The position numbers and the translations under genes were made by a program. From NCBI GenBank assembly GCA_900469965.1, contig UBZP01000003.1, positions 293-64,292 on the forward strand: a stretch of 64,000 nucleotides of DNA, read 5' to 3'. The notes below the pieces were generated by a model, which saw only the letters and a list, made by a program, of their open reading frames with translations, searched no databases and was not told the DNA's origin. Positions 1 to 64,000 of this stretch are shown piece by piece; positions within the stretch are counted from its first letter, which is position 1; the number at the start of each line of letters is the position of its first letter. Source of the DNA: Hyphomicrobiales bacterium. GTDB taxonomy: Bacteria > Pseudomonadota > Alphaproteobacteria > Rhizobiales > Rhizobiaceae.

Positions 1-294
1 GTTCTCGATGACCGTGCCGGGCTCCGATATTTCCATCGGGCCGCTGTAGGTCTCAAGCGCGGCACCGTCCGGAACGCCGGCGGTGGACGCGTCCGGGAAG
101 CCGGTGGCGGCAGCGGCATCCCCGACCAGAATCACCCCGGGCGCGGGTCCTTCTCCGGCGCCGCCGGCCTGCGCGACCGGTCGCCAGGGCTGTGCAACTG
201 CCGCCGGGCTAGGGACCGCAGTCACCAGGACCGCGGCCACGGCCCCGAAGGCTTTCGCAAGGCGTATCGCGGCAAGGCTGCACGACATCGGCAT
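1..294 (-). CDS. Secreted protein, N-terminal part only (runs off the left edge)
   Basis: The frame is open from an ATG at 294 to base 1, giving the first 98 residues. A purine-rich Shine-Dalgarno (GGGGGAAG) lies 4-5 bases before the ATG. Residues 1-37 look like a signal peptide: a short basic stretch (R11, K15), then a hydrophobic Ala/Val core and an AVA-Q cleavage site. After a Gly/Pro-rich stretch, residues 69-98 carry a pattern (GVPDGAALETYSG, then EPGTVIEN) that reminds me of the start of right-handed beta-helix surface proteins; that is an inference from pattern only. The rest of the protein lies outside the window, so no function is assigned. Confidence 0.6.
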   Translation of the reverse strand, partial: MPMSCSLAAIRLAKAFGAVAAVLVTAVPSPAAVAQPWRPVAQAGGAGEGPAPGVILVGDAAAATGFPDASTAGVPDGAALETYSGPMEISEPGTVIEN

Positions 295-418
295 GAGCTT
301 CCCCCTTCCCCCTGGAAAGCCCGATTGTGTCGCATCTCCGGTCCGGAGGAAAGCCGGCAGACGCGCCGTGCGCGTCGGCACCGGAACGAGGACGCCGGAC
401 GGGCTTTCCGGGCTCCCG

Positions 419-2044
419 CTAATGCGATGCCAGGATGGCCTCGGAGGCCTTCTCCGCGATCATGATCACCGGGGAATTGGTGTTGCCGGAGACGATCCGC
501 GGCATGATCGATGCGTCGACGACGCGCAACCTGCCGATCCCGTGCACGCGCAGTTTCGAATCCACGACCGCCAGCGGATCGTTGCCCATCTTGCAGGTGC
601 CGACGGGGTGGAAGATCGTCGTGGCGATATCGCCGGCGCGGCGGATCAGCTCGTCGTCGCTCTGATACTCCCGGCCGGGCAGCACCTCCTCCGGGCGAAA
701 CCGGGCGATCGCCCGCGTCTGCATGAGGCTGCGGGCGTGACGGATGGACCTGGCGGCGAGCAGCCGGTCGCCGGCCGTCGAAAGGTAGTTCGGCCGGATC
801 TCCGGCGGCAGGCTCGCATCGCGCGCGGTCATGTGCACCGTGCCGCGACTTTCCGGCCGCAGGTTGCAGACCGAGACGGTGACCGCGGGGTAGCGGTGCA
901 GAGGTTCGCCGAGCCGGTCGGTGCTCAGCGGCTGCACGTGGTATTCGAGATCGGCGGTGGCGACCGCCGGATCGCTCTTGGCAAAGATGCCGAGCTGGCT
1001 CGGCGCCATGGAGAGCGGCCCGGACCGCCTGAAGGCATATTGCAGCCCCATGCCGGCCCGGCTGAGGAGATTGTGGTAGAGCTGGTTCAGCGTGCGTGCG
1101 CCCTCGATCCTGAAGACCGTGCGGATCTGCAGGTGGTCCTGCAGGTTCTCACCGACGCCTTCAAGCGCGTGACGAACGGGCAGCTCCAGCGCCGAGAGCA
1201 CCTCCGGCCGACCGATGCCGGAGAGCTCGAGGATCTTCGGTGAGTTGATCGCGCCCGCCGACAGCACCACTTCGCTAAGGGCACGGGCGACGCAGAGCCG
1301 CCCGCCGTGGCGGAAGCGCACGCCGGATGCGACCTTGCCGTCGAATTCCAGCCGTTCGGTCTCCGCACCGGTCAGCACCCGCAGGTTCTTGCGCTTCATC
1401 GCCGGCCGCAGGAAGGCCTTGGTGGTGTTCCAGCGCAGGCCGCCCTTCTGGTTGACCTCGAAATAGCCCGAGCCCTCGTTGTCGCCGCCGTTGAAATCGT
1501 CGATCTTGGCAATGCCGATCTCCTCGGCCGCATCCCGGAAGGCGTCGAGGATCGGCCAGGACAGGCGCTGGCGCTCGACCCGCCACTCGCCGCCGGCCTT
1601 GTGCAGGGCGGTGTTGCCGCGGTGGCTGTCCTCCGACTTCAGGAAGTAGGGCAGGACGTCGTCCCAGCCCCATCCCTCGTTGCCGGCCTGCCGCCAGCCG
1701 TCGTAGTCGGCCGCCTGGCCGCGCATGTAGATCATCCCGTTGATCGACGAGCAGCCGCCCAGCACCTTTCCGCGCGGATAGTTCAGCACGCGGCCGTTGA
1801 GGCCCGGCTCGGCAGCGGTCTTCATCATCCAGTCGGTGCGCGGATTGCCCATGCAATAGAGATAGCCGATCGGCACATGGACCCAGTGGTAGCGGTCCGT
1901 GCCGCCCGCCTCCAGGAGCAGGACCCGATTCCTCGGATCTGCCGAGAGCCGGTTGGCAAGCACGCAGCCGGCGGAACCGGCGCCGACGACGATGAAATCG
2001 TAGCTGCCCTCGTCCAGGGGCACTTCATCGCCAAGCATGGTCAC
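419..2044 (-). CDS. GMC-family FAD oxidoreductase (choline dehydrogenase-like)
   Basis: A 541-residue flavoprotein of the glucose-methanol-choline family, which oxidises primary alcohols using FAD. The Rossmann FAD motif GAGSAG is at residues 21-26, with the ribose-binding Glu at 46 (LLLEAGG). The family signature [15 protein letters not shown] is near residues 90-104. The C-terminal active site shows the catalytic His at about 479 ([10 protein letters not shown]) and the partner Asn at about 523 (GNTNSP). Length is normal for the family. The start is a GTG six bases after GGGAGG; an ATG two codons later is the alternative. The substrate cannot be told: choline, polyethylene glycol and aliphatic alcohols are all used by relatives. 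It follows the TerC gene by 156 bases on the same strand, so co-transcription is possible but not shown. Confidence 0.88.
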
Positions 2045-2200
2045 GCCGCACCTCCCGTTGTCACGGGCCCGACTGCCGCAAGCGCCGCCGCTGGCGGCGT
2101 CATCGCTTCAGTGGGGTCCCCTGGAGGTCGTAGCGCCGCGCGCGATGCGCCGCAAGGGTGCCCCCGCCGGACCCGGGGAGGCACCGCCTGCGGCTGCAGG

Positions 2201-2818
2201 TTACATCGCCGCGAGCACGTGCGGCCAGACCTCGACCGAGCCCCGGTAGATCATGTGCAGGGCCACGTAGAGGATGAGCGCCAGACCGACATAGGCGATC
2301 CAGTGGTAGCGGTTGAGGAGACGGGCGATGTAGTTGGCGGCAATACCCATCATCGCGATCGAAAGGATCAGCCCGATCACCAGAACCGTGGGATGGTCCC
2401 GAGAGGCGCCGGCGACCGCCAGCACGTTGTCGAGCGACATCGAAACGTCGGCGATGACGATCTGGGTAGCGGCCTGGAGAAAGGTCTTCTTGTGGGTGAC
2501 CGCGCCGTTGTCTTCCTGCTCGTCCGCGCCCGCGGCGGCACGAAGCTCGCGCCACATCTTCCAGCACACCCAGAGCAGGAGGACGCCACCGGCCAGCAGC
2601 AGGCCGATGATTTCGAGCAGCTGCACGGTGACGCTGGCCAGGGCGATCCGGAGAACGGTCGCGGCGAGGATGCCGACGAGAATGGCCTTCCTGCGCTGCT
2701 CCAGCGGCAGGCCGGCCGCCGCAAGGCCGATGACGACCGCGTTGTCTCCGGCGAGCACCAGGTCGATCATGATGACCTGCAGCAGAGCCAGGAAGCCGGA
2801 CGATGTGAATATTTCCAT
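2201..2818 (-). CDS. TerC/YjbE-family integral membrane protein
   Basis: A 205-residue membrane protein with about six hydrophobic segments. It carries the two conserved acidic TerC motifs, D19...D25-N26 (DLVLAGDN) and D124...D130-N131 (IADVSMSLDN), which lie in membrane helices and are thought to coordinate a metal. The central loop (residues 92-110) is acidic and cytoplasmic in relatives. The family is linked to export of manganese and other metals (Alx, YkoY, YceF, MeeF). The ATG at 2818 is chosen because CGAGG precedes it and the motif-bearing homologous part begins there; the frame stays open further upstream but without family-like sequence. I looked for a yybP-ykoY manganese riboswitch in 2819-3075 and did not recognise one. 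Confidence 0.85.
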   Translation of the reverse strand: MEIFTSSGFLALLQVIMIDLVLAGDNAVVIGLAAAGLPLEQRRKAILVGILAATVLRIALASVTVQLLEIIGLLLAGGVLLLWVCWKMWRELRAAAGADEQEDNGAVTHKKTFLQAATQIVIADVSMSLDNVLAVAGASRDHPTVLVIGLILSIAMMGIAANYIARLLNRYHWIAYVGLALILYVALHMIYRGSVEVWPHVLAAM

Positions 2819-3075
2819 GATTCGCGCCTCGAGATAGAATTCGGGATGCCGTGCAATAAGGGCGCCGCCGGGCGTGCGCAAGTGCGGTTCTGCAACGCTT
2901 GCACAGCGATAGGACGATGATCGCCGCGATCGCCGGCAAGCACGTCCCGACGGTGCGATCACAGGTGGTCCATCGACCGGCCGAGCCCCCGGCAATGCCG
3001 CGCGTTTTCAAACACCTGCACACGCCTCCTTCAGGGCCGTGATCGGGCCGAAGGTCCGCGGTGCGGCACCTGTCA

Positions 3076-4113
3076 TCAAGCGGCGCTATCGGCCGCGCGT
3101 GCGGAAAGGCGCCGGTCGAGCCGCGGATAGACCCGCCGCGCATTGCCTTCGAAGATCTTGTAGCGTTGCTCGGCATCCAGGAAGGCCAGCGCGTCGATGT
3201 AGCGCTTGGTGTCGTCGTAGTGGTGGCCGGTCTCCGGATCGATGCCCTTGACCGCGCCGAGCATTTCCGAGGCGAACAGGATGTTGTCGGTCGGAATGAC
3301 CTTGGCCAGCAGTTCCATGCCCGGAAGATGGTAGACGCAGGTGTCGAAGAACACGTTGCCGAGGAGATGTTCGGCGAGAAGCGGCCGCTTCAGCTCCTGC
3401 GCCAGCCCCCGGTAGCGTCCCCAGTGATAGGGAACCGCACCGCCGCCGTGCGGTATGACGAACTTCAGCGTCGGGAAATCCTTGAAGAGGTCGCCCTGGA
3501 TGAGCTGCATGAAGGCGGTCGTGTCGGCGTTGATGTAGTGGGCGCCGGTGGCGTGGAAATTGTGGTTGCAGGACGACGACACGTGGATCATCGCCGGCAC
3601 GTCCAGTTCGCACATGACCTCGTAGAGCGGATACCAGGACCGGTCCGTGATCGGCTCGCCGGACCAGTGGCCGCCCGAGGGATCCGGATTGAGGTTCACG
3701 CCGACGAAGCCCAGCTCTTCGACGATCCGCCGCAGTTCCGGAATGCACTCCGAAGGCGCGCGCCCGGGAAACTGCGGAAGCTGGCCGACGGGCGCGAAGT
3801 TCTGCGGCAGAAGCGTGCAAACGCGATGAATGAGGTCGTTGCAGACCGACGTCCACACGGCGGAGATGTCCGCCGATCCGACGTGATGCGCCATGCCGGA
3901 CGCCCGCGGGGAGAAGATCGTCAGGTCGCCGCCGCGCTCCTGCTGCTTCTTGATCTGCGGCTGCACGCTTTCGATCAGCTCCTCGTCGCTGATCTTCAGG
4001 GAGCCGGGCGACGGCCGTCTCGCGGCATCCGCCAGGCCCGCCAGCTGCCTGTCGCGGAACAGGCCGAGCGCTGCCGGTTCGGTCGTATAGTGTCCATGAA
4101 TGTCGATGATCAT
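3076..4113 (-). CDS. ligJ: LigJ-type 4-oxalomesaconate hydratase (amidohydrolase fold)
   Basis: A 345-residue member of the amidohydrolase superfamily (COG2159), closely resembling LigJ. LigJ hydrates 4-oxalomesaconate to 4-carboxy-4-hydroxy-2-oxoadipate in the protocatechuate/gallate 4,5-cleavage pathway. The zinc ligands are all visible: H6 and H8 (DIHGH), H177 (MIHVSS), H222 (IPHGGG), and E283 (FASEM) in place of the usual Asp, which is typical of LigJ. Long stretches around residues 140-150 (LNPDPSGGHW) and 226-236 (AVPYHWGRYRG) match my memory of LigJ proteins. It is the last gene of the ABC-transporter operon, 31 bases after the permease, with AGGAG before its ATG. No ring-cleaving dioxygenase, LigI or LigK is nearby, so the upstream pathway is unclear; the enzyme may act on a related oxo-dicarboxylate. 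Confidence 0.82.
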   Translation of the reverse strand: MIIDIHGHYTTEPAALGLFRDRQLAGLADAARRPSPGSLKISDEELIESVQPQIKKQQERGGDLTIFSPRASGMAHHVGSADISAVWTSVCNDLIHRVCTLLPQNFAPVGQLPQFPGRAPSECIPELRRIVEELGFVGVNLNPDPSGGHWSGEPITDRSWYPLYEVMCELDVPAMIHVSSSCNHNFHATGAHYINADTTAFMQLIQGDLFKDFPTLKFVIPHGGGAVPYHWGRYRGLAQELKRPLLAEHLLGNVFFDTCVYHLPGMELLAKVIPTDNILFASEMLGAVKGIDPETGHHYDDTKRYIDALAFLDAEQRYKIFEGNARRVYPRLDRRLSARAADSAA

Positions 4114-4144
4114 CGTGCAATCTCCTGGCCGGATGGAAATCCGC

Positions 4145-4972
4145 TTACTCGTCGTCGGTGAAGCGCCAGGGCGCGACCCAGTGTTCGAAGCGAAGAGCGA
4201 TCGTGGTGTAGACGACGCCCATCAGCATCAGGCAGAGGATCGGCACGAACATCGCCGCCGTCTCGAACTGGTTGCCGTACTTGATGATCAGCGCGCCGAG
4301 GCCGTTGATCGCGGTGAAGAACTCCGCCACGACCATGCCGATGATGGCCCGGCCGATGCCGAGGCGGATGCCCGTCATCATGAAGGGGAGTGCGGCCGGC
4401 AGGATGATCTTGCCGAAGATCTGCCGCTCGGTGGCGGCGAACGCGGTGCCGACATCGATCAGCTGGCTTGCCACGTTGCGCACACCGCTCGCCGTGTTGA
4501 TGAGCACCGGGAACACCGCCAGAATGAAGACGATGAAGAGCTTTGCCGGAAAGCCGAGGCCGAACCAGAGGATGACGAGCGGCGTGATGGCCACGAGCGG
4601 CGTCGCATAGAGCGCGTTCACCAGCCAGTCCGTCGCCGCATCGACATACCTGTAGCGGCCGATCAGCAGGCCGAGGGCGACGCCTGCGACGCAGGCAAGG
4701 ATGAAGCCGAGCGTCAGTGTCTTCATGCTGTCCAGGAATGCGGCCAGCAGTTCGCCGCTGGCGATCATCCGGTAGGCCGCGTGGACGATGTCGCTGGGAT
4801 AGGCCATGAACAAGGGGTTGACCTGTCGCCCTGCGACCTCCCAGATCGCGAGGACCGCGACGATGGACACAAGCCGGACAAGCCAGTAGCGCTTCACCGG
4901 GGCACCGGGCTCGAGATCCTCGATGAGATCGTCCGCCGCGACTGCGCCGCCGATCAACGTGTTGCTGGTCAT
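4145..4972 (-). CDS. ABC transporter permease, taurine/nitrate/sulfonate type (SsuC/TauC-like)
   Basis: A 275-residue inner-membrane permease with about six transmembrane segments. The EAA-type loop that contacts the ATPase is present around residues 175-205 (GTAFAATERQIFGKIILPAALP). A hydrophilic N-terminal tail of about 28 residues precedes the first membrane helix. It belongs to the family that imports sulfonates, nitrate, pyrimidine precursors and aromatic or dicarboxylic acids. A strong GGGAGG lies before the ATG. It sits 26 bases after the ATPase gene and 31 before the LigJ-like gene, in the middle of one operon, so an organic acid handled by the LigJ-like and decarboxylase-like proteins is the likely cargo. 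Confidence 0.87.
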   Translation of the reverse strand: MTSNTLIGGAVAADDLIEDLEPGAPVKRYWLVRLVSIVAVLAIWEVAGRQVNPLFMAYPSDIVHAAYRMIASGELLAAFLDSMKTLTLGFILACVAGVALGLLIGRYRYVDAATDWLVNALYATPLVAITPLVILWFGLGFPAKLFIVFILAVFPVLINTASGVRNVASQLIDVGTAFAATERQIFGKIILPAALPFMMTGIRLGIGRAIIGMVVAEFFTAINGLGALIIKYGNQFETAAMFVPILCLMLMGVVYTTIALRFEHWVAPWRFTDDE

Positions 4973-4998
4973 CTCTTCAATCCTCCCGTTGAATTTCG

Positions 4999-5841
4999 TC
5001 AGCTGTTCGCAGGCGCGCTGCGGATCAGGTCCCAGATGTGCGCGCGGATGGCCTGGAACTCGGGGTCGCCGCGCATGACCGGCAGCTCCGGACGCTCGCC
5101 CGCGAACGGCAGCGTGATGACCTCCTTCACCCGGCCCGGCTTCGCGGCCAGAACGATGATGCGGTGCGACAGGTAGATCGCTTCATCGAGGTCGTGCGTC
5201 ACGAAGAGGATGGTCTTGCGCGTCTGCGCCTGGATGCGCAGCAGCTCCTTCTGCAGCACCTCCCGGGTCTGTGCGTCCAGCGCGCTGAAGGGTTCGTCCA
5301 TCAGCAGGATGGTCGGATCGATGGCCAGTGCGCGGGCAAGGCCGATGCGCTGCTGCATGCCGCCGGACAACTGATGCGGGAACTGTTCCGCCGCATGACC
5401 GAGCCCCACGAGCGCGAGCAGCTTCCTCGCCCGCTCCGCCCGCTCGCCCGCGGCCATGCCCTGGAGCTCCAGGCCGAATTCGACATTCTCCCGGGCCGTG
5501 CGCCATGGCAGCAGGCTCGGTTGCTGAAAGACGAAGCCGCGGTCGCGGCCGGCGCTCTTGACCTCCTGGCCGTCGACCTTGATGGTCCCGGAATCGTGAC
5601 GGATCAGCCCCTGGATCGTCCGCAGCAAGGTGGTCTTGCCACAGCCGCTCTCGCCGATCAGCGAGACGACCTCGTTCTCGTAGACGTCGAAGCCGACATC
5701 GCGCAGGACGGGCAGGAACGAGCTTTGCTGCCCGTTGGCATTGCGGATGCGGAAGGTCTTGCAGATGCCGGAGACCGCGAGCTTCACCTTCTGGGCAGGA
5801 TTGGCGTTCATCACATCCTCTTTCAGGACTATCTGGTTCAT
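4999..5841 (-). CDS. ABC transporter ATP-binding protein, SsuB/TauB-like
   Basis: A 280-residue ATPase that powers the adjacent permease. Walker A GESGCGKTT is at residues 63-71, the signature LSGGMQQR at about 158-165, Walker B ILLMDEP at about 178-184, and the switch His in THDLDEA at 215-221. This is the standard layout of the nitrate/sulfonate/taurine subfamily. The start at 5841 overlaps the stop of the preceding gene (ATGA), arguing for translational coupling; an internal ATG at 5811 is a weaker alternative. Nothing is missing from the catalytic motifs. Confidence 0.88.
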   Translation of the reverse strand: MNQIVLKEDVMNANPAQKVKLAVSGICKTFRIRNANGQQSSFLPVLRDVGFDVYENEVVSLIGESGCGKTTLLRTIQGLIRHDSGTIKVDGQEVKSAGRDRGFVFQQPSLLPWRTARENVEFGLELQGMAAGERAERARKLLALVGLGHAAEQFPHQLSGGMQQRIGLARALAIDPTILLMDEPFSALDAQTREVLQKELLRIQAQTRKTILFVTHDLDEAIYLSHRIIVLAAKPGRVKEVITLPFAGERPELPVMRGDPEFQAIRAHIWDLIRSAPANS

Positions 5842-6737
5842 CGTCCGAGTTCCCTTGTCTTGTCGTGAAACAGTTCGTCTACGGACAGGCGGCGGTCGAT
5901 CAGCTTCTGCTCCAGGCAGTGCTCGATGACCGTCTCCAGCGAGTGACGCAGGGCATCGATGCCGATGGGATTGATGTCGATCCCGTCCTCGGTGCTGCCG
6001 TGGCCGGCGGCCTTGCTGGCCACGAGCATGTCGAAGAACTGCCGGACGGCGTCGGGGCGCCGTTCGATCAGGTCCTGCGATGCCACGACCATGTGGTTGA
6101 TCGGAATGACCCCGTTCTGCGCGTAGCCCCGCCGGGCATCGCCCTTGGGATCCTCGATCACGGTGATCAGCCGCGGATCGTCCTTGGGCAGGTCGTTGCC
6201 CATGATGCCGGCGTCGATCTCGCCGGCCTGCAGCATTTCGGCGACGTTGCGGCCCTCGGGGGCGCGGCGGGCATTCGCCGGGGCGGCATATTCCGCAAGG
6301 TGTCCGTCCTCGAAGGTCAGCCAGTCGATCTTGTTCAGGTCGACGCCATACTCGGCCGACAGGATCCCGCGGGCCCACATGACGGTCGTCTGCGAGTAGG
6401 AGCGGACCCCCACCGTCCTGCCTTCGAGGTCCTTCGGCCGGAGCTTCGAAAAGTCGGCGTTGCAGACGATGGTCTTGTGCTGGAAGCGCGCCAGCAGCGT
6501 GACCGGCAGAAGCCAGATCGGCTTGTTGTAGGCACGCGCCTGCAGATAGGTGACGATCGCCATTTCCGAAATGTCGTAGGCACCCCGCCGGATCATCGGC
6601 TTGAATGCCTTGGTGATCGGCACGATGTCCTCGAAGTGGAAGCGTCCCACGGTCCCGGCCGTCGCGTTCTTCTTGACGGGCACGGTGATCGGATAGTCGC
6701 CGAGCGCGACGCGGACGGTGTCGCTCGCATCAGCCAT
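5838..6737 (-). CDS. 4,5-dihydroxyphthalate decarboxylase-like protein (periplasmic-binding-protein fold, no signal peptide)
   Basis: A 299-residue protein of the type 2 periplasmic-binding fold, in the Pht5 (4,5-dihydroxyphthalate decarboxylase) group. Hallmarks seen are a central DISEMAIVTYL segment (residues 55-65), the DLEGRTVGVRSYSQTT hinge (about 102-117) and a GILSAEYGVDLNKIDW helix. There is no signal peptide, unlike a true periplasmic receptor, so the product is probably cytoplasmic. It could be a decarboxylase or a repurposed binding protein; sequence alone does not decide. It overlaps the amidohydrolase gene upstream by 8 bases and the ATPase gene downstream by 4. A paralogue lies at 7656-8645 in the same operon. 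Confidence 0.75.
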   Translation of the reverse strand: MADASDTVRVALGDYPITVPVKKNATAGTVGRFHFEDIVPITKAFKPMIRRGAYDISEMAIVTYLQARAYNKPIWLLPVTLLARFQHKTIVCNADFSKLRPKDLEGRTVGVRSYSQTTVMWARGILSAEYGVDLNKIDWLTFEDGHLAEYAAPANARRAPEGRNVAEMLQAGEIDAGIMGNDLPKDDPRLITVIEDPKGDARRGYAQNGVIPINHMVVASQDLIERRPDAVRQFFDMLVASKAAGHGSTEDGIDINPIGIDALRHSLETVIEHCLEQKLIDRRLSVDELFHDKTRELGR

Positions 6738-7611
6738 GGCGCGCCTCCGCGCCGGATGTCTCGGAAAGCACCGGATAGAGCCGCTGCGCCGTGCCGCCGA
6801 ATATCCAGGCCCGGTCTTCGGCGCTCACGTCGGAAAGGGCCGCCCTGGCGCGGTCGAGCAGCGACTTCAATCCGCCCGGCGAGGCCGGATGGTTGGAGCC
6901 CCAGGCGATCTGCGACGCCCCGATGCGCGAGACCAGGAGCGGGAAGAAGTCGGATGCCGACGCGTTCGCCTTCTCCAGCGCTTCCAGCGCACGCACCGTC
7001 AGCTTGAAGTAGATGTTCGGATTTTCCGCCAGTTCGAACAGCCGCGCCGCATTCGGGAAATCCTTGCCGCCCGAGAGATCCGGCCGCGCAAGATGATCGA
7101 GCACGATGCGGATCTTCGGAAAGCGCCTGATGATCGCCTGCAGGTCGTCGATGCCGTCCTGGGTCATCTGCATGCAGACCGGCAGTCCGATCTGTTCGGC
7201 GTGCGCCCAGGCGGGATAGGTCTTCGGATCGGTGAACCAGGTCGCCTGTCCGGGCATGGTGCTGCCCGTGGTGAACAGCCGCAGGCCCGTCAGTCCCCGG
7301 GCGATCCACGCATTGATCTTCTGCACGGCGTCGTCGGCGAGGATGTCGACCGAGCCGACGGCGGTGAACTTGTCCGGCCGGGCGGCGACGGCGTCGATGA
7401 CGTAGCTGTTGTCATGGCCGTAGCAGGTGGACGCCTGGACGATCGCGGCCTTGTCGACGCCGGCCTCGGCCATGTCGGCCAGGAGCTGTTCGTAGGACAC
7501 CGGCCGCTCGGCCGACCAGTCCGACTGATGCCCGCCGAGCGGCGCCCGCGGATACCGGGCGGTGTCCGTCGAGATGACGTGGGGATGGATATCAATGACG
7601 CTGGGACGCAT
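6730..7611 (-). CDS. Amidohydrolase-family protein (COG3618; LigI/lactonase-like)
   Basis: A 293-residue TIM-barrel hydrolase of the amidohydrolase-2 family, which includes 2-pyrone-4,6-dicarboxylate lactonase (LigI), 4-sulfomuconolactonase and sugar lactonases. Visible metal or active-site elements are H9 and H11 (DIHPH) and H173 (LDHLARP). At residues 238-242 the protein has GSNHP where the family usually shows G-(S/T)-D-(F/W/Y)-P, so the catalytic Asp is replaced by Asn240. I recall this Asn variant in a subset of COG3618 proteins, so it need not mean inactivity. The start at 7611 is the first ATG that begins with the conserved motif. The gene lies between the two decarboxylase-like genes, and a role in hydrolysing a lactone in the same pathway is an inference. 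Confidence 0.8.
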   Translation of the reverse strand: MRPSVIDIHPHVISTDTARYPRAPLGGHQSDWSAERPVSYEQLLADMAEAGVDKAAIVQASTCYGHDNSYVIDAVAARPDKFTAVGSVDILADDAVQKINAWIARGLTGLRLFTTGSTMPGQATWFTDPKTYPAWAHAEQIGLPVCMQMTQDGIDDLQAIIRRFPKIRIVLDHLARPDLSGGKDFPNAARLFELAENPNIYFKLTVRALEALEKANASASDFFPLLVSRIGASQIAWGSNHPASPGGLKSLLDRARAALSDVSAEDRAWIFGGTAQRLYPVLSETSGAEARHG

Positions 7612-7655
7612 TGTTGCAACTTTCCTGAAGTGTCTGGGGTACGGATCGGGCCGGC

Positions 7656-8645
7656 TCAGGCGGCGCGCGCCTTGCGGACGTCGAGGAACAGCTCCTCGAT
7701 CGGTACACGGCGCGGAATGAGCTTCTGCTGGAAGGCATAGGTGACGAGCGCCTCGATCGTCGCACGGTTGGCCTCCAGCCCGTTCGGCAGCGGGTCGTCG
7801 CCCACGAACGGCATGATGTCGGCATACTTGTCGCGGTCGAGCACGTCGGTCGCCCCGCCATGCAGCTTCGTCAACCACTGCTGCTTGGCCTGCTCGAAGG
7901 CATCGAACAGCGCCCCCGCCAGCAACGGATATCTGGCGAGCACGTCGTTGCGCACGACGATGCAGCCGTGGACCGGATAGACGCCGGTCCGCCTGTACCA
8001 CGCCGCTTCCAGTTCGAGCGCGTTGTCGAACAGCTCCCGGTACACCGGCACATCCTTGTTGGCCGCTTCCCAGCCCGCGGTCGGCGCGCCGGTGCGGCCG
8101 ATGCCGGCACGGCTTGCAAAGCCCGCCTGGATTTCGCCGCTCGCCATCATCGAAGCCAGCGACTTTCCCTCCGGCGCCGGCGTGACGTTGGCCGGCAACC
8201 TCAGCGAGGAGACGTGCTCCTCGTCATCGACGATCCACTGGATCCTGTCGTTGTCGACCCCGTATTCGTTCATCAGCACACCGCGCGTCCACACCCCCGT
8301 GGTCACCGAATAGGCCCGCACGCCGACCTTCTTGCCTTCCAGGTCCTTCGGCGTCGCGATGCCGGCATCGTCCCGCACCTGGAAGCCGGAGTGATGAAAG
8401 CGGCGGCTGAGAAAGATCGGCAGCGCCGTGATCGGCACGCCCGCAGCCTTGGCGATGACGTAGGTGGTCGGCGCCAGTTCGCAGATGTCGAACGCGAGAT
8501 CCCGGACCATGCGGCGGAAGGCGGCGATGATCGGCGAGACCTCGATCTGGTTGATCGCGACGCCGTCGACGGGAATTTCGCCGCTCTTGATCGCCGCCGT
8601 GCATCCGTAAGTGGCGACGGCCATCGAAAGTGTGGGAATGCTCAT
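7656..8645 (-). CDS. 4,5-dihydroxyphthalate decarboxylase-like protein (second copy)
   Basis: A 329-residue Pht5-like protein with the same features as its paralogue at 5838-6737: FDICELAPTTYVIAK near residue 55, DLEGKKVGVRAYSVTT in the hinge and GVLMNEYGVDNDRIQW after it. Pht5 decarboxylates 4,5-dihydroxyphthalate to protocatechuate; whether this one is an enzyme or a ligand-binding accessory is open. There is no signal peptide. The ATG at 8645 shares one base with the stop of the solute-binding protein gene (TGATG), so it is translationally coupled. Identity with the other copy looks partial rather than recent, suggesting two different roles. Confidence 0.78.
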   Translation of the reverse strand: MSIPTLSMAVATYGCTAAIKSGEIPVDGVAINQIEVSPIIAAFRRMVRDLAFDICELAPTTYVIAKAAGVPITALPIFLSRRFHHSGFQVRDDAGIATPKDLEGKKVGVRAYSVTTGVWTRGVLMNEYGVDNDRIQWIVDDEEHVSSLRLPANVTPAPEGKSLASMMASGEIQAGFASRAGIGRTGAPTAGWEAANKDVPVYRELFDNALELEAAWYRRTGVYPVHGCIVVRNDVLARYPLLAGALFDAFEQAKQQWLTKLHGGATDVLDRDKYADIMPFVGDDPLPNGLEANRATIEALVTYAFQQKLIPRRVPIEELFLDVRKARAA

Positions 8646-9691
8646 CAATTTGCCCCGAGTAGTTTGGTTGCTTCTTTCGCGAGAGACAGGTCGACGACCG
8701 TGTCGAAGGCCAGCTTCTCCTTCTGGATTCCGAACTCGAGGTTCAGACCCTGCATGTAGTCGATCTGCTTCTCGGTCAGGATCAGGTCGGGGCTGTAGGT
8801 CCTGTTCTCGCGGGTGAACTTGATCATCATTCGGCCCTGCGCCTCCTCGGAGGCGCCGATGGCGGTCTTGTAGGCCTGCATGAACGCCTCCTCGGCATTG
8901 GGATCGTCCATCATGAAGCGGTACATCTTGCAGTAGGCCGCCAGCACGCGGATCAGCCCTTCGCGCTTCTCGTTGATGGCCGTCTGCGAGGCATAGGATC
9001 CCTGGTAGGGATACTCCGGAAGATCCGTCCAGAAGTCGGCGACCGCATGCACGCCGTATTTCTCCTGCTGATCGTAGACGTCGGTCATCGCAGGCCCCGC
9101 GTCCACCTTGCCGGCGACTACCGACTTGAAGACCGCCGCACTGCTGCCGATGTTGACGAACTGCACCTCGGACGGATCGACGCCGTGCTTGCGCAGCAGC
9201 GCCACGACCATCTGGTGCAGGAGCGCCCCCAGCGCGCCGGTCCCGACCGTCTTGCCCTTCAGGTCCTCCACGGTCCTGATCTCGGGGTTGCTGCTGTACA
9301 GCGCCTGCGCAATGAGCTGGTTGGCAGCGGCGACGATCTTCAGTTCGGCGCCCTTTTCGATCGCCGGCAGGACCTGCGAGAACCCGGACAGGAGGCAGAT
9401 GTCGCTCTGCGTGCTGATCAGGCTGCCCATCAGCTTCGTGCCGTCCGCCACGTTCGTCGTCGTCGCGTTGACGTTGAATTCCTTCAGGTAGCCGAGCTGG
9501 TCGAGCAACGCCTGCAGGACCAGGGTGGCGTTGGAACTCGTATTGACGATGTTGACGGTGTAGGGCAGGTCGGCAAGGTTCGCCGGCGCGGCCATCAGCG
9601 CGGAAAAGGGCGCCGATCCTGCCAGCGCCATGATGCCGCCGCCGAGGCGAAGGACGTTTCTGCGCGAGATATTCAGGCCATCAGTTTTCAT
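8645..9691 (-). CDS. ABC transporter substrate-binding protein, NMT1/THI5-like, Tat-type signal
   Basis: A 348-residue periplasmic receptor. The N terminus has a twin-arginine motif S9-R10-R11-N12-V13-L14 followed by a hydrophobic stretch and an AAP cleavage region, so export by Tat is likely. The mature part shows the NMT1/SsuA-type fold, with segments such as VEDLKGKTVGTGALGALLHQMV and FVNIGSSAAVFKSVVAGKVDAGPA. It is the first gene of the catabolic operon, and GGGAGG stands 6 bases before the ATG. It presumably delivers the substrate to the permease at 4145 and the ATPase at 4999. The ligand is unknown; an aromatic or pyrone dicarboxylate would fit the enzymes downstream. Confidence 0.85.
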   Translation of the reverse strand: MKTDGLNISRRNVLRLGGGIMALAGSAPFSALMAAPANLADLPYTVNIVNTSSNATLVLQALLDQLGYLKEFNVNATTTNVADGTKLMGSLISTQSDICLLSGFSQVLPAIEKGAELKIVAAANQLIAQALYSSNPEIRTVEDLKGKTVGTGALGALLHQMVVALLRKHGVDPSEVQFVNIGSSAAVFKSVVAGKVDAGPAMTDVYDQQEKYGVHAVADFWTDLPEYPYQGSYASQTAINEKREGLIRVLAAYCKMYRFMMDDPNAEEAFMQAYKTAIGASEEAQGRMMIKFTRENRTYSPDLILTEKQIDYMQGLNLEFGIQKEKLAFDTVVDLSLAKEATKLLGAN

Positions 9692-9737
9692 ATCGTTCCT
9701 CCCGATACATAGATTGAGCAGAGGCTTGGTGCCTCGA

Positions 9738-9751
9738 GATTGCATGCAATC
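9738..9751. promoter_or_regulatory. Perfect 14-bp palindrome in the divergent LysR/ABC intergenic region
   Basis: GATTGCATGCAATC reads the same on both strands. It lies 47 bases upstream of the solute-binding protein start and about 170 bases upstream of the LysR start. It is a candidate operator for the two-HTH LysR protein or another dimeric regulator. No direct proof. Confidence 0.4.
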
Positions 9752-9919
9752 ACGGATGTTTTCTCAGCCTGCCGTTGCGGCTCTCCTCAAAGCCGAATGC
9801 GGCGGTTTGTCCGGTCAGGCTGCAGCTCCTCGAGGGGAAATGTGGACGAAAAAGACGGGCTTGCAAAATTAAATGGCTGCCCGCAGTTATAAGTTTTGGT
9901 TACATGCAGGATTGACGCA

Positions 9920-11143
9920 ATGCCCTCGTCCCAGCCCAATATTCGCCAGCTGCGCGCCTTCGATGCGGCTGCGGAGCACCAGGGCATCAGCCGCGCCGCC
10001 GAACGGCTGAACCTCTCCCAGTCGGCGATCAGCCAGTCGATCGCCCAGCTCGAGGCGACGCTCGGAACGACGCTGTTCCAGCGCCGCGCCAATGGCAGCT
10101 TCCTCACCCGCGAAGGCGAGGTGTTCCGCATCCGCGTCGCCCGCGCGCTGAGACGCGCCGAGCTGGCGCTGTCGAATGCCGCAGAATTCAGTCGCGCCGG
10201 CAGGGGCACCGGCGAGCCGATGCCGGGCAACGTCACCTCCGTGCAGATATCCGCGCTGATCGCGATCGACGAGCACGGCTCCTATTCGGCGGCCGCGACG
10301 GCACTCGGCATCTCCCGGCCGGCGCTGAACAGGCATGCGCGCGACATCGAGACGATCCTGCGGCGGCCCCTGTTTTCGCGAACGCCGCGCGGCAAGGCGA
10401 CGACGAAGACAAGGCACGAGCTCGCCCGCGAACTGCGGCTGTCGATGAAGGAGGTTCACTACGGAATAGAGGAGATCGCGGCCATCAAGGGCGAGAGCCA
10501 CGGAACGATCGTCATCGGAATCCTGCCGCTGGGCGCATCCTTGCTGGTCTCGCAGGCGCTCGGCCAGTTGTCCCGGGAATATCCGAAGATGAAGGCGAGG
10601 ATCGTCGAAAGCCCCTTCGAGGCGCTGCTGAACTGGCTGCAGACGGGCGTAATCGACATCATCATCGGCACGCTGCGGCCGACGCCGCTGACCGGCGACA
10701 TCAACGAGAGCCCGCTGTTTCCCGACCCCTACTGCCTCGTCGCCCGGAAGGATCATCCCCTCTGCGGCCTGAACCAGGTTCGGGAGGAGGATCTGGTCCG
10801 GTACGAGTGGATCCTGCCGCGCCAGGACACGCCGCGGCGTGTCGCCGTCGATTCGCTTTTCCAGAGTTTTGCCGTGCCGCCGACGACGGTGGTCGAAACG
10901 AGCTCGATGGCGCTGACCCGTGACCTGCTGATCTCCGGCGACCGGCTGACCCTGCTGTCGCGCGATCAGATCGTTTTTGAGGACAAGCTCGGGCTGCTGG
11001 CCGTCGTGCCCTTCCCGCTTCCCAGTCCGATGCGGGTCCTTGGCACCATCACCCGGTCGGAATGGCTGCCGACCGACCTGCAGAAGAATTTTCTCTCGAT
11101 CCTGAACACGCTGGCGGAAAAGACCGTGTCGGCGATGGCCTGA
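9920..11143 (+). CDS. LysR-type transcriptional regulator with two N-terminal winged-helix domains
   Basis: A 407-residue regulator, about 100 residues longer than a normal LysR protein. Residues 8-66 form a typical LysR winged helix-turn-helix (RQLRAFDAAAEHQGISRAAERLNLSQSAISQSI). Residues 105-165 form a second, related one (ISALIAIDEHGSYSAAATALGISRPALNRHARDIE... RRPLFSR). The effector-binding domain follows from about residue 187 (GTIVIGILPLGAS). The ATG at 9920 is preceded by AGGA and fits the family; a TTG at 9896 is unlikely. Divergent orientation makes it the probable regulator of the operon at 3076-9691. A small class of tandem-HTH LysR proteins is known in rhizobia, but the arrangement is uncommon. 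Confidence 0.88.
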   Translation: MPSSQPNIRQLRAFDAAAEHQGISRAAERLNLSQSAISQSIAQLEATLGTTLFQRRANGSFLTREGEVFRIRVARALRRAELALSNAAEFSRAGRGTGEPMPGNVTSVQISALIAIDEHGSYSAAATALGISRPALNRHARDIETILRRPLFSRTPRGKATTKTRHELARELRLSMKEVHYGIEEIAAIKGESHGTIVIGILPLGASLLVSQALGQLSREYPKMKARIVESPFEALLNWLQTGVIDIIIGTLRPTPLTGDINESPLFPDPYCLVARKDHPLCGLNQVREEDLVRYEWILPRQDTPRRVAVDSLFQSFAVPPTTVVETSSMALTRDLLISGDRLTLLSRDQIVFEDKLGLLAVVPFPLPSPMRVLGTITRSEWLPTDLQKNFLSILNTLAEKTVSAMA

Positions 11144-11166
11144 ACCCGACGGGCCCGGTCGACAAT

Positions 11167-11301
11167 GCGCAGCAGGCCATGCAACGCCTGCGCAGGCTCT
11201 ATCCGGCCCTGCGGCTTTCCAACCTCAACGCCTGGCTGCCGATCCATCGCCCGCAGGACCTGGCACGGTTCGCCGACGGACTACGGCCGGCCGGCCTGCC
11301 C
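11167..11301 (+). pseudogene. Remnant of the C terminus of an adenylate-cyclase/TPR-type protein
   Basis: Directly after the LysR gene, one plus frame encodes about 45 residues (AMQRLRRLYPALRLSNLN..., then DLARFADGLRPAGLPA). These resemble the conserved tail of rhizobial TPR-containing adenylate cyclases, which ends in a leucine-rich stretch and a GLRKAGLP-like motif. The rest of such a gene is absent, the frame continues into unrelated Arg-rich sequence, and no start signal is seen. I read it as a decayed fragment. The remainder of 11144-11455 holds nothing else recognisable. Confidence 0.4.
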
Positions 11302-11455
11302 GCGCGGCGCCGGTATTGCGCACAACTCGTCCACGCCGCCGCGCGGCTGGTCTTCGCTGGATTGAGGGGAAAGAAGACGACACCCCGGCGCAATGGGGGA
11401 TCAGCGCGGCCGCGCGGGCTGAAGTGCCCGATGCCCGGCCGCGCCCGTTCGTGAT

Positions 11456-11641
11456 CTACTGCTTGACCAGTTCCTCGAGTTCCTCCCGAGACAGGCACCG
11501 ATCCTGCCGATCGCCGGCTTGGGTCTGGCAGAACCTGAACTCGGACAAATGGGGCAAATTCAATGCCTGCTTGACGGTGAGCAATCCCAGCGGAACCCGG
11601 CCGCCGGCGACCACCGCCGATACTTCAATGACTTGACGCAT
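11456..11641 (-). CDS. Small hypothetical protein (61 aa)
   Basis: Encodes 61 residues beginning MRQVIEVSAVVAGGRVPLG and ending EELEELVKQ. An almost ideal ribosome binding site (AGGGAGGG, five A's, then ATG) supports translation. The N-terminal third is hydrophobic and could be a weak membrane segment or part of a beta-strand fold; the C-terminal third is charged and contains two cysteines (C38 and C49). I do not recognise a family. It is followed by nothing on its strand until the LysR gene on the other strand. Confidence 0.5.
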   Translation of the reverse strand: MRQVIEVSAVVAGGRVPLGLLTVKQALNLPHLSEFRFCQTQAGDRQDRCLSREELEELVKQ

Positions 11642-11729
11642 TTTTTCCCTCCCTGGGCTTGCGAGAGCATATGCCTGACCTTAGCGGCAACTTGATGGCA
11701 CTGGCTTGCGCAGTGTCTAGGGTCAGGAC

Positions 11730-11858
11730 CTAGTTCCCCATCGCCGCCAGCACGATCGCTGTCGGAATGCCGACGGTGATCAGGGTGCCGGCCACCACCG
11801 AAGCAAGCTTCCACATGCGCTCTCGCGCCGCCTGTCTCTGGTCCCATTCATAAGCCAT
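11730..11858 (-). CDS. Very small single-span membrane protein (42 aa)
   Basis: Encodes 42 residues: a charged N terminus (MAYEWDQRQAARERMWK), then a hydrophobic span of about 22 residues and a stop after MGN. The start is strongly supported by GGTGAGGAGG five bases before the ATG. It lies 88 bases upstream of the 61-residue gene on the same strand. No family is recognised; the size and layout fit a small membrane-anchored accessory or stress protein. Confidence 0.5.
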   Translation of the reverse strand: MAYEWDQRQAARERMWKLASVVAGTLITVGIPTAIVLAAMGN

Positions 11859-12126
11859 TGCGTCCTCCTCACCTTGCGGTAGGGAAGCAGTTGCCGGTCG
11901 CGGAGTCGAGTCGGATGCCCCGGCGGATGGCCGCCGTTCCGATACCCTCTCAGATTGCCGCCCCTTTTGGGGCAGACTCCCGGCCGAAAGCCGCCCCCGT
12001 TCACCCTGCCGGGCGGCGCAAATCCGGCTTTCACCGATAGAGACTACGCGATGCTACGGGTTATTCGCCGCGCGGCGGACTAGGATCATCCCGATCGCTG
12101 CGCACTCGCTGGACCCGAGGATTGAC

Positions 12127-12474
12127 ATGTTCCTGGACTATTTCGCTTTGGGCGTCCTGTTCTTCATGGTGTTCACGCTCTTCTACGGCATCATCGCCAT
12201 TCACGACATTCCCCATCTGATGGCAAAGGCGCGCAATCATCCCCACCAGGACGCGATCCACGTGGCCGGCTGGGTCAGCCTGTTCACGCTGCACGCCATC
12301 TGGCCCTTCCTGTTCATCTGGGCGACGGTCTACCGGGAGGATCGCGGCTGGGGCATCCGGACCGACGGCAAGCTCCAGGCGGAGAAGGAAGCCAATGCCG
12401 AGGTTGCGGTCCTCCAGGCCCGCGTACAGGAACTCGAAGAGCAACTGCGGCTGAAGACGGGGAGCGCCTCCTGA
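12127..12474 (+). CDS. DUF3302-family inner membrane protein (YiaW-like)
   Basis: A 115-residue protein with two membrane segments (residues 4-24 and about 46-68) and a charged, coiled-coil-like C terminus rich in Glu and Gln (residues 78-110). Conserved features include YGIIAIHDIPHLMAKARNHPHQDAIH. E. coli YiaW belongs to the same family and is encoded next to the HlyD protein YiaV, as here. CGAGGA lies before the ATG. The stop overlaps the start of the next gene by one base (TGATG). The function of the pair is not established; a membrane-fusion accessory role is inferred. Confidence 0.8.
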   Translation: MFLDYFALGVLFFMVFTLFYGIIAIHDIPHLMAKARNHPHQDAIHVAGWVSLFTLHAIWPFLFIWATVYREDRGWGIRTDGKLQAEKEANAEVAVLQARVQELEEQLRLKTGSAS

Positions 12475-13631
12475 TGGACCTGCTTCTGATCCTGACCTAC
12501 ACGGCCATCTGCATTGCCGTCTTCAAGATCTTCCGGATCCCGGTGAACCAGTGGACGGTGTCGACGGCGGTTCTCGGCGGCATCTTCCTCATCTCCGCGC
12601 TGATCCTGCTGATGAGCTACAACCACCCCTATTCCGGCGACGGGCGCATCTACTTCACCTCCGCACCGGTCATCCCCGCCGTCGGCGGCATCGTCGTGGA
12701 GGTGCCCGTCGTCCCGAACACGCCGCTGAAGAAGGGCGACGTGCTGTTTCGCATCGATCCCCGCCCCTATCAGTTCACGGTCGACCAGAAGCGGGCGGCG
12801 CTGGCCGAGGCGGAGCAGGCCGTTCGCCAGTTGAAGTCGGCGATGGATGCCGCCGATTCCGTCGTGGAAGGGGCCGTGGCCGACAGCGACCGGGCAAAGG
12901 AGAGCTTCGAGAGCTATCTCGAGATCTTCGAGACCTCCCGGGCCCGCAGCGGCGAAACGGCGGTCTCCGAACTCGAGGTCGAAAACCGGCGCGGCCTCTA
13001 TCTTGCTGCGGTTGCGGCGGTCGGGACGGCGAAGGCGCAGGCCATGCAGGCGCGGCTTGCCTATGAATCGCAGATCAACGGCGTCAACCCCGCCGTCGCG
13101 CGGCTGACGGCGGAGTTGCGCAATGCGGAATTCGAACTCGACCAGACGACGGTCCGCGCGGCGAGCGACGGCTATGTGGCCCAGGTCTTCCTGCGCCCGG
13201 GCATGATGGCCAACCCCCTGCCGTTGCGCCCGGTCATGGTCTTCATCAACAGCGAAGACCGCATGCTGGCCGCCGCCTTCATCCAGAATTCGTTGCAGCG
13301 CGTGCGCGTCGGCGACGAGGCCGAGGTGTCCTTCAAGGCCGTTCCCGGCAAGATCTTCAAGGCCAGGGTCGCCGCGATCATCGATGTGATGGCGCAGGGC
13401 CAGTTGCAGCCGACGGGCGCGCTGATCGACCCGCAGGCGCCCGAACGCCTGCAGCCGGGCCAGACGCTCGCGAGAATAGACATCCTCGAGGACACCAGCG
13501 CCTACCAGCTGCCCGGCGGCGTCGTCGCGGACGTCGCCGTCTACACCCACCACTGGCACCACGTCGCGATCCTGCGCAAGGTCCTGCTCCGGATGAGCGC
13601 CTGGATGAACTACGTGTTCCTGGAGCATTGA
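12474..13631 (+). CDS. HlyD-family membrane fusion protein (YiaV-like)
   Basis: A 385-residue periplasmic adaptor anchored by N-terminal hydrophobic segments (about residues 3-19 and 27-45). The biotinyl-lipoyl half motif is seen near residues 63-103 (VIPAVGGIVVEVPVVPNTPLKKGDVLFRIDPRPYQ), followed by an alpha-helical hairpin and the second half motif VRAASDGYVAQVFLRPGMMA. No inner-membrane pump or outer-membrane channel gene is adjacent, as with E. coli yiaV. Translational coupling to the DUF3302 gene suggests that the two products act together. Confidence 0.85.
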   Translation: MDLLLILTYTAICIAVFKIFRIPVNQWTVSTAVLGGIFLISALILLMSYNHPYSGDGRIYFTSAPVIPAVGGIVVEVPVVPNTPLKKGDVLFRIDPRPYQFTVDQKRAALAEAEQAVRQLKSAMDAADSVVEGAVADSDRAKESFESYLEIFETSRARSGETAVSELEVENRRGLYLAAVAAVGTAKAQAMQARLAYESQINGVNPAVARLTAELRNAEFELDQTTVRAASDGYVAQVFLRPGMMANPLPLRPVMVFINSEDRMLAAAFIQNSLQRVRVGDEAEVSFKAVPGKIFKARVAAIIDVMAQGQLQPTGALIDPQAPERLQPGQTLARIDILEDTSAYQLPGGVVADVAVYTHHWHHVAILRKVLLRMSAWMNYVFLEH

Positions 13632-13747
13632 GATCGGCGATTGCCGACGCCTGGATGAGGCACTGCAGGCCTCGCGCATATTGGAGACCGCCAATCGCGG
13701 GCGGACGAGCAACGAAGCGCCGTCTGGGGCCATTGGGAGATAGGGCG

Positions 13748-14572
13748 ATGAACAAGAAGGCTGACAGGAACGAGGCGGCCCGGCAGGACGCCAAGGAAAA
13801 CGGCAAGGTGCGGGACTACGACAAGCAGATGGCGAAACTGCAGGAGGAGATCGCGTACTTGCAGGCCTGGGTCAAGAAATCCGGCGCGCGCATCGTCATC
13901 ATCTTCGAGGGCCGCGACGCTGCCGGCAAGGGCGGGGTCATAAAGCGCCTCACCGAACGCGTCAGCCCGCGCGTGTTCCGCATCGCCGCCCTGCCCGCGC
14001 CGAGCGACCGGGAGAAGACGCAGATGTACATGCAGCGCTACATCGCCCATCTGCCGGCGGGCGGCGAGGTCGTGATCTTCGACCGCAGCTGGTACAATCG
14101 CGCCGGGGTCGACCGCGTCATGGGCTTTTGCAGCGACAAGAAGGCGCGGCGCTTCCTGGAGCTCGCGCCGCGCTTCGAAGCCGCGATCATCGAAAGCGGC
14201 ACGATCCTCCTGAAATACTTCCTGACGGTGAGCGAGGAGGAACAGGAGCGGCGCTTCCGCCGCCGCATCGACGATCCCGTCCGGCAGTGGAAGCTCAGCC
14301 CCATGGACGTCGAATCCTATCGCAAGTGGTGGGACTATTCGCGCGCCTATGACGAGATGCTGCGCATGACCGACACCGACTACGCGCCCTGGTGGATCGT
14401 GCCTTCCGAGGACAAGAAGCGGGCCCGCATCAACTGCATCTCGCATATCCTGAAATCGATTCCCTACGAGCGGGTGAAATTCGATGCGCCCGATCTCGGC
14501 AAGCGGCAGAAGAAGCCGGGCGACTATGTCGAGGACACCGGTCCGCGTCGCCTCGTGCCGGACGTGGCATGA
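13748..14572 (+). CDS. ppk2: Polyphosphate kinase 2
   Basis: A 274-residue class I PPK2, which transfers phosphate between polyphosphate and nucleoside diphosphates. Walker A-like FEGRDAAGKGGVIKR is near residues 54-68. The lid and Walker B region shows FDRSWYNRAGVDRVMGFC, and ERRFRRRIDDPVRQWKLSPMD follows. Length and motif order are standard. The start at 13748 is chosen for GGGAG before the ATG; the frame is open to 13628, but that part has no family sequence. Its convergent neighbour is arcC, so two ATP-regenerating systems lie side by side. Confidence 0.92.
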   Translation: MNKKADRNEAARQDAKENGKVRDYDKQMAKLQEEIAYLQAWVKKSGARIVIIFEGRDAAGKGGVIKRLTERVSPRVFRIAALPAPSDREKTQMYMQRYIAHLPAGGEVVIFDRSWYNRAGVDRVMGFCSDKKARRFLELAPRFEAAIIESGTILLKYFLTVSEEEQERRFRRRIDDPVRQWKLSPMDVESYRKWWDYSRAYDEMLRMTDTDYAPWWIVPSEDKKRARINCISHILKSIPYERVKFDAPDLGKRQKKPGDYVEDTGPRRLVPDVA

Positions 14573-14595
14573 ACGACGACCTCTGGCGGGACGGT

Positions 14596-14612
14596 GGCAG
14601 CGCTGCGCTGCC
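14596..14612. terminator. Hairpin between convergent ppk2 and arcC
   Basis: GGCAGCG-CTG-CGCTGCC forms a perfect 7-bp GC-rich stem with a 3-base loop, 24 bases after the ppk2 stop. No T tract follows, so it would be at best a weak or Rho-assisted terminator. Confidence 0.35.
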
Positions 14613-14707
14613 GTCGTCAGGCGGTAGCACCTGAACGGACGCCGGAGATGCCGTCCCCGGCACCGTCCTGGCCCGCACCCTGTCAGGCGCCCCCGTTCAG
14701 GCGCCCT

Positions 14708-15643
14708 TCAGTGCCACGCCACGCCCGAGAAGGTCGAGTTCACGATCGTTCCCCGCTCGCCGCGCACGATCTGCTCGATGTCGGCCAGGGCGCCGATCGC
14801 GGCGGTCTTTCCGGTCCGCTGGGCGAAGCGGCAGGCCGCATCGACCTTCGGTCCCATCGATCCGGCCGGGAACGGGTATTTCCGGATCGCCTCCGGATTG
14901 GCGCGATGGATCGCCTTCTGTTCCGGCTTGCCCCAGTCGGTGAAGACCGCATCGGCATCGGTCGCCATGATGAACAGGTCGGCCTCGAGTTCGCGGGCGA
15001 GCAGCTCCGAGCAGAAATCCTTGTCGATGACGGCCTCGATGCCCGTCAGCGAGCGTTCCTTGCCCCTCTCGTACATGGTGGGAATGCCGCCGCCGCCGGC
15101 GCAGATGACGATCGTCCCCTTTTCGAGCAGCCATTTCACCGGCCGGATCTCGAAGATGCGCTTGGGCATGGGCGACGGGACGACCCGCCGCCATTTCTCG
15201 CCATCCTGCTTGAAGACCCATCCCTTCTCGCCGGCCATCCGCTCGGCATCGGCCTTCTCGTAGACCGGCCCCACGAACTTGGTCGGGTTCTGGAAGCCGG
15301 GATCGTCCGCATCGACCTCGACCATGGTGAGCAGGGTGGCGAACGGGACCTCGAAGGGCAGGAGGTTGCCGAGTTCCTGTTCCAGCATGTAGCCGATCAT
15401 GCCCTCGGTCTCCGCGCCGAGCACGTCGAGCGGATAGGCCTCGTCGGGCTTGTAGGATGCCCCCTGCAGCGCCAGCAGGCCCACCTGCGGCCCGTTACCG
15501 TGGGTGATCACCACCTGGTGCTCCGTGGTGATCGGCGCGATGGCGACGGCGGCGGTATGGATATTGTGCCGCTGCACCTCCGCCGTCATCGGTTCGCCGC
15601 GCTTCAGCAGCGCATTTCCGCCCAATGCGATCACGATGCGCAT
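14708..15643 (-). CDS. arcC: Carbamate kinase (arginine deiminase pathway)
   Basis: A 311-residue amino-acid-kinase-fold enzyme that makes ATP from carbamoyl phosphate and ADP, the energy-yielding last step of the arginine deiminase pathway. The N terminus [16 protein letters not shown] and the internal [17 protein letters not shown] and DAVFTDWG motifs are typical of ArcC. It starts 2 bases after the arcB stop, with GGGAG inside the end of arcB. It is the last gene of the arcDABC cluster. Confidence 0.94.
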
Positions 15644-15645
15644 GG

Positions 15646-16650
15646 TCAGTCTCCCAGCGTGGCCACGAGAAGGGCCTTGATCGAGTGAAGCCGGTTCTCC
15701 GCCTGTTCGAAGGCGATGTTCGCCTCGGACTCGAAGACGTCGTTCGTCACCTCCAGACCGTTCGTCATGCCGTAGTCGTCGGCAATCTGCTTGCCGAGCA
15801 CCGTCTCGGTGTCATGGAAGGCGGGCAGGCAGTGCATGAACTTGACCTGGGCGTTGCCGCTCGCCTTCATCAGCGCCTTGTTGACCTGGTAGGGCGTGAG
15901 AAGCTTGATCCGCTCCTTCCAGACCTCCTTCGGCTCGCCCATCGACACCCACACGTCGGTGTGGATGAAGTCGACGCCCTTCACGGCGGCCTTCGGATCG
16001 TCGGTGACGGTCAGGCGCGCGCCCGATCTCTCCGCCAGTTCGTCTGCGATCTTGCGATATTCGTCGGCCGGCCAGAGCGATTTCGGACCACAGATGCGCA
16101 CGTCCATGCCCATCAGGCAGCCGACGATCAGCAGGGAATGGCCCATGTTGGAGCGTGTGTCGCCGACATAGGCATACTTGATCTCGCTGATCGGCCGGTC
16201 CGCGTGCTCGCGCATCGTCATCACGTCGGCGAGCATCTGGGTCGGGTGATATTCGTCGGTCAGGCCGTTGTAGACCGGCACGCCGGCATATTTCGCCAGC
16301 GTCTCGACGCCCGTCTGCGCCGACCCGCGATACTCGATCGCGTCATACATGCGCCCGAGCACCCGCGCGGTGTCCTTGAACGATTCCTTGTGGCCGATCT
16401 GCGAGCCGGCGGGGTCGAGGTAGGTGACGTTCGCCCCCTGGTCGGAGCAGGCGACCTCGAAGGCGCACCGCGTGCGCGTCGAGGTCTTCTCGAAGATGAG
16501 GCAGATCTCCTTGCCCTTGAGGTGCTGTTGCTCGGTGCGGGCATATTTGGCGCGCTTCAGGTCGCGGGCCAGATCGAGAAGGAAGCGGAACTCGCGCGGC
16601 GTATAGTCCTGTACCGTCAGAAGCGAACGATTGCGAAGGTTGAGGCTCAT
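15646..16650 (-). CDS. arcB: Ornithine carbamoyltransferase (catabolic)
   Basis: A 334-residue transferase. The carbamoyl phosphate loop STRTR is at about residues 56-60 ([15 protein letters not shown]), and the ornithine/active-site Cys motif HCLPAFHD lies near residue 272. In the arc context it runs in the direction citrulline plus phosphate to ornithine plus carbamoyl phosphate. GGAG precedes the ATG at 16650. Placement between arcA and arcC makes it the catabolic rather than the biosynthetic enzyme. Confidence 0.94.
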
Positions 16651-16695
16651 GGGTGCAGCTCCAGCAGTGTTGGCTTTTTGGATGGCTCGGAAGCG

Positions 16696-17922
16696 TCAGG
16701 CCGGATCGCGCCAGATCGGGCAGGTCATGCAGTGCCCGCCGCCGCGACCGCGGCCGAGCTCGGAACCGCGAATGGTGATGACCTCGACGCCGGCCTTGCG
16801 CAGCAGCGTGTTGGTATGGGTGTTGCGGTCGTAGGCGACCACCACGCCCGGCTCCAGCGCGACCACGTTGTTGCCGTCGTCCCATTGTTCGCGCTCGGCC
16901 TCGTAGGCGTTGCCGCCGGTGGCGACGGTGCGCAGTTTCTTGACGCCGAGCGCTTCAGCGACGACCTCCAGCATCGGCCTCTTCTCCGGATGCACCTGGT
17001 AGGCGCCGTCGTCGCCGCTCGGATGGACGCTGTAGCAACGGATCTGATCGACGACGTCGGCAAACAGGGTCACGAGGTCGCGATCGCAGAAGCTGAACAC
17101 CGTATCGAGGTGCATGGCGGCCCGGCTCTTCGGCATCAGGCAGCCGATGACGCGCGTGGCGGCCTTGGCCCTGAACAGCGCCTGCGCCACCTGGCCGACG
17201 GCCTGGTAGGTCGTGCGTTCGCCCATGCCGATCAGGACGACGCCGTTGCCGATCGGCATGACATCGCCGCCCTCCATCGTGGCGTTGGCGAACGGCTCGT
17301 CGGAATCCCCCCACCAGATCCGGAAATCGCCGCCCCTGAAGGACGGATGGAACTTGTAGACCGCCCGCTGCAGCAGCGTCTCCGCCCGGCGGGCGGGCCA
17401 GTACATCGGATTGCAGGTGACGCCGCCGTAGATCCAGCAGGAGGGATCGCGCTGGAACAGCGTGTTGGGGATCGGCGGGATGACGAACTCGGGAGCGCCG
17501 AGCGCCTCGAGCATGAGATCCTTTCCGCGGATGTCCGGCAGGTCGGAGACCGCGATGCCGCCGATCAGAAAGGCCGCGAGCTGCTTGTCCGGCATCTCGT
17601 CCAGCCAGGGGCGAATGGCGTCCGCCACCTGCACGCCGAGCACGTTGGGGACGATCCGGCGGTCGAGCACGAAATCGCGCGCTTCTGCGTCGGCGAGCGT
17701 CTCGGCGAGCAGATCGTGAAGCTCCAGCACCTCGACGCCGCGTTCCTGCATCTTCAGCACGAAGTCGTAGTGGTCCTTCTGCGCCTCATGGACCCAGATC
17801 ACGTCGTCGAACAGAAGGTCGTGGCAGTTGCCCGGCGTCAGCCTCTGATGCGCGAGCGATGGCCTGCAGACCATGACGGTTCTCAGCTTGCCGACTTCCG
17901 AATGGACACCGAAATTGCGCAT
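16696..17922 (-). CDS. arcA: Arginine deiminase
   Basis: A 408-residue enzyme converting arginine to citrulline and ammonia. Typical sequences are [22 protein letters not shown] at the start, [16 protein letters not shown] in the middle, [13 protein letters not shown] with the catalytic His, and [18 protein letters not shown] at the C terminus with the nucleophilic Cys. GGTGGAGGAGC gives a strong ribosome binding site. It lies between arcD and arcB. The pathway supplies ATP under oxygen limitation and ammonia for acid tolerance. Confidence 0.95.
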
Positions 17923-17974
17923 TGTGGCTCCTCCACCGCAAGGAATGCTTCGAGATTGGGCGCACCGCTCGCGA

Positions 17975-19447
17975 CTAGAAGGGACTGATCCTTCCGGTCC
18001 ACATCAGGTAGAGGGCGAGCAGCGCCAGGACGCCGATGCCGATCGCAATGGGCAGTTCCTTGCCGACGAAGGCGGGCTCGCCATGCTCCCTGCGCGCCCG
18101 CGCATAGACGAGGATGCCGGGTGCGAAGAGCACGGCGCACATGAGCAGGTAGGTGAGCCCCGCCGCATAGACGAGCCAGACCCCGTAGAGGGTGGCGATC
18201 AGCCCCACGATCATGTCGCGCCTGCGCGCCTTGTCGCCGGGCCCGTAGGTCTCGCCCGTCATCGCGAGCTTCAGCGCATAGGCGCCGGAGAAGACGTAGG
18301 GCGGAAGGATCGCGACCGAGGCGATGAAATAGAAGAACTGGTAGGCGCTCTTGGAGAAGAAGCTGAGCACGAGGAACACCTGGATCAGGATATTCGTCGC
18401 CCAGAGCGCGTTGACCGGCGAGCCGTTGGCGTTCTCGGCGGCGAACCATTTCGGAAACGTGCCGTCGCGGCCGCAGGTATAGGGGATTTCGGCGCACAGC
18501 AGCGTCCACGACAGGAACGCGCCGCCGACGGAGATCATCAGGCCGATATTGACGAGCGAGGCGCCCCAGCGTCCCACCAAGGGCTCCAGCACGCCGGCCA
18601 TGGAGGGCACCTTGAGACCGGCGAGCTCGGGCTGGCTCAGCATGCCGGTCGAAAGCATCGACACGAGGACGTAGATCCCGAGCGCGCCGAGAAAGCCGAT
18701 CACCGTCGCCCGCCCGACGTCGGACCGCCTGGCGGCCCGGGCGGAATAGACGCTGGCGCCCTCGATGCCGATGAACACCCACAGCGTCACCAGCATCGTG
18801 CTCTTGACCTGATCCATGATGCTGCCGAGCCCGGCGCCCTCGCCCGTGGCCGCCCGCCCCCAGAAATCGAAGGTGAACCGGTCCCAGTTGAACGCGACGA
18901 TCGCAATCAGGATGAACAGGAACAGCGGAACGAGCTTTGCGACCGTCGTGACGATGTTGACGAAGGCGGCCTGCTTGATACCGTTCAGCACCAGCGCATG
19001 GATCAGCCACAGGCAGATCGAGGCGCCCAGGATCGAGATCAGGTTGTTGCCGTCGCCGAAGGCGGGAACGAAGAACGACAGCGCCGAGAAGATCGCCACC
19101 GCATAGGCGACGTTGCCGAGAAACGCGCTCAGCCAGTAGCCCCAGGCGCTGTTGAAGCCGATGAACGGCCCGAACCCGGCCCTGGCATAGGCATAGGGGC
19201 CGGCGTTCAGGTCAGGCTTGCGGTTGGCCAGCGACTGGTAGACGAGGGCGAGCATGAGCATGCCGAACCCGGTGATGATCCAGCCGATCAGGATGGCGCC
19301 CGGCGATGCGCCCCGGGACATGTCGGAAGGCAGGTTGAAGACGCCGCCCCCGATCATCGAGCCGACGACGAGCGCCGTGAGCGGCAGGAGCGTCAGCTTG
19401 TCCGACGGCTGTTCTGCTACGACTACCTGATCGTGGGTGACTGCCAT
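17975..19447 (-). CDS. arcD: Arginine:ornithine antiporter (APC family)
   Basis: A 490-residue transporter of the basic amino acid/polyamine antiporter family with about 12-13 membrane segments. The first helix region [21 protein letters not shown] is characteristic of ArcD/YdgI-type antiporters. It would exchange external arginine for the ornithine produced by ArcB. It is the first gene of arcDABC. I looked for an Fnr/Anr/FixK box (TTGAT-N4-ATCAA) in 19448-19786 and saw none, so oxygen control is not evident from this sequence. Confidence 0.9.
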
Positions 19448-19786
19448 GACATTCTCCGGATGCAGGAACGAGGCACGTCGGCAGGTCGATGCGTGGATGA
19501 GACTGTATCGTTTTCAGGCCGGACTTGGACGTATCTTACCGGAGCATACTGACCCCAGACATGTATTGCCGGCCCTGGGCTTGCCGCCGGCATTCTCGGG
19601 CGGAGCGTTTCGCCCGTCGCCGCCGTCATGGGTGGCTGGATGACGCCCGCAGCCGCGTCGGGAGAGGTGTCCGAACCGGTGCTGCCGTCCGATGGACGAC
19701 GTACTAGCGATGTTCACGTATATTACTTCAGGCCGCGCCTGCCCGGGCCTAGTCTCGACCGAACACAACAATCCGGAGCCGCCGAC

Positions 19787-20254
19787 ATGTCGCAGACCCC
19801 TGTCGATCCCAATGCAGCCGTCGTCAGTGCCGAGGAGCTGCGCAAGCAGATGCTGGAAAAGCAGCTCGCCGAGATGGAGCGCGAAGACAAGCTCAGGGAG
19901 CTCAAGCGCGAGGAGCTTTCGAAATTTGCCGACGACTTCTTCCACAAGCATGTCGGCGAACAGGAGCGTGCCATCATCCGCAACGTCGTGGCGCGGGCGG
20001 TGAAGGACGGCAAGATGGAAGCCCTCGTCTACAGCTTCCCCTCCGACTTCTGCACCGACAGCGGCCGGGCGATCAACAATGCCGACCCGGACTGGCCGAA
20101 TACGCTGCAGGGCAAGGCGAAGGAACTCTACGACCGCTTCAAGGACGTGGCGCAGCCGCAGGGCTATCGCCTGAAGGCCATGGTCATCAGCTTTCCCGGC
20201 GGCGTGCCGGGCGATATCGGCTTCTATCTGAACTGGGAGCCGCCGGTCGCCTGA
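19787..20254 (+). CDS. Conserved hypothetical protein (155 aa)
   Basis: Starts at the ATG at 19787 (GGAG nine bases before). Residues 15-45 are strongly charged and probably helical (EELRKQMLEKQLAEMEREDKLRELKREEL). The rest looks globular, with the motif YSFPSDFCTDSGRAINNADPDWPNTLQGKA near residues 85-114 and a final SFPGGVPGDIGFYLNWEPP. I recall similar hypothetical proteins in Bradyrhizobium and Rhodopseudomonas, but know of no assigned function. It is a single-gene unit closed by a strong terminator. Confidence 0.7.
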   Translation: MSQTPVDPNAAVVSAEELRKQMLEKQLAEMEREDKLRELKREELSKFADDFFHKHVGEQERAIIRNVVARAVKDGKMEALVYSFPSDFCTDSGRAINNADPDWPNTLQGKAKELYDRFKDVAQPQGYRLKAMVISFPGGVPGDIGFYLNWEPPVA

Positions 20255-20284
20255 GGCAGACGGGTGGCGGCAGGCTCAAATCGA

Positions 20285-20316
20285 AAAGGCGGACGGGAGC
20301 CCTCCCGTCCGCCTTT
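20285..20316. terminator. Bidirectional Rho-independent terminator
   Basis: A perfect 15-bp inverted repeat (AAAGGCGGACGGGAG with its complement at 20302-20316) and a 2-base centre sit between the convergent hypothetical gene and the chemoreceptor gene. A-tracts and T-tracts on both flanks let it work in both directions. Confidence 0.9.
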
Positions 20317-20340
20317 GTCCGATCACTTGCGTCCAGGTGC

Positions 20341-22593
20341 TCAGAACTCTTCCCAGCTGTCGTTCTTGACTGCGACGGCCGCCGAGCCGTTCGAGGCGAA
20401 CGCGCTGGCGAGGCGGTTCATCATGCCGCGGGCGGGCGAGCTCGAAGGAGCGCTCTGGGCGCTGGCCGCGGCAGGCACGACCGGGCGCGCCGGAGATGCC
20501 GAGGATGCCGCCGGCCTGTCGTAGCCCAGCTGGAACTGCCCGACCAGTTCGCGCAGCCGCGTGGCCTCCGTTGCCAGCGTCGCGCCTGCGGCATTGGCTT
20601 CCTCCACCATCGCCGCATTCTGCTGGGTGACCTGGTCCATCTGGTTGACGGCGGTGTTGACCTCCGCGAGCCCGATCGACTGTTCCCGCGACGAGGTCGC
20701 GATCGCATCCATGTGCTGGTTGATCGAGACGATATAGCTTTCGATCGCCCGCAACGCCTCGCCCGTCTGGCTCACCAGCTGCACGCCGTTTCCGACCTCG
20801 ACCGAGGAGTTGCTGATCAGCCCCTTGATCTCCTTGGCGGCGGTGGCGGAACGCTGCGCAAGCTCGCGAACCTCCTGCGCGACGACGGCAAAGCCCTTGC
20901 CGGCCTCGCCTGCACGCGCGGCCTCGACGCCCGCGTTGAGCGCGAGAAGGTTCGTCTGGAACGCGATGTCGTCGATCACGCCGATGATGTTGGAGATCTG
21001 GTTGGAGGACTGCTCGATCTTGCCCATCGCGTCGACCGCGTTCGCGACCACCTCGCCCGACTGCCGGGCGCTCTTGTTGGCCTGGATGGCCACCGAGCGG
21101 GCTTCCTCCACGCGATTGGAGGAGTTGGCGACGTTCGTCGTGATCTGGTCGAGGGCTGCGGCCGTCTCCTCGAGCGAGGCGGCCTGCTGCTCGGTGCGCT
21201 TGGACAGGTCGTCGGCGCTCTGGCTGATCTCGCGCGAGCCGCTGTCGATGGAGCCGGTTGCCGCGGCAACGGCGGCCATCGTCTCGCGCAGCTGCGCGAC
21301 CGCGCGGTTGAAGTCGCTGCGCAGGCTCTCGAACTCCTCCGAGAACGGCTGGGTCAGCTGGACGCCGAGATCGCCGGAGGCAAGCTGCTGCAGCCCCGAA
21401 GCCAGGCCGTTGGTCGCCTGCGCCATCGCTTCCGCGCGGGCCCGGTCCTGTTCGGCGGCAAGACGGCGCTGCTCCTCGGAACTGGTCCTCTGGGCCTCCG
21501 TCTCGCGCTCCAGTTCGCGCGTCTTCAACGCATTGTCCTTGAAGACCTTCACCGCGCGCGCCATCGCGCCGACCTCGTCGGGACGGTTGTCGCCCTCGAT
21601 CACGGCCGCTAGGTCGCCACCCGCCACGCTCGTCATCGTGCCCGTCAGCCGGGCGATCGTGCCGCCCAGCGAGCGGGCGAAGAAGAAGAAGCCCAGGAGC
21701 GACAGGATCGCCACCACCACGGTGCCGATGATCGTCATCCACAGGGCCGTCCTGCCGTCGTTCACGACCGAGCTGACGTCGGAGGCGATCTCCAGGATGC
21801 CGATCTTGGTGCCGGAGTAGTTGTTGAAGGGAACGGCCTTGACGACGAAGGTGGTGTCGTCGAGCGTGACCTGCTTCTGAACATCGGCGCCGTCGAAGGC
21901 GGCCTTCAGGTCATCGGCCGACAGAAGCGGCGTCTCCAGGGTCGAGGCCTGCTTCTCCAGCTTGCCGTCGACGAGGATGTGGACCGCCACGTCGCCGCCG
22001 ATACGCTGCGCCAGCGGCTCGAAATAGGCATTCGTCAGGCTCGTGCCGACGTCGACGACGCCGACCGTCTGGCCGTTGTCGATGACGGGAGCGGAGGCGA
22101 ACATGCTGACGGCCGTGCGGCCGGGCTCGATGCCGGCCACGAGCTTGCCGCTGGAGAGGGCCTCGACAACCGTCTTGCGGCGGCCGGTGATGTCGTCGCC
22201 GAACTTGTCCGGCGTGTGGATGCGGGCGACGGCTTCGCCCTTCGCGCTGATGAACGTCATCAGCTGCAGGCCGCCGTCACGCACGACACCCGGCAATGCG
22301 GACGCGTGCCGGGCGATGATCTCCTCGCGGGCATTGTTCTTGATCAGTGCGGCCACCTCGGGCTCCGCGGCCAGCGTCAGCGCAAGCGCGGAGGCGGCCT
22401 TTCGCTGCGCCGCCATGTCGGTCTCGATCAGCGCGAGGTCGCTGGAGACCTCCCGCTGCAAGGCGTCGCGGGTGGCGATCGACTGCCGGTACCACGCCGT
22501 GCCCCCGATCGCGATGCTGGAAAAGAGAACGGCCGCAAAGCCGCAGGCCGTTATCGTCATCCACAACGGACGTTTGATTGCAATTTCAGACAT
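20341..22593 (-). CDS. Methyl-accepting chemotaxis protein with Cache-type sensor
   Basis: A 750-residue chemoreceptor. The first membrane helix is at about 11-32, a periplasmic Cache-like sensor at about 40-280 (EAVARIHTPDKFGDDITGRR; SAPVIDNGQTVGVVDVG), and the second helix at 283-305. A HAMP region and then the signalling hairpin follow (IIGVIDDIAFQTNLLALNAGVEAARAGEAGKGFAVVA at its tip). The protein ends in DSWEEF, a tether of the xWxxF type that recruits CheR/CheB. It is a single-gene unit with a GGGTGGGG ribosome binding site. The ligand is unknown. Confidence 0.92.
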   Translation of the reverse strand: MSEIAIKRPLWMTITACGFAAVLFSSIAIGGTAWYRQSIATRDALQREVSSDLALIETDMAAQRKAASALALTLAAEPEVAALIKNNAREEIIARHASALPGVVRDGGLQLMTFISAKGEAVARIHTPDKFGDDITGRRKTVVEALSSGKLVAGIEPGRTAVSMFASAPVIDNGQTVGVVDVGTSLTNAYFEPLAQRIGGDVAVHILVDGKLEKQASTLETPLLSADDLKAAFDGADVQKQVTLDDTTFVVKAVPFNNYSGTKIGILEIASDVSSVVNDGRTALWMTIIGTVVVAILSLLGFFFFARSLGGTIARLTGTMTSVAGGDLAAVIEGDNRPDEVGAMARAVKVFKDNALKTRELERETEAQRTSSEEQRRLAAEQDRARAEAMAQATNGLASGLQQLASGDLGVQLTQPFSEEFESLRSDFNRAVAQLRETMAAVAAATGSIDSGSREISQSADDLSKRTEQQAASLEETAAALDQITTNVANSSNRVEEARSVAIQANKSARQSGEVVANAVDAMGKIEQSSNQISNIIGVIDDIAFQTNLLALNAGVEAARAGEAGKGFAVVAQEVRELAQRSATAAKEIKGLISNSSVEVGNGVQLVSQTGEALRAIESYIVSINQHMDAIATSSREQSIGLAEVNTAVNQMDQVTQQNAAMVEEANAAGATLATEATRLRELVGQFQLGYDRPAASSASPARPVVPAAASAQSAPSSSPARGMMNRLASAFASNGSAAVAVKNDSWEEF

Positions 22594-22718
22594 TGATCCC
22601 CACCCTGACAGAACTTCAAGCTGTCTCACAGATGAGGAGAAACCTTCAATTTTAAGTAAATCCGAATAGGGCGCCTCATCCCTAATTCTGCTAGTTGCGC
22701 GCCGTGCGATCGCGCCCC

Positions 22719-24554
22719 CTAGCCCGGCGAAACCGGCGGTGCTGTGGCAGGCGCTTCGGATTTGAGCGCCGGCGGCAAGGCGGTGCCGGCAGGGGCGACA
22801 TTCAGGCCTGCCTTGCGCAGTCCCTCGATGAAGTGGTCCTGGTCCTCGGCCCGCAGGATCCGCGTCGCCACTTCCTTCCGCGGATCGACCAGATACGCCG
22901 GCGCATGGCGTTCCAGCCATTCCTTTTCGACGCGGGCCTCGGCCATCTTGCCCCTCTGGCCATAGATCGCCGCCAGGATCATGTGGAAGATCGGATTGTC
23001 CTTCAGGTTGGAGGCTCGCGCCCACCGCTCGGCCTCCTGATAGTCCCCGCTCATGTAGGAGCAGACGGAAAGTGCGGACTGGAAATAGTCCATCGGCCCC
23101 GGATTGCGCGCGACGCTGCTGGCGACCATGCGGCAGCCGCGGTCCCACTGGCCGGCAAGCGCCAGGCGGAAGCCGAACTCGCCCGCGAATTCGCTGTCGT
23201 TGGGGTTGATCGCAAAGGCCCGCTCGCCGACGGCCAGCGCATTGCGCACGTCGCCGTTGAAATAATAGGCGAGCATTTCCGCCTGCAGCGCCCGCACGTT
23301 GCCGGGGTCGAGCCCGACCGCCCGCTCGGCGGCCTCGATCGCGAGTTCCAGGGGAGGCAGGTCCTGCGGACGATCCGGGACCTCGAGGCGATAGCGAAAC
23401 CGCAATTCGTCGAGATAGGTCAGCGACAGGAGCGCCCAGGCCGTGGCATAGCTCGGGAACGCGACGACGACGTCCTTCAGGCAGTCCTGCACCGCGGCAT
23501 GGGTCTGCCGCTTCAGGTCGGCCCGGTATCCGTAGTAGGACAGCGCGCAGGCATAGGCCTTCGCATCCTTCGTCGGGGCATCGACGAGTGCGGAGGCATC
23601 CGCCTGAAAGATGACGCCGTAGGGCTGGGCGAGCGACACGGCGATGTCGCTCGCGATGTCGGTTTCGATGTCGAGAAGCTCGCGCGCGCCGATCTGCGCA
23701 TCATAGGTCTTTGTCCAGATGACCGCGCCGTCGCCCTGGTTGACCAGACGCGCGGACAGGCGGAACCGGTCCTGGTCGAGCCGGACCCGGCCCTCCAGCC
23801 CGTAGCGCGGCAGGGCGGAAACCGCAGCCGGCTCGTCGAGCCGGGCCGGCGACGTTCCGGCCACCACCTTGATTTCCTTGAAACGCGCCATCCGGCCGAT
23901 CACCTCGTCGGTGAGACCGCGGGCGAGAAGCGATGACCCGGGCACCCCGGAGATGTCCTCGAACGGTGCCACGACGACGTTCGGCATCTCGGGCACCGTG
24001 TTCCCGCCCGCGCCGCCCCCGGCGGCCACGAGGCGCTCGAGCGTCGGGCCGTTGAGAGCAGCCCAGCCGGCCACGCCGAGAAGAAGGATGGCGGCAGCGC
24101 ACAGCCCCAGCGTCCGGACACTGGCTCTCGGCCGGGGGCCCTGCCCGGGCAGATCCCGCGTCACTCTCGGCAGTTCCGCATTGAGCTGGGTGAAGGTCGG
24201 AACGTATCCCCCCTTCGGGATGGTGATCAGGATCGGATCGTCCTGCCCGGCGATGAGATAGTAGTGCTCGAGCGCGCGCCGGACCCGCCCGGCCTCGATG
24301 CGGACGACCGGATCGTTCTGGGCATCGAACGACGCATCCCGGCCGAACACCTCGAGCGCCACCGAATAGGCCTTGATGCGGTCGGACCGGCCCTGCAGGG
24401 CCTCCTCGACCACGTAGGACAGGAATTTCTGCGCACGATCCGGCGCGTCGAATGCCGGGCTGGACCGGATCCTCGCCAGTTGGTCTCTGATGTCCTGATC
24501 CATGGGCGGCGCCAGAGCATCCGCCGGAACAACTCCCGGGCGTGCAAAGCTCAT
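22719..24554 (-). CDS. Membrane-anchored TolB-like/TPR protein with rhizobial N-terminal regulatory domain
   Basis: A 611-residue protein. Residues 20-122 form the conserved domain seen in front of many rhizobial adenylate-cyclase-like proteins (RIKAYSVALEVFGRDASFDAQNDPVVRIEAGR..., IPKGGYVP). A single membrane helix follows at 149-167. Then comes a TolB/FlgO-like N-lobe (VVVAPFEDISGVPGSSLLARGLTDEVI) and TPR repeats (LAIEAAERAVGLDPGNVRALQAEM). No cyclase catalytic domain is present. The ATG at 24554 is chosen for GGGGGAG just before it. The topology recalls CadC, so signal transduction across the membrane is likely, but the output is unknown. Confidence 0.75.
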   Translation of the reverse strand: MSFARPGVVPADALAPPMDQDIRDQLARIRSSPAFDAPDRAQKFLSYVVEEALQGRSDRIKAYSVALEVFGRDASFDAQNDPVVRIEAGRVRRALEHYYLIAGQDDPILITIPKGGYVPTFTQLNAELPRVTRDLPGQGPRPRASVRTLGLCAAAILLLGVAGWAALNGPTLERLVAAGGGAGGNTVPEMPNVVVAPFEDISGVPGSSLLARGLTDEVIGRMARFKEIKVVAGTSPARLDEPAAVSALPRYGLEGRVRLDQDRFRLSARLVNQGDGAVIWTKTYDAQIGARELLDIETDIASDIAVSLAQPYGVIFQADASALVDAPTKDAKAYACALSYYGYRADLKRQTHAAVQDCLKDVVVAFPSYATAWALLSLTYLDELRFRYRLEVPDRPQDLPPLELAIEAAERAVGLDPGNVRALQAEMLAYYFNGDVRNALAVGERAFAINPNDSEFAGEFGFRLALAGQWDRGCRMVASSVARNPGPMDYFQSALSVCSYMSGDYQEAERWARASNLKDNPIFHMILAAIYGQRGKMAEARVEKEWLERHAPAYLVDPRKEVATRILRAEDQDHFIEGLRKAGLNVAPAGTALPPALKSEAPATAPPVSPG

Positions 24555-24852
24555 TTTCTCCCCCACCGAGGCGATTTCAGGGGGTGCGGCCCCGCACATC
24601 CTGGTACGCACGAGCATCCTACGCGCAAATATGTGTCACGCAACGACATTCTGTCGCAGGCGCCGGATCGCTCCCCTCGCCGCCGGCGGCGATCGGACGG
24701 TTTCCGCAAGCGAACGCGACCGCCCGGCGGGATGGGCATGGCAGCCGCCGAAAATGCCCGTATCCTCAAGTATGTTACGTCAAGGCGCGCCAAAGACCGT
24801 CTAGTGTGACAGCTCGCAGCACCGGATGAGGTCGTATCTGCGGAGGTGGGCC
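24555..24852. other. Divergent intergenic region
   Basis: 298 bases between the TolB/TPR gene (minus) and the 101-residue gene (plus). It should hold both promoters. I see no convincing operator, hairpin or small gene here. Confidence 0.4.
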
Positions 24853-25158
24853 ATGACGGAAGGGACCGGCTTCGAGACGGGCGATGGAGGACTGGCCTCG
24901 GTCCTCAGGCGGTTCCCGACGCACGCAGCCCAGATCCACGCGCTGATGGAGCGAAGCGAGAACTTCCGGACGATGTGCGAAGACCTCGCCCTGGTCGAGC
25001 AGGCCCTGCTGACGGTCGACCAGATGCCGCCGGACATCCGCGACGACCGCCGCCGCGAATTCGCCGAACTCGTCGACGGCCTCACCGCCGAGATCGCCCG
25101 CGCCCTGAGCGACGCCAAGGTCGTTTCGATCACAGGCAAGAACACGCCGCCGCGGTGA
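24853..25158 (+). CDS. Small hypothetical protein (101 aa)
   Basis: Starts at the ATG at 24853, eight bases after CGGAGG. The product is mostly helical and charged (VLRRFPTHAAQIHALMERSENFRTMCEDLALVEQALL), with no membrane segment. Similar short helical proteins of unknown role occur in alphaproteobacteria. It is divergent from the TolB/TPR gene and convergent with the FAH-family gene. No function is assigned. Confidence 0.65.
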   Translation: MTEGTGFETGDGGLASVLRRFPTHAAQIHALMERSENFRTMCEDLALVEQALLTVDQMPPDIRDDRRREFAELVDGLTAEIARALSDAKVVSITGKNTPPR

Positions 25159-25332
25159 CGTTCCGTGACGATCAGCGGTCGCGCCAGGGAACCGGAGACG
25201 ACTTGTGGCCCGTTCGCATCGCGAGCCGTCGACGACGGCGTGGTGGCGTGGATAGCCTCAAGCCGTCGCTGAAATCAGTCCGGGGCGCCACGAAGCGTTG
25301 TCTTCCTGGCAACCCCTCGGCCCGCGCCATTG

Positions 25333-26487
25333 TCAGAGAAGCTGCCGCTGCGACAGGTTGCGCATCAGGTGGGAGATGCCGAAATCCCAGGGCGGGCACT
25401 CGGTCGAAAGCCGCACGCGGTTCGTCAGCGCCCCGAGCCGGTCGTTGGCGATCGTGACGATGTCGCCGATCTTGTGGGTGAACCCCTGCCCGGGTGAATC
25501 GCGGTCCTCGGTCGGCGCAAACAGCGTGCCCATGAACAGCATGAAGCCGTCCGGATACTGATGATGGCGGCCCAGCGTCTGGGCGACCAGGTCGAGCGGA
25601 TCGCGGCTGATCTCCTTCATCGAGCTGCTGCCGTTCAGCACGAAGCCATCCTCGCCTTCGACCCTGAGCGACAGCTCGGCATTGCGCACATCGTCGATCG
25701 CATAGGTGGGATCGAAGAGGCGGATGAACGGGCCGATCGCGCAAGAGGCATTGTTGTCCTTCGCCTTCCCGAGAAGCAGGGCCGAGCGCCCCTCGACGTC
25801 GCGCAGGTTGACGTCGTTGCCGAGCGTGGCCCCCTGCACGACGCCGCGCGAATTGACGGCAAGCACGATTTCCGGTTCCGGATTGTTCCACCGCGAGATC
25901 GGGTGCAGGCCGACATCGGCGGCGTGGCCGACGGATGAAAGCACCTGCCCCTTGGTGAAGACCTCCGCGTCCGGGCCGATGCCGACCTCGAGATACTGCG
26001 ACCAGACGCCCTCCTCGATCAGCGCCTGCTTGACCCTGGCGGCCGCCGGCGATCCGGCCTTCAGATTGCGCAGGCTGTCGCCGATGATCGCGGTCACCTT
26101 CTCGCGCATCTTCTGGGCCAGGTCCGGGTTTCCGGCGGCCCGCTCCTCGATCACCCGCTCGATCATCGAGCGCGCGAAGGTGACCCCGCAGGCCTTGACC
26201 GCCTGCAGGTCGCACGGCGCCAGGAGGTGGAGGGTCCGGCTGTTTCCGCTCCCGACGGAAAGGCTCAGCAGTTCCTCCAGCCCTGCGACCACCGTGCCTT
26301 CGGCGCGCGCCGCGTAGGCGGCGGCGTCGTCGCGTTCCAGCAGGTCGCGCATGGTCGGCACCGCCTTCGAGGTGATATCGACGGCGGCGCCGCCCCTGAC
26401 CACGACGAGGCTCGGCCCCTGCACCCGCGGATCCCAGATGCGGCCCACGAATGTGCCGGTCGCGAAGATATCCTTGCTGCTGTCCAC
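25333..26487 (-). CDS. Fumarylacetoacetate hydrolase (FAH) family protein
   Basis: A 384-residue protein with the FAH catalytic fold in its C-terminal two thirds. Metal- and substrate-binding segments include PEIVLAVNSRGVVQGATLGNDVNLRDVEGRSALLLGKAKDNNASCAIGP. Relatives cleave C-C bonds in or dehydrate 2-oxo acids, including 2-keto-3-deoxy sugar acids. The start is a GTG nine bases after GGAG; no nearby ATG fits. It follows the ATPase gene by 3 bases at the downstream end of the large sugar operon, so it probably acts on a sugar-acid intermediate. Confidence 0.8.
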   Translation of the reverse strand: MDSSKDIFATGTFVGRIWDPRVQGPSLVVVRGGAAVDITSKAVPTMRDLLERDDAAAYAARAEGTVVAGLEELLSLSVGSGNSRTLHLLAPCDLQAVKACGVTFARSMIERVIEERAAGNPDLAQKMREKVTAIIGDSLRNLKAGSPAAARVKQALIEEGVWSQYLEVGIGPDAEVFTKGQVLSSVGHAADVGLHPISRWNNPEPEIVLAVNSRGVVQGATLGNDVNLRDVEGRSALLLGKAKDNNASCAIGPFIRLFDPTYAIDDVRNAELSLRVEGEDGFVLNGSSSMKEISRDPLDLVAQTLGRHHQYPDGFMLFMGTLFAPTEDRDSPGQGFTHKIGDIVTIANDRLGALTNRVRLSTECPPWDFGISHLMRNLSQRQLL

Positions 26488-26490
26488 GTT

Positions 26491-28035
26491 TCAGTGCTCC
26501 TTGAATGCCATGGTCAAAATGCGGTCCTCGGTCATGTCGGCCCGTTCGAGAATTCCGGCCAGCCGCCCCTTCGACAGGACCGCGACGCGGTCGCAGACGG
26601 CCAGGATCTCCGGGACCTCCGAGGAGGCGATGACGACCGTCAGCCCCTTGTCCGCCTCGCGCGTCACGATGTCGTAGAGGTCCGCCTTGGCCCCGACATC
26701 GACCCCATGGGTCGGCTCGTCGAGAAGCAGGATGCGGGGCTCGGCCATCAGGGCGCGGGCAAAGATGACCTTCTGCTGGTTGCCGCCCGACAGCGTGGAG
26801 ATCGCCTGCCGGTCGCTCGCCATGCGGATGCCGAGGCTCTGGCGATAGGCTTCCGTGCGTCCGTGATCGCCGCCGCGGTCCGAGAACGGTCCCCTGGCAA
26901 AGCGCCGGAGGCTGCTGATCGCGGCGTTGTCGCGAACCGGGTGCTGCGGCAGGATGCCGGCCGTCTTGCGCCCTTCCGGCACCAGCGCGATCCCGGCGCG
27001 GACGGCCTCGCTCGGATCGCGAAGCGCCACCGGCTCTCCGAACAGCGCGATCGTTCCCGCAGTCGCGCGATGGACGCCGTGGATCACGTCGAGCAGTTCG
27101 GTCCGCCCGGCGCCGACCAGACCGAACAGGCCGAAGACCTCGCCCTTGCGCACCTCGAGGTCGATGCCCTGCAGCAGGCGGCCGTCGCAGACGCCGCGCA
27201 GCGACAGGGCGATCGCGCCGTCGTCGACGGTGCGTGGCCGGTATGCGTAGATCGACGGCTTGCCGGTCATGTCGGCGATGAGCTGCCCTCGGGTGGTTTC
27301 TGCGGGGCGTCGCTCGCTGACGACGGCGCCGTTCCGCAAGACGACGACGCGGTCGCAAAGCGCCATCGCCTCCTCCAGCCGGTGGGTGATGAAGATGATG
27401 GCCGCACCCGCCGCCCGCGCCTCGCGGACATAGGAGAAGAAGCCGCCGACCTCGTGCGGGGTGAGCGACGATGTCGGCTCGTCGAGGATCAGCAGGCGCG
27501 GCTTTCGCCCCGCCGCCTTGGCGATCTCGACCAGCTGCTGCTCGCCCGCGCGCAGGCTGCCCGCCTCGCGGCGCGGGTCGATATGGCCTGCGCCGACGCG
27601 CGCCAGGAGGGCGCGGGAAGCATGCTGCATCAGCCCGAAATCGACCAGGCCGGCCCTTGTCTTCGCCATCCGCCCGAGATGAAGGTTCTCGGCGACGGAA
27701 AGCGCGCCGACCACCGACAGCTCCTGATGGACGAAGCTGACGCCGGCATCGATCCCCTCGCCGACCGAGGCGAAGCGGACCGGCGCCCCGTCCATCTCGA
27801 TCGTGCCGTCGTCCGCCCGCAGGCCGCCCGACAGGATATGCATCAGGGTCGACTTGCCCGCCCCGTTCTCCCCCAGCAGTCCGACGACTTCGCCGGCATG
27901 CAGGTCGAGATCGACGGAACGGAGCACCGCATTGCCGGAGAAGCTCTTGGCGATGCCCCGGGCGCGGACGAGAGGCGGGGATGGCGGGGCCGAAGCAAGA
28001 GCGGCGGCCCCTGTTTCGACGTTACTCTGCGTCAT
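26491..28035 (-). CDS. Sugar ABC transporter ATP-binding protein, CUT2 (RbsA/MglA-like)
   Basis: A 514-residue protein of two fused ATPase domains. The first has Walker A GLLGENGAGKSTL and signature LRAGEQQLVEIAKA. The second has the degenerate P-loop GLVGAGRTELL and signature LSGGNQQKVIFARAL, as usual in RbsA-type proteins. It overlaps the end of the binding-protein gene by 14 bases. With the permease at 29019 and the receptor at 28022 it makes a complete ribose/xylose-type importer. Confidence 0.92.
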   Translation of the reverse strand: MTQSNVETGAAALASAPPSPPLVRARGIAKSFSGNAVLRSVDLDLHAGEVVGLLGENGAGKSTLMHILSGGLRADDGTIEMDGAPVRFASVGEGIDAGVSFVHQELSVVGALSVAENLHLGRMAKTRAGLVDFGLMQHASRALLARVGAGHIDPRREAGSLRAGEQQLVEIAKAAGRKPRLLILDEPTSSLTPHEVGGFFSYVREARAAGAAIIFITHRLEEAMALCDRVVVLRNGAVVSERRPAETTRGQLIADMTGKPSIYAYRPRTVDDGAIALSLRGVCDGRLLQGIDLEVRKGEVFGLFGLVGAGRTELLDVIHGVHRATAGTIALFGEPVALRDPSEAVRAGIALVPEGRKTAGILPQHPVRDNAAISSLRRFARGPFSDRGGDHGRTEAYRQSLGIRMASDRQAISTLSGGNQQKVIFARALMAEPRILLLDEPTHGVDVGAKADLYDIVTREADKGLTVVIASSEVPEILAVCDRVAVLSKGRLAGILERADMTEDRILTMAFKEH

Positions 28036-28993
28036 CGGGGGTCAGGAGCTTTCCGGTCACGGGAATGACCTTGGCCGGAGGTTCCTGGCCGGCGACGAGG
28101 TAGTTGTAGAGCATCACGCTGGAATCGAGCGCCTGCTGGTAGGGGGCCTGGTCGAGCAGGCCGACCATCTCGCCGCTCTTCAGGTACTGAATGTTGTCCG
28201 GCGTGTGGTCGAAGCCGACGACACCCACCTTGCCGGTCAGCTTGAGGTCCTTGACCGCCTTCGCCGCGCCGAAGGGGCCGCCGGCGGTGACGTAGACCAT
28301 CGACAGGTCCGGATTGGCGGTCACCATGTCCTGCACCAGCGAATAGGCCGTCTCCGCCTTGTCCTTGTTCTCGAACGGGCCGATGATCTGGATGTCCGGG
28401 AAATTGGCCTTGATGTAGTCGAGCGCGCCGTTCATCCGCTGGGTGTGCTGGGTGGCGCCGAAGTAGCCGGTGATGACGCCGAGCTTGCCCTTGCCGCCCA
28501 TCTTGCCGGCGATGTACGCGCCGATCTGCTTGCCGGCGGACGTCGCGTCCTGGCCGATGAAGGCGAGGCGCTTCGATTCCGTCGCCCCTTCGGCGATGAT
28601 GTTGAAGACCGGCACGCCTTCGTCAGTCGCCTCGTTGATGATGCGGGCCGTGCCGTCGAAGATCGGAACGACGACGATGCCGTCGTACTTCTTGGCCAGC
28701 GCGCCCTCGATGCCGGCCACGACCGCTTCTGCGGAGAGTTCGTCGCCGAGATCGACGAAGTCGACCGTGGCGTCGAATTTCGACAGATAGTCGTTGGCCG
28801 CCTTGGCGCCTTCCGTCACCGGGGTCCAGAAGGGATTGTTCTGGAACGAAAGGAAGGCGATCCGCACCGGGCCCTTGGTGTTCTCGACGGCGGCGACGCT
28901 GCCGCCCTCCGGCGGCTCGGCCGCAAGGGCGGGAAGGGCGATTGCGGCGGCGGCCACTGCCGCCAGTACCATGGTCCTGATTGTCTTGAGCAT
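28022..28993 (-). CDS. Sugar ABC transporter substrate-binding protein, CUT2 (RbsB-like)
   Basis: A 323-residue periplasmic receptor of the type 1 fold. The signal peptide spans about residues 1-24 (MLKTIRTMVLAAV...ALPALAAE). The mature protein shows the RbsB pattern FQNNPFWTPVTEGAKAANDY, the segment IVVVPIFDGTARIINEATDEGVPVFNI and VTAGGPFGAAKAVKD. GGAGGAG lies before the ATG. The gene order permease, receptor, ATPase is less usual than ATPase-permease-receptor. The sugar ligand is unknown. Confidence 0.9.
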   Translation of the reverse strand: MLKTIRTMVLAAVAAAAIALPALAAEPPEGGSVAAVENTKGPVRIAFLSFQNNPFWTPVTEGAKAANDYLSKFDATVDFVDLGDELSAEAVVAGIEGALAKKYDGIVVVPIFDGTARIINEATDEGVPVFNIIAEGATESKRLAFIGQDATSAGKQIGAYIAGKMGGKGKLGVITGYFGATQHTQRMNGALDYIKANFPDIQIIGPFENKDKAETAYSLVQDMVTANPDLSMVYVTAGGPFGAAKAVKDLKLTGKVGVVGFDHTPDNIQYLKSGEMVGLLDQAPYQQALDSSVMLYNYLVAGQEPPAKVIPVTGKLLTPDDAE

Positions 28994-29018
28994 GTGTCTA
29001 TCTCCTCCAGAAACAAGA

Positions 29019-29975
29019 TCAGTCGTCGTCGCCGCCGCGCTGGAGCCCGTCCAGGCCGACGGCGAAGATGATTACGAGGCCCTTCGTCACCACCTGCCAG
29101 TAGGCGGAGATGCCGAGCAGGACGAAGGCGTTGTTGAGAAGCGCCATGAGCAGCGCGCCGATGACCACCCCGAGGATGGAGCCGCGACCGCCGCTCAGCG
29201 CTGTGCCGCCGAGGATCACCGCGGCGATGACATCGAGCTCGTAGCCCATGCCGAGGTTCGGGTCGGCGCTTGCGAGGTTGCCGGCCAGGATCAGGCCGCC
29301 CAGCCCGGCGAGAAGGCCGCAGAGGGCAAAGACGAACAGGCGGATCGCGCGCAGGTTGACGCCCGCCAGGCGCGAGGCCTTCGGATTGTCGCCGATCGCA
29401 TAGATCTCCCGGCCGACGACGGTGCGGCTTGCGAAGACGTGGACGACGACGGCGAGCGCGATCATCAACAGGAAGGACACGGGGATGTCGAAGATGCGCC
29501 CGGCGCCGACGAACTCGGCGAAGCCTCCGAACGGCACGGGAATGCCGCCGGTCATCAGCAGCGCGATGCCGCGCGCGATCGAGAGCGTGCCGAGCGTCGC
29601 GATGAACGGATTGATGCGGAACCGGGTGTAGAGCACCCCGTTGACGAGGCCGCAGGCAAGGCCGGTCAGAAGCCCGGCGACAAGCCCGATCGTCTCGCTG
29701 CCCGTATCGCGCATCAGGACGGCGGCGACGACCGCGGACAGTCCGATGACCGAGCCCACCGACAGATCGATGCCGCGCGCGATGATCACCAGCGCCTGAC
29801 CGAGCGCGACGATGGCGACGACGGAGGCCTGCCGGCCGACGTTCAGCAGGTTGCGCGGCTCGAGAAAGTAGTCGCTGGCGAGGGACAGGTAGATGGCGAC
29901 GATCGCCAGCATGGCAAGGACCGAGGCCTCGCGATGCCGGCCGAGGCCGCGCACGAATGTCAGGGTCTGCTGCAT
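29019..29975 (-). CDS. Sugar ABC transporter permease, CUT2 (RbsC/XylH-like)
   Basis: A 318-residue permease with about eight to ten membrane segments. The family motifs VIIARGIDLSVGSVIGLSAV and ILGGTALSGGRGSILGVVIGALLM are present. The ATG at 29975 follows GGAGGTG by 5 bases. It starts 4 bases after the enoyl-CoA hydratase stop, so it is inside the same transcript. Confidence 0.9.
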   Translation of the reverse strand: MQQTLTFVRGLGRHREASVLAMLAIVAIYLSLASDYFLEPRNLLNVGRQASVVAIVALGQALVIIARGIDLSVGSVIGLSAVVAAVLMRDTGSETIGLVAGLLTGLACGLVNGVLYTRFRINPFIATLGTLSIARGIALLMTGGIPVPFGGFAEFVGAGRIFDIPVSFLLMIALAVVVHVFASRTVVGREIYAIGDNPKASRLAGVNLRAIRLFVFALCGLLAGLGGLILAGNLASADPNLGMGYELDVIAAVILGGTALSGGRGSILGVVIGALLMALLNNAFVLLGISAYWQVVTKGLVIIFAVGLDGLQRGGDDD

Positions 29976-29979
29976 GCCA

Positions 29980-30750
29980 TCACCTCCGACGGAACACCGG
30001 TGGACGCTTCTCCTTGAAGGCGGCGCGTCCCTCGGCGGCGTCCGCGGTGGCGAAGCAGATCGTCTGCAGGTCGCGCTCGTACTCGATCGCCTTGTCGATC
30101 GGCATCGAGACCGCCGCCTTGAGATTGGCCTTGGCGGTCTCGGCCGCAATCGGCGCGCGCGAGGCGATCGTCTCGGCGATGGCGCGCGCGCGGGACAAGA
30201 GTTCCGCCTGCGGCACGACCTCGCTGACCAGCCCCCAGGCAAGCGCCTTGTCCGCGGGGATCGCGTCACCCGTCATCAGCATCAGCGCCGCGTTGGAGGC
30301 ACCGATCGAGTGCATCAGATGCGCCGCCATGCCGCCGCCGCCGATCCAGCCGAGCTTGATCTCGGGCGCGGCGAACTGGGCGTTTTCGGAAGCGATGCGG
30401 ATATCGCACGACATCGCCGTCTCCAGCCCGCCGCCGAGCGCATAGCCGTTGACCGCGCAGATCGTCGGCTTCAGCAGGGCCCGGAAGGCATCGCAATAGT
30501 CGGGACGGTTGCGGAACTGCCAGGGCGTCTCGTAGGTGTCGAGTTCGCGGATGTCGGAGCCGGCGCAGAAGGCCCGCTCGCCTGCCCCCGTCAGGATGAC
30601 GCAGCGGATCGTGTCGCTGTCGTTGCACGTTTCGACGGCGGCGACGATCGCGTCCGCCATTTCCGGCGTCACGGCATTGAGCTTCTGGGGGCGGTTGAGG
30701 GTGATCGTGGCGATGGCGCCGTCCACGGCAAAGAGAATGTCTTCCGTCAT
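29980..30750 (-). CDS. Enoyl-CoA hydratase/isomerase (crotonase) family protein
   Basis: A 256-residue crotonase. Both catalytic glutamates of true hydratases are present, at E110 (GGGLETAM) and E130 (APEIKLG), with the 20-residue spacing of E144/E164 in rat hydratase. The oxyanion-hole segment AFCAGSDI is at 60-67. It should hydrate a 2-enoyl-CoA or catalyse a related CoA-thioester reaction. It lies in a sugar-transport operon next to a CoA-transferase, which is unexpected and suggests a CoA-activated intermediate. GGTAGGA precedes the ATG. Confidence 0.88.
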   Translation of the reverse strand: MTEDILFAVDGAIATITLNRPQKLNAVTPEMADAIVAAVETCNDSDTIRCVILTGAGERAFCAGSDIRELDTYETPWQFRNRPDYCDAFRALLKPTICAVNGYALGGGLETAMSCDIRIASENAQFAAPEIKLGWIGGGGMAAHLMHSIGASNAALMLMTGDAIPADKALAWGLVSEVVPQAELLSRARAIAETIASRAPIAAETAKANLKAAVSMPIDKAIEYERDLQTICFATADAAEGRAAFKEKRPPVFRRR

Positions 30751-30757
30751 GCTTTTC

Positions 30758-31906
30758 CTACCTTTCGCCACCGGCCACGCGGTGGCTTGCATAGAGAGCC
30801 TGCAGGGCGTCGAGCACACTGCCGGCGGGTGAGCGCGCCTGTAGCGCCTCGCGCAAGAGCGCCGAGGCCTTGCCCTGGAAGGCTATGTAGCCATCGTGGC
30901 GCGGGCGCACGTAGGCCTGCTCCAGCGTCTCGGCCGTGTTCTTGTAGAAGTTGCCCCAGCGGGCATTGACCGCAGGGTCATGCCAGGCTTCGCGGCGCGA
31001 CGGCTGGCCGTCGTGGCCGGGGATGAAGCCGACCTGCGCCTCCCGCCCCATCAGCCAGAGCAGATGCTGCTTCAGCGCCGGCGTGACCGTGCACCGCCGT
31101 GAAATGCCGATGCCCGTGCCGCCGAGCGTCGAGCCCGGCCGGCCGGCGGCCCTGCGCCGCGGCGCGTCGTGGAAGGCGATCGGGCGCCCGCCTGCAGGGG
31201 CGGCATAGTTCACATAGCCGTAGATCAGCGGGCAGAGGACGACGTCGTCGTTTGCCGCCATGTGGCCGAGGATGCCGATCGGGTTCTTGTCCCGGACCGA
31301 TGGCGGGCTGCGCGAAAAAAGGTCGGACATCAGGTCGTAGACGCCCTTTCCGGTCTCGGCCGAGACCAGCACGTCGGGATCTCTTTCCGCCGGCGGTTCC
31401 CCATATGCGGCGGCGATCGACAGGAAGGAGAGCGCTGCGTGCGGGCCTGCGAGCGACATCGCCACCTTGCCGGTCTGCCGCGACAGGGACACGACGTCCT
31501 CCCACAGGACCGGCACCGGCCCGGGCAACAGCTCCTGCCGTGTGGCAAGCACCTGCGTTGCCGCATCGAGCGGCAGCGCCCAGTGCGACCCGGCGAAGCG
31601 ATAGCTTCTGAGCGACGGCCCGATGCTGTCGGCTTCGAGCGCTGCGACGGTCGCGGCGTCGAACACCGCCTCCAGGGGCTGCAGGCAATCCCCGGCCACG
31701 GCCTCGCCGACATGCGGATGGTCGAGCACGACGAGGTCGTAGCGGGCGCAGAGATCGGCGATCGGATGGGATTCGAAGCCTTCGAGCGGCTGCTTTTCCC
31801 ACGCGATGGCAAGGCCGCTTTCGGCAAGCTCGGCGCGCCGCGCCGCAGCGGCGAGCGCATTGTAGCCGCGCGGATGATCCCAGGTCAGCCCTTTCAGGCG
31901 TTGCAT
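30758..31906 (-). CDS. Extracellular solute-binding-like protein without a signal peptide
   Basis: A 382-residue protein resembling CUT1-type solute-binding proteins (YDLVVLDHPHVGEA..., WALPLDAATQVLATRQEL, WGNFYKNTAETLEQAYVRPR). It starts directly with MQRLKGLTWDHPRGYNAL, and no signal sequence, Tat motif or lipobox is seen. The ATG at 31906 is seven bases after GGGGGAGG; a GTG at 31912 overlapping the previous stop is the alternative. The product would stay in the cytoplasm. It sits between the CoA-transferase and enoyl-CoA hydratase genes, with 2- and 7-base gaps. Its role is unknown: a cytoplasmic sensor, chaperone or enzyme on a binding-protein scaffold are options. Confidence 0.7.
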   Translation of the reverse strand: MQRLKGLTWDHPRGYNALAAAARRAELAESGLAIAWEKQPLEGFESHPIADLCARYDLVVLDHPHVGEAVAGDCLQPLEAVFDAATVAALEADSIGPSLRSYRFAGSHWALPLDAATQVLATRQELLPGPVPVLWEDVVSLSRQTGKVAMSLAGPHAALSFLSIAAAYGEPPAERDPDVLVSAETGKGVYDLMSDLFSRSPPSVRDKNPIGILGHMAANDDVVLCPLIYGYVNYAAPAGGRPIAFHDAPRRRAAGRPGSTLGGTGIGISRRCTVTPALKQHLLWLMGREAQVGFIPGHDGQPSRREAWHDPAVNARWGNFYKNTAETLEQAYVRPRHDGYIAFQGKASALLREALQARSPAGSVLDALQALYASHRVAGGER

Positions 31907-31908
31907 GC

Positions 31909-33102
31909 TCACGCCTCCCCCACGGCGATGGCGCCGGCCCGCGCGAGGCTTTCGATCCGGGCGTCGTCATATCCCGCGTCCTTCAGGATCTCGCGGGTGT
32001 GCTGGCCGACGGTCGGCGCGCCACGATCGATCGTCGACGGCGTCTTGGAGAACTTGATCGGGAAGCCTGGCGTCTTGACCCGCCCCTCGGTCGGATGGTC
32101 GTACTCGACGAAGGTTCCGTTGTGCTTGATCTGCTCGTCCTCGACGAGCTCGGCATAGCCGTAGACGGGACCGCACCAGATGTCGGCGGCGCGCATGCGC
32201 TCCAGCCATTCGGCGGAGGTCCGCGTCTTCAGCCGCTCGCGCGTCTTGGCGAAGATCTCGTCGCGCCTGGCCCAGCTGTCGACCTCGTCCTCCATCGTCA
32301 GGAAACTCTCCTCGCCGATCACCTCGCCCAGCGTCTTCAGCTTCGGGAAGGCGACGATGATGAACCCGTCACGGGTGGCAAAGGCGCCGTAGGGCGCCCG
32401 GATGTAGACATGCGCATGCGGCTCGGCCGAACGCGCCTGCGGCTTGTTGCCGATCGTGAAGACCGACAGCTCCTGCATCTGGATCGTGGTGATCGCGTCG
32501 AGCATGTTGACCTGGACGAGCTGGCCCTCGCCCGTCCGCTCCCGGTGGAACAGCGCGGCCAGTGCGCCCTCGAAGGCGTTGTAGGCGGTGATCGCATCGA
32601 CGAGATACTGACCCGCGGCGGTCGGCGCCTCGTCGGCCCGGCCGGCCGAGAGCATCGCGCCCGACATGCCCTGGAGCACCAGGTCCTGGCCGGGGCGGTT
32701 GATATAGGGGCCGTCCTCGCCGTAGCCCGACATCGACACGTAGACGAGGCGCGGATTGATCTTCGACAGGGTCTCGTAGTCGACCCCGAGGCGCTTTGCG
32801 ACGCCCGGCCGGTAGTTCTGCAGGAACACGTCCGCCGTCTTCACCATGTCGAGCAGCACCTGCTTGCCCTCGGGCGACTTCAGGTCGACGGCGAGCGAGC
32901 GCTTGTTGCGGTTGAGCGACAGGAAGGACACGTTGATCTTGTTGCCCCCCGCCCCGCCGGCCGAGACGTGCCGCTGCCACTCGCCGGTCACCGGCTCGAC
33001 CTTGATGACGTCGGCCCCGAGATCGCCGAGCCTTTGCGCGGCGAAGGGCCCGGCCATGGCGATCGAGCAGTCGAGGACGCGAAACCCGCTAAGAATTCCC
33101 AT
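31909..33102 (-). CDS. CaiB/BaiF family (class III) CoA-transferase
   Basis: A 397-residue enzyme that moves CoA between carboxylic acids. The catalytic Asp is D140 in GYGEDGPYINRPGQD. The N-terminal FRVLDCSIAMAGPFAAQRLGDLGADVIKVEP is characteristic. The ATG at 33102 begins at the conserved part; a TTG nine codons earlier is less likely. With the enoyl-CoA hydratase it implies that a carboxylic acid derived from the imported sugar is activated to its CoA ester. The acceptor acid cannot be told. Confidence 0.9.
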   Translation of the reverse strand: MGILSGFRVLDCSIAMAGPFAAQRLGDLGADVIKVEPVTGEWQRHVSAGGAGGNKINVSFLSLNRNKRSLAVDLKSPEGKQVLLDMVKTADVFLQNYRPGVAKRLGVDYETLSKINPRLVYVSMSGYGEDGPYINRPGQDLVLQGMSGAMLSAGRADEAPTAAGQYLVDAITAYNAFEGALAALFHRERTGEGQLVQVNMLDAITTIQMQELSVFTIGNKPQARSAEPHAHVYIRAPYGAFATRDGFIIVAFPKLKTLGEVIGEESFLTMEDEVDSWARRDEIFAKTRERLKTRTSAEWLERMRAADIWCGPVYGYAELVEDEQIKHNGTFVEYDHPTEGRVKTPGFPIKFSKTPSTIDRGAPTVGQHTREILKDAGYDDARIESLARAGAIAVGEA

Positions 33103-33132
33103 TTCTTTCAAATCCTTGTGTGTAGACAAAAC

Positions 33133-33927
33133 TCAGTGCATCACCCAGCCGCCGTCGACGTTCAGCGTCTGGCCGGTGATGAAGCCTGCGGCATCGGAGA
33201 TCAGGAAGGTCAGGGCGGCGGCGATGTCGGCCGGGCTGCCGCGCCGCTTGACGGCCTGGTGTTCCAGCACGAAGCGGGTGTAGCCCTCCGGATCCGGGTG
33301 GATCTTCTCGGCATCCGTCGGGAAGGCGCCGGGCGCCACCGCATTGACGGTGATGCCGTAGGCGCCGAATTCGCGCGCCCAGGCCCGCGTCAACCCGACG
33401 AGCGCCCCCTTCGACTGGACGTAGGGCGAAAGGTTCGCCCAGCCGCCGTAGACGGTGACGCTGGCGATGTTGACGATCCGCCCCCAGCCCTGTCTGCGCA
33501 TGTGCGCCAGGGCCGCCTGGACGCAGACGATGCCGGCATCGACATTCACGCGCTGCACCGCCTGGAAATCCTCGATGCTGTAGTCTTCGAAGGGCTTCGA
33601 CGGGTAGATGGCGGCGTTGTTGATGACCACGTCGAAGCCGCCGACCTCACCAGAAATGCCGTCGAGTTCGGCCCGCAGACCGGCAAGGTCGGAAAGGTCG
33701 ATTGCCCGGACCGTCAGGCCCTTCAGGCCCTCCTTCGCCACCGCATCGACCAGCGCGGCGGTCTTGCGCGGGTCGTTGTCGATCGCGACCACCCTTGCGC
33801 CGGCGCGCAGGAAGCTCAGCGTGGTCTCGGCGCCGAGGCCGCCGGCCGCCCCCGTGTAGAGAATGACCTTGCCCGAAATCGACATGGCGGCGTTCGTCTC
33901 CTTGGCTGGGGAAAACGGGGCGTTCAT
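33133..33927 (-). CDS. Short-chain dehydrogenase/reductase (SDR)
   Basis: A 264-residue classical SDR. The cofactor motif TGAAGGLG is at 25-32, D50 (VVAIDND) favours NAD(H), NNAAI is near 103-107, and the catalytic S156, Y169 and K173 are in place. It ends with the usual GQTLNVDGGW. It probably oxidises a sugar or polyol hydroxyl. The ATG shares one base with the stop of the DUF4432 gene (TGATG). Confidence 0.9.
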   Translation of the reverse strand: MNAPFSPAKETNAAMSISGKVILYTGAAGGLGAETTLSFLRAGARVVAIDNDPRKTAALVDAVAKEGLKGLTVRAIDLSDLAGLRAELDGISGEVGGFDVVINNAAIYPSKPFEDYSIEDFQAVQRVNVDAGIVCVQAALAHMRRQGWGRIVNIASVTVYGGWANLSPYVQSKGALVGLTRAWAREFGAYGITVNAVAPGAFPTDAEKIHPDPEGYTRFVLEHQAVKRRGSPADIAAALTFLISDAAGFITGQTLNVDGGWVMH

Positions 33928-35105
33928 CACCGGCCCTCGATCGCCGCGTGATGGCCGCTCGGCGCCGGGAAATCCTCGGCCGGCTGCCCGGAAAGGCCGC
34001 GGATCCTGCGTTCGCTGGCCGCGATGGCATCGGCATCGGGCAGGATGCGGAAGATCGTGTCGTAGCGGCGCTCCTCGGCGTGCTCGAGCCAGATCAGCTC
34101 GCCACGCTCCCGCGCGGCGGTATGGCCGAGCACGTGATTGGTGGAGGGCTCGATCCCGAGCGCGTACTGGCCCGCCTGCAGGTTCTGCCACTCGTACATG
34201 CAGGGAAACTGGTCCTTGCGGGTGACGACCTCGAAGCCGATGCCGAGCGCGTCGTTGACGAGGGCGACCGGCACCTCGCCGTTGCCGTCGGCGACCATCT
34301 CGTGCTGCCAGACCTGTTCGTGGAAATTCAGCTGCGGCGCCGGCATGGTGCGGTAGCCGACGTCCTGCTTGCGGTAGTCGGCGCCCGCATGGGCGGCCCA
34401 CACCACGTCCCTGATCGGCGCGAGATAGCGCGATTTCTCGGCCAGCACCGGATGGCCGACGTTGATGTGGTAGCAGTACATGTGCGGCGTGCGGTAGAAG
34501 CCGCGGTTGACGACCCGGTCGGTCAGCCGGATGTCGTTGGTGCCCGCCTTGATCTCGATGCGGCGCACGAGTTCCAGGTGCTCTCCGAACACCGTTCCCT
34601 GCGTCACCACGCCCTCGCACCAGAGCACGCAGTCGTCGCCCTGCCAGTCTTCGCCATATCCGGTGAGCTTGCCGGGGATGGTGCCGATGCGCCCGTGCAG
34701 CGAATGGCTGATCGTCTTGCGCGGGCCGTAAACGTAGCTGTCCCCGGGCTCGTCGTTCATGAACAGGATGTGGTCGAGCCCGCAGGTCACCATCAGCCCC
34801 GAGAAGGAGCGCAGCCACGCCAGCCCGCCCTCGCCCTCATATTCGGCAAGGCCGGGATGCTTGAAACCGGCCGGCGAGTTCCAGCCGATCGCCATGCCGC
34901 GATAGTCGCAGTCGGCGATGTCGAAGGCGCGATCGATCAGCACCGTGAAGCGCAGGCCCGTGCCGCTGCGGAACTCCAGCATGCGGATGCCGCGCTCGAC
35001 GCCGTCTCCGAGCGTCATCAGGCGCACCCCGGCAAATTGCGAAAACGATCCGGCGTTGGCGGCGATGTCGCGTCGCGACATCGCCCTCCCATAGAGTTCG
35101 ACCAT
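33927..35105 (-). CDS. DUF4432 family protein (aldose-1-epimerase-like fold)
   Basis: A 392-residue protein of the DUF4432 family, related to galactose mutarotases. Characteristic segments are FTVLIDRAFDIADCDYRGMAIGWNSPAG, SGLMVTCGLDHI and MYCYHINVGHPVL. The family is usually encoded in sugar-catabolic operons and may interconvert anomers or bind a sugar, but no reaction is established that I know of. It is coupled to the SDR gene by overlap and lies 89 bases after the isomerase gene. Confidence 0.8.
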   Translation of the reverse strand: MVELYGRAMSRRDIAANAGSFSQFAGVRLMTLGDGVERGIRMLEFRSGTGLRFTVLIDRAFDIADCDYRGMAIGWNSPAGFKHPGLAEYEGEGGLAWLRSFSGLMVTCGLDHILFMNDEPGDSYVYGPRKTISHSLHGRIGTIPGKLTGYGEDWQGDDCVLWCEGVVTQGTVFGEHLELVRRIEIKAGTNDIRLTDRVVNRGFYRTPHMYCYHINVGHPVLAEKSRYLAPIRDVVWAAHAGADYRKQDVGYRTMPAPQLNFHEQVWQHEMVADGNGEVPVALVNDALGIGFEVVTRKDQFPCMYEWQNLQAGQYALGIEPSTNHVLGHTAARERGELIWLEHAEERRYDTIFRILPDADAIAASERRIRGLSGQPAEDFPAPSGHHAAIEGR

Positions 35106-35194
35106 GTGAGTATTCCTGTTGTGAGCCCGGGTTGTGCGGACTTTCCTGTCTGGAGTTGGGGCGGCCGGACAGGAGCCCGGCCGCCGGGTTGGCG

Positions 35195-36109
35195 TTAGAG
35201 CCCGTTCGCGCGAAGCTTCCCGTCGAGGAACTTCTTGGCGCGCGGAACGTCGCTCTCGTCGAGGTGTTCGATGATGATCGGAATGTTCGGATGCTTCTTC
35301 GAAAGCCGCTGCAGGTAGAGGTCGTAGTTCAGCGACCCGAGCCCCGGCGCCGGCAGCTCGATCTCGCCGACGCCGCGGAAGGTGTGGCTTTCAAGCGCAT
35401 CCGCGTCGCCGATGTCGGCATGCTTTTCGGTCTTGTCGTCGCCCGACCGCTTCACGTCCTTGGCATGGGCGATCTTGATCTTGTCGGAGAGCGTGTCGAA
35501 CACCTGGTTGAGGATCGCGTCCATGCGGTCGATGTTGTGGGATTCGAAATAGTTCGTCGGATCCATCAGGAGCCCCAGCCCGGGATGATCGACCTGGGCG
35601 AACATCTTCACCGTCTCCTCCACCGAGCCGACGACGTTGTTGACGTAGGTCTCGAGCAGGAACACCGCGCCGTGGTCGTAGGCATGCTGCGACAGGTCGG
35701 CGATGACCTTGCGGCACTCCTCGAAGCCCTCCTCGGTCTTGTTCTTCGGATGGTGCACCCAGTCGGATTCGGTGTTGAACGTGCCGGTCTCTGAAATCAC
35801 GTAGGGCGTGCCGAGATGCTGGGCGTAGCGGATGATTTCCTTCAGGTATCCGACCCGGCGCTCGCGCTCGGCCTTGTCGGGATGGATGATGTTCGTGTAG
35901 CCCGAGATGCAGCAGATCGGCAGGTTGTGGTCGCGGAAGGTCTCGCGGATGCGGACGCATTTGTCCTTGGTGATCTGGCCCGCGGACAGGTCCATGTCCT
36001 TGAAGTGCATGTCGAGCTGGACGGTGTTGAAGCCGAGCCCCCTGATCTTCTGCGCCGTCTCCTCGAGGCCGTAGGGGAAATAGCCGGAGAAAATGCCGGT
36101 TTGCATCAT
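35195..36109 (-). CDS. Sugar phosphate isomerase/epimerase family TIM-barrel protein
   Basis: A 304-residue xylose-isomerase-like TIM barrel (AP-endonuclease-2 family). Metal-site candidates appear in order: E at YVISETGT, E at FLLETYVNNV, D at LLMDPTNYF, H at IAHAKDVK and E at IIIEHLDE. Relatives epimerise or isomerise ketoses and inososes. The start is the first ATG of an ATGATG pair after GGGAGGAC. It is the first catabolic gene after the dehydrogenase, with a 22-base gap. Confidence 0.85.
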   Translation of the reverse strand: MMQTGIFSGYFPYGLEETAQKIRGLGFNTVQLDMHFKDMDLSAGQITKDKCVRIRETFRDHNLPICCISGYTNIIHPDKAERERRVGYLKEIIRYAQHLGTPYVISETGTFNTESDWVHHPKNKTEEGFEECRKVIADLSQHAYDHGAVFLLETYVNNVVGSVEETVKMFAQVDHPGLGLLMDPTNYFESHNIDRMDAILNQVFDTLSDKIKIAHAKDVKRSGDDKTEKHADIGDADALESHTFRGVGEIELPAPGLGSLNYDLYLQRLSKKHPNIPIIIEHLDESDVPRAKKFLDGKLRANGL

Positions 36110-36131
36110 GGTGAAAGTCCTCCCTTGGAAT

Positions 36132-37223
36132 TCAGTTGATTGCGATTTCTGAAAGCCTGACAGTCCGACCCTCCTCGATGGAGCGGTAGCCCGCCTCGAC
36201 GAGCGCGACGGTCTTGACGTTGTCGGCGACGGAGAGCGCCGGCGGCTCGCCGGACTTCACCGCGTATTGCAGCTGCTCCATCACGCCGATGAAGGCGTGC
36301 GGGAACCACATCGTTTCCCATTTCGGCGAGACCCATTTGCCGCCGGTGGTCCTCTTCGAGGCGTAGGAAAGGGTGGACGGCGAGCCGTCCGGCCAGCCGA
36401 TCGTGCCCTGGGCGACGCCGTCGGTGCCCTCGACCCGCCACTTGATGTAGATGTCGCTGTCGAACCCCTCCTCGCGCGGCCCCGACCAGACGTCCTCCAT
36501 GGAGACGGCGAGCACACCGCCCGGGAACGTCAGCGTCGACACGGTGATGCCGTCCTTGTGGGCAAACTGCGTGCGCGGATCCGTGCGCGTCACCGTGGTG
36601 ATCGCCTCGGGATCGCCGAACAGGAAGCGCAGCACGTCGAGGTGATGCACGCTCATGTTCGACAGGGTCAGCCGGTCGTAGTCCTCGAGGAACGTCTGCC
36701 AGTGCGGAATGGCGCGCATCTCGATCGTCGCCATGACGGCGGTACCGAGTTCGCCCCTGTCGAGGATCTGCTTCAGCACGCGCATCGACTGGTCGTAGCG
36801 CATGTTCTGGTTGACCGAGAGGATCTTGCCGGCCCTCGCCGCCTCGTCGCGCAGCGCCCTGGCTTCCTCGAGCGTCAGCGCCAGCGGCTTCTGCGCCAGG
36901 ATCGCCTTGATGTGCGGCTGCTTCAGCGCCTGCCGGATCAGGTCCGGCTGCTGGTCCGGCGGATAGGCGATGTCGAGGATCTCGATGCTCGGATCGGCAA
37001 TCAGCGCCGGGGGCGTGTCGTGCACGGTCGGAATGCCCCAGCGCTCGGCGACGGCCTTCGCCTTGGCCGTCGTGCGCGAAGCGATGGCTGCGACCGGAAA
37101 GCCCGCTTGCCTGTAGGCGGCGAGATGGCACTCGGCCATGATCATGCCGGCGCCGATGCAGCCGATCCGGTAGTCCTTCACCCGCACCGGCGGATCCGGC
37201 ACGAAGCCATGTGTGTCGCTCAT
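36132..37223 (-). CDS. Gfo/Idh/MocA-family oxidoreductase
   Basis: A 363-residue NAD(P)-dependent dehydrogenase. The dinucleotide motif GCIGAGMIMAE is at residues 21-31. The catalytic Lys is K112 in AQKPLAL, where the family usually has EKP, so the preceding Glu is replaced by Gln. Members oxidise sugars, inositols and their derivatives. GGGAGGAG precedes the ATG. It directly follows the two transporter ATPase genes. Confidence 0.88.
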   Translation of the reverse strand: MSDTHGFVPDPPVRVKDYRIGCIGAGMIMAECHLAAYRQAGFPVAAIASRTTAKAKAVAERWGIPTVHDTPPALIADPSIEILDIAYPPDQQPDLIRQALKQPHIKAILAQKPLALTLEEARALRDEAARAGKILSVNQNMRYDQSMRVLKQILDRGELGTAVMATIEMRAIPHWQTFLEDYDRLTLSNMSVHHLDVLRFLFGDPEAITTVTRTDPRTQFAHKDGITVSTLTFPGGVLAVSMEDVWSGPREEGFDSDIYIKWRVEGTDGVAQGTIGWPDGSPSTLSYASKRTTGGKWVSPKWETMWFPHAFIGVMEQLQYAVKSGEPPALSVADNVKTVALVEAGYRSIEEGRTVRLSEIAIN

Positions 37224-37249
37224 TCGCTCCTCCCATTTCATCGCATTGT

Positions 37250-38308
37250 TCATGGACGCAGCGCCTCTCCCGCCGCGCCGAAGAAGTGCACCCGCTCGGG
37301 GTTGCAGCTCAGCGCCACCCTGCTGTCGATGCGAATATCCGGCTGGCCGCGCAGGAGTGCCCTGAGCTTCTGGCTGCCGGTATCGAGCGTGACGACGGTG
37401 TAGCCGCCGAGCGGCTCGACCTCGTAGACCGTGGCCGGCCGGCCCGCATGACCTTCGGCCCAGGGCTCCACCTTCAGGTCTTCCGGCCGGATGCCGACCC
37501 CGGCGACGTTGCCGGACATCTGCTCCGCCGGCAGCAGGATCGTCCCCTCCCCCGTCTCCGGCCGCCCGGACGGGGCCGCCGCCATGATGTTCATCATCGG
37601 CGCGCCGAGAAGCTGGGCGACGTAGCGGCTGGCGGGCCGGTCGTAGATGTCGACCGGCGCACCGATCTGCCGGATCTCGCCGTGCTCCAGGATCGCCATG
37701 CGATCCGCCACCGACATGGCCTCTTCCTGGTCGTGGGTCACGTAGATCAGGGTCTGGCCGAGCTCGCGCTGGATGCGCTTGAGCTCGACGCGCGTCTCCT
37801 CGCGCAGCCGCGCGTCGAGCGCCGAGATGGGGTCGTCCATCAGGTAGGCGACCGGGTCCCGCACCAGCGCCCGGGCAATCGCCACGCGCTGGCGCTCGCC
37901 GCCCGACAGGTGCGCCGGCAGCTTGTGCAGGAGATGCGCGATATGCAGCTTCGCGGCGACCGCATCGACGCGGGCCCTGATCGTCGCCTCCGGCACCTTC
38001 CTTTCGACGAGAGGAAAGCGAACGTTCTCCGCCGCCGTCATGTGCGGAAAAAGCGCGAGATTCTGGAACACCATCGCAACGTTGCGGTGTCCCGGCGAGA
38101 TGTGGTTCACCGGCCGGCCGTCGATCAGGACCTCGCCCTCGTCCGGCGTCTCGAGCCCGAGCATCAGCTTCAGGATCGTCGACTTGCCGGAAAGCGGCGG
38201 GCCGAAGAAGCAGAAGAACTCGCCCGGCTGGATATCGAAGCTGGCGTTCTGCACCGCAACGGTGTTGCCGTAGCGCTTGCTGACATTGCGGAAGGAAATC
38301 CCGGCCAT
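37250..38308 (-). CDS. CUT1 ABC transporter ATPase, GlpS-like, with altered catalytic residues
   Basis: A 352-residue MalK-type ATPase with a C-terminal regulatory domain. The P-loop is GPPLSGKST (residues 36-44) rather than GPSGCGKST. The signature LSGGE (134-138) is intact. Walker B reads YLMDDP, so the catalytic Glu is Asp159. The partner ATPase at 38311 has the opposite pattern. The same GPxLSGK loop occurs in the GlpS ATPase of rhizobial glycerol importers, as I recall them. The ATG at 38308 is eight bases after AGGGGG; a GTG at 38312-38314 overlapping the previous stop is the alternative. Confidence 0.85.
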   Translation of the reverse strand: MAGISFRNVSKRYGNTVAVQNASFDIQPGEFFCFFGPPLSGKSTILKLMLGLETPDEGEVLIDGRPVNHISPGHRNVAMVFQNLALFPHMTAAENVRFPLVERKVPEATIRARVDAVAAKLHIAHLLHKLPAHLSGGERQRVAIARALVRDPVAYLMDDPISALDARLREETRVELKRIQRELGQTLIYVTHDQEEAMSVADRMAILEHGEIRQIGAPVDIYDRPASRYVAQLLGAPMMNIMAAAPSGRPETGEGTILLPAEQMSGNVAGVGIRPEDLKVEPWAEGHAGRPATVYEVEPLGGYTVVTLDTGSQKLRALLRGQPDIRIDSRVALSCNPERVHFFGAAGEALRP

Positions 38309-38310
38309 CC

Positions 38311-39405
38311 TCACGTCCCCCTGATGGCGATGCCCGTTCCGGCATCGAAGAGCCGCACCGACGCGGGCTCGATTGCGATGGAGACGGTGGAGCCGCTTTC
38401 GACGGCCGCGTCGTTGTCGAACACGGCCTTCACCCGCTGCTCGCCGGCGCCGAGATGGACGACGGTGCGCGCGCCGATGCGCTCGACGAAGGTCACCGGC
38501 AGCGGCATGCCCTCGGCGGTCCCGGACAGCGACACGCGCTCCGGGCGGAAGCCGTAGACGACCTCCCGGCTGCCGCTCTGCCGCACGGCGCTCACCAGTT
38601 CCGGGTCGAGCGGCTGGCTTCGCCCCATTTCGCCGAGATTGACGACGAGCCCGCGGTCGCTGTCGGCGAGACTGCCCTTCAGAAGGTTCATGCCCGGCGA
38701 ACCGATGAAGCCGGCGACGAACAGGTTGGCGGGGTTGTTGTAGACCTCCAGCGGCGTGCCGACCTGCTGCAGCACGCCGTGATCCATCACCGCGATCCGG
38801 TCGGCCATGGTCATCGCCTCGAGCTGGTCGTGGGTGACGTAGACCATCGTCTGGCGGAACTGGCGCTGCAGGTGCTTCAGCTCCGTGCGCATCACCGCAC
38901 GGAAGGCGGCGTCGACGTTCGACAGCGGCTCGTCGAGCAGGAAGATCGCCGGCTCGACGATGGCGGAGCGGCCGATCGCCAGCCGCTGCAGGATATTGAC
39001 CGACAGCTTGGCGGACGGCTGCTTCAGAAGGGGCGTCAGCTGCAGGAATTCGGCGATCGCCTTGACCCGGCTGTCGACCTCGCTTTCCGGCAACTTCCGG
39101 ACCCGCAGGCCGTAGGCGAGGTTGTCGTGGACGTTCATGTGGGTGAAGATCGCATAGTTCTGGAAGACGAAGCCGACGCCGCGCCGTCCCATCGCCACGC
39201 CGTTCATGTCCTTGTCGTCGAACAGGATCCGGCCTTCGGACGGGCTCTCCATGCCGGCGATCATGTTCATCGTCGTCGACTTGCCGCAGCCGGACGGCCC
39301 GAGCAGCGCCATGAACTCGCCGTTGCGGATCTCGAGATCCATCGTCTTCAGCGCCGTGAAGGCTCCGAAGCGCTTGACCAGGTTTTCAAGACGAATAGCC
39401 GTCAT
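38311..39405 (-). CDS. CUT1 ABC transporter ATPase, GlpT-like, with degenerate signature motif
   Basis: A 364-residue MalK-type ATPase. Walker A GPSGCGKST (36-44) and Walker B FLLDEP with catalytic E159 are canonical. The ABC signature reads LSVNI (134-138) instead of LSGGQ. With the neighbouring ATPase it would form a heterodimer having one normal and one defective ATP site. The C-terminal part carries the usual MalK-like regulatory fold (YGFRPERVSL). It starts 4 bases after the permease stop. Confidence 0.87.
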   Translation of the reverse strand: MTAIRLENLVKRFGAFTALKTMDLEIRNGEFMALLGPSGCGKSTTMNMIAGMESPSEGRILFDDKDMNGVAMGRRGVGFVFQNYAIFTHMNVHDNLAYGLRVRKLPESEVDSRVKAIAEFLQLTPLLKQPSAKLSVNILQRLAIGRSAIVEPAIFLLDEPLSNVDAAFRAVMRTELKHLQRQFRQTMVYVTHDQLEAMTMADRIAVMDHGVLQQVGTPLEVYNNPANLFVAGFIGSPGMNLLKGSLADSDRGLVVNLGEMGRSQPLDPELVSAVRQSGSREVVYGFRPERVSLSGTAEGMPLPVTFVERIGARTVVHLGAGEQRVKAVFDNDAAVESGSTVSIAIEPASVRLFDAGTGIAIRGT

Positions 39406-39409
39406 CGGA

Positions 39410-40366
39410 TCACGCCTCCTTGCCGGCGTTCATGCGGCTGATCGCCAGCGAGACGAGGATGGAAAGCGCGACGAGGATGACGAGCGCGATCGCGGCGACA
39501 TAGCCCCAGATCAGGTCCTGCTGCGTCACCTTGTAGATGTAGACGGAGATGGTTTCGGTCGCGACACCCGGCCCGCCGCCGGTCATGATGTAGAGCGTGT
39601 CGAAGATCTTGAAGTTCTCGATGACGCGGATGGCGAGCGCGATGATGATGATCGTCTTCATCTTCGGCAGCACGATGGTGCGGAACCGCTGCCACCAGGA
39701 GGCGCCGAGCAATGTCGCCGCACGCACCTGGTCCTCCGGCACGCCGACGAGGCCGGCCAGCAGGATGAGGAACATCAGCGGCGTCCACTGCCAGATGTCG
39801 GCGATCATCACGGCGACCAAGGCCGTGGTCGGATCGGATAGCCAGGCGATGGAGACGTTCATGCCGGTCAGGCCGGACAGGATGTCGTTCACCGGCCCGC
39901 CGGACTGGAACAGCATGAAGAACATGTAGCCGGCGACCGCAGGCACCACCATCATCGGGATCAGCATGATCGAATAGAACACGCGCTTGCCGGCGAAATC
40001 GTCCATGAACAGGATGGCGAGGCCGAGACCGAGCAGGAATTCGGCCGGCACGCAGACCAGCATCACCAGCGCCGTCCGCCCGAGCGCGCTCCAGAAGCGG
40101 CCGTCCGCCATCAGGTCGGTATAATTGGCAAAGCCGTTCCACAGCTCATGGGCCTGCCACCAGCCGATGCCGTCGAGCGGCGACCAGTCGGTCAGGCTGA
40201 TATAGAGCTGCATGAGCAGCGGAAAGACGGCAATGAAGAGCACCAGCACCTGCGCCGGCAGCGTCAGGGCAAGGCCGAGCCGGCGGCCGCCATCTTCCGA
40301 GCGGGCGTCGTGATCGAGAGCCGCGTCGACCATGGATATCTTCTCCGGGGTTGCGAGGCTGCTCAT
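39410..40366 (-). CDS. CUT1 ABC transporter permease (MalF/UgpA-like)
   Basis: A 318-residue permease with about six membrane helices. The first follows a 34-residue cytoplasmic tail. The EAA loop ([26 protein letters not shown]) contacts the ATPases. ATGA overlap with the preceding permease gene supports the start at 40366; a later ATG at 40333 is possible. Confidence 0.9.
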
Positions 40367-41223
40367 TGCTTCAGGGCTCCGAAGGTCAGGCCGCGCACGA
40401 GATGGCGCTGGATGGCGATGCCCATGATCACCGGCGGCACCGCCGCGATGAGCCCGAGCGCCGCCTTGGCGCCATAGAGCTGGCCGGTCATCGAGGATGA
40501 CAGCGACGCCATGTAGACCGGGATCGTCACCCATTCGCGGGTCGTCAGCAGCAGCGCGATCAGATAGTCGGACCAGTTGAGAATGAAGACGAAGAGCGCC
40601 GAGCTTGCAAGCGCCGGCCGCATCATCGGCAGCGTGATCTTCAGGAAGACCCGGCCGCGCGAGCACCCTTCGACGAGCGCGGCATCCTCGATCTCGCGCG
40701 GCATGTCGTCGAAGAAGGTCTTCATCAGCCAGAAGGCAAACGGCAGCGTGACGATGCCGTAGATCAGCGCCAGGCCCCACCAGCTGTCGACCATGCCGAG
40801 AAAGGCCCACATGATCATGACCGGGATCATCACGGCCATCGGCGGAAACAGCCTGAGCTGGATCAGGGCCAGGGGCAGGTTCTGGCCGGAGCCGAAGCGC
40901 GATAGCCCGTAGGCGGCCGCAGTCCCGCACCCCATGGCGATCAGCGTGCCGAAGACGGCCGACAGCAGCGACGACAGGATCGGCTTGCCGGCGGTGCGGT
41001 CGAGCGCGACGATGAGGTCGCTGGTCGAGGTGCCGAAGATGAAGCGGAAATTGTCGAGCGTCGGGTTCTTCGGCCACCAGGTCAGGTCGGCGCCCGCGGC
41101 CGACCACTCGGCGATCGGCTTGAAGGCCATCGAGGCCATCCACAGCGTCGGGATCAGCGTGATCGCGAGCGCCAGGGTGATGACCGAATAGCGGAAAATT
41201 TCGAAGGGCAGGGAGCGGTTCAT
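40363..41223 (-). CDS. CUT1 ABC transporter permease (MalG/UgpE-like)
   Basis: A 286-residue permease with about six membrane helices and the EAA loop [25 protein letters not shown]. The C-terminal GLTFGALKQ is typical of MalG-type partners. The start at 41223 lacks a clear Shine-Dalgarno; the frame is open a little further upstream (to 41250, TTG), so the exact start is uncertain. It follows the binding-protein gene by 78 bases. Confidence 0.88.
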
Positions 41224-41301
41224 GGCGTCAACTGCAGCATCTGCGCGCAAGCGGAACGGAGAGGCGATCGCGCCCGCCCCGTTCCGTCGGTCCTCCGGCG
41301 A

Positions 41302-42918
41302 TCAGCCGGTGACCGGATCGAGCACGGTCGGCCACGCCTCCTTGTTGGATTTGATGGCGGACACGAGCTTGTCCTCGCCGATGCGCCGCACGATGCGGTT
41401 CCACTGGCGCTCGGTATCGGCCATCGCGTCTTCCGGGCTCTTGGTCTTCGTCAGCGCCGCGACGAGGTTTTCGTCGAGCGCGTTGTGGAAGGCGGTGGCG
41501 CCCGGATAGTTGATGGTCGGCACGGTGCGCGCCACCGTCTCGCGGACGATGTCCATGTGATAGTCGTGGTAGGTCTGGCGCACGAGCGGATCGGCGAAGT
41601 TCGACAGCTGGAACGGGTCGAAATAGCCGCCCGGATTGGCCGTCATCCAGGAATAGATGCGGCTGGACCCCAGCCACTGCAGCAGCAGGTAGCAGGCTTC
41701 CGGATGCTTGCTCTGCGCGGACACGGAGGCGGACAGGTTGAGCCACAGCACCGAGCGGCGGACGAGCTGGCCGTCGATCGCGCGGCCGGGAGGCAGCATG
41801 GAGCCGACCTTGCCGGTGACCTTCGAGCCGGAATTGGCGGCGTTGTCGAGGAACTTCGGCAGGTTCGAGAAGGCGCAGGTCATGGCGGCACCGCCGCCGG
41901 CGAAGTTGCCGTACTGCTCCGGCCAGCCCCAGGAGATCGCATCCGGCGAGTGATAGGACAGCGAGGCGATGTACTCCCGGGTCGCCGCGAATCCGGCTTC
42001 GCCGTTGATCAGCGGCTTGCCGTCGTCGTCGAACAGGAACTGGTTCGGCGAGGCCATCGAAACGAAGCGCTGGTACCAGTTGGTGTAGCCCCAGCCCTGG
42101 TTGCGCAGGTCCGTGCAGCCGAACAGCCCCTTGTCCGGGCGATGGAAGAAGGCTGCGACCTCGTCGAGCTGCTTCCAGGTCGAAGGCGGCGCCAGCGCGT
42201 AGCCGTGCTTGTCGGCGAAGGCCTTCTTCTCGGCCTCGTCGTCGAACAGGTCGGTGCGGAAATTCCAGGTCTGGAAGTCGCCGTCGAGCGACACCCCGTA
42301 GGTCGAGCCGCGATACTGGTTGAGCAGCGACACGCCCTTCTTTCCGTTGACGTAGCCGCGCTCGGCATCGTCCCATTCGGGCTTGTGCTGGGCGACATAG
42401 TCATCGAGGGCGACGATGCCGCCGGTCTCGGCGAGGTCGCCCAGCCGGTTCCATTCGACGGCATAGATGTCGAAGGCACCGCCCTTGGTGGAGATGTCCT
42501 GCATCGTCTTGGTGAATTCCTGGCCGTTCGGCACGCCGACGATGTCGAGCGTGATGCCGGTCTCCTTCTCCCACAGCGCCTTGATGGAGGGCGCGCCGGC
42601 CGGGAACGGCTGGGTCAGCTGGCCGATCGATCCGTCGGACAGGCCGAGCACGATGCGGTCCGGCGCCTTGCCGGCGCCCTTCAGCGCCTTGACCGCCTCG
42701 ATGGCCCGCCCCTCGGGCGTATCCGGGCCATACTGGTAGCGCTCCGCGCCATCGAAACCGGTCGGGCCGCCGATCATGCCGGGGGCCAGCGCATCCGCGG
42801 CGTAGGCACGCCCCGGTCGAATGAATTGCGGCGCGATGCCGACGGCAGCCGAAAGCGCGATGGCCTTGCCGCTGCCTGCCAGAAACCGGCGCCGGGACGT
42901 CCGATAGATATCTGCCAT
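41302..42918 (-). CDS. CUT1 ABC transporter substrate-binding protein, large form, Tat signal
   Basis: A 538-residue receptor, about 100 residues longer than most CUT1 binding proteins and similar in size to the glycerol/polyol receptors that work with two different ATPases. The N terminus has the twin-arginine motif S8-R9-R10-R11-F12-L13 and an AYA-AD cleavage site, so it is probably Tat-exported. GGGGAGG precedes the ATG at 42918. It is the first gene of the sixteen-gene run and is divergent from the LacI regulator, the likely controller. The ligand is unknown. Confidence 0.88.
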   Translation of the reverse strand: MADIYRTSRRRFLAGSGKAIALSAAVGIAPQFIRPGRAYAADALAPGMIGGPTGFDGAERYQYGPDTPEGRAIEAVKALKGAGKAPDRIVLGLSDGSIGQLTQPFPAGAPSIKALWEKETGITLDIVGVPNGQEFTKTMQDISTKGGAFDIYAVEWNRLGDLAETGGIVALDDYVAQHKPEWDDAERGYVNGKKGVSLLNQYRGSTYGVSLDGDFQTWNFRTDLFDDEAEKKAFADKHGYALAPPSTWKQLDEVAAFFHRPDKGLFGCTDLRNQGWGYTNWYQRFVSMASPNQFLFDDDGKPLINGEAGFAATREYIASLSYHSPDAISWGWPEQYGNFAGGGAAMTCAFSNLPKFLDNAANSGSKVTGKVGSMLPPGRAIDGQLVRRSVLWLNLSASVSAQSKHPEACYLLLQWLGSSRIYSWMTANPGGYFDPFQLSNFADPLVRQTYHDYHMDIVRETVARTVPTINYPGATAFHNALDENLVAALTKTKSPEDAMADTERQWNRIVRRIGEDKLVSAIKSNKEAWPTVLDPVTG

Positions 42919-43000
42919 GATGATCCTCCCCAACTCGGCAGACTTACTCCTCCGCTACCGAATTGAGGCGATACTGGCGCGCACCCCCATCGAAGTCAAC

Positions 43001-43025
43001 ATCATTTTTGATCATTTTTCATCAA
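43001..43025. promoter_or_regulatory. Repeat and inverted repeat between the LacI gene and the sugar operon
   Basis: A tandem ATCATTTTT(G/C) is followed by ATCAATTCAT. Within it, TTGAT-N8-ATCAA (43008-43025) is an exact inverted repeat. Another AT-rich TCAA/TTGA pair lies at about 43066-43079. This AT-rich block stands out from the GC-rich surroundings and lies 83 bases upstream of the operon's first gene. It is a candidate operator for the LacI protein. Confidence 0.45.
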
Positions 43026-43208
43026 TTCATCATCTGTCATTGAGGCGAGATTGCCGATCACATCCCTCAATTTGATGATTTGTTTTGACATTTAGCCATT
43101 CGAAAGACGGCATTTTGGCGCGAAATGCGGATTTGCGCGGGAAACAGCACGAAGGGGCTTGCAAAATGGCTGAAGAAATTTACATCATTTTCGAAAGAAG
43201 GATTCGCT

Positions 43209-44225
43209 GTGCGATCGACCTTGATTGACATCGCCCGGGAAGCTGGCGTCTCCAGCGCCACCGTCGATCGCGTGCTGAACAACCGCAACGGCGTGAAAGA
43301 TCGCACGCGCGAGATCGTCATGGATGCGGCGCGCCGCCTCGGCTATGTCGGCACGGGCTCCCCGCCCGCCGTGGCCGACAGCCGCGTCCGCCTCGACTTC
43401 GTGCTGCCGGCGGGCACCAACACGTTCATCGCCAATCTGCTGGAGCAGCTGGAGAGCCAGTCGGCGAAACGCTCCGACCTCGACGTCCGCATCCATTCGA
43501 TCGAGGGCTTCAACCCGGACACGCTGGCCGAGACGCTGCACGGCCTGCACGGCCAGACGATGGGCGTCGGCGTCATCGCGCTCGATCACCCGACGGTGCG
43601 CGAGGCGATGCGCTCGCTCGCCTCTTCCGGCGTCCCCATCGTCACCCTCGTTTCCGACATCCTGCACGTCCCCCGCTTCGGCTATATCGGCATCGACAAC
43701 CGGGCGGCCGGAAGGCTCGGCGGATACCTGCTCGGCCGCTTCCTCGGCCACGGCGTCAGGCGCAAGGTCGCGCTGTTTGCGGGCTCCCTCTCCTATCGCG
43801 GCCACGAGGAACGCGAGATGGGCTTTCGTCACATCATCGCCGACGAGTTCCCCGACCTCGAGGTGGTGGAACTGCGGGAGGTGCGCGACGACCGCGACCG
43901 CGCCTTCGAGGAGGCGACCGCCCTCTTCCGCCGCCATCCCGACCTGGCCGGCATCTACAACATCGGCGCCGGAAATTCCGGCATCGGCCGGGCGCTCGTC
44001 GAAAGCCGGATGGCGCCGGGCATCATCTTCGTCGGCCACGAACTGACGGAGCATACCAAGCGCCTGCTGCTGAACGGCGTCATGGACGCCGTCATCGACC
44101 AGAACCCGCGCGTCGAGGCGCGCGAGGCGCTGTCCATGCTCAGCCGCGCCGCCCGCGCCCAGCCGAACGACTATCACCCGCCGCGGCTGCAGGTGATCTT
44201 CCGCGAAAACATCCCGGAGTCCTGA
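43209..44225 (+). CDS. LacI-family transcriptional regulator
   Basis: A 338-residue repressor starting at a GTG six bases after AAGGA. The N-terminal helix-turn-helix and hinge are clear (TLIDIAREAGVSSATVDRVLNNRNGV, then AARRLGY). The effector domain is of the sugar-binding type (FGYIGIDNRAAGRLGGYLLGRF). The divergent placement makes it the probable regulator of the operon at 25333-42918. It lacks the more usual FSRPELV-type C-terminal core variants, and the effector is not predictable. Confidence 0.9.
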   Translation: MRSTLIDIAREAGVSSATVDRVLNNRNGVKDRTREIVMDAARRLGYVGTGSPPAVADSRVRLDFVLPAGTNTFIANLLEQLESQSAKRSDLDVRIHSIEGFNPDTLAETLHGLHGQTMGVGVIALDHPTVREAMRSLASSGVPIVTLVSDILHVPRFGYIGIDNRAAGRLGGYLLGRFLGHGVRRKVALFAGSLSYRGHEEREMGFRHIIADEFPDLEVVELREVRDDRDRAFEEATALFRRHPDLAGIYNIGAGNSGIGRALVESRMAPGIIFVGHELTEHTKRLLLNGVMDAVIDQNPRVEAREALSMLSRAARAQPNDYHPPRLQVIFRENIPES

Positions 44226-44322
44226 GCCGGCCCCGAACGCCGAGGGTCGCATCGCTTCCCGGTCCCTTGGAGGCCTGGAACTTCGCCACGCGAAGGTTAG
44301 GCAAGGGGCACCATTGCCGCTG

Positions 44323-44338
44323 GCAAACCTTGGTTTGC
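44323..44338 (+). promoter_or_regulatory. 7-2-7 box in front of the single-domain receiver gene
   Basis: GCAAACC-TT-GGTTTGC has perfect 7-base arms. It matches the AAACC-TT-CGTTT core of the boxes at 47961, 60111 and 60315. A weak -10-like GATGAT starts 26 bases after it. It lies 149 bases before the chosen start of the receiver gene. It resembles the StyR/TodT box (ATAAACC-N2-GGTTTAT). Confidence 0.5.
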
Positions 44339-44486
44339 ATTGACGCACACATGCCCGCAGGCCGATGATCGGATGGACGTCAATGCGTGGGGATGCTCTT
44401 CTCTGGAAGAGCGATTCTTTTCCCCAATTCGTGCCTGCAATCGAGCCACAGTTCAAACGAGTAGAGAAGCCTGTCAGGCAGCTCTC

Positions 44487-44873
44487 ATGGAAATGCTTCC
44501 AATGCTGATTGCCATAGTCGACGATGATGAATCGGTCCGGGTATCCTTGCTCGATCTTCTGGAAGTCTCCGGATACTCTGTCGAGACGTTCGCGTCCGCG
44601 CCGGAATTTCTGAACTCGCCGCGGGTCACGGACATGCGATGCCTTCTCCTCGACATTTCAATGCCTGGAATGTCGGGCGTCGATCTCTATCGGGAACTGA
44701 CGCGCCAGGCGATCAGGATACCGGTGGTGTTCATGACCGGCCACGCCGAGGAAACCCTCGTCCGCGAAGCCAGGCGTGCCGGATCGTGCCTGTTCAAACC
44801 ATTCGCCGGCGGGGAGCTTCGGGCGGCCATCGAGAAGGCGGTCGGGACAGAGCGTGGCCAGGGCCCCGGGTGA
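44487..44873 (+). CDS. Single-domain response regulator (receiver only)
   Basis: A 128-residue CheY-like/FixJ-receiver-like protein with no output domain. Phosphorylation site D56 (LLLDISMPGMSG), acidic D13-D14, T84 and K104 (FKPF) are all present. It may act as a phosphate sink or relay for the kinases at 47961 and 61553. The start is uncertain: ATGs at 44487, 44493 and 44502 are in frame, and the first has AGG at a suitable distance. It is convergent with the FixJ-type regulator gene. Confidence 0.8.
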   Translation: MEMLPMLIAIVDDDESVRVSLLDLLEVSGYSVETFASAPEFLNSPRVTDMRCLLLDISMPGMSGVDLYRELTRQAIRIPVVFMTGHAEETLVREARRAGSCLFKPFAGGELRAAIEKAVGTERGQGPG

Positions 44874-44898
44874 CGCGCTGGCATCCGAAATCCCAAAA

Positions 44899-45537
44899 TC
44901 AGCTCTTCTGCAGCTTTTCGACCTTCCGGACCAGGTCCGCCAGCGATCGGCTCTGCATCTTTCGCATGACGCTCATGCGATGCAGCTTCACCGTCATTTC
45001 GCTGATCCCGAGCTGATAGGCGACCTGCTTGTTCATCAGCCCGGCGACGACGCCGACCATCACTTCGTGCTCCCGTGGCGTCAGCGTATCGGCCAGCGCA
45101 CGGATGTGATTGCGCTCGGCGTCGCGCTTGCGCCGCTCGGCATCGGTTCGGATCGCGTTGTCGACGGCGGCCAGCAGGTCGTGCGAGACGAACGGCTTGG
45201 TGAGGAAGTCGGAAGCACCGGCCTTCATCGCCTTGACGCTGGCTGGTACATCGGCGTGGGCCGTCAGGAAGATGACGGGGATCCGGCTCCCGATCGAGAT
45301 CAATTCGCTCTGCAGGTCGAGGCCGGTGCCTCCAGGCATGCGAAGGTCGACGACGACGCAGCCGGGCCCGGTCGTATCGGCCGTGGTCAGGAATTCGGTT
45401 CCGCTGGAGTAGGCGGACGCGCGCAGGTTGGTGACGAGGAAAAGATCGAGCAGGGCGTCCCGCACGTGCTTGTCGTCGTCGATGACGTGGACGACGGGCT
45501 CGCCAGAACGCTCGGTTCCCAGTTCCATGCTTTCCAT
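44899..45537 (-). CDS. FixJ/StyR-type response regulator
   Basis: A 212-residue regulator: a receiver with phosphorylation site D64 (VVVDLRMPGGTG) and K at LTKPF, and a LuxR/NarL-type helix-turn-helix (LTPREHEVMVGVVAGLMNKQVAYQLGISEMTVKLHR). The recognition helix SEMTVKLHR is almost the same as in the regulator at 47127. The ATG at 45537 follows GGAGGAACGG. A 7-2-7 box and a GATAGA hexamer lie upstream. The probable partner kinases are at 47961 and 61553. Confidence 0.9.
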   Translation of the reverse strand: MESMELGTERSGEPVVHVIDDDKHVRDALLDLFLVTNLRASAYSSGTEFLTTADTTGPGCVVVDLRMPGGTGLDLQSELISIGSRIPVIFLTAHADVPASVKAMKAGASDFLTKPFVSHDLLAAVDNAIRTDAERRKRDAERNHIRALADTLTPREHEVMVGVVAGLMNKQVAYQLGISEMTVKLHRMSVMRKMQSRSLADLVRKVEKLQKS

Positions 45538-45617
45538 GGCCGTTCCTCCACATCCTCCCCCGACCTCGCAGTCTTCGGGGATGTCGGAATCTATCACGGG
45601 CCCGGTGTGCCTGGCTG

Positions 45618-45633
45618 GTAGACGTTCGTTTAC
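45618..45633 (-). promoter_or_regulatory. 7-2-7 box upstream of the FixJ-type regulator gene
   Basis: On the minus strand the sequence is GTAAACG-AA-CGTCTAC, with six of seven arm positions paired. It lies 81-96 bases before the ATG at 45537. GATAGA (45591-45596), a -10-like hexamer, begins 21 bases after the box. Confidence 0.5.
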
Positions 45634-45697
45634 TTCACCTATCTCGTGGGACTGGAGAACTGGCTTTTCGATCGAGCGACCTTGCCGGAAGGGTGAG

Positions 45698-45719
45698 CCG
45701 GGCGGCAAGGGCCGCCCGG
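45698..45719. terminator. GC-rich hairpin after the NmrA-like gene
   Basis: CCGGGCGGC-AAGG-GCCGCCCGG has a perfect 9-bp stem, 38 bases downstream of the NmrA-like stop on the minus strand. There is no T tract. It would separate this unit from the next promoter at about 45600. Confidence 0.45.
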
Positions 45720-45756
45720 TGCGATTGGGAGGGAACGCCTGCCTGGTGACGATCGC

Positions 45757-46515
45757 TCAGGCCGCGGTCTGGTTGCGTTGCATGAACCAGGCCTTGGCGG
45801 TCAGCTTGCCGAGCTTGGCCGGGCCGAGCGGCACCAGCGACTGGTCGTCGACGAGCGAGCCGAAATAGCGGGCGTTCTTGTCCGCGACCACGGTGCGCGC
45901 ATCATGCGTGGCGGCCAGGTAGCCGGCCAGGAAATCGCTCATCGGCTTCTTCTCGGGGCCGGCGATCTCGATGGTCTGGTTGATCGGTGCCGAGACGGCG
46001 GCCTCCGCGACGAAACCCGCGACATCGTCGGCCGCAATCGGCTGGAACGCGCCGGGGGACGCATGAACCGTCTGGCCGGCGGTCGCGCTGTCGGCAATCC
46101 CGCCCATGAACTCCATGAACTGGGTCGAGCGGATGATCGTGTACGGTACGCCGCCCTTCTTCACGACGCTCTCCTGGATCACCTTGCCCGGGAAATAGCC
46201 GTTTTCGGGCGACCGCTCGATGCCGACGATCGAAAGCGCCACGTGATGGCGAACGCCGGCCGCCTTTTCCGCCGCGATCAGGTTGGACGTCGACTGCTCG
46301 AAGAAGGACAGGACCGCGGCCGGCTCGAAGGACGGCGAATTGGCCAGGTCCACGACGGCCTCGGCACCGGCGAGCGCCGCAGACAATCCCTCGCCCGTCA
46401 GCGTGTTGACGCCGGTGGCCGGCGAGGCCTGCACGACATCGTGCCCCTGGCCCCTCAGGAGTGCGGCAACCTTGGTTCCGATGAGGCCCGTGCCGCCGAT
46501 GACAACAATCTTCAT
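45757..46515 (-). CDS. NmrA-like NAD(P)-binding protein (atypical SDR)
   Basis: A 252-residue Rossmann-fold protein. The dinucleotide motif GGTGLIG is at residues 7-13. The segments SIVGIERSPENGYFPGKVIQE and YTIIRSTQFMEFM are typical of NmrA/NAD(P)H-binding redox-sensing or quinone-oxidoreductase-like proteins. AAGGAG seven bases before the ATG fixes the start. It follows the cupin gene by 94 bases and may share its transcript. The substrate is unknown. Confidence 0.85.
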   Translation of the reverse strand: MKIVVIGGTGLIGTKVAALLRGQGHDVVQASPATGVNTLTGEGLSAALAGAEAVVDLANSPSFEPAAVLSFFEQSTSNLIAAEKAAGVRHHVALSIVGIERSPENGYFPGKVIQESVVKKGGVPYTIIRSTQFMEFMGGIADSATAGQTVHASPGAFQPIAADDVAGFVAEAAVSAPINQTIEIAGPEKKPMSDFLAGYLAATHDARTVVADKNARYFGSLVDDQSLVPLGPAKLGKLTAKAWFMQRNQTAA

Positions 46516-46609
46516 GACCAAACTCCTTGTGTTGGGAGACCGGCAGGGTCATCCCGCATGCGTGGAAAGATGTGACGGCGGATGCCCACCGTCGCCCGTG
46601 TCGCCCTTC

Positions 46610-47020
46610 TCACTTGTCGAAGGTCGTCAGCTCCGTTTCGTCCGTGTCGACCACGAAGACCGCCAGCAGCTTTGCCGGCTCCGTCTCGCTGGCATTCGCG
46701 CTCACCCGGTGATGATCGCCGGGCACCTCGATCCAGTTCTCGCCGGTCTTGTAGACCTGCACGGCGCCGTCGTTGATCTGGCTCTTGATGCTGCCTTCGA
46801 TCACGGTCGCGCTGATGAATGCGCTCTTGGGGTGGGTGTGCGAGGGGTTGTGCCCGCCCGGGCCGTACTCGACCAGGACCCCGCGCACGCTCTTGCCGGG
46901 GACGTTCGGAAGCACGTGGTCGAACACCACCGTGACCTTGGCATTGTAGGGCTTGTCCGCAGCCGCCGCGGGGAGCGCGAACATCGCCGCGCTCAGCAAG
47001 CCGGTCGCCAGCATTCGCAT
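46610..47020 (-). CDS. Secreted cupin-domain protein
   Basis: A 136-residue small beta-barrel protein with a signal peptide (residues 1-21, cleavage after AAA). The cupin metal motif is visible: H61 and H63 (PSHTHP), E75 and H104. It should bind a metal in the periplasm; an enzymatic or binding role cannot be told. GGAGGAG precedes the ATG. A 7-2-7-type box and a TATAGC hexamer lie upstream, so it is a likely target of the FixJ-type regulators. Confidence 0.85.
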   Translation of the reverse strand: MRMLATGLLSAAMFALPAAAADKPYNAKVTVVFDHVLPNVPGKSVRGVLVEYGPGGHNPSHTHPKSAFISATVIEGSIKSQINDGAVQVYKTGENWIEVPGDHHRVSANASETEPAKLLAVFVVDTDETELTTFDK

Positions 47021-47087
47021 GATATCTCCTCCATGAGCTGATTGACTACGCCGCCAATGCTATACGGCGCCCGCCGCGCCGGCATAG

Positions 47088-47103
47088 GTATACGTAGGGT
47101 TAT
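47088..47103 (-). promoter_or_regulatory. 7-2-7-like box upstream of the cupin gene
   Basis: The minus strand reads ATAACCC-TA-CGTATAC. Its arms pair poorly, but an extended 17-base stretch agrees with the box at 60111 at 14 positions. It lies 68-83 bases before the cupin ATG, and TATAGC (47059-47064) begins 23 bases after it. Confidence 0.45.
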
Positions 47104-47126
47104 GCGGCCGGCCGCCGGCGCGGAGG

Positions 47127-47765
47127 TCACGGATCCGGCCGGTCGACCTCGTCGAAGATGCGCACGACATCGGCGACCGACCGCGCATCCAGCTTCTTCA
47201 TCATCCGCCCGCGATGCAGCTTGACCATGATCTCGCTGATCTTCATCTCGTGAGCGATCTGCTTGTTCATCAGGCCCCTGGACACATGTCCGAACACTTC
47301 CGCCTCGCGCGGGGTGAGCCGCTCCACCCGCGCCCTCATCTGGAGCGCCATCGTGGTCCGGGCGCGCAGTTCGGCGTTGCGTCCGAACGCCTGCTCCGTC
47401 GCCCTGATCAGGCTTTCCGAGCGAAACGGCTTCACCAGATAGTCGAATGCTCCCGCCTTCATGGCGGAAACGCTCGTCGCCACGCTGGCGTTTCCCGTGA
47501 TGAAGATGATCGGCAGTGGATATCCGAGCCCGGCCAGCTTCGCCTGGAGCTCGAGCCCGGTCATGCCCGGCATGCCGATGTCGAGGAGGACGCAGCCGGG
47601 CTGCGAGAGATCGGCATGCTCGAGGAAAGCGCCGGCGCTTTCGAACGCCGCCGCCCGCATGCCGACGGACTCGAAGAAGCCGAGGAGCGCGATCCGAAGG
47701 CCGGCGTCATCGTCGATGATATGAACCGTCGGGATCGGCGGCTGCGGCTCCGCGACCTCACCCAT
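47127..47765 (-). CDS. FixJ/StyR-type response regulator (second)
   Basis: A 212-residue regulator: a receiver with D62 (VLLDIGMPGMTG) and K in LVKPF, and a LuxR-type helix-turn-helix (LTPREAEVFGHVSRGLMNKQIAHEMKISEIMVKLHR). It has the same length and nearly the same recognition helix as the regulator at 44899, so both may bind the same boxes. GGAGGG precedes the ATG at 47765. It is 195 bases downstream of the histidine kinase gene and may be transcribed with it or from a promoter at the kinase's 3' end. Confidence 0.9.
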   Translation of the reverse strand: MGEVAEPQPPIPTVHIIDDDAGLRIALLGFFESVGMRAAAFESAGAFLEHADLSQPGCVLLDIGMPGMTGLELQAKLAGLGYPLPIIFITGNASVATSVSAMKAGAFDYLVKPFRSESLIRATEQAFGRNAELRARTTMALQMRARVERLTPREAEVFGHVSRGLMNKQIAHEMKISEIMVKLHRGRMMKKLDARSVADVVRIFDEVDRPDP

Positions 47766-47960
47766 TGGGCCCTCCCAACTCTGCATTAGGGTCATGATAG
47801 CACCAAACTGCCAGCAATGACGGACCTGCACCCGTCAGGAACGGAAAACGGCCGGGCTCCAAGGGTCACGCGATGAGATCGGGCGCACCGAGGCGGACTG
47901 TTGGTCGGCACCGGCTCCGGGTATCGCACGGAGCATAGCCGGCAACGGCGTCCGGAACCA

Positions 47961-47976
47961 TCAAACGAAGGTTTGG
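47961..47976 (-). promoter_or_regulatory. 7-2-7 box at the 3' end of the histidine kinase gene
   Basis: The minus strand reads CCAAACC-TT-CGTTTGA. Its 12-base core is identical to that of the box at 60111. It overlaps the kinase stop codon and lies 196 bases before the response regulator ATG. TATGCT (47932-47937), a good -10, begins 23 bases after it. Confidence 0.45.
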
Positions 47977-49289
47977 CCCGCAGCGCCGGCCGCAGGTTCG
48001 GGCGCAATCGGGAGCGTGACCAGGAAGGTCGCGCCGACGCCCGGCGCATTTTCGACGCTGATCGTTCCTTCGTGATCGGCCACGATGGACCGGCATATGG
48101 CCAGGCCGATCCCGATGCCGTCCGTCTTCGTCGAGAAGAACCCGTCGAAGATCCGCTCCAGGTGTTCGGCCGGGATGCCTCCGCCCGTGTCGCGAACGCT
48201 CAGCAGGATCGCACCGCGCGCATCACACGACGTCTGCACGGTGATCTCACGCCGCTCGGCCCCGGCAATCGAGATCGCCTGGATGGCGTTCAGCAACAGG
48301 TTCACGACCACCTGCTGAAGCTGGATGCGATCACCCAGGACGAAGGGAAGGTCGCCGTCGAGCCGGGTCGAGACGGCGACGGCATGGTTGCGGGCTTCGG
48401 TCGAGACGAAGGCGGTCGCCTCCTCGACGACCGCATTGATGTCCACCGGTGCTCGCAACGGATCGCGCTTGACGGTCATGTCCTGCACCCGGCTGATCAC
48501 CTGGTTGGCGCGGTGCGCGTTTTCCATCACCCGCGTCATCAGGGCCTTGGCCTTGTCGAGGTTCGGTTCCTCCCGCTCCAGCCATCGCGTCGCGGTGTCG
48601 GCATCGGTCGCGATCACCGAAAGGGGCTGGCGCACCTCGTGGGCGATCGTGGCGACGAGCTCTCCGAGCGCGGAGACGCGCGACGCATGGGCGAAATCCG
48701 CCTGCACCCTTCGAAGCTGCTGTTCGGTTCTCCGCTGCGCGGTGACGTCGACCATCATGATCAGCGCAAGATCGGCGCAGTCGGGCGTCTGGGGAAAGGT
48801 GGCGAAAAGCAGGACGTCGAGAAACTGGCCGTCGAAGGCGCGCACCTTCATCTCCTCGATGTGATTGCGCGCCCCGGCCAATCGCGCCCGGACGATCCGC
48901 ACGGCCGTGTCCGGGCTGGCGGCGAACAGGTACCCCACCGGTCCGAGGAGCGTTTCCCGGTCGGCCGCACGCAGCAGGCGGGCGGCGCTGTCATTGGCCC
49001 CGGTCACGACCACCGACTCGCTGGTCAGCCTCAGGACCTCGGAGGTGTCGGTGCGGGCCTCGATGGGTTCGCCGCCAGACGACTGCGCCCCTTCGAAGGC
49101 CCTCGTCATGATCCGGGCATCGACCTGCCAGAGCGGAAGCGGCACGTTGTTGATGAGGTTGCGGTAGCGTGCCTCGCTCGCCTGCACGTCCCGATGGATC
49201 TCGGGCGCCACCCAGGCAGCGGGATTTCTGTCGGCGGTCTCCGCATCCAGCGGACGGGCACGCTCGACGATGCTGGCAATTTGATTCAT
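47961..49289 (-). CDS. PAS-domain sensor histidine kinase (FixL/StyS-like output)
   Basis: A 442-residue soluble kinase: a PAS-like region at about 34-185, the phospho-acceptor H217 (IAHEVRQPLSVI), then N, G1 (VRDTGGGIP) and G2 (GIGIGLAICRSIV) boxes. No membrane segments or haem-binding FixL motif are seen, so the signal is unknown. The start at 49289 is chosen because family sequence begins there and because a promoter (TTGACT-N17-TATTAT) containing a TetR-type operator lies just upstream. The likely partners are the FixJ-type regulators at 47127 and 44899. Confidence 0.88.
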   Translation of the reverse strand: MNQIASIVERARPLDAETADRNPAAWVAPEIHRDVQASEARYRNLINNVPLPLWQVDARIMTRAFEGAQSSGGEPIEARTDTSEVLRLTSESVVVTGANDSAARLLRAADRETLLGPVGYLFAASPDTAVRIVRARLAGARNHIEEMKVRAFDGQFLDVLLFATFPQTPDCADLALIMMVDVTAQRRTEQQLRRVQADFAHASRVSALGELVATIAHEVRQPLSVIATDADTATRWLEREEPNLDKAKALMTRVMENAHRANQVISRVQDMTVKRDPLRAPVDINAVVEEATAFVSTEARNHAVAVSTRLDGDLPFVLGDRIQLQQVVVNLLLNAIQAISIAGAERREITVQTSCDARGAILLSVRDTGGGIPAEHLERIFDGFFSTKTDGIGIGLAICRSIVADHEGTISVENAPGVGATFLVTLPIAPEPAAGAAGQTFV

Positions 49290-49356
49290 CGCGTCTCTCG
49301 ATCTGTTCGGCGGGGGTGTCCAGCCGCCCGCCCGCTCGGGGCATATCCCTCCACGC

Positions 49357-49385
49357 ATAATACGGTACGTTACCGTACCAGTCAA
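49357..49385 (-). promoter_or_regulatory. Histidine kinase promoter with TetR-type operator in its spacer
   Basis: The minus strand has -35 TTGACT (49380-49385), a 17-base spacer and -10 TATTAT (49357-49362). The spacer is filled by GGTAC-N6-GTACC (49364-49379); in another register the site reads TACGGTA-N3-TACCGTA. A related operator lies in the TetR gene's own promoter. Repression by occlusion is inferred. Confidence 0.65.
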
Positions 49386-49451
49386 ACGCCCGATCGTTCC
49401 CGCCCCTGGACGGTCACGCGGCAACCGTTCCACCGGCCGCCGTCGAGATCG

Positions 49452-50081
49452 TCAAGGATCGCTGCGAACGCTGCCGAGGACACCATGCAGGAAGGTCTCG
49501 ACCGCTTGGCGGACCGCGGTCCCGATGTCGCCCTCGCCCAGAGCCTTGCCGCCGCCCAGCAATGCGACGAAATGGATCTGTCCCCGGACGAGCGCCAGAA
49601 ACTGCTCCGCAGCCGGACGGGGACGGCTGATCGTCGCCTGCGGTGCGCGCCGGTTCTGTTCTTCGAAATGGTCCGCCAGCAGCTGTGCGACGCGGTTCGT
49701 CGCGACATCGAGAAACCGCTGCCCCACCTGCGGCAAGTGGGGCGCTTCCGCGCTGACGCTGCGGAAAAGCGCAAGGCCGTCCGGCGAAAGCACCGTGCGC
49801 AGGTAGCTCGTCCCGAACCGGGTCAGCGTCTCCGGCAGATCGCGCTCAGGCTCCAGCGCCAGTCCCTCCATCGTGCGATCGGCAACGGAGGTCACGACCG
49901 CGGAGAACAGCTCCTCCTTGCTCGCGAAATATTTGTAGAGCGTCCGCTTGGATCCGCCGACGATCGCGATCACGTCGTCCATCGAGGTCCGGGAAAAACC
50001 CTTCTCGAAGAACACCGTTGCCGCGGCTGCAACGATCACGTTCTTTCTGGCTTCCTGTTTCGGAGAGGTTTCATGGTCCAT
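49452..50081 (-). CDS. TetR-family regulator (CecR-like)
   Basis: A 209-residue TetR protein. The helix-turn-helix is at about residues 12-58 (NVIVAAAATVFFEKGFSRTSMDDVIAIVGGSKRTLYKYFASKEELF). The C-terminal part is of the AefR/CecR type. In E. coli, CecR is encoded with ybhGFSR; here the gene follows ybhR by 126 bases on the same strand. The ATG at 50081 is preferred because the operator and promoter at 50119-50150 lie upstream of it, though no clear Shine-Dalgarno is seen. Confidence 0.88.
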   Translation of the reverse strand: MDHETSPKQEARKNVIVAAAATVFFEKGFSRTSMDDVIAIVGGSKRTLYKYFASKEELFSAVVTSVADRTMEGLALEPERDLPETLTRFGTSYLRTVLSPDGLALFRSVSAEAPHLPQVGQRFLDVATNRVAQLLADHFEEQNRRAPQATISRPRPAAEQFLALVRGQIHFVALLGGGKALGEGDIGTAVRQAVETFLHGVLGSVRSDP

Positions 50082-50118
50082 GGCGGATCGCAAGGGGGCA
50101 CTTTCTGATGGGACTGAT

Positions 50119-50150
50119 GGTACTCTACGGTACCGCCTCGCGCGCTTCAA
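50119..50150 (-). promoter_or_regulatory. TetR gene promoter with overlapping operator
   Basis: The minus strand has -35 TTGAAG (50145-50150), a 17-base spacer and -10 TAGAGT (50122-50127). GGTAC-N6-GTACC (50119-50134) covers the -10. An extended 18-base stretch matches the operator at 49364 at 14 positions. Autoregulation is inferred. Confidence 0.6.
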
Positions 50151-50207
50151 TCGGGCAAGCCCGTCCGATCGTCGGCCGTCAACCGCCGAAGCCCGAAAGG
50201 TCCGACC

Positions 50208-51320
50208 TCACTCGAGGCGGCGTCGGAAGAGCCAGGAGGCTGCCCCCAGCGTCACCGTCGCGATCACGAGCAGCGGTGCCGTCTGGCGCAGAACCTCGCT
50301 GATCGGAATGTCCTTCAGGAAGATACCCTTCACGATGACGAGGAAATAGCGCAGCGGGTTGATGGCGGTGACCGGCTGCAGCCAGGACGGCATGTTCTCG
50401 ATCGGCGTCGCGAAACCGGACAGGAGCGTCGCCGGCACCAGGAAGAGAAAGGCGCCGAGGATCGCCTGCTGCTGCGTCATCGACAGCGCCGAGATGAAGA
50501 GCCCCACCCCGGCGATGGAAGCGAGATAGAAGAGCGAGCTCGCATAGAGCAGGAACAGGGAACCGCGCAGCGGAACCGCGAAGACGAACACCGCGGCCAG
50601 CACGTAGACGGTCATGTGGAAGAGCCCGATCAGGATCGGCGGGGTGAGCTTGCCGATCAGGATCTCGTGCGTGCGCAGCGGCGACACCATCAGCTGGTCG
50701 AAGGTGCCGAGCTCGCGTTCGCGGGCAATGGACAGGGCGGTGACGATCAGTCCGATCAGGAGCGCGATGTTCGCGATCAGGTTCGGCACCATGAACCATT
50801 GATAGATCAGGTTGGGGTTGAACCAGTAGCGCGGCACGGTCTCGATCGCGGTCGCGACCTTTCGCGCACCCGACGGCGTCTCGGCGGCCAGCCCGAGCAC
50901 GATCTGGTTGATGTAGCCGGCAACGATCTGGGCCGCATTGGACCGGCGCCCGTCCAAGAGGATCTGCAGGTCCGCGGGCTTGCCGGCCTCGATGTTTCGG
51001 GAAAATTCGGTGCCGACCGTGATCGCGGCGGTCACCTTCTGGCGGTCGATCGCCTCGCGCGCCGCCTGCGGATTGTCCGTCAGCATGACATGCCGGAACC
51101 GCGGCGAGCCGGCGATGCGGGCGGTCAGCTCTTCGCCCCAGTGCCCCGCATCGCGGTTGAGCAGCATGACGTCGACATTGCGCACTTCGAGCGTCGCCGC
51201 ATAGGAGAAGACGACGAGCTGGACGATCGGCGGCCCGATCAGGATGGTCCGGCCTCTGGGGTCGCGCAGCACCGTCAGCAGCTCTTTCAGCACGAGAGCG
51301 ATCAGTCTCGACCACCACAT
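50208..51320 (-). CDS. ybhR: ABC-2 type permease (YbhR-like)
   Basis: A 370-residue exporter permease: one N-terminal helix, a large periplasmic domain (about 50-170) and a cluster of five C-terminal helices. The family motif ARERELGTFDQLMVSPLRTHEILIGK is present. The ATG at 51320 begins 1 base after the stop of its paralogue. It works with YbhS-, YbhF- and YbhG-like products encoded upstream. In E. coli the complex exports drugs and cations. Confidence 0.88.
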   Translation of the reverse strand: MWWSRLIALVLKELLTVLRDPRGRTILIGPPIVQLVVFSYAATLEVRNVDVMLLNRDAGHWGEELTARIAGSPRFRHVMLTDNPQAAREAIDRQKVTAAITVGTEFSRNIEAGKPADLQILLDGRRSNAAQIVAGYINQIVLGLAAETPSGARKVATAIETVPRYWFNPNLIYQWFMVPNLIANIALLIGLIVTALSIARERELGTFDQLMVSPLRTHEILIGKLTPPILIGLFHMTVYVLAAVFVFAVPLRGSLFLLYASSLFYLASIAGVGLFISALSMTQQQAILGAFLFLVPATLLSGFATPIENMPSWLQPVTAINPLRYFLVIVKGIFLKDIPISEVLRQTAPLLVIATVTLGAASWLFRRRLE

Positions 51321-51321
51321 C

Positions 51322-52463
51322 TCAGGCAATCCTTTTGCGCGTGCTGCGGGCAGCAAGGGTGAAGAACACGGCGCCGATCAGGAACATGGCGCCGATGGAA
51401 CGCAGGAACATCGGCCAGATGTCCCCGGCGAGAAACACGCTCTGGAGGCAGGGGATCAGGTAGCGCGTCGGCACCACGAAGGTGATCCACTGGATGACTT
51501 CCGGCATCGAATTGATCTCGAACAGAAATCCCGACAACAGGAAGGACGGCAGAAAGGCCGTGATCAGCGCCATCTGCGAGGCGAGGAACTGGTTTTTGGT
51601 CGCAGCCGAGATCAGCAGCCCCTGCCCCAGCGCCGGAACCAGAAAGACGGCGGACAGCAGGTAGAGCGCCACGACCGAGCCGCGGAACGGGACGTCGAAC
51701 ACGAAGACGGCGAGGACCACGCAGAGCGTCATCGATGCGAGCGCGAGGATGAAGTACGGCAGGACCTTGCCGGCGAGAAGCTCGATCGCGGTGACGGGCG
51801 TCGCCATGATCGCCTCCATGGTGCCGCGCTCCCACTCGCGGGCGACGACGAGCGAGGTCAGCAGCGTTCCGACGAGCGTCATGATGATCGCGATCGAGCC
51901 GGGAACGAGGAAGGAGCGGCTCGTCAGTTCCGGATTGAACCAGAAGCGCTGCTCGACCCGTATCGGCGGGCCCATCGCGGCGGTCTCCGACTTGCGGAGC
52001 TGCTGCCAGGTGGCCACCGCGCCCTGCACGTAGTTCTGGACGAAATTGGCGGTGTTGGGATCCGAGCCGTCGACGATGACCTGGACCTGCGGGTGGGTTC
52101 CGGCGGTGTATCTTTCCATGAAGTCCGCCGGGATGACGACGATGCCGCGAACGCGGGCGAGAACCAGATCCTCCTCGAATTCGCGCCGGTCCCGTCCCGT
52201 GACCACGGAGAAGTAGCGCGATGCCTGGAAGCTCGCGGCAAGATCGCTCGTGACCGGCGTCACATCCTCGATGACGACGCCCACGCGCGTATCCGTCGTG
52301 TCCAGCGAGATGCCGTACCCGAACAGGAAGAGCAGGATCAGCGGCAGCACGAAGGCGATCAGGATGCTGCTCGGATCGCGGGCGACCTGCAGGCTTTCCT
52401 TGCGGACGAGAGCCAGAAACCGCAGGCCGCGGCCGCCCTCGCGCGATCTATCCTTGGGGTCGG

Positions 52464-52467
<4 letters not shown>
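51322..52467 (-). CDS. ybhS: ABC-2 type permease (YbhS-like)
   Basis: A 381-residue permease of the same family as its neighbour. It has a first helix (SSILIAFVLPLILLFLFGYGI), a periplasmic domain and five C-terminal helices, with VAREWERGTMEAIMATPVTAIELLAGK as the ABC-2 motif. ATGA overlap with the ATPase gene shows coupling. It probably forms a heterodimer with the YbhR-like protein. Confidence 0.88.
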
Positions 52468-54202
<1,735 letters not shown>

Positions 54203-54206
<4 letters not shown>

Positions 54207-55213
54207 TTCTCTGCCGCCTCTTGATCCGGAAGGTGCAGCGTCACCGGCATCCCCTGGCGAAGGTCCTGGCCGGGAGCGGCGATGACGACGCGAATGCGAT
54301 AGACGAGATCGGTCCGCAGCTCGGGCGTTTCGACGGACTTCGGCGTGAACTCCGCGACCGGCGAAATGAAGCCGATCGTTCCTTCGTAGCGTTTCGCGGG
54401 GTTCGTGTCGGAGGCGATCATCACCCTCATGCCCGGATAGATCCGCCCGAGGTCGACCTCACCGATGTAGCTCCGCACCCAGACGGGCGCTGTGAGCGAC
54501 AGGACGTAGACGGGATCCGACGACGACACGATCGCACCGGGCTCCTTGATCCGGGACAGGATCACGCCGTCGTTCGGCGCGCGCAGGTCCGTGTCGGACA
54601 GCGAAGTGCGCGCGGTCAGCAGCGCCGCCTCGGCGGCCTTCACCTGCGCAGCCGCCGTGGCGATGTCTTCCGCACGGCTTCCCTCCTCGAGAAAGGCAAG
54701 CGCCTCCTTCGTCATGTTCGAGCGTGCTGCAGCCATGGCCCTCGCCGCGGTCGCCTCGTCCACGCCGGCTTCGGAGACCGTTCCTCGCGACCGCAGCAGT
54801 TGCGCCCGGTCATAGGCAAGCCGGGCTTTCTCGAGGTCGGCGACGCTGGCCTCGTGCGTGGCTCTCGCCTGGGCGATCTCGGTCTGCCGCGGGCCGGTGA
54901 CCAGCTTCTCGTGCGTCGCACGCAGCGCCGCAACGTTCGCCTCCGCGGAAATCACCGCGTGTTCGTAGGTATCCCTGTCGAGGCGGGCGAGAAGGTCTCC
55001 GCGCTTGACCACGTCGCCTTCGTCGACCAGGGCCTCCATGATGCGGCCGTTCACGCGGAAGGCGAGCGAGACCTGGCGGATGTCGATATTGCCGTAGAGC
55101 ACCATCTCGTTGTCTGTGTCACGCGCAATACCCAAGGCGGCGAGAACATCGTATTTCCAGCCGACGACGCCCAGGGCGGCCAACACGATCACGATAGGGA
55201 TTGCCTTGTTCAT
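54203..55213 (-). CDS. ybhG: HlyD-family membrane fusion protein (YbhG-like)
   Basis: A 336-residue periplasmic adaptor with an N-terminal membrane anchor (residues 4-22). Lipoyl half motifs are at [26 protein letters not shown] and [21 protein letters not shown], with an intervening helical hairpin. The ATG at 55213 has GGAG six bases before; an upstream in-frame ATG is too close to it. It is the first gene of the ybhGFSR-like operon. Confidence 0.88.
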
Positions 55214-55572
55214 TTCCATCTCCTGCTCGGGAACCCGCTGAAACAAACGGAGTTGACGGGCTGGCTGCTGCCAGTCCGGTCATCCAGATCCTGGATTTCG
55301 AGAACCCGCTGCGCGCTATCACGCAACGCCACTTTCCTTGGACTCCGGCACACGGGGCCCAATGCACACTAAGCAACCGAACGGGCCCCTTCCGCTAGGC
55401 CAACGTTGGTATGCGTTGACGCTGCTGGCGGCACGGAAGACGGATGGGCGGTCGGCAACGGAGCGAATCTCCGGAGCGACAAGGACATGTGGCGCAACGG
55501 GACCGCACACGGGCGGGAGGTCCGAAGCGCATTGCCTTCTACCGCCCGCGCGCAGCAATCCGAGGAGACTTC
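55214..55572. other. Divergent intergenic region between ybhG-like and EF-hand genes
   Basis: 359 bases with no convincing gene. It should hold two promoters. It contains CCAACGTTGG, a short palindrome near 55403, but no copy of the GGTAC-N6-GTACC operator, so direct control of the ybh-like operon by the adjacent TetR protein is not supported here. Confidence 0.4.
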
Positions 55573-56004
55573 ATGAAAATCGACAGTTCGATCTTTAACC
55601 TGTTTGCCCAGCGGCCGCGCAAGGCACCGGTCGCCGAGACCTCGCCCGGGGCCACGACGCCGCCGCAGCCGCGGCCACCGTCGCTTCGATCCGATGCGCA
55701 GCGCGTCGACGACTTCCACGCGAGAATGGCGAAGCAGCAGCTGGATTGGGCGGATGCGAACAAGGACGGCAGCCTCACGAAAGCCGAGTACATGGACGGC
55801 CAGAAGCGGCTCGCCGAAGCCAATGACCAGACGTTCGACAGCGAGGCCAGCAGCGAGCGCTGGGCAAAACTCGATCCTGCCGGCAAAGGCGCGCTCGACG
55901 CGAACGCGCTTCGGGAGGGGCTCGAGACGCTTCTGCCGGTCAAGGTCGGCCATCTGGACGGCAACGTCTTCCAGCGCCTTCTCGCGAGACGGACCTCGGA
56001 CTGA
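55573..56004 (+). CDS. EF-hand protein
   Basis: A 143-residue protein with one canonical calcium-binding loop (D61, N63, D65, S67, E72). A second, degenerate loop starts at D101 (DPAGKGALDANA) and lacks the final Glu. There is no signal peptide; a Pro-rich linker spans residues 24-38. GAGGAG precedes the ATG. It is a single gene. The role is unknown, with calcium sensing or buffering inferred. Confidence 0.75.
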   Translation: MKIDSSIFNLFAQRPRKAPVAETSPGATTPPQPRPPSLRSDAQRVDDFHARMAKQQLDWADANKDGSLTKAEYMDGQKRLAEANDQTFDSEASSERWAKLDPAGKGALDANALREGLETLLPVKVGHLDGNVFQRLLARRTSD

Positions 56005-56039
56005 TCGGATCTGAAACCATCGGATGATTTCACGAAAAA

Positions 56040-56074
56040 GCGCCGCAGACCGGACGACAGCCGGCCTGCGGCGC
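56040..56074 (-). terminator. Rho-independent terminator of the emrAB-like operon
   Basis: On the minus strand a GC-rich stem (GCGCCGCAG paired with its complement, plus an inner CCGG pair) is followed by TTTTT. It lies 25 bases after the emrB-like stop. On the plus strand the same hairpin may also end the EF-hand transcript. Confidence 0.8.
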
Positions 56075-56098
56075 GGGCAGTTGCGGGCCGCGCGCTGA

Positions 56099-57718
56099 TC
56101 AGTGCGCGTCGCCGCCGGACATCGGGCCGCTCGGCTTCTTCAGCAGAAGCGTTGCGAGCAGGGCGACGACGAGGCCGGCGCCGAGCAGGAAGAACGCATC
56201 GCTGAACGCCATGACGTTGGCCTGCTTGCGGACGCTGGCGGCGATGGCGACGACGGCCTTGTGGGCGGCCGTGGCCTGATCGCTGACGCCGTGGTTCATG
56301 AAGTAGGCGGTCAGCTTGGCAATCCTGGTTCGCGTCGCTTCCTCGAAGAGGCTGACCGAGTTTGACAGGATGTTGGAATGGAACTGCTCCCGTTTCGTCA
56401 GAAACGTCTGGAGCGATGCGATTCCGACCGCGCCGCCAAGGTTGCGCATCATGTTGAAGAGGGCGGATGCGGAGCCGGCGTTCTCCCGTTCGATCCCCGC
56501 GGTGGCGACGACCGAGAGAGGGGCGAAGACAAGGGCCTGCCCGACGGCGCGGATGACGTTCGGCCAGAACAGCTGGTCGGCCGCATAGTCGCCGGTCATG
56601 TAGACGTTCATGAAATTCGAGGCGGCAAAGAGGGCGAAGCCGACGGCGATCAGCAGCCGCACATCGACGAGCTTCATCACCCGGGGAACGAGCGGGATGA
56701 GAAGGAGCTGCGGGATGCCGGTCCACGCCAGCACCATCCCGATCTGTTCGGAATTGTAGCCCTGGATGCGCGCCAGGTAGATGGGGAGCACGAAGGCCGA
56801 TCCGTAGAGCGCAATCCCGAGCATCGTGTTCGCCAGGATCCCGAAGGCGAAGTTGCGGCGGGCGAACAGCCTCAGGTTCAGGAGCGGGTTTGCGGTTCTG
56901 AGCTCTATGATCAGGAAGAGCGTCAGGGAGACCGCGGCGACGATCGAGAGCTGGACGATCAGCTCGGATCCGAACCAGTCCTCCTTGTTGCCCTCCTCCA
57001 GCACGGTCTGAAGGGTGGCGAGGCCGACCGCCAGAGTGACGATCCCGGCCCAGTCGCCCTTGGCCAGCATGCCCAGCTGCATCGGCGCCTTGTCGAGCGA
57101 GGCCCAGAGCAGCCCGACCATCAGAAGGCCCGGGACCAGGTTGACGTAGAAGATGAATTCCCAGCCGTAGTTCTCCGTCAGGTACCCGCCGATGGTCGGC
57201 CCGATGGCGGGGGCGAAGGTCGCCGAAAGCGCGAAGAGCGCCAGCCCGACCGGTTGCTTCGGCTTCGGCAGCAGCGTGATGATGATGGTGAAGGCCATCG
57301 GGATGAGGACGCCGCCGGCAAAGCCCTGGATGGCCCTGAGCACGATCATCTGCTCCAGGTTCGCCGCGAACGCGCAGGCCACCGAGAAGACGAGAAACAG
57401 GATGGCGTTGGTCAGGAGATAGCGGCGCAGCGAAAAGACCTGGGCCAGCCAGCCGCTGAGGGGAATGACCACGATTTCGGCGACGAGATAGGAGGTCGAG
57501 ATCCATCCGCCGTCGTCCTTGCCGGCGCCGATCGCCCCCTGGATGTCGGCGAGCGAGGCATTGACGATCTGGATGTTGAGGACCGCCATGAAGGCCCCCA
57601 GGGTGGAGCCGATCACCGCGCACCACATCCGCAGGGCGCTCATGTCCTTTGCCGAAGCCGGCGCTTCGGTGCCCTGCGGCTGCCGTCCGTTGCCGGCCTC
57701 AAGCGTGCGTGTCGCCAT
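56099..57718 (-). CDS. emrB: DHA2-family multidrug efflux transporter (EmrB-like)
   Basis: A 539-residue MFS protein with about 14 membrane helices. Motifs are LNIQIVNASLADIQGAIG in helix 1, GWLAQVFSLRRYLL in the first loop and GFAGGVLIPMAFTII with motif C-like GPTIGGYLTENYGWEF. It pairs with the EmrA-like adaptor 81 bases upstream to move hydrophobic toxins across the envelope. A terminator follows it. Confidence 0.9.
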   Translation of the reverse strand: MATRTLEAGNGRQPQGTEAPASAKDMSALRMWCAVIGSTLGAFMAVLNIQIVNASLADIQGAIGAGKDDGGWISTSYLVAEIVVIPLSGWLAQVFSLRRYLLTNAILFLVFSVACAFAANLEQMIVLRAIQGFAGGVLIPMAFTIIITLLPKPKQPVGLALFALSATFAPAIGPTIGGYLTENYGWEFIFYVNLVPGLLMVGLLWASLDKAPMQLGMLAKGDWAGIVTLAVGLATLQTVLEEGNKEDWFGSELIVQLSIVAAVSLTLFLIIELRTANPLLNLRLFARRNFAFGILANTMLGIALYGSAFVLPIYLARIQGYNSEQIGMVLAWTGIPQLLLIPLVPRVMKLVDVRLLIAVGFALFAASNFMNVYMTGDYAADQLFWPNVIRAVGQALVFAPLSVVATAGIERENAGSASALFNMMRNLGGAVGIASLQTFLTKREQFHSNILSNSVSLFEEATRTRIAKLTAYFMNHGVSDQATAAHKAVVAIAASVRKQANVMAFSDAFFLLGAGLVVALLATLLLKKPSGPMSGGDAH

Positions 57719-57799
57719 CGTTCTGCTTCCGCGCGAGCGGAACCTTCGTGCTGTGTTGTCGGGGATCGGGAATGGGGAGAGGATGTCCGCCGGATGCCG

Positions 57800-58963
57800 T
57801 CACTTGTCGTGCGACAGCCGGGCGATCCTGGTGTCGATCTTCGGCACGACGGACATTCCGGAGCGGAGCTGGGCGGCGCGCGCCTCGTCGTCGATGATGA
57901 TCTTCACCGGAATGCGCTGGACGATCTTGGTGAAATTGCCCGTCGCGTTGTCGGGCGGAAGCAGTGAGAATTCCAGGCCGCTCGCGGGCGCGACGCTGTC
58001 CACATGCCCCTTCACTTCGACCCCGGGAAACCCGTCGACCTCGATCTCCACGGGCTGGCCCGGGCGAACGTAGGTCAGCTGCGTCTCCTTGAAATTCGCG
58101 ACGACATAGACCGAATGCAGCGGCACGACCGCCATCAGCTGCGTGCCGGCGGTGACATACTGCCCCACGCGGATCGAGCGCGCGCCGAGCGTGCCGTCGA
58201 CGGCCGCGACGATGTTCGTATAGGAGAGGTTCAGTTCGGCCTGCTCGACGGCCGCGGCCGCCCGCTCCCGTTGCGCCACCGCATGGTCGCGCTGGCTCTT
58301 GAGGACCGGTACCCGGTCATGCGCGGCGATCAGCGCGGCACGGTCCCGCTGAACCGCCGCGGTCGCCTGCTCGAGCAGGGACCGGCTCTGCTCGGCACGC
58401 GACTGCGTGCCCGCCCCGGTATTGCTCAGCCGCGTGTCCCGCTTGGCCTCGGATGTCGCAAAGACCAGCGAGGCGTTCGAAGCGTCGACCGATGCTTCCG
58501 CCTGGCCGATGACCGACTTCTGCAGTTCGATCTGGGCGTCGATGTTGGTGATCGCCGCCTCCGCCGCCTTCAGCTCGGCCCGCGCCTGGTCCAGCGCCAC
58601 CTGGAAGTCGCGATCGTCGATGCGTGCAAGCACCTGCCCCGCCTTGACGGCGTCATTGTCATCGACCAGCACCTCCTTGACGTAGCCGGCGATCTTGGGG
58701 GCAACCGTCGTGTAGTCCGCCTTGACGTAGGCATTGTCGGTGGATTCGATGAACCGGCCGACCGTCCAGTACCGGTTGGCGAAGTGGGCGCCGTAGCCCG
58801 CGGCGGCGAACAGAACCAGCGCGACCACGCCTTTCTTGACGACGGACTTCCGCCGGGGGGCAACGGCCGGTGCAGGCGATGCGGGCTCGGCGGATACCGA
58901 GGCGGGATCGGGTCCGTCGCCGGCGGGCTCGACCTTGAAGGCTTCCTTGCGTGACAGTTCCAT
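57800..58963 (-). CDS. emrA: EmrA-like membrane fusion protein
   Basis: A 387-residue HlyD-family adaptor with a single membrane anchor at about residues 44-63 after a 40-residue cytoplasmic tail. Lipoyl half motifs (VAPKIAGYVKEVLVDDNDAVKAGQVLARIDDRDF and VDGTLGARSIRVGQYV) flank a long coiled-coil hairpin rich in Ala, Gln and Arg. GGAG lies 9 bases before the ATG. It is the first gene of the emrAB-like operon. Confidence 0.88.
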   Translation of the reverse strand: MELSRKEAFKVEPAGDGPDPASVSAEPASPAPAVAPRRKSVVKKGVVALVLFAAAGYGAHFANRYWTVGRFIESTDNAYVKADYTTVAPKIAGYVKEVLVDDNDAVKAGQVLARIDDRDFQVALDQARAELKAAEAAITNIDAQIELQKSVIGQAEASVDASNASLVFATSEAKRDTRLSNTGAGTQSRAEQSRSLLEQATAAVQRDRAALIAAHDRVPVLKSQRDHAVAQRERAAAAVEQAELNLSYTNIVAAVDGTLGARSIRVGQYVTAGTQLMAVVPLHSVYVVANFKETQLTYVRPGQPVEIEVDGFPGVEVKGHVDSVAPASGLEFSLLPPDNATGNFTKIVQRIPVKIIIDDEARAAQLRSGMSVVPKIDTRIARLSHDK

Positions 58964-59203
58964 CACCACGATCTCCAGCGACCATCGCTCGCGATCGTCC
59001 TTGCGTCCGAACGCGCCTCGTGTCGCAACCACAGACAGTTCACTCGCTTCGAGGATGATCGGTCCGCACGGACAATCGGCGAGCGGCGCCTCTGCGCGAA
59101 GACTTGGTCATAGGCAGATGGCGCGTGTCAGATTTGGAATCTTCCCGGTGCGCGGGACAGATATACAAAGGTTGGGAGATGCGGTGGCGCAGGTCGATGC
59201 GCC

Positions 59204-59392
59204 CTAGCGGGCACGCGATGGTCCGCGGAAGATGTTCATCTGCAGCTCGTGTCTCGAGGCAAAGCGCCCGAGGATCCGGATCAGGCGCTCCTCCTCGGCC
59301 TGACATATGCCCGCCTGCCTGCAATATTCCGCAATATCCCACAAATGCTCCGCTTCGGTCGTCTCGGGCAGTCGGGTATCGCGGCAAGTCAT
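59204..59392 (-). CDS. Small hypothetical protein (62 aa, start uncertain)
   Basis: From the ATG at 59392 (AAAGGCG six bases before) the gene encodes 62 charged, helical residues (EAEHLWDIAEYCRQAGICQAEEERLIRILGRFASRHELQMN). The frame is open to 59500, so a longer form is possible. I recall similar short proteins in Rhizobiales but no function. It lies upstream of the emrAB-like operon on the same strand, 240 bases away. Confidence 0.5.
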   Translation of the reverse strand: MTCRDTRLPETTEAEHLWDIAEYCRQAGICQAEEERLIRILGRFASRHELQMNIFRGPSRAR

Positions 59393-59526
59393 CTTGCGCC
59401 TTTCGTGCACAGAGGCGCCGCTGCCGCCTTGCATGGACATGGATCGGACCCCACGCATGAATTTCGATGGGAGATCTGGAAGCCTATCGGCTTCGCGCAA
59501 GACGGATAACTATACGGTCGTTCTAT

Positions 59527-59546
59527 CCTCCGCAGCGATGCGGAGG
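59527..59546. terminator. Hairpin downstream of the small membrane protein gene
   Basis: CCTCCGCA-GCGA-TGCGGAGG has a perfect 8-bp stem and a GNRA loop (GCGA) on the plus strand. It lies 67 bases after the stop of the 59613 gene. There is no T tract in the minus direction, so the termination role is tentative. Confidence 0.35.
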
Positions 59547-59612
59547 AAAATCGGTCGACCGGCCGGCCGCCCCACGGCGATCGGCCGTTCTAAAGATCGC
59601 TGCAGGCGCGGC

Positions 59613-60053
59613 CTAGGCCCGGAGGGTCGCGGATTCCGTGCGGCCGGCCGCACCGGTCACCCGCCTGGCCGCCCAGAGGGTGGCGATGATCCCGAAGATC
59701 GCGGGCAGGCTTACGGCCGGGAAGTCGCGAATGATCACCGACGACGAGCAGATGCCGACCGCCACTTCCCACAGATGGAAGGTGGCATGCGCAATCAACC
59801 AGAGGGTCGCGCCCGCCCAAAGCTCCAGCCGGCGCTGCGGCTTCCAGAGCCCGATGGCGAAGGCAGCCGCAATGAACCCCTGGATGATGCCGATGTCGCG
59901 CACGAAATGCTGGTTGAACATGCCGGTGTCGGTGACTCCGGGCACGAAATAGTACCAGCCCTCGGGGTCATAGAGCATGTGGAGGCAGAGCCAGGCCGCA
60001 AGCAACGTGTTGAAACCGACCATTCCATAGACAGTGTACCTTGAGAGCTGCAT
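59613..60053 (-). CDS. Four-helix integral membrane protein of unknown function (146 aa)
   Basis: A 146-residue protein with about four membrane helices (near 10-28, 54-70, 80-102 and 112-130). Conserved-looking residues lie in the loop PEGWYYFVPGVTDTGMFNQHFVRDIG and in helix 3 (H89, H93). AGGAGG precedes the ATG, a very strong ribosome binding site. A 7-2-7 box and a GATAAC hexamer lie upstream. It is divergent from the MBL-fold gene, which also has a box, so both are likely co-regulated. I do not recognise a named family. Confidence 0.75.
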   Translation of the reverse strand: MQLSRYTVYGMVGFNTLLAAWLCLHMLYDPEGWYYFVPGVTDTGMFNQHFVRDIGIIQGFIAAAFAIGLWKPQRRLELWAGATLWLIAHATFHLWEVAVGICSSSVIIRDFPAVSLPAIFGIIATLWAARRVTGAAGRTESATLRA

Positions 60054-60110
60054 TTGAACCTCCTGCAAGAATGACCGCGGACGTTATCACCGCGGACCGG
60101 TGGCTGCGCC

Positions 60111-60126
60111 CCAAACGAAGGTTTAT
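60111..60126 (-). promoter_or_regulatory. 7-2-7 box upstream of the small membrane protein gene
   Basis: The minus strand reads ATAAACC-TT-CGTTTGG, the closest match to the StyR/TodT box. It is 58-73 bases before the ATG at 60053. GATAAC (60083-60088) begins 22 bases after it. Confidence 0.55.
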
Positions 60127-60314
60127 GCGGGCTCCCGGAACGGGTTGGCGACCCTCTCGGGTTGCACAGGTCGACCAGGTTTTCGGTTACCCGGGCCGCC
60201 GCCAGCCACGACTTCTTCCGGGGGCATAGGGAGGACAGCAGGGCGGCCTCACCTTGCCGCGTCAGACCCGCTCGACGAAATGACCATCAAGCGGCGACGG
60301 CTGCGGAAATCAAG

Positions 60315-60330
60315 CCCAACGACCGTTTGG
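60315..60330 (+). promoter_or_regulatory. 7-2-7 box upstream of the MBL-fold hydrolase gene
   Basis: CCCAACG-AC-CGTTTGG has arms pairing at six of seven positions. It is 85-100 bases before the ATG at 60415. CATAGA (60353-60358) begins 22 bases after it. Its right arm is identical to that of the box at 60111. Confidence 0.5.
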
Positions 60331-60414
60331 GTTCAACGCCTGTGGGCTTCGACATAGACTCCGCGGAGTGGCCAGGGACCACACGTCATCAATACCGCAA
60401 AACAGGAGTTCGAC

Positions 60415-61380
60415 ATGCCACAGGCAGAAATGAAGGCCCGAGGGATCAGTCAACAGGCAGGCATGCGCTCGCAGGATGCGGTGCACCCGGTCGGACTGGG
60501 ACAGGGCGAACTGGTTCCGTCGCGCTATGCGGTGAAGGTCGGCGAGATCGACGTGCTGGTGATCAGCGACGGGGTGCTGCCGCTCCCGACCGCGATGCTG
60601 GCGCACAATGCCGACCCGGCCGTCCGCGCGGCCTGGCTGAACGACATGTTCCTGCCGCAGGACAGCTTCGACTGGCCGCTCAACGCCGTGGTGGTCCGCA
60701 GCGGCGAGCAGACCATACTCCTCGATGCCGGGCTGGGACTGGACCCAGACCTGAACCTGCCGCGGGCCGGACAACTGCTCAAGCGGCTGGCGGGCGCCGG
60801 CATCGATCTCGCCTCCGTGACCGACGTGGTGCTGACGCACCTGCACATGGATCACATCGGCGGGCTGCTCGTCGAAGGGGTGCGGGAGCAGCTGCGCCCG
60901 GACCTGCGGATCCACGTCGCGGCCGCCGAGGTGAAGTTCTGGGAGGCCCCCGATTTCTCCCACACCGACATGCCGCCGGGCTTTCCGGATGCACTGCGGG
61001 CGGCCGCCAAGCGGTTCACGCAGGAGTATCGCAGCCATCTGCGGACGTTCGAGGACGAGCACGAGGTGGCGCCGGGCGTGGTTGTCCGTCGCACCGGCGG
61101 CCACACCCCGGGCCACAGCGTGATCCGGATGGCGTCCGGCGGCGACCGGCTGACCTTTGCCGGCGACGCCGTGTTCGCGGTCGGCTTCGAACAGCCCGAC
61201 TGGCACAACGGCTTCGAGCACGACCCCGAGGAAGCGGCCCGCGTCCGGGTCCGCCTCCTGCGCGAGCTTGCGGCGACCGGCGAACAACTGGTGGCCACCC
61301 ACCTGCCGTTCCCCTCGATCGGACGGGTCGCGGTCGACGGCGACGCCTTCCGATGGGTGCCGATCTTCTGGGACTACTGA
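60415..61380 (+). CDS. MBL-fold metallo-hydrolase
   Basis: A 321-residue metallo-beta-lactamase-fold enzyme. The zinc ligands are H142, H144, D146 and H147 (HLHMDH), H230 or H234 in GGHTPGH, D251 and H296. The overall pattern is that of the AidC/AhlD-like lactonase and hydrolase group. No signal peptide is seen. AGGAG six bases before the ATG fixes the start. A box upstream suggests control by the FixJ-type regulators, and a terminator follows. Lactone or ester hydrolysis is likely; the substrate is unknown. Confidence 0.88.
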   Translation: MPQAEMKARGISQQAGMRSQDAVHPVGLGQGELVPSRYAVKVGEIDVLVISDGVLPLPTAMLAHNADPAVRAAWLNDMFLPQDSFDWPLNAVVVRSGEQTILLDAGLGLDPDLNLPRAGQLLKRLAGAGIDLASVTDVVLTHLHMDHIGGLLVEGVREQLRPDLRIHVAAAEVKFWEAPDFSHTDMPPGFPDALRAAAKRFTQEYRSHLRTFEDEHEVAPGVVVRRTGGHTPGHSVIRMASGGDRLTFAGDAVFAVGFEQPDWHNGFEHDPEEAARVRVRLLRELAATGEQLVATHLPFPSIGRVAVDGDAFRWVPIFWDY

Positions 61381-61479
61381 CCATGAGGCGGAACAGCGCG
61401 ATGACCGCTCGGCACTGTCGTGCGGCGGCATGACATCCGGTGTGCAGCCTGCGCCGGCGGGACATTCCCGGAAAGCGCG

Positions 61480-61506
61480 AAGGGACGGCGATTGCCGTCC
61501 CTTTTT
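61480..61506 (+). terminator. Rho-independent terminator after the MBL-fold gene
   Basis: AAGGGACGGC pairs with GCCGTCCCTT across a GATT loop and is followed by TTT. It is 99 bases after the stop. The flanking A's may allow function for the convergent kinase gene too. Confidence 0.85.
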
Positions 61507-61552
61507 CATGGCAGGCGCGCTCGGCGAAAGGCGGCCGCCTGCCTTTGCCGTG

Positions 61553-64000
61553 TCATGACGCAATCTCCGCCTCGACAGGCAGCGTGAACGTGAACGTCGC
61601 GCCCTGCGGCTCGTTGTTTTCGGCCCATAGCCGCCCGCCATGCGCCTCGACGATCGATCGGCATATCGCAAGGCCCATGCCCATGCCGTGCGCCTTCGTG
61701 GTGAAGAACGGCTCGAAGATCTTTTCCGTGAACTCGATCCCGCCGCCGCGATCGCTGATGTCGATCTGGATCGCCTCCCCCGGCCGGTGCACGCGCACGC
61801 CCAGAACCCTGTCGTCCGCCACGGAATCCATCGCATCCATGCCGTTGCGGATGAGGTTGACGAGGACCTGTTGGACCTGCACGCGATCGAGCGCGACCGG
61901 CGGCAGGTTGCTCTCCACGTCGATCTTCATGCGAATGCGGCGCCGCGCCGCCTCCTCGGCCATGAGGCTGTGCGCATCCCGGATGATGCTCTCGAGCGTC
62001 GTACTCGTGCGCGTCTCCTCGGAGCGCTTGAACAGGGCGCGGATGTGCCTCACCACTTCACCGGCGGAATGGGCGTTGTCGATGATGCGCTCCACCGATT
62101 TCCGCGCCCGCTCGAGATTGGGAGGCGTCGCCGCAAGCCAGGCCTGGCAGGCGCTGGAGTTGGCGACGATCGCAGCCAGCGGCTGGTTCACCTCGTGGGC
62201 GATGGCGGCGGACAGCTCGGCAAGGCTCGCCGCCTGGCTCGCCCGCGTCAGGCTCTCCCGCGCCAGATGCAGCTCTTCCTCGACGCGCACCTGGTCGTCG
62301 ATGTCCTGCGAGAGGCCGAACCACTGGATGATGCGACCGGTGTCGTCCCTGAGCGGCTCGGCGCGGCCCGACATCCAGCGATAGACGCCGTCCATCCTGC
62401 GCATGCGGTAGGTGAGCGAAAAGCTCTCGCCGGTCATGAGGGAGCGATTGAGGGTCTCCCGCAGAAGCACGATGTCGTCGGGATGGAACAGGGTCGCCAT
62501 CGCCGTCGCCAGCCGATCCGTGCCGGGCTTGTCGAAGTCGCCGACGTCGCGGCCGCAGAACTCGACCAGCCGTTTGCTGAAGAAGGTCGGCTCGCCCTTC
62601 GGCGACAGTCGCCAGAGCAGGCTGGGAACCATGTCGACCAGCTGCGAGAGTTCCTGCTCCCGGCTGCGCAGCGTCTCCTGCGCCTTCACCAGATCGTCGA
62701 TGTCGACGCTCACGCCATACCACTGGATGATCGTGCCGGCATCGTCGCGCAAGGGCTCGGCGCGGCTCTCGACCCACCGGTGCGGGCCGTTGGCCCGGCG
62801 CTGGCGATATCTCGCCAGAAGCGGTGTCCCCGTCGCGACGGCCAGTGCGAAGATTTCGTTCACCGCCCCCCGCTGGTCCGGATGGATGACGGTCAGGGAT
62901 CGCGACCCGTCCGGCGCGATCATGTCCTTGAGGCTGAGGCCGGTGACGTCCACCGCCCGCCTGTTGAGATAGCAGGGTATCCCTTCTGGGGTCATGCACC
63001 ATATGAGCGCCGGCACCGCGTCGATCATCTGCTGCAGCTGGCGCTCGCTGCGCCGCAGCGCCTCCTGTGCGCGCATCTCGTCGTCGATGTCGATGGATAT
63101 CACGTACCATTGCGCAATCGCGCCGCCTTGGTCCCGTAACGGCTCCCCGCGGCCTTCGACCCAGCGGTACACGCCATCGCCGCGGCGCATGCGGTACTTC
63201 ATCGCAAAGGGCGCGCCGGTGGCAAAGGAATGGCGGGCCGTCGCCAGCAGTTCGCCTGCATCGTCGGGGTGCACGAGAACCGAGATGGCTGCCGCAAGCC
63301 GGCTCGTGTCCGGCTTGTCCAGATGGGTCAGGTCGTCCAGGCCGAAGAAGTCCAACAGTCGCTTGTTGAAGAAGATGGGCTCCCCTTCGGGCGTCATGCG
63401 CCGGATGTGGACCGGCACCATATCCACGAGCTGCGACAGTTCCCGCTCCCGCTCGCGCAGGGCGGCGAGCGCCTGCTGGTTCTGCCTGGAGATGGCGGCC
63501 ACGATGAGGGAGGAGAACGCCGAGATGGCCAGGAAGAGCTGCAGCATGACCTGCTTTTCCCGCTGGCTCTCCGGGTCGCCGACAAAATGGCTGCCCCCGG
63601 AGATCGTGAGCGCCATGGTGATCAGCGCGAGAAGCGTCAGGGCGACGGCCACGCCCTTGAACTCGAAGCGCACGGCGGCCCAGAGAAGCGGCGGCATGAT
63701 GATGTAGGCGGAGGCCAGGTAGTCGGTGCTCAGGGACAGCGCGGCAAGGCCGAGGAAGATCAGGCCGAGAAGGCCGGCCTCCGTCCACTGCGCGGCAGAG
63801 AGCCTGGCCCCGGTGCGCCCCAGCTGGATCACGATCAGCGCCAATGGCCCGACGAGCAGGATTCCGGTGGCGTCTCCGATCCAGAAGAGCGGCCATACGC
63901 CCGTAAAGGTCTGCGCCTCGACGCCGAACCATGCGAGCGCCGCGCTTCCCACCGTCGCGCTGACGAGCGGTGCGACGCCGGCCCCCAGTCCGACGAAGGC
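61553..64000 (-). CDS. MASE1/PAS sensor histidine kinase, 5' end outside the window
   Basis: The frame is open from 64000 down to the stop at 61553, giving 815 residues of a longer protein. The first 200 or so are membrane helices of a MASE1-type sensor (WFGVEAQTFTGVWPLFWIGDATGILLVGPL). Three similar PAS/PAC units of about 125 residues follow (for example YRMRRGDGVYRWVEGRGEPLRD, RANGPHRWVESRAEPLRD, YRMRRMDGVYRWMSGRAEPLRD). The kinase core has IAHEVNQPLAAI with the phospho-His (near 62190), DRGGGIEF and GMGMGLAICRSIVEAHGG. It has no receiver domain, so it should signal to a separate regulator such as those at 44899 and 47127. Confidence 0.9.
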   Translation of the reverse strand, partial: AFVGLGAGVAPLVSATVGSAALAWFGVEAQTFTGVWPLFWIGDATGILLVGPLALIVIQLGRTGARLSAAQWTEAGLLGLIFLGLAALSLSTDYLASAYIIMPPLLWAAVRFEFKGVAVALTLLALITMALTISGGSHFVGDPESQREKQVMLQLFLAISAFSSLIVAAISRQNQQALAALRERERELSQLVDMVPVHIRRMTPEGEPIFFNKRLLDFFGLDDLTHLDKPDTSRLAAAISVLVHPDDAGELLATARHSFATGAPFAMKYRMRRGDGVYRWVEGRGEPLRDQGGAIAQWYVISIDIDDEMRAQEALRRSERQLQQMIDAVPALIWCMTPEGIPCYLNRRAVDVTGLSLKDMIAPDGSRSLTVIHPDQRGAVNEIFALAVATGTPLLARYRQRRANGPHRWVESRAEPLRDDAGTIIQWYGVSVDIDDLVKAQETLRSREQELSQLVDMVPSLLWRLSPKGEPTFFSKRLVEFCGRDVGDFDKPGTDRLATAMATLFHPDDIVLLRETLNRSLMTGESFSLTYRMRRMDGVYRWMSGRAEPLRDDTGRIIQWFGLSQDIDDQVRVEEELHLARESLTRASQAASLAELSAAIAHEVNQPLAAIVANSSACQAWLAATPPNLERARKSVERIIDNAHSAGEVVRHIRALFKRSEETRTSTTLESIIRDAHSLMAEEAARRRIRMKIDVESNLPPVALDRVQVQQVLVNLIRNGMDAMDSVADDRVLGVRVHRPGEAIQIDISDRGGGIEFTEKIFEPFFTTKAHGMGMGLAICRSIVEAHGGRLWAENNEPQGATFTFTLPVEAEIAS

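What the first reader, a model, noticed from the sequence alone, without database searches (positions are those of the whole stretch)
44323..60330. A shared 16-bp 7-2-7 promoter box defines a possible FixJ/StyR-type regulon
Six sites in 16 kb share the form of two 7-base arms around 2 bases, with core AAACC-TT-CGTTT: 44323, 45618, 47088, 47961, 60111 and 60315. The sites at 47961 and 60111 have an identical 12-base core. Each lies upstream of, and is oriented toward, a gene: single receiver, FixJ-type regulator, secreted cupin, second FixJ-type regulator, small membrane protein and MBL-fold hydrolase. In five of the six a -10-like hexamer (GATAGA, TATAGC, TATGCT, GATAAC, CATAGA) starts 21-23 bases after the box, as for activator-dependent promoters. 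The box resembles the known StyR/TodT box. Both regulators have nearly the same recognition helix (SExxVKLHR). A weaker seventh candidate is at 59161-59176, upstream of the emrAB-like operon.
Basis: partly seen in the sequence, partly recalled or inferred. Interest (0 to 1): 0.75.

Follow-up and report, generated by a model that had tools for sequence, protein, structure and literature searches.

The report
StyR-type operator box across Rhizobium island
A 16-base palindrome-like DNA site precedes eight genes or operons of one 16-kb Rhizobium gene island, is conserved in three related genomes, and most likely lets the island's own two-component regulators switch on its pumps, enzymes and regulators together.

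Summary
All six sites exist, and the "weaker seventh" (59161) is genuine. An eighth (55399-55414), upstream of an HlyD/ABC exporter operon, was missed. A weight matrix from seven sites puts exactly these eight at the top of the 63,985 window positions. In three related genomes with the island all eight recur; 110 of 128 box columns are invariant against 388 of 1074 flanking columns. The box is nearly confined to the island: AAACCTTCGTWTR gives 2 hits in each of 3 island genomes, all in the island, and 4 in 58 other family genomes. The likely binder is RR1 and/or RR2: both match StyR better than FixJ among solved structures. Independently, the matrix is enriched in 31 loci around 37-56% identical regulators in other bacteria: 13 hits of 18 bits or more against a scrambled mean of 0.5, though 19 of 31 loci have none of 16 bits or more. 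The regulon looks local and self-regulating, not genome-wide. It works like StyR/TodT but is not a strict member: kinases, a base-contact residue and targets differ. Binding and expression are untested.

The parts
44323..44338 (+). Box 1, GCAAACCTTGGTTTGC, upstream of the single-domain receiver gene
   Evidence: perfect palindrome; 15 of 16 columns invariant in 4 genomes
45618..45633 (-). Box 2, upstream of RR1; -10-like GATAGA after 22 bases
   Evidence: 13 of 16 columns invariant
47088..47103 (-). Box 3, upstream of the cupin (cupin-NmrA unit); weak in the window, AACCTACGTATAC in relatives; -10-like TATAGC after 23 bases
47961..47976 (-). Box 4, overlaps the 3' end and stop codon of HK1, upstream of RR2; -10-like TATGCT after 23 bases
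55399..55414 (-).
   Evidence: not used to train the matrix
59161..59176 (-). Box 7, upstream of the EmrA/EmrB-like operon (HlyD2-MFS); no good -10
   Evidence: 11 of 16 columns invariant
60111..60126 (-). Box 5, upstream of the 151-aa membrane protein; -10-like GATAAC after 22 bases
60315..60330 (+). Box 6, upstream of the MBL-fold hydrolase; -10-like CATAGA after 22 bases
44487..44873 (+). Single-domain receiver (REC), with the usual DDD, D, T, K residues (roles recalled)
   Evidence: PF00072 only; sequence printed
44899..45537 (-). RR1, receiver plus GerE/LuxR helix-turn-helix, recognition helix SEMTVKLHRMSVMRK
45757..46515 (-). NmrA-like NAD(P)-binding protein
   Evidence: NAD_binding_10; NmrA below its cutoff
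46610..47020 (-). Cupin with a signal-peptide-like start (judged by eye)
   Evidence: PF07883
47127..47765 (-). RR2, receiver plus GerE helix-turn-helix, recognition helix SEIMVKLHRGRMMKK
47961..49289 (-). HK1, histidine kinase (HisKA, HATPase_c)
50208..55246 (-). ABC-2 exporter genes: HlyD adaptor, fused ATPase, two permeases
56099..59032 (-). EmrA/EmrB-like efflux genes (HlyD2 and DHA2-type MFS)
59613..60068 (-). 151-aa protein (membrane by eye) without Pfam or NCBIfam match at E 0.001
60415..61380 (+). MBL-fold hydrolase, distantly like AidB-type lactonases (125 bits, cutoff 360)
61553..64000 (-). HK2, MASE1-PAS3-HisKA-HATPase kinase, runs off the window end

Best explanation
The box is the operator of the island's own StyR-like response regulators. 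One or both kinases (HK1, HK2) phosphorylate RR1 and/or RR2; the phosphorylated dimer binds the two arms of the 7-2-7 box, centred about 42 bases upstream of the transcription start, and recruits RNA polymerase to promoters with a -10-like element. That switches on eight units together: two efflux systems, the MBL hydrolase, the cupin-NmrA pair, the small membrane protein, both regulators (positive feedback) and a single-domain receiver. The receiver probably acts as a feedback brake on a kinase, as FixT does on FixL. In the relatives HK1 directly follows the ABC exporter genes, so there it is probably co-transcribed from box 8. Shown: the boxes, their conservation, their spacing to -10-like hexamers at five promoters, their near-confinement to the island, and enrichment of the box around this regulator type elsewhere. 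Inferred: which regulator binds, activation rather than repression, the brake, and an export or detoxification role. The signal is unknown.
For: The eight top matrix hits of the window are exactly the eight promoters; seven were training sites, the eighth was not. All are found at orthologous places in G054, G057 and G064, with 110 of 128 box columns invariant against 388 of 1074 flanking columns. The TATAAT match peaks at spacers of 22-25 bases, in line with StyR's high-affinity site about -40 (PMC2442086 abstract). Of 19 window genes sought in the relatives' fetched regions, RR1 and RR2 are the only DNA-binding proteins with orthologues beside the boxes; LacI had no hit and TetR one partial hit in G064. 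Best solved match of both is StyR (E 1.3e-50 and 8.8e-47) ahead of FixJ (4.3e-39 and 7e-35); the published StyR/TodT/TutB/TmoT consensus is ATAAACN4GTTTAT (PMC5874301 passage). In 31 loci fetched only by regulator similarity (37-56% identity) the matrix gives 24, 13 and 5 hits at 16, 18 and 20 bits; scrambled matrices give means of 2.1, 0.5 and 0.05 and maxima of 12, 6 and 1 in 60 runs. 46 loci around weaker or partial kin give 1, 0 and 0. Boxes precede a single-domain receiver gene in Hansschlegelia, a Rhodospirillales MAG and G045 too.
Against: No binding, phosphotransfer or expression data. StyR's H179 is M in RR1 and G in RR2. 19 of the 31 kin loci have no hit of 16 bits or more, and of the 12 that have, L083-L086 are close to each other, as are L094 and L095. 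21 of 36 hits of 14 bits or more listed in 13 loci fall inside ORFs of a crude caller that over-calls GC-rich DNA, so their intergenic position is not shown. The own-genome RR2 paralogue on C6 with the same recognition helix has only hits of 16.0 bits (inside an ORF) and 15.2 bits. Five exact cores lie elsewhere in the genome, one scoring 19.2 bits. The receiver-box link outside the island is weak on a simple pattern: 6 of 32 against 1.7 expected. HK2 shows no box within the window.
Confidence: 0.82

Rival explanations
1. The boxes bind a different transcription factor encoded elsewhere in the genome (for example another NarL/FixJ-type regulator), and RR1/RR2 are merely targets of it.
For: Regulator genes are themselves preceded by boxes; no binding data; G000 carries at least 41 matches to the RR2 query at E 0.001 or less (50 of 75 candidates scored), including one on C6 with the identical recognition helix.
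Against: The box is nearly confined to genomes and positions with the RR1/RR2 island and is enriched around related regulators in other bacteria; the window's TetR and LacI genes are not found beside the boxes in the relatives' fetched regions.
Confidence: 0.12
2. The box is a repressor operator: RR1/RR2 bound near -42 blocks polymerase, or represses some promoters and activates others.
For: StyR itself represses from some of its sites (PMC2442086 abstract and passages); the REC and HlyD2 promoters depart from the common spacing.
Against: At five of eight promoters the box sits 22-23 bases before a -10-like hexamer, where a class II activator would (class II recalled).
Confidence: 0.1
3. Chance resemblance plus coding or general conservation between close relatives.
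For: The four genomes are related; box 4 lies in coding DNA; beside boxes 3, 6, 7 and 8 other 16-column windows are as conserved as the box (7 of 105, 5 of 101, 4 of 116 and 1 of 101), some of them over -10 elements or coding starts.
Against: 86% against 36% invariant columns, leave-one-out ranks, out-of-sample eighth site, distant-locus enrichment.
Confidence: 0.02

Closest known systems
StyR of the Pseudomonas StyS/StyR styrene system (also TodT, TmoT, TutB)
   Same: Closest solved relative of both regulators (44 and 43% pairwise identity); operator core AAAC-N4-GTTT and position near -40 agree with the published consensus and with site STY2
   Different: Kinases are FixL/AtoS-like with one kinase core each, whereas TodS has several sensing and kinase modules (recalled); H179 not kept; targets are efflux, MBL, cupin and regulators, with no aromatic catabolic operon among the boxed genes; two regulators may share one box
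FixL/FixJ/FixT of rhizobia and Caulobacter
   Same: FixJ-type regulators, FixL-like kinases and a single-domain receiver in the gene set; FixT is a receiver that represses FixLJ signalling by inhibiting FixL autophosphorylation (PMC7078487 abstract and passages)
   Different: FixJ has E where StyR and these regulators have K; in the tree FixJ groups with L106, L108 and L109 (89/75, 96/76 and 98/87 for the nested forks), two of which have E there and none of which shows a box; the REC here has one cysteine, not the Caulobacter four-cysteine motif
Other StyR-like regulator loci in alphaproteobacteria (Hansschlegelia, a Rhodospirillales MAG, Bradyrhizobium, other Rhizobiaceae)
   Same: Same type of box near a VKLHR/VKIHR regulator, in some upstream of a single-domain receiver
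   Different: The right arm there often reads GTATGA or GTATAG rather than GTTTG; cluster contents differ

Membership tests
StyR/TodT response regulator family | Receiver plus NarL/FixJ helix-turn-helix | tested here: met
   PF00072 and PF00196 in RR1 and RR2
StyR/TodT response regulator family | Closer to StyR than to FixJ | tested here: met
   by score; identity differs little (44 and 43% against 41 and 39%), and StyR's place in the tree is unresolved
StyR/TodT response regulator family | DNA-contact residues K175, V176, H179 | tested here: not met
   K kept, L for V, M (RR1) or G (RR2) for H; residues named in PMC5874301
StyR/TodT response regulator family | Operator ATAAACN4GTTTAT | tested here: inconclusive
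   Core AAAC-N4-GTTT exact at 3 of 8 window boxes, relaxed at the other five; outer bases mostly differ
StyR/TodT response regulator family | Multi-domain TodS/StyS-type kinase partner (recalled) | tested here: not met
   HK1 and HK2 (HK2 cut at its N-terminal side by the window end) show one kinase core each and no receiver
StyR/TodT response regulator family | Phosphorylation-dependent binding and activation | not testable with these tools
   needs protein
FixLJ-FixT | FixJ equivalog score | tested here: not met
   RR1 196.7 and RR2 163.6 bits against cutoff 255
FixLJ-FixT | FixL equivalog score for the kinases | tested here: not met
   HK1 193.6 and HK2 (incomplete) 295.6 against cutoff 850
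FixLJ-FixT | Single receiver gene under control of the same regulator | tested here: inconclusive
   Box 1 upstream of REC in 4 of 4 genomes; control not shown

The most novel reading that the evidence does not exclude
A self-contained operator island in which eight transcription units (regulators, a FixT-like receiver, pumps and enzymes) share one StyR-type box, and more generally an alphaproteobacterial module in which StyR-like regulators (VKLHR/VKIHR helix) carry local boxes and drive a neighbouring single-domain receiver as feedback brake, with box variants that follow the regulator subtype.
Probability: 0.45. Interest if true: 0.6.

Novelty: new variant of a known kind. Interest (0 to 1): 0.5.

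Why it matters
FixJ/StyR-like regulators are numerous in this family (3 to 50 matches at E 0.001 in each of 61 genomes, receiver-only matches included), and to my knowledge few have a known operator. Here sequence gives a precise box, eight promoters and two candidate binders, so such regulators become directly testable. It also suggests that the StyR operator code is used by alphaproteobacterial regulators outside aromatic degradation, and that single-domain receivers near them may be feedback brakes. I saw no description of this box or island in the listings of my searches or in passages of three papers; the library holds open-licence papers only.

Tried and rejected
One search used a pattern whose spacing I had set wrongly (12 matches against 13.4 expected, none of them a reported site); it says nothing and was replaced. 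A sequence-only covariance model (R1) carried too little information: at E 10 or less it matched in 2 of 8 genomes, with 150 candidates scored per genome; its three matches are island boxes. De novo motif search upstream of 33 and 32 non-island receiver genes locked on to coding sequence and did not recover the box. A simple pattern found it in 6 of 32 such upstream regions against 1.7 expected; my cut at the regulator's stop codon removed the Hansschlegelia box there. A strict distant-type pattern, TAAACCTNCGTATGA, was found in 0 of 289 class-level genomes; too strict to weigh. The first HTH pattern was wrong and was replaced. In one search my length and motif filter lost several regulators, among them the RR2-like ones of L081-L086, so the tree holds 55 rows and not every fetched regulator. 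The alignment for box 3 puts gaps in the box (boxes in register in 1 of 4 rows, 13 invariant columns; 12 without gaps).

The genome-wide regulon idea was rejected: AAACSNNSGTTT has 8 places in the genome, 3 in the island, and the backward control also gives 8. The five others score 12.6, 13.9, 16.8, 17.8 and 19.2 bits. Three of them (L004, L005, L008) and the off-island place L185 were checked in 3-kb stretches: no regulator helix of this type, and five ORFs of L004, L005 and L008 showed nothing related (HEPN_AbiU2, DUF2971, three without match). L006 and L007 were not looked at further. The window's TetR or LacI as binder was rejected.
Full report
What was checked. Their arms range from a perfect palindrome (44323) to 3 of 7 (47088). 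The core AAACSNNSGTTT is rare: 3 in the window against 0.07 expected, and 8 with one mismatch (5 of them reported sites, 3 outside the island) against 1.94. In the whole 5.34-Mb genome the exact core has 8 places, 3 of them in this island; the backward control also has 8, so there is no genome-wide excess, only a cluster.

Conservation. The island is present in three relatives: G054 (matching Rhizobium rhizolycopersici DBTS2), G064 (matching Rhizobium sp. GN54), both of the window's genus, and G057 (another genus of the family). That the window is a Rhizobium is inferred from these names. Orthologous island proteins align at 62.8 to 92.5% identity; among 19 window genes sought in the fetched regions, LacI had no hit and TetR one partial hit in G064. 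All seven boxes recur at the orthologous promoters in all three. With the eighth, 110 of 128 box columns are invariant against 388 of 1074 flanking columns, some flanks being -10 elements or coding. Sites 3 and 7 fit the consensus better in the relatives than in the window. In the relatives cupin-NmrA is divergent from REC with two boxes between them; in the window the pair, with its box, lies between RR1 and RR2.

An eighth site. Scanning with the seven-site matrix picked out 55399-55414, not used in training; its 16 bases are identical in four genomes, between the EF-hand-like gene and the HlyD1-ABC exporter genes. The eight best-scoring places of the whole window are exactly these eight promoters (14.8 to 22.9 bits); the next is 13.5 bits at 38839. 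Leave-one-gene-out ranks of the seven are 3 to 18 of 63,985.

Geometry. Between box end and -10-like hexamer there are 22-23 bases at RR1, cupin, RR2, mem151 and MBL; the mean TATAAT match over 8 boxes and 4 genomes peaks at spacers of 22-25, apart from an isolated high value at spacer 1. This puts the box centre near -42, as for StyR's high-affinity site, about -40 (PMC2442086, abstract and passages seen). Site 47961 covers the last codons and stop of HK1 (Q-T-F-V-stop), so part of its conservation could be coding; the third codon positions there are also kept, but for one in G064.

Confinement. AACCTWNGTWTR: 5 places in G000, 4 of them in the island; 6 and 5 in G054; 6 and 5 in G064; 10 and 6 in G057; four congeners without the island (G061, G062, G063, G065) have 2, 0, 2 and 1; the backward control has 1 to 6 per genome. 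AAACCTTCGTWTR in 61 family genomes: 2 in each of the three island genomes sampled, all in the island, and 1 in each of 4 of the other 58; the backward control has 19, none in the three island genomes. These patterns derive from the sites, so they measure confinement and not discovery.

Who binds. RR1 and RR2 are receiver plus LuxR-type HTH proteins. Their best solved relative is StyR, ahead of FixJ; pairwise identity is 44 and 43% to StyR, 41 and 39% to FixJ. PMC5874301 (passages) names K175, V176 and H179 as StyR's putative DNA contacts and ATAAACN4GTTTAT as the operator. K is kept in both, V becomes L, H becomes M or G. In a 55-row tree FixJ groups with L106, L108 and L109, none of which shows a box of 15.5 bits; two of these have E in place of K, L106 has K. 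StyR's own place is unresolved, and the tree lacks several fetched regulators.

Independent test. Loci were fetched from named genomes only by similarity to RR2. In the first 31 beyond the island orthologues (L081-L111, 37-56% identity) the matrix gives 24 hits of 16 bits or more, 13 of 18 or more and 5 of 20 or more, in 12, 9 and 5 loci; 60 column-scrambled matrices average 2.1, 0.5 and 0.05 hits, maxima 12, 6 and 1. First-order resampled sequences give 1.6, 0.0 and 0.0. The remaining 46 loci, weaker or partial kin and largely Alteromonas, give 1, 0 and 0 against 3.4, 1.0 and 0.2; 21 other family regions give 3, 1 and 0 against 0.6, 0.0 and 0.0. Against this: 19 of the 31 loci have no hit of 16 bits or more; L083-L086, and L094 with L095, are not independent; and 21 of 36 listed hits of 14 bits or more in 13 loci fall inside ORFs of a crude caller.

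The receiver. An ORF matching a receiver model built from four receivers occurs in 21 of the 31 kin loci, often just after the regulator; some, such as L100, are probably parts of regulators. A box lies upstream of it in the window island, Hansschlegelia (L098; box overlapping the regulator's stop), a Rhodospirillales MAG (L099; start codon uncertain) and G045 (L043). FixT is a precedent: a single receiver that represses FixLJ signalling by inhibiting FixL autophosphorylation (PMC7078487, abstract and passages). That the receiver here is a brake is inference. Outside the island the link is weak on a simple pattern (6 of 32 against 1.7).

What the island does. Two efflux systems (YbhG/RbbA-like ABC exporter, EmrAB-like), an MBL hydrolase distantly like AidB lactonases (125 bits, cutoff 360), a cupin, an NmrA-like protein and an uncharacterised small protein. 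Export or detoxification of a small molecule is the likely theme (inference); the inducer is unknown.

Verdict. It is a local, apparently autoregulated StyR-type operon set, new in members and layout, of a known general kind. Binding remains to be shown.

Noticed in passing
window 49452-50105: A TetR (AefR-type) gene sits between the ABC exporter genes and HK1 in the window; in the three relatives HK1 follows the exporter genes directly, so this looks like a later insertion.
   Followed up: partly
window 45757-47103: The cupin-NmrA pair with its promoter box has moved: it is divergent from REC in the relatives but between RR1 and RR2 here.
   Followed up: partly
G054 C23 about 52776-62275 (L030-L031): R. 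rhizolycopersici has a second, paralogous cluster (MBL 77%, cupin 66%, NmrA 59%, HK2-like kinase, regulator) with no box of 15.5 bits or more.
   Followed up: partly
L046:6939-6954 (own genome, contig C15): A 19.9-bit box, CCAAACCTCCGTATGG, about 3 kb from another StyR-like regulator of the same genome.
   Followed up: no
window 55567-56004: EF-hand-like protein with only sub-cutoff matches to lanmodulin and a calcium-binding family, found in the island of all three relatives at 63-67% identity.
   Followed up: no
window 59204-59500: 98-aa ORF without family match at E 0.001, aligned at 67-77% identity in the three relatives.
   Followed up: no
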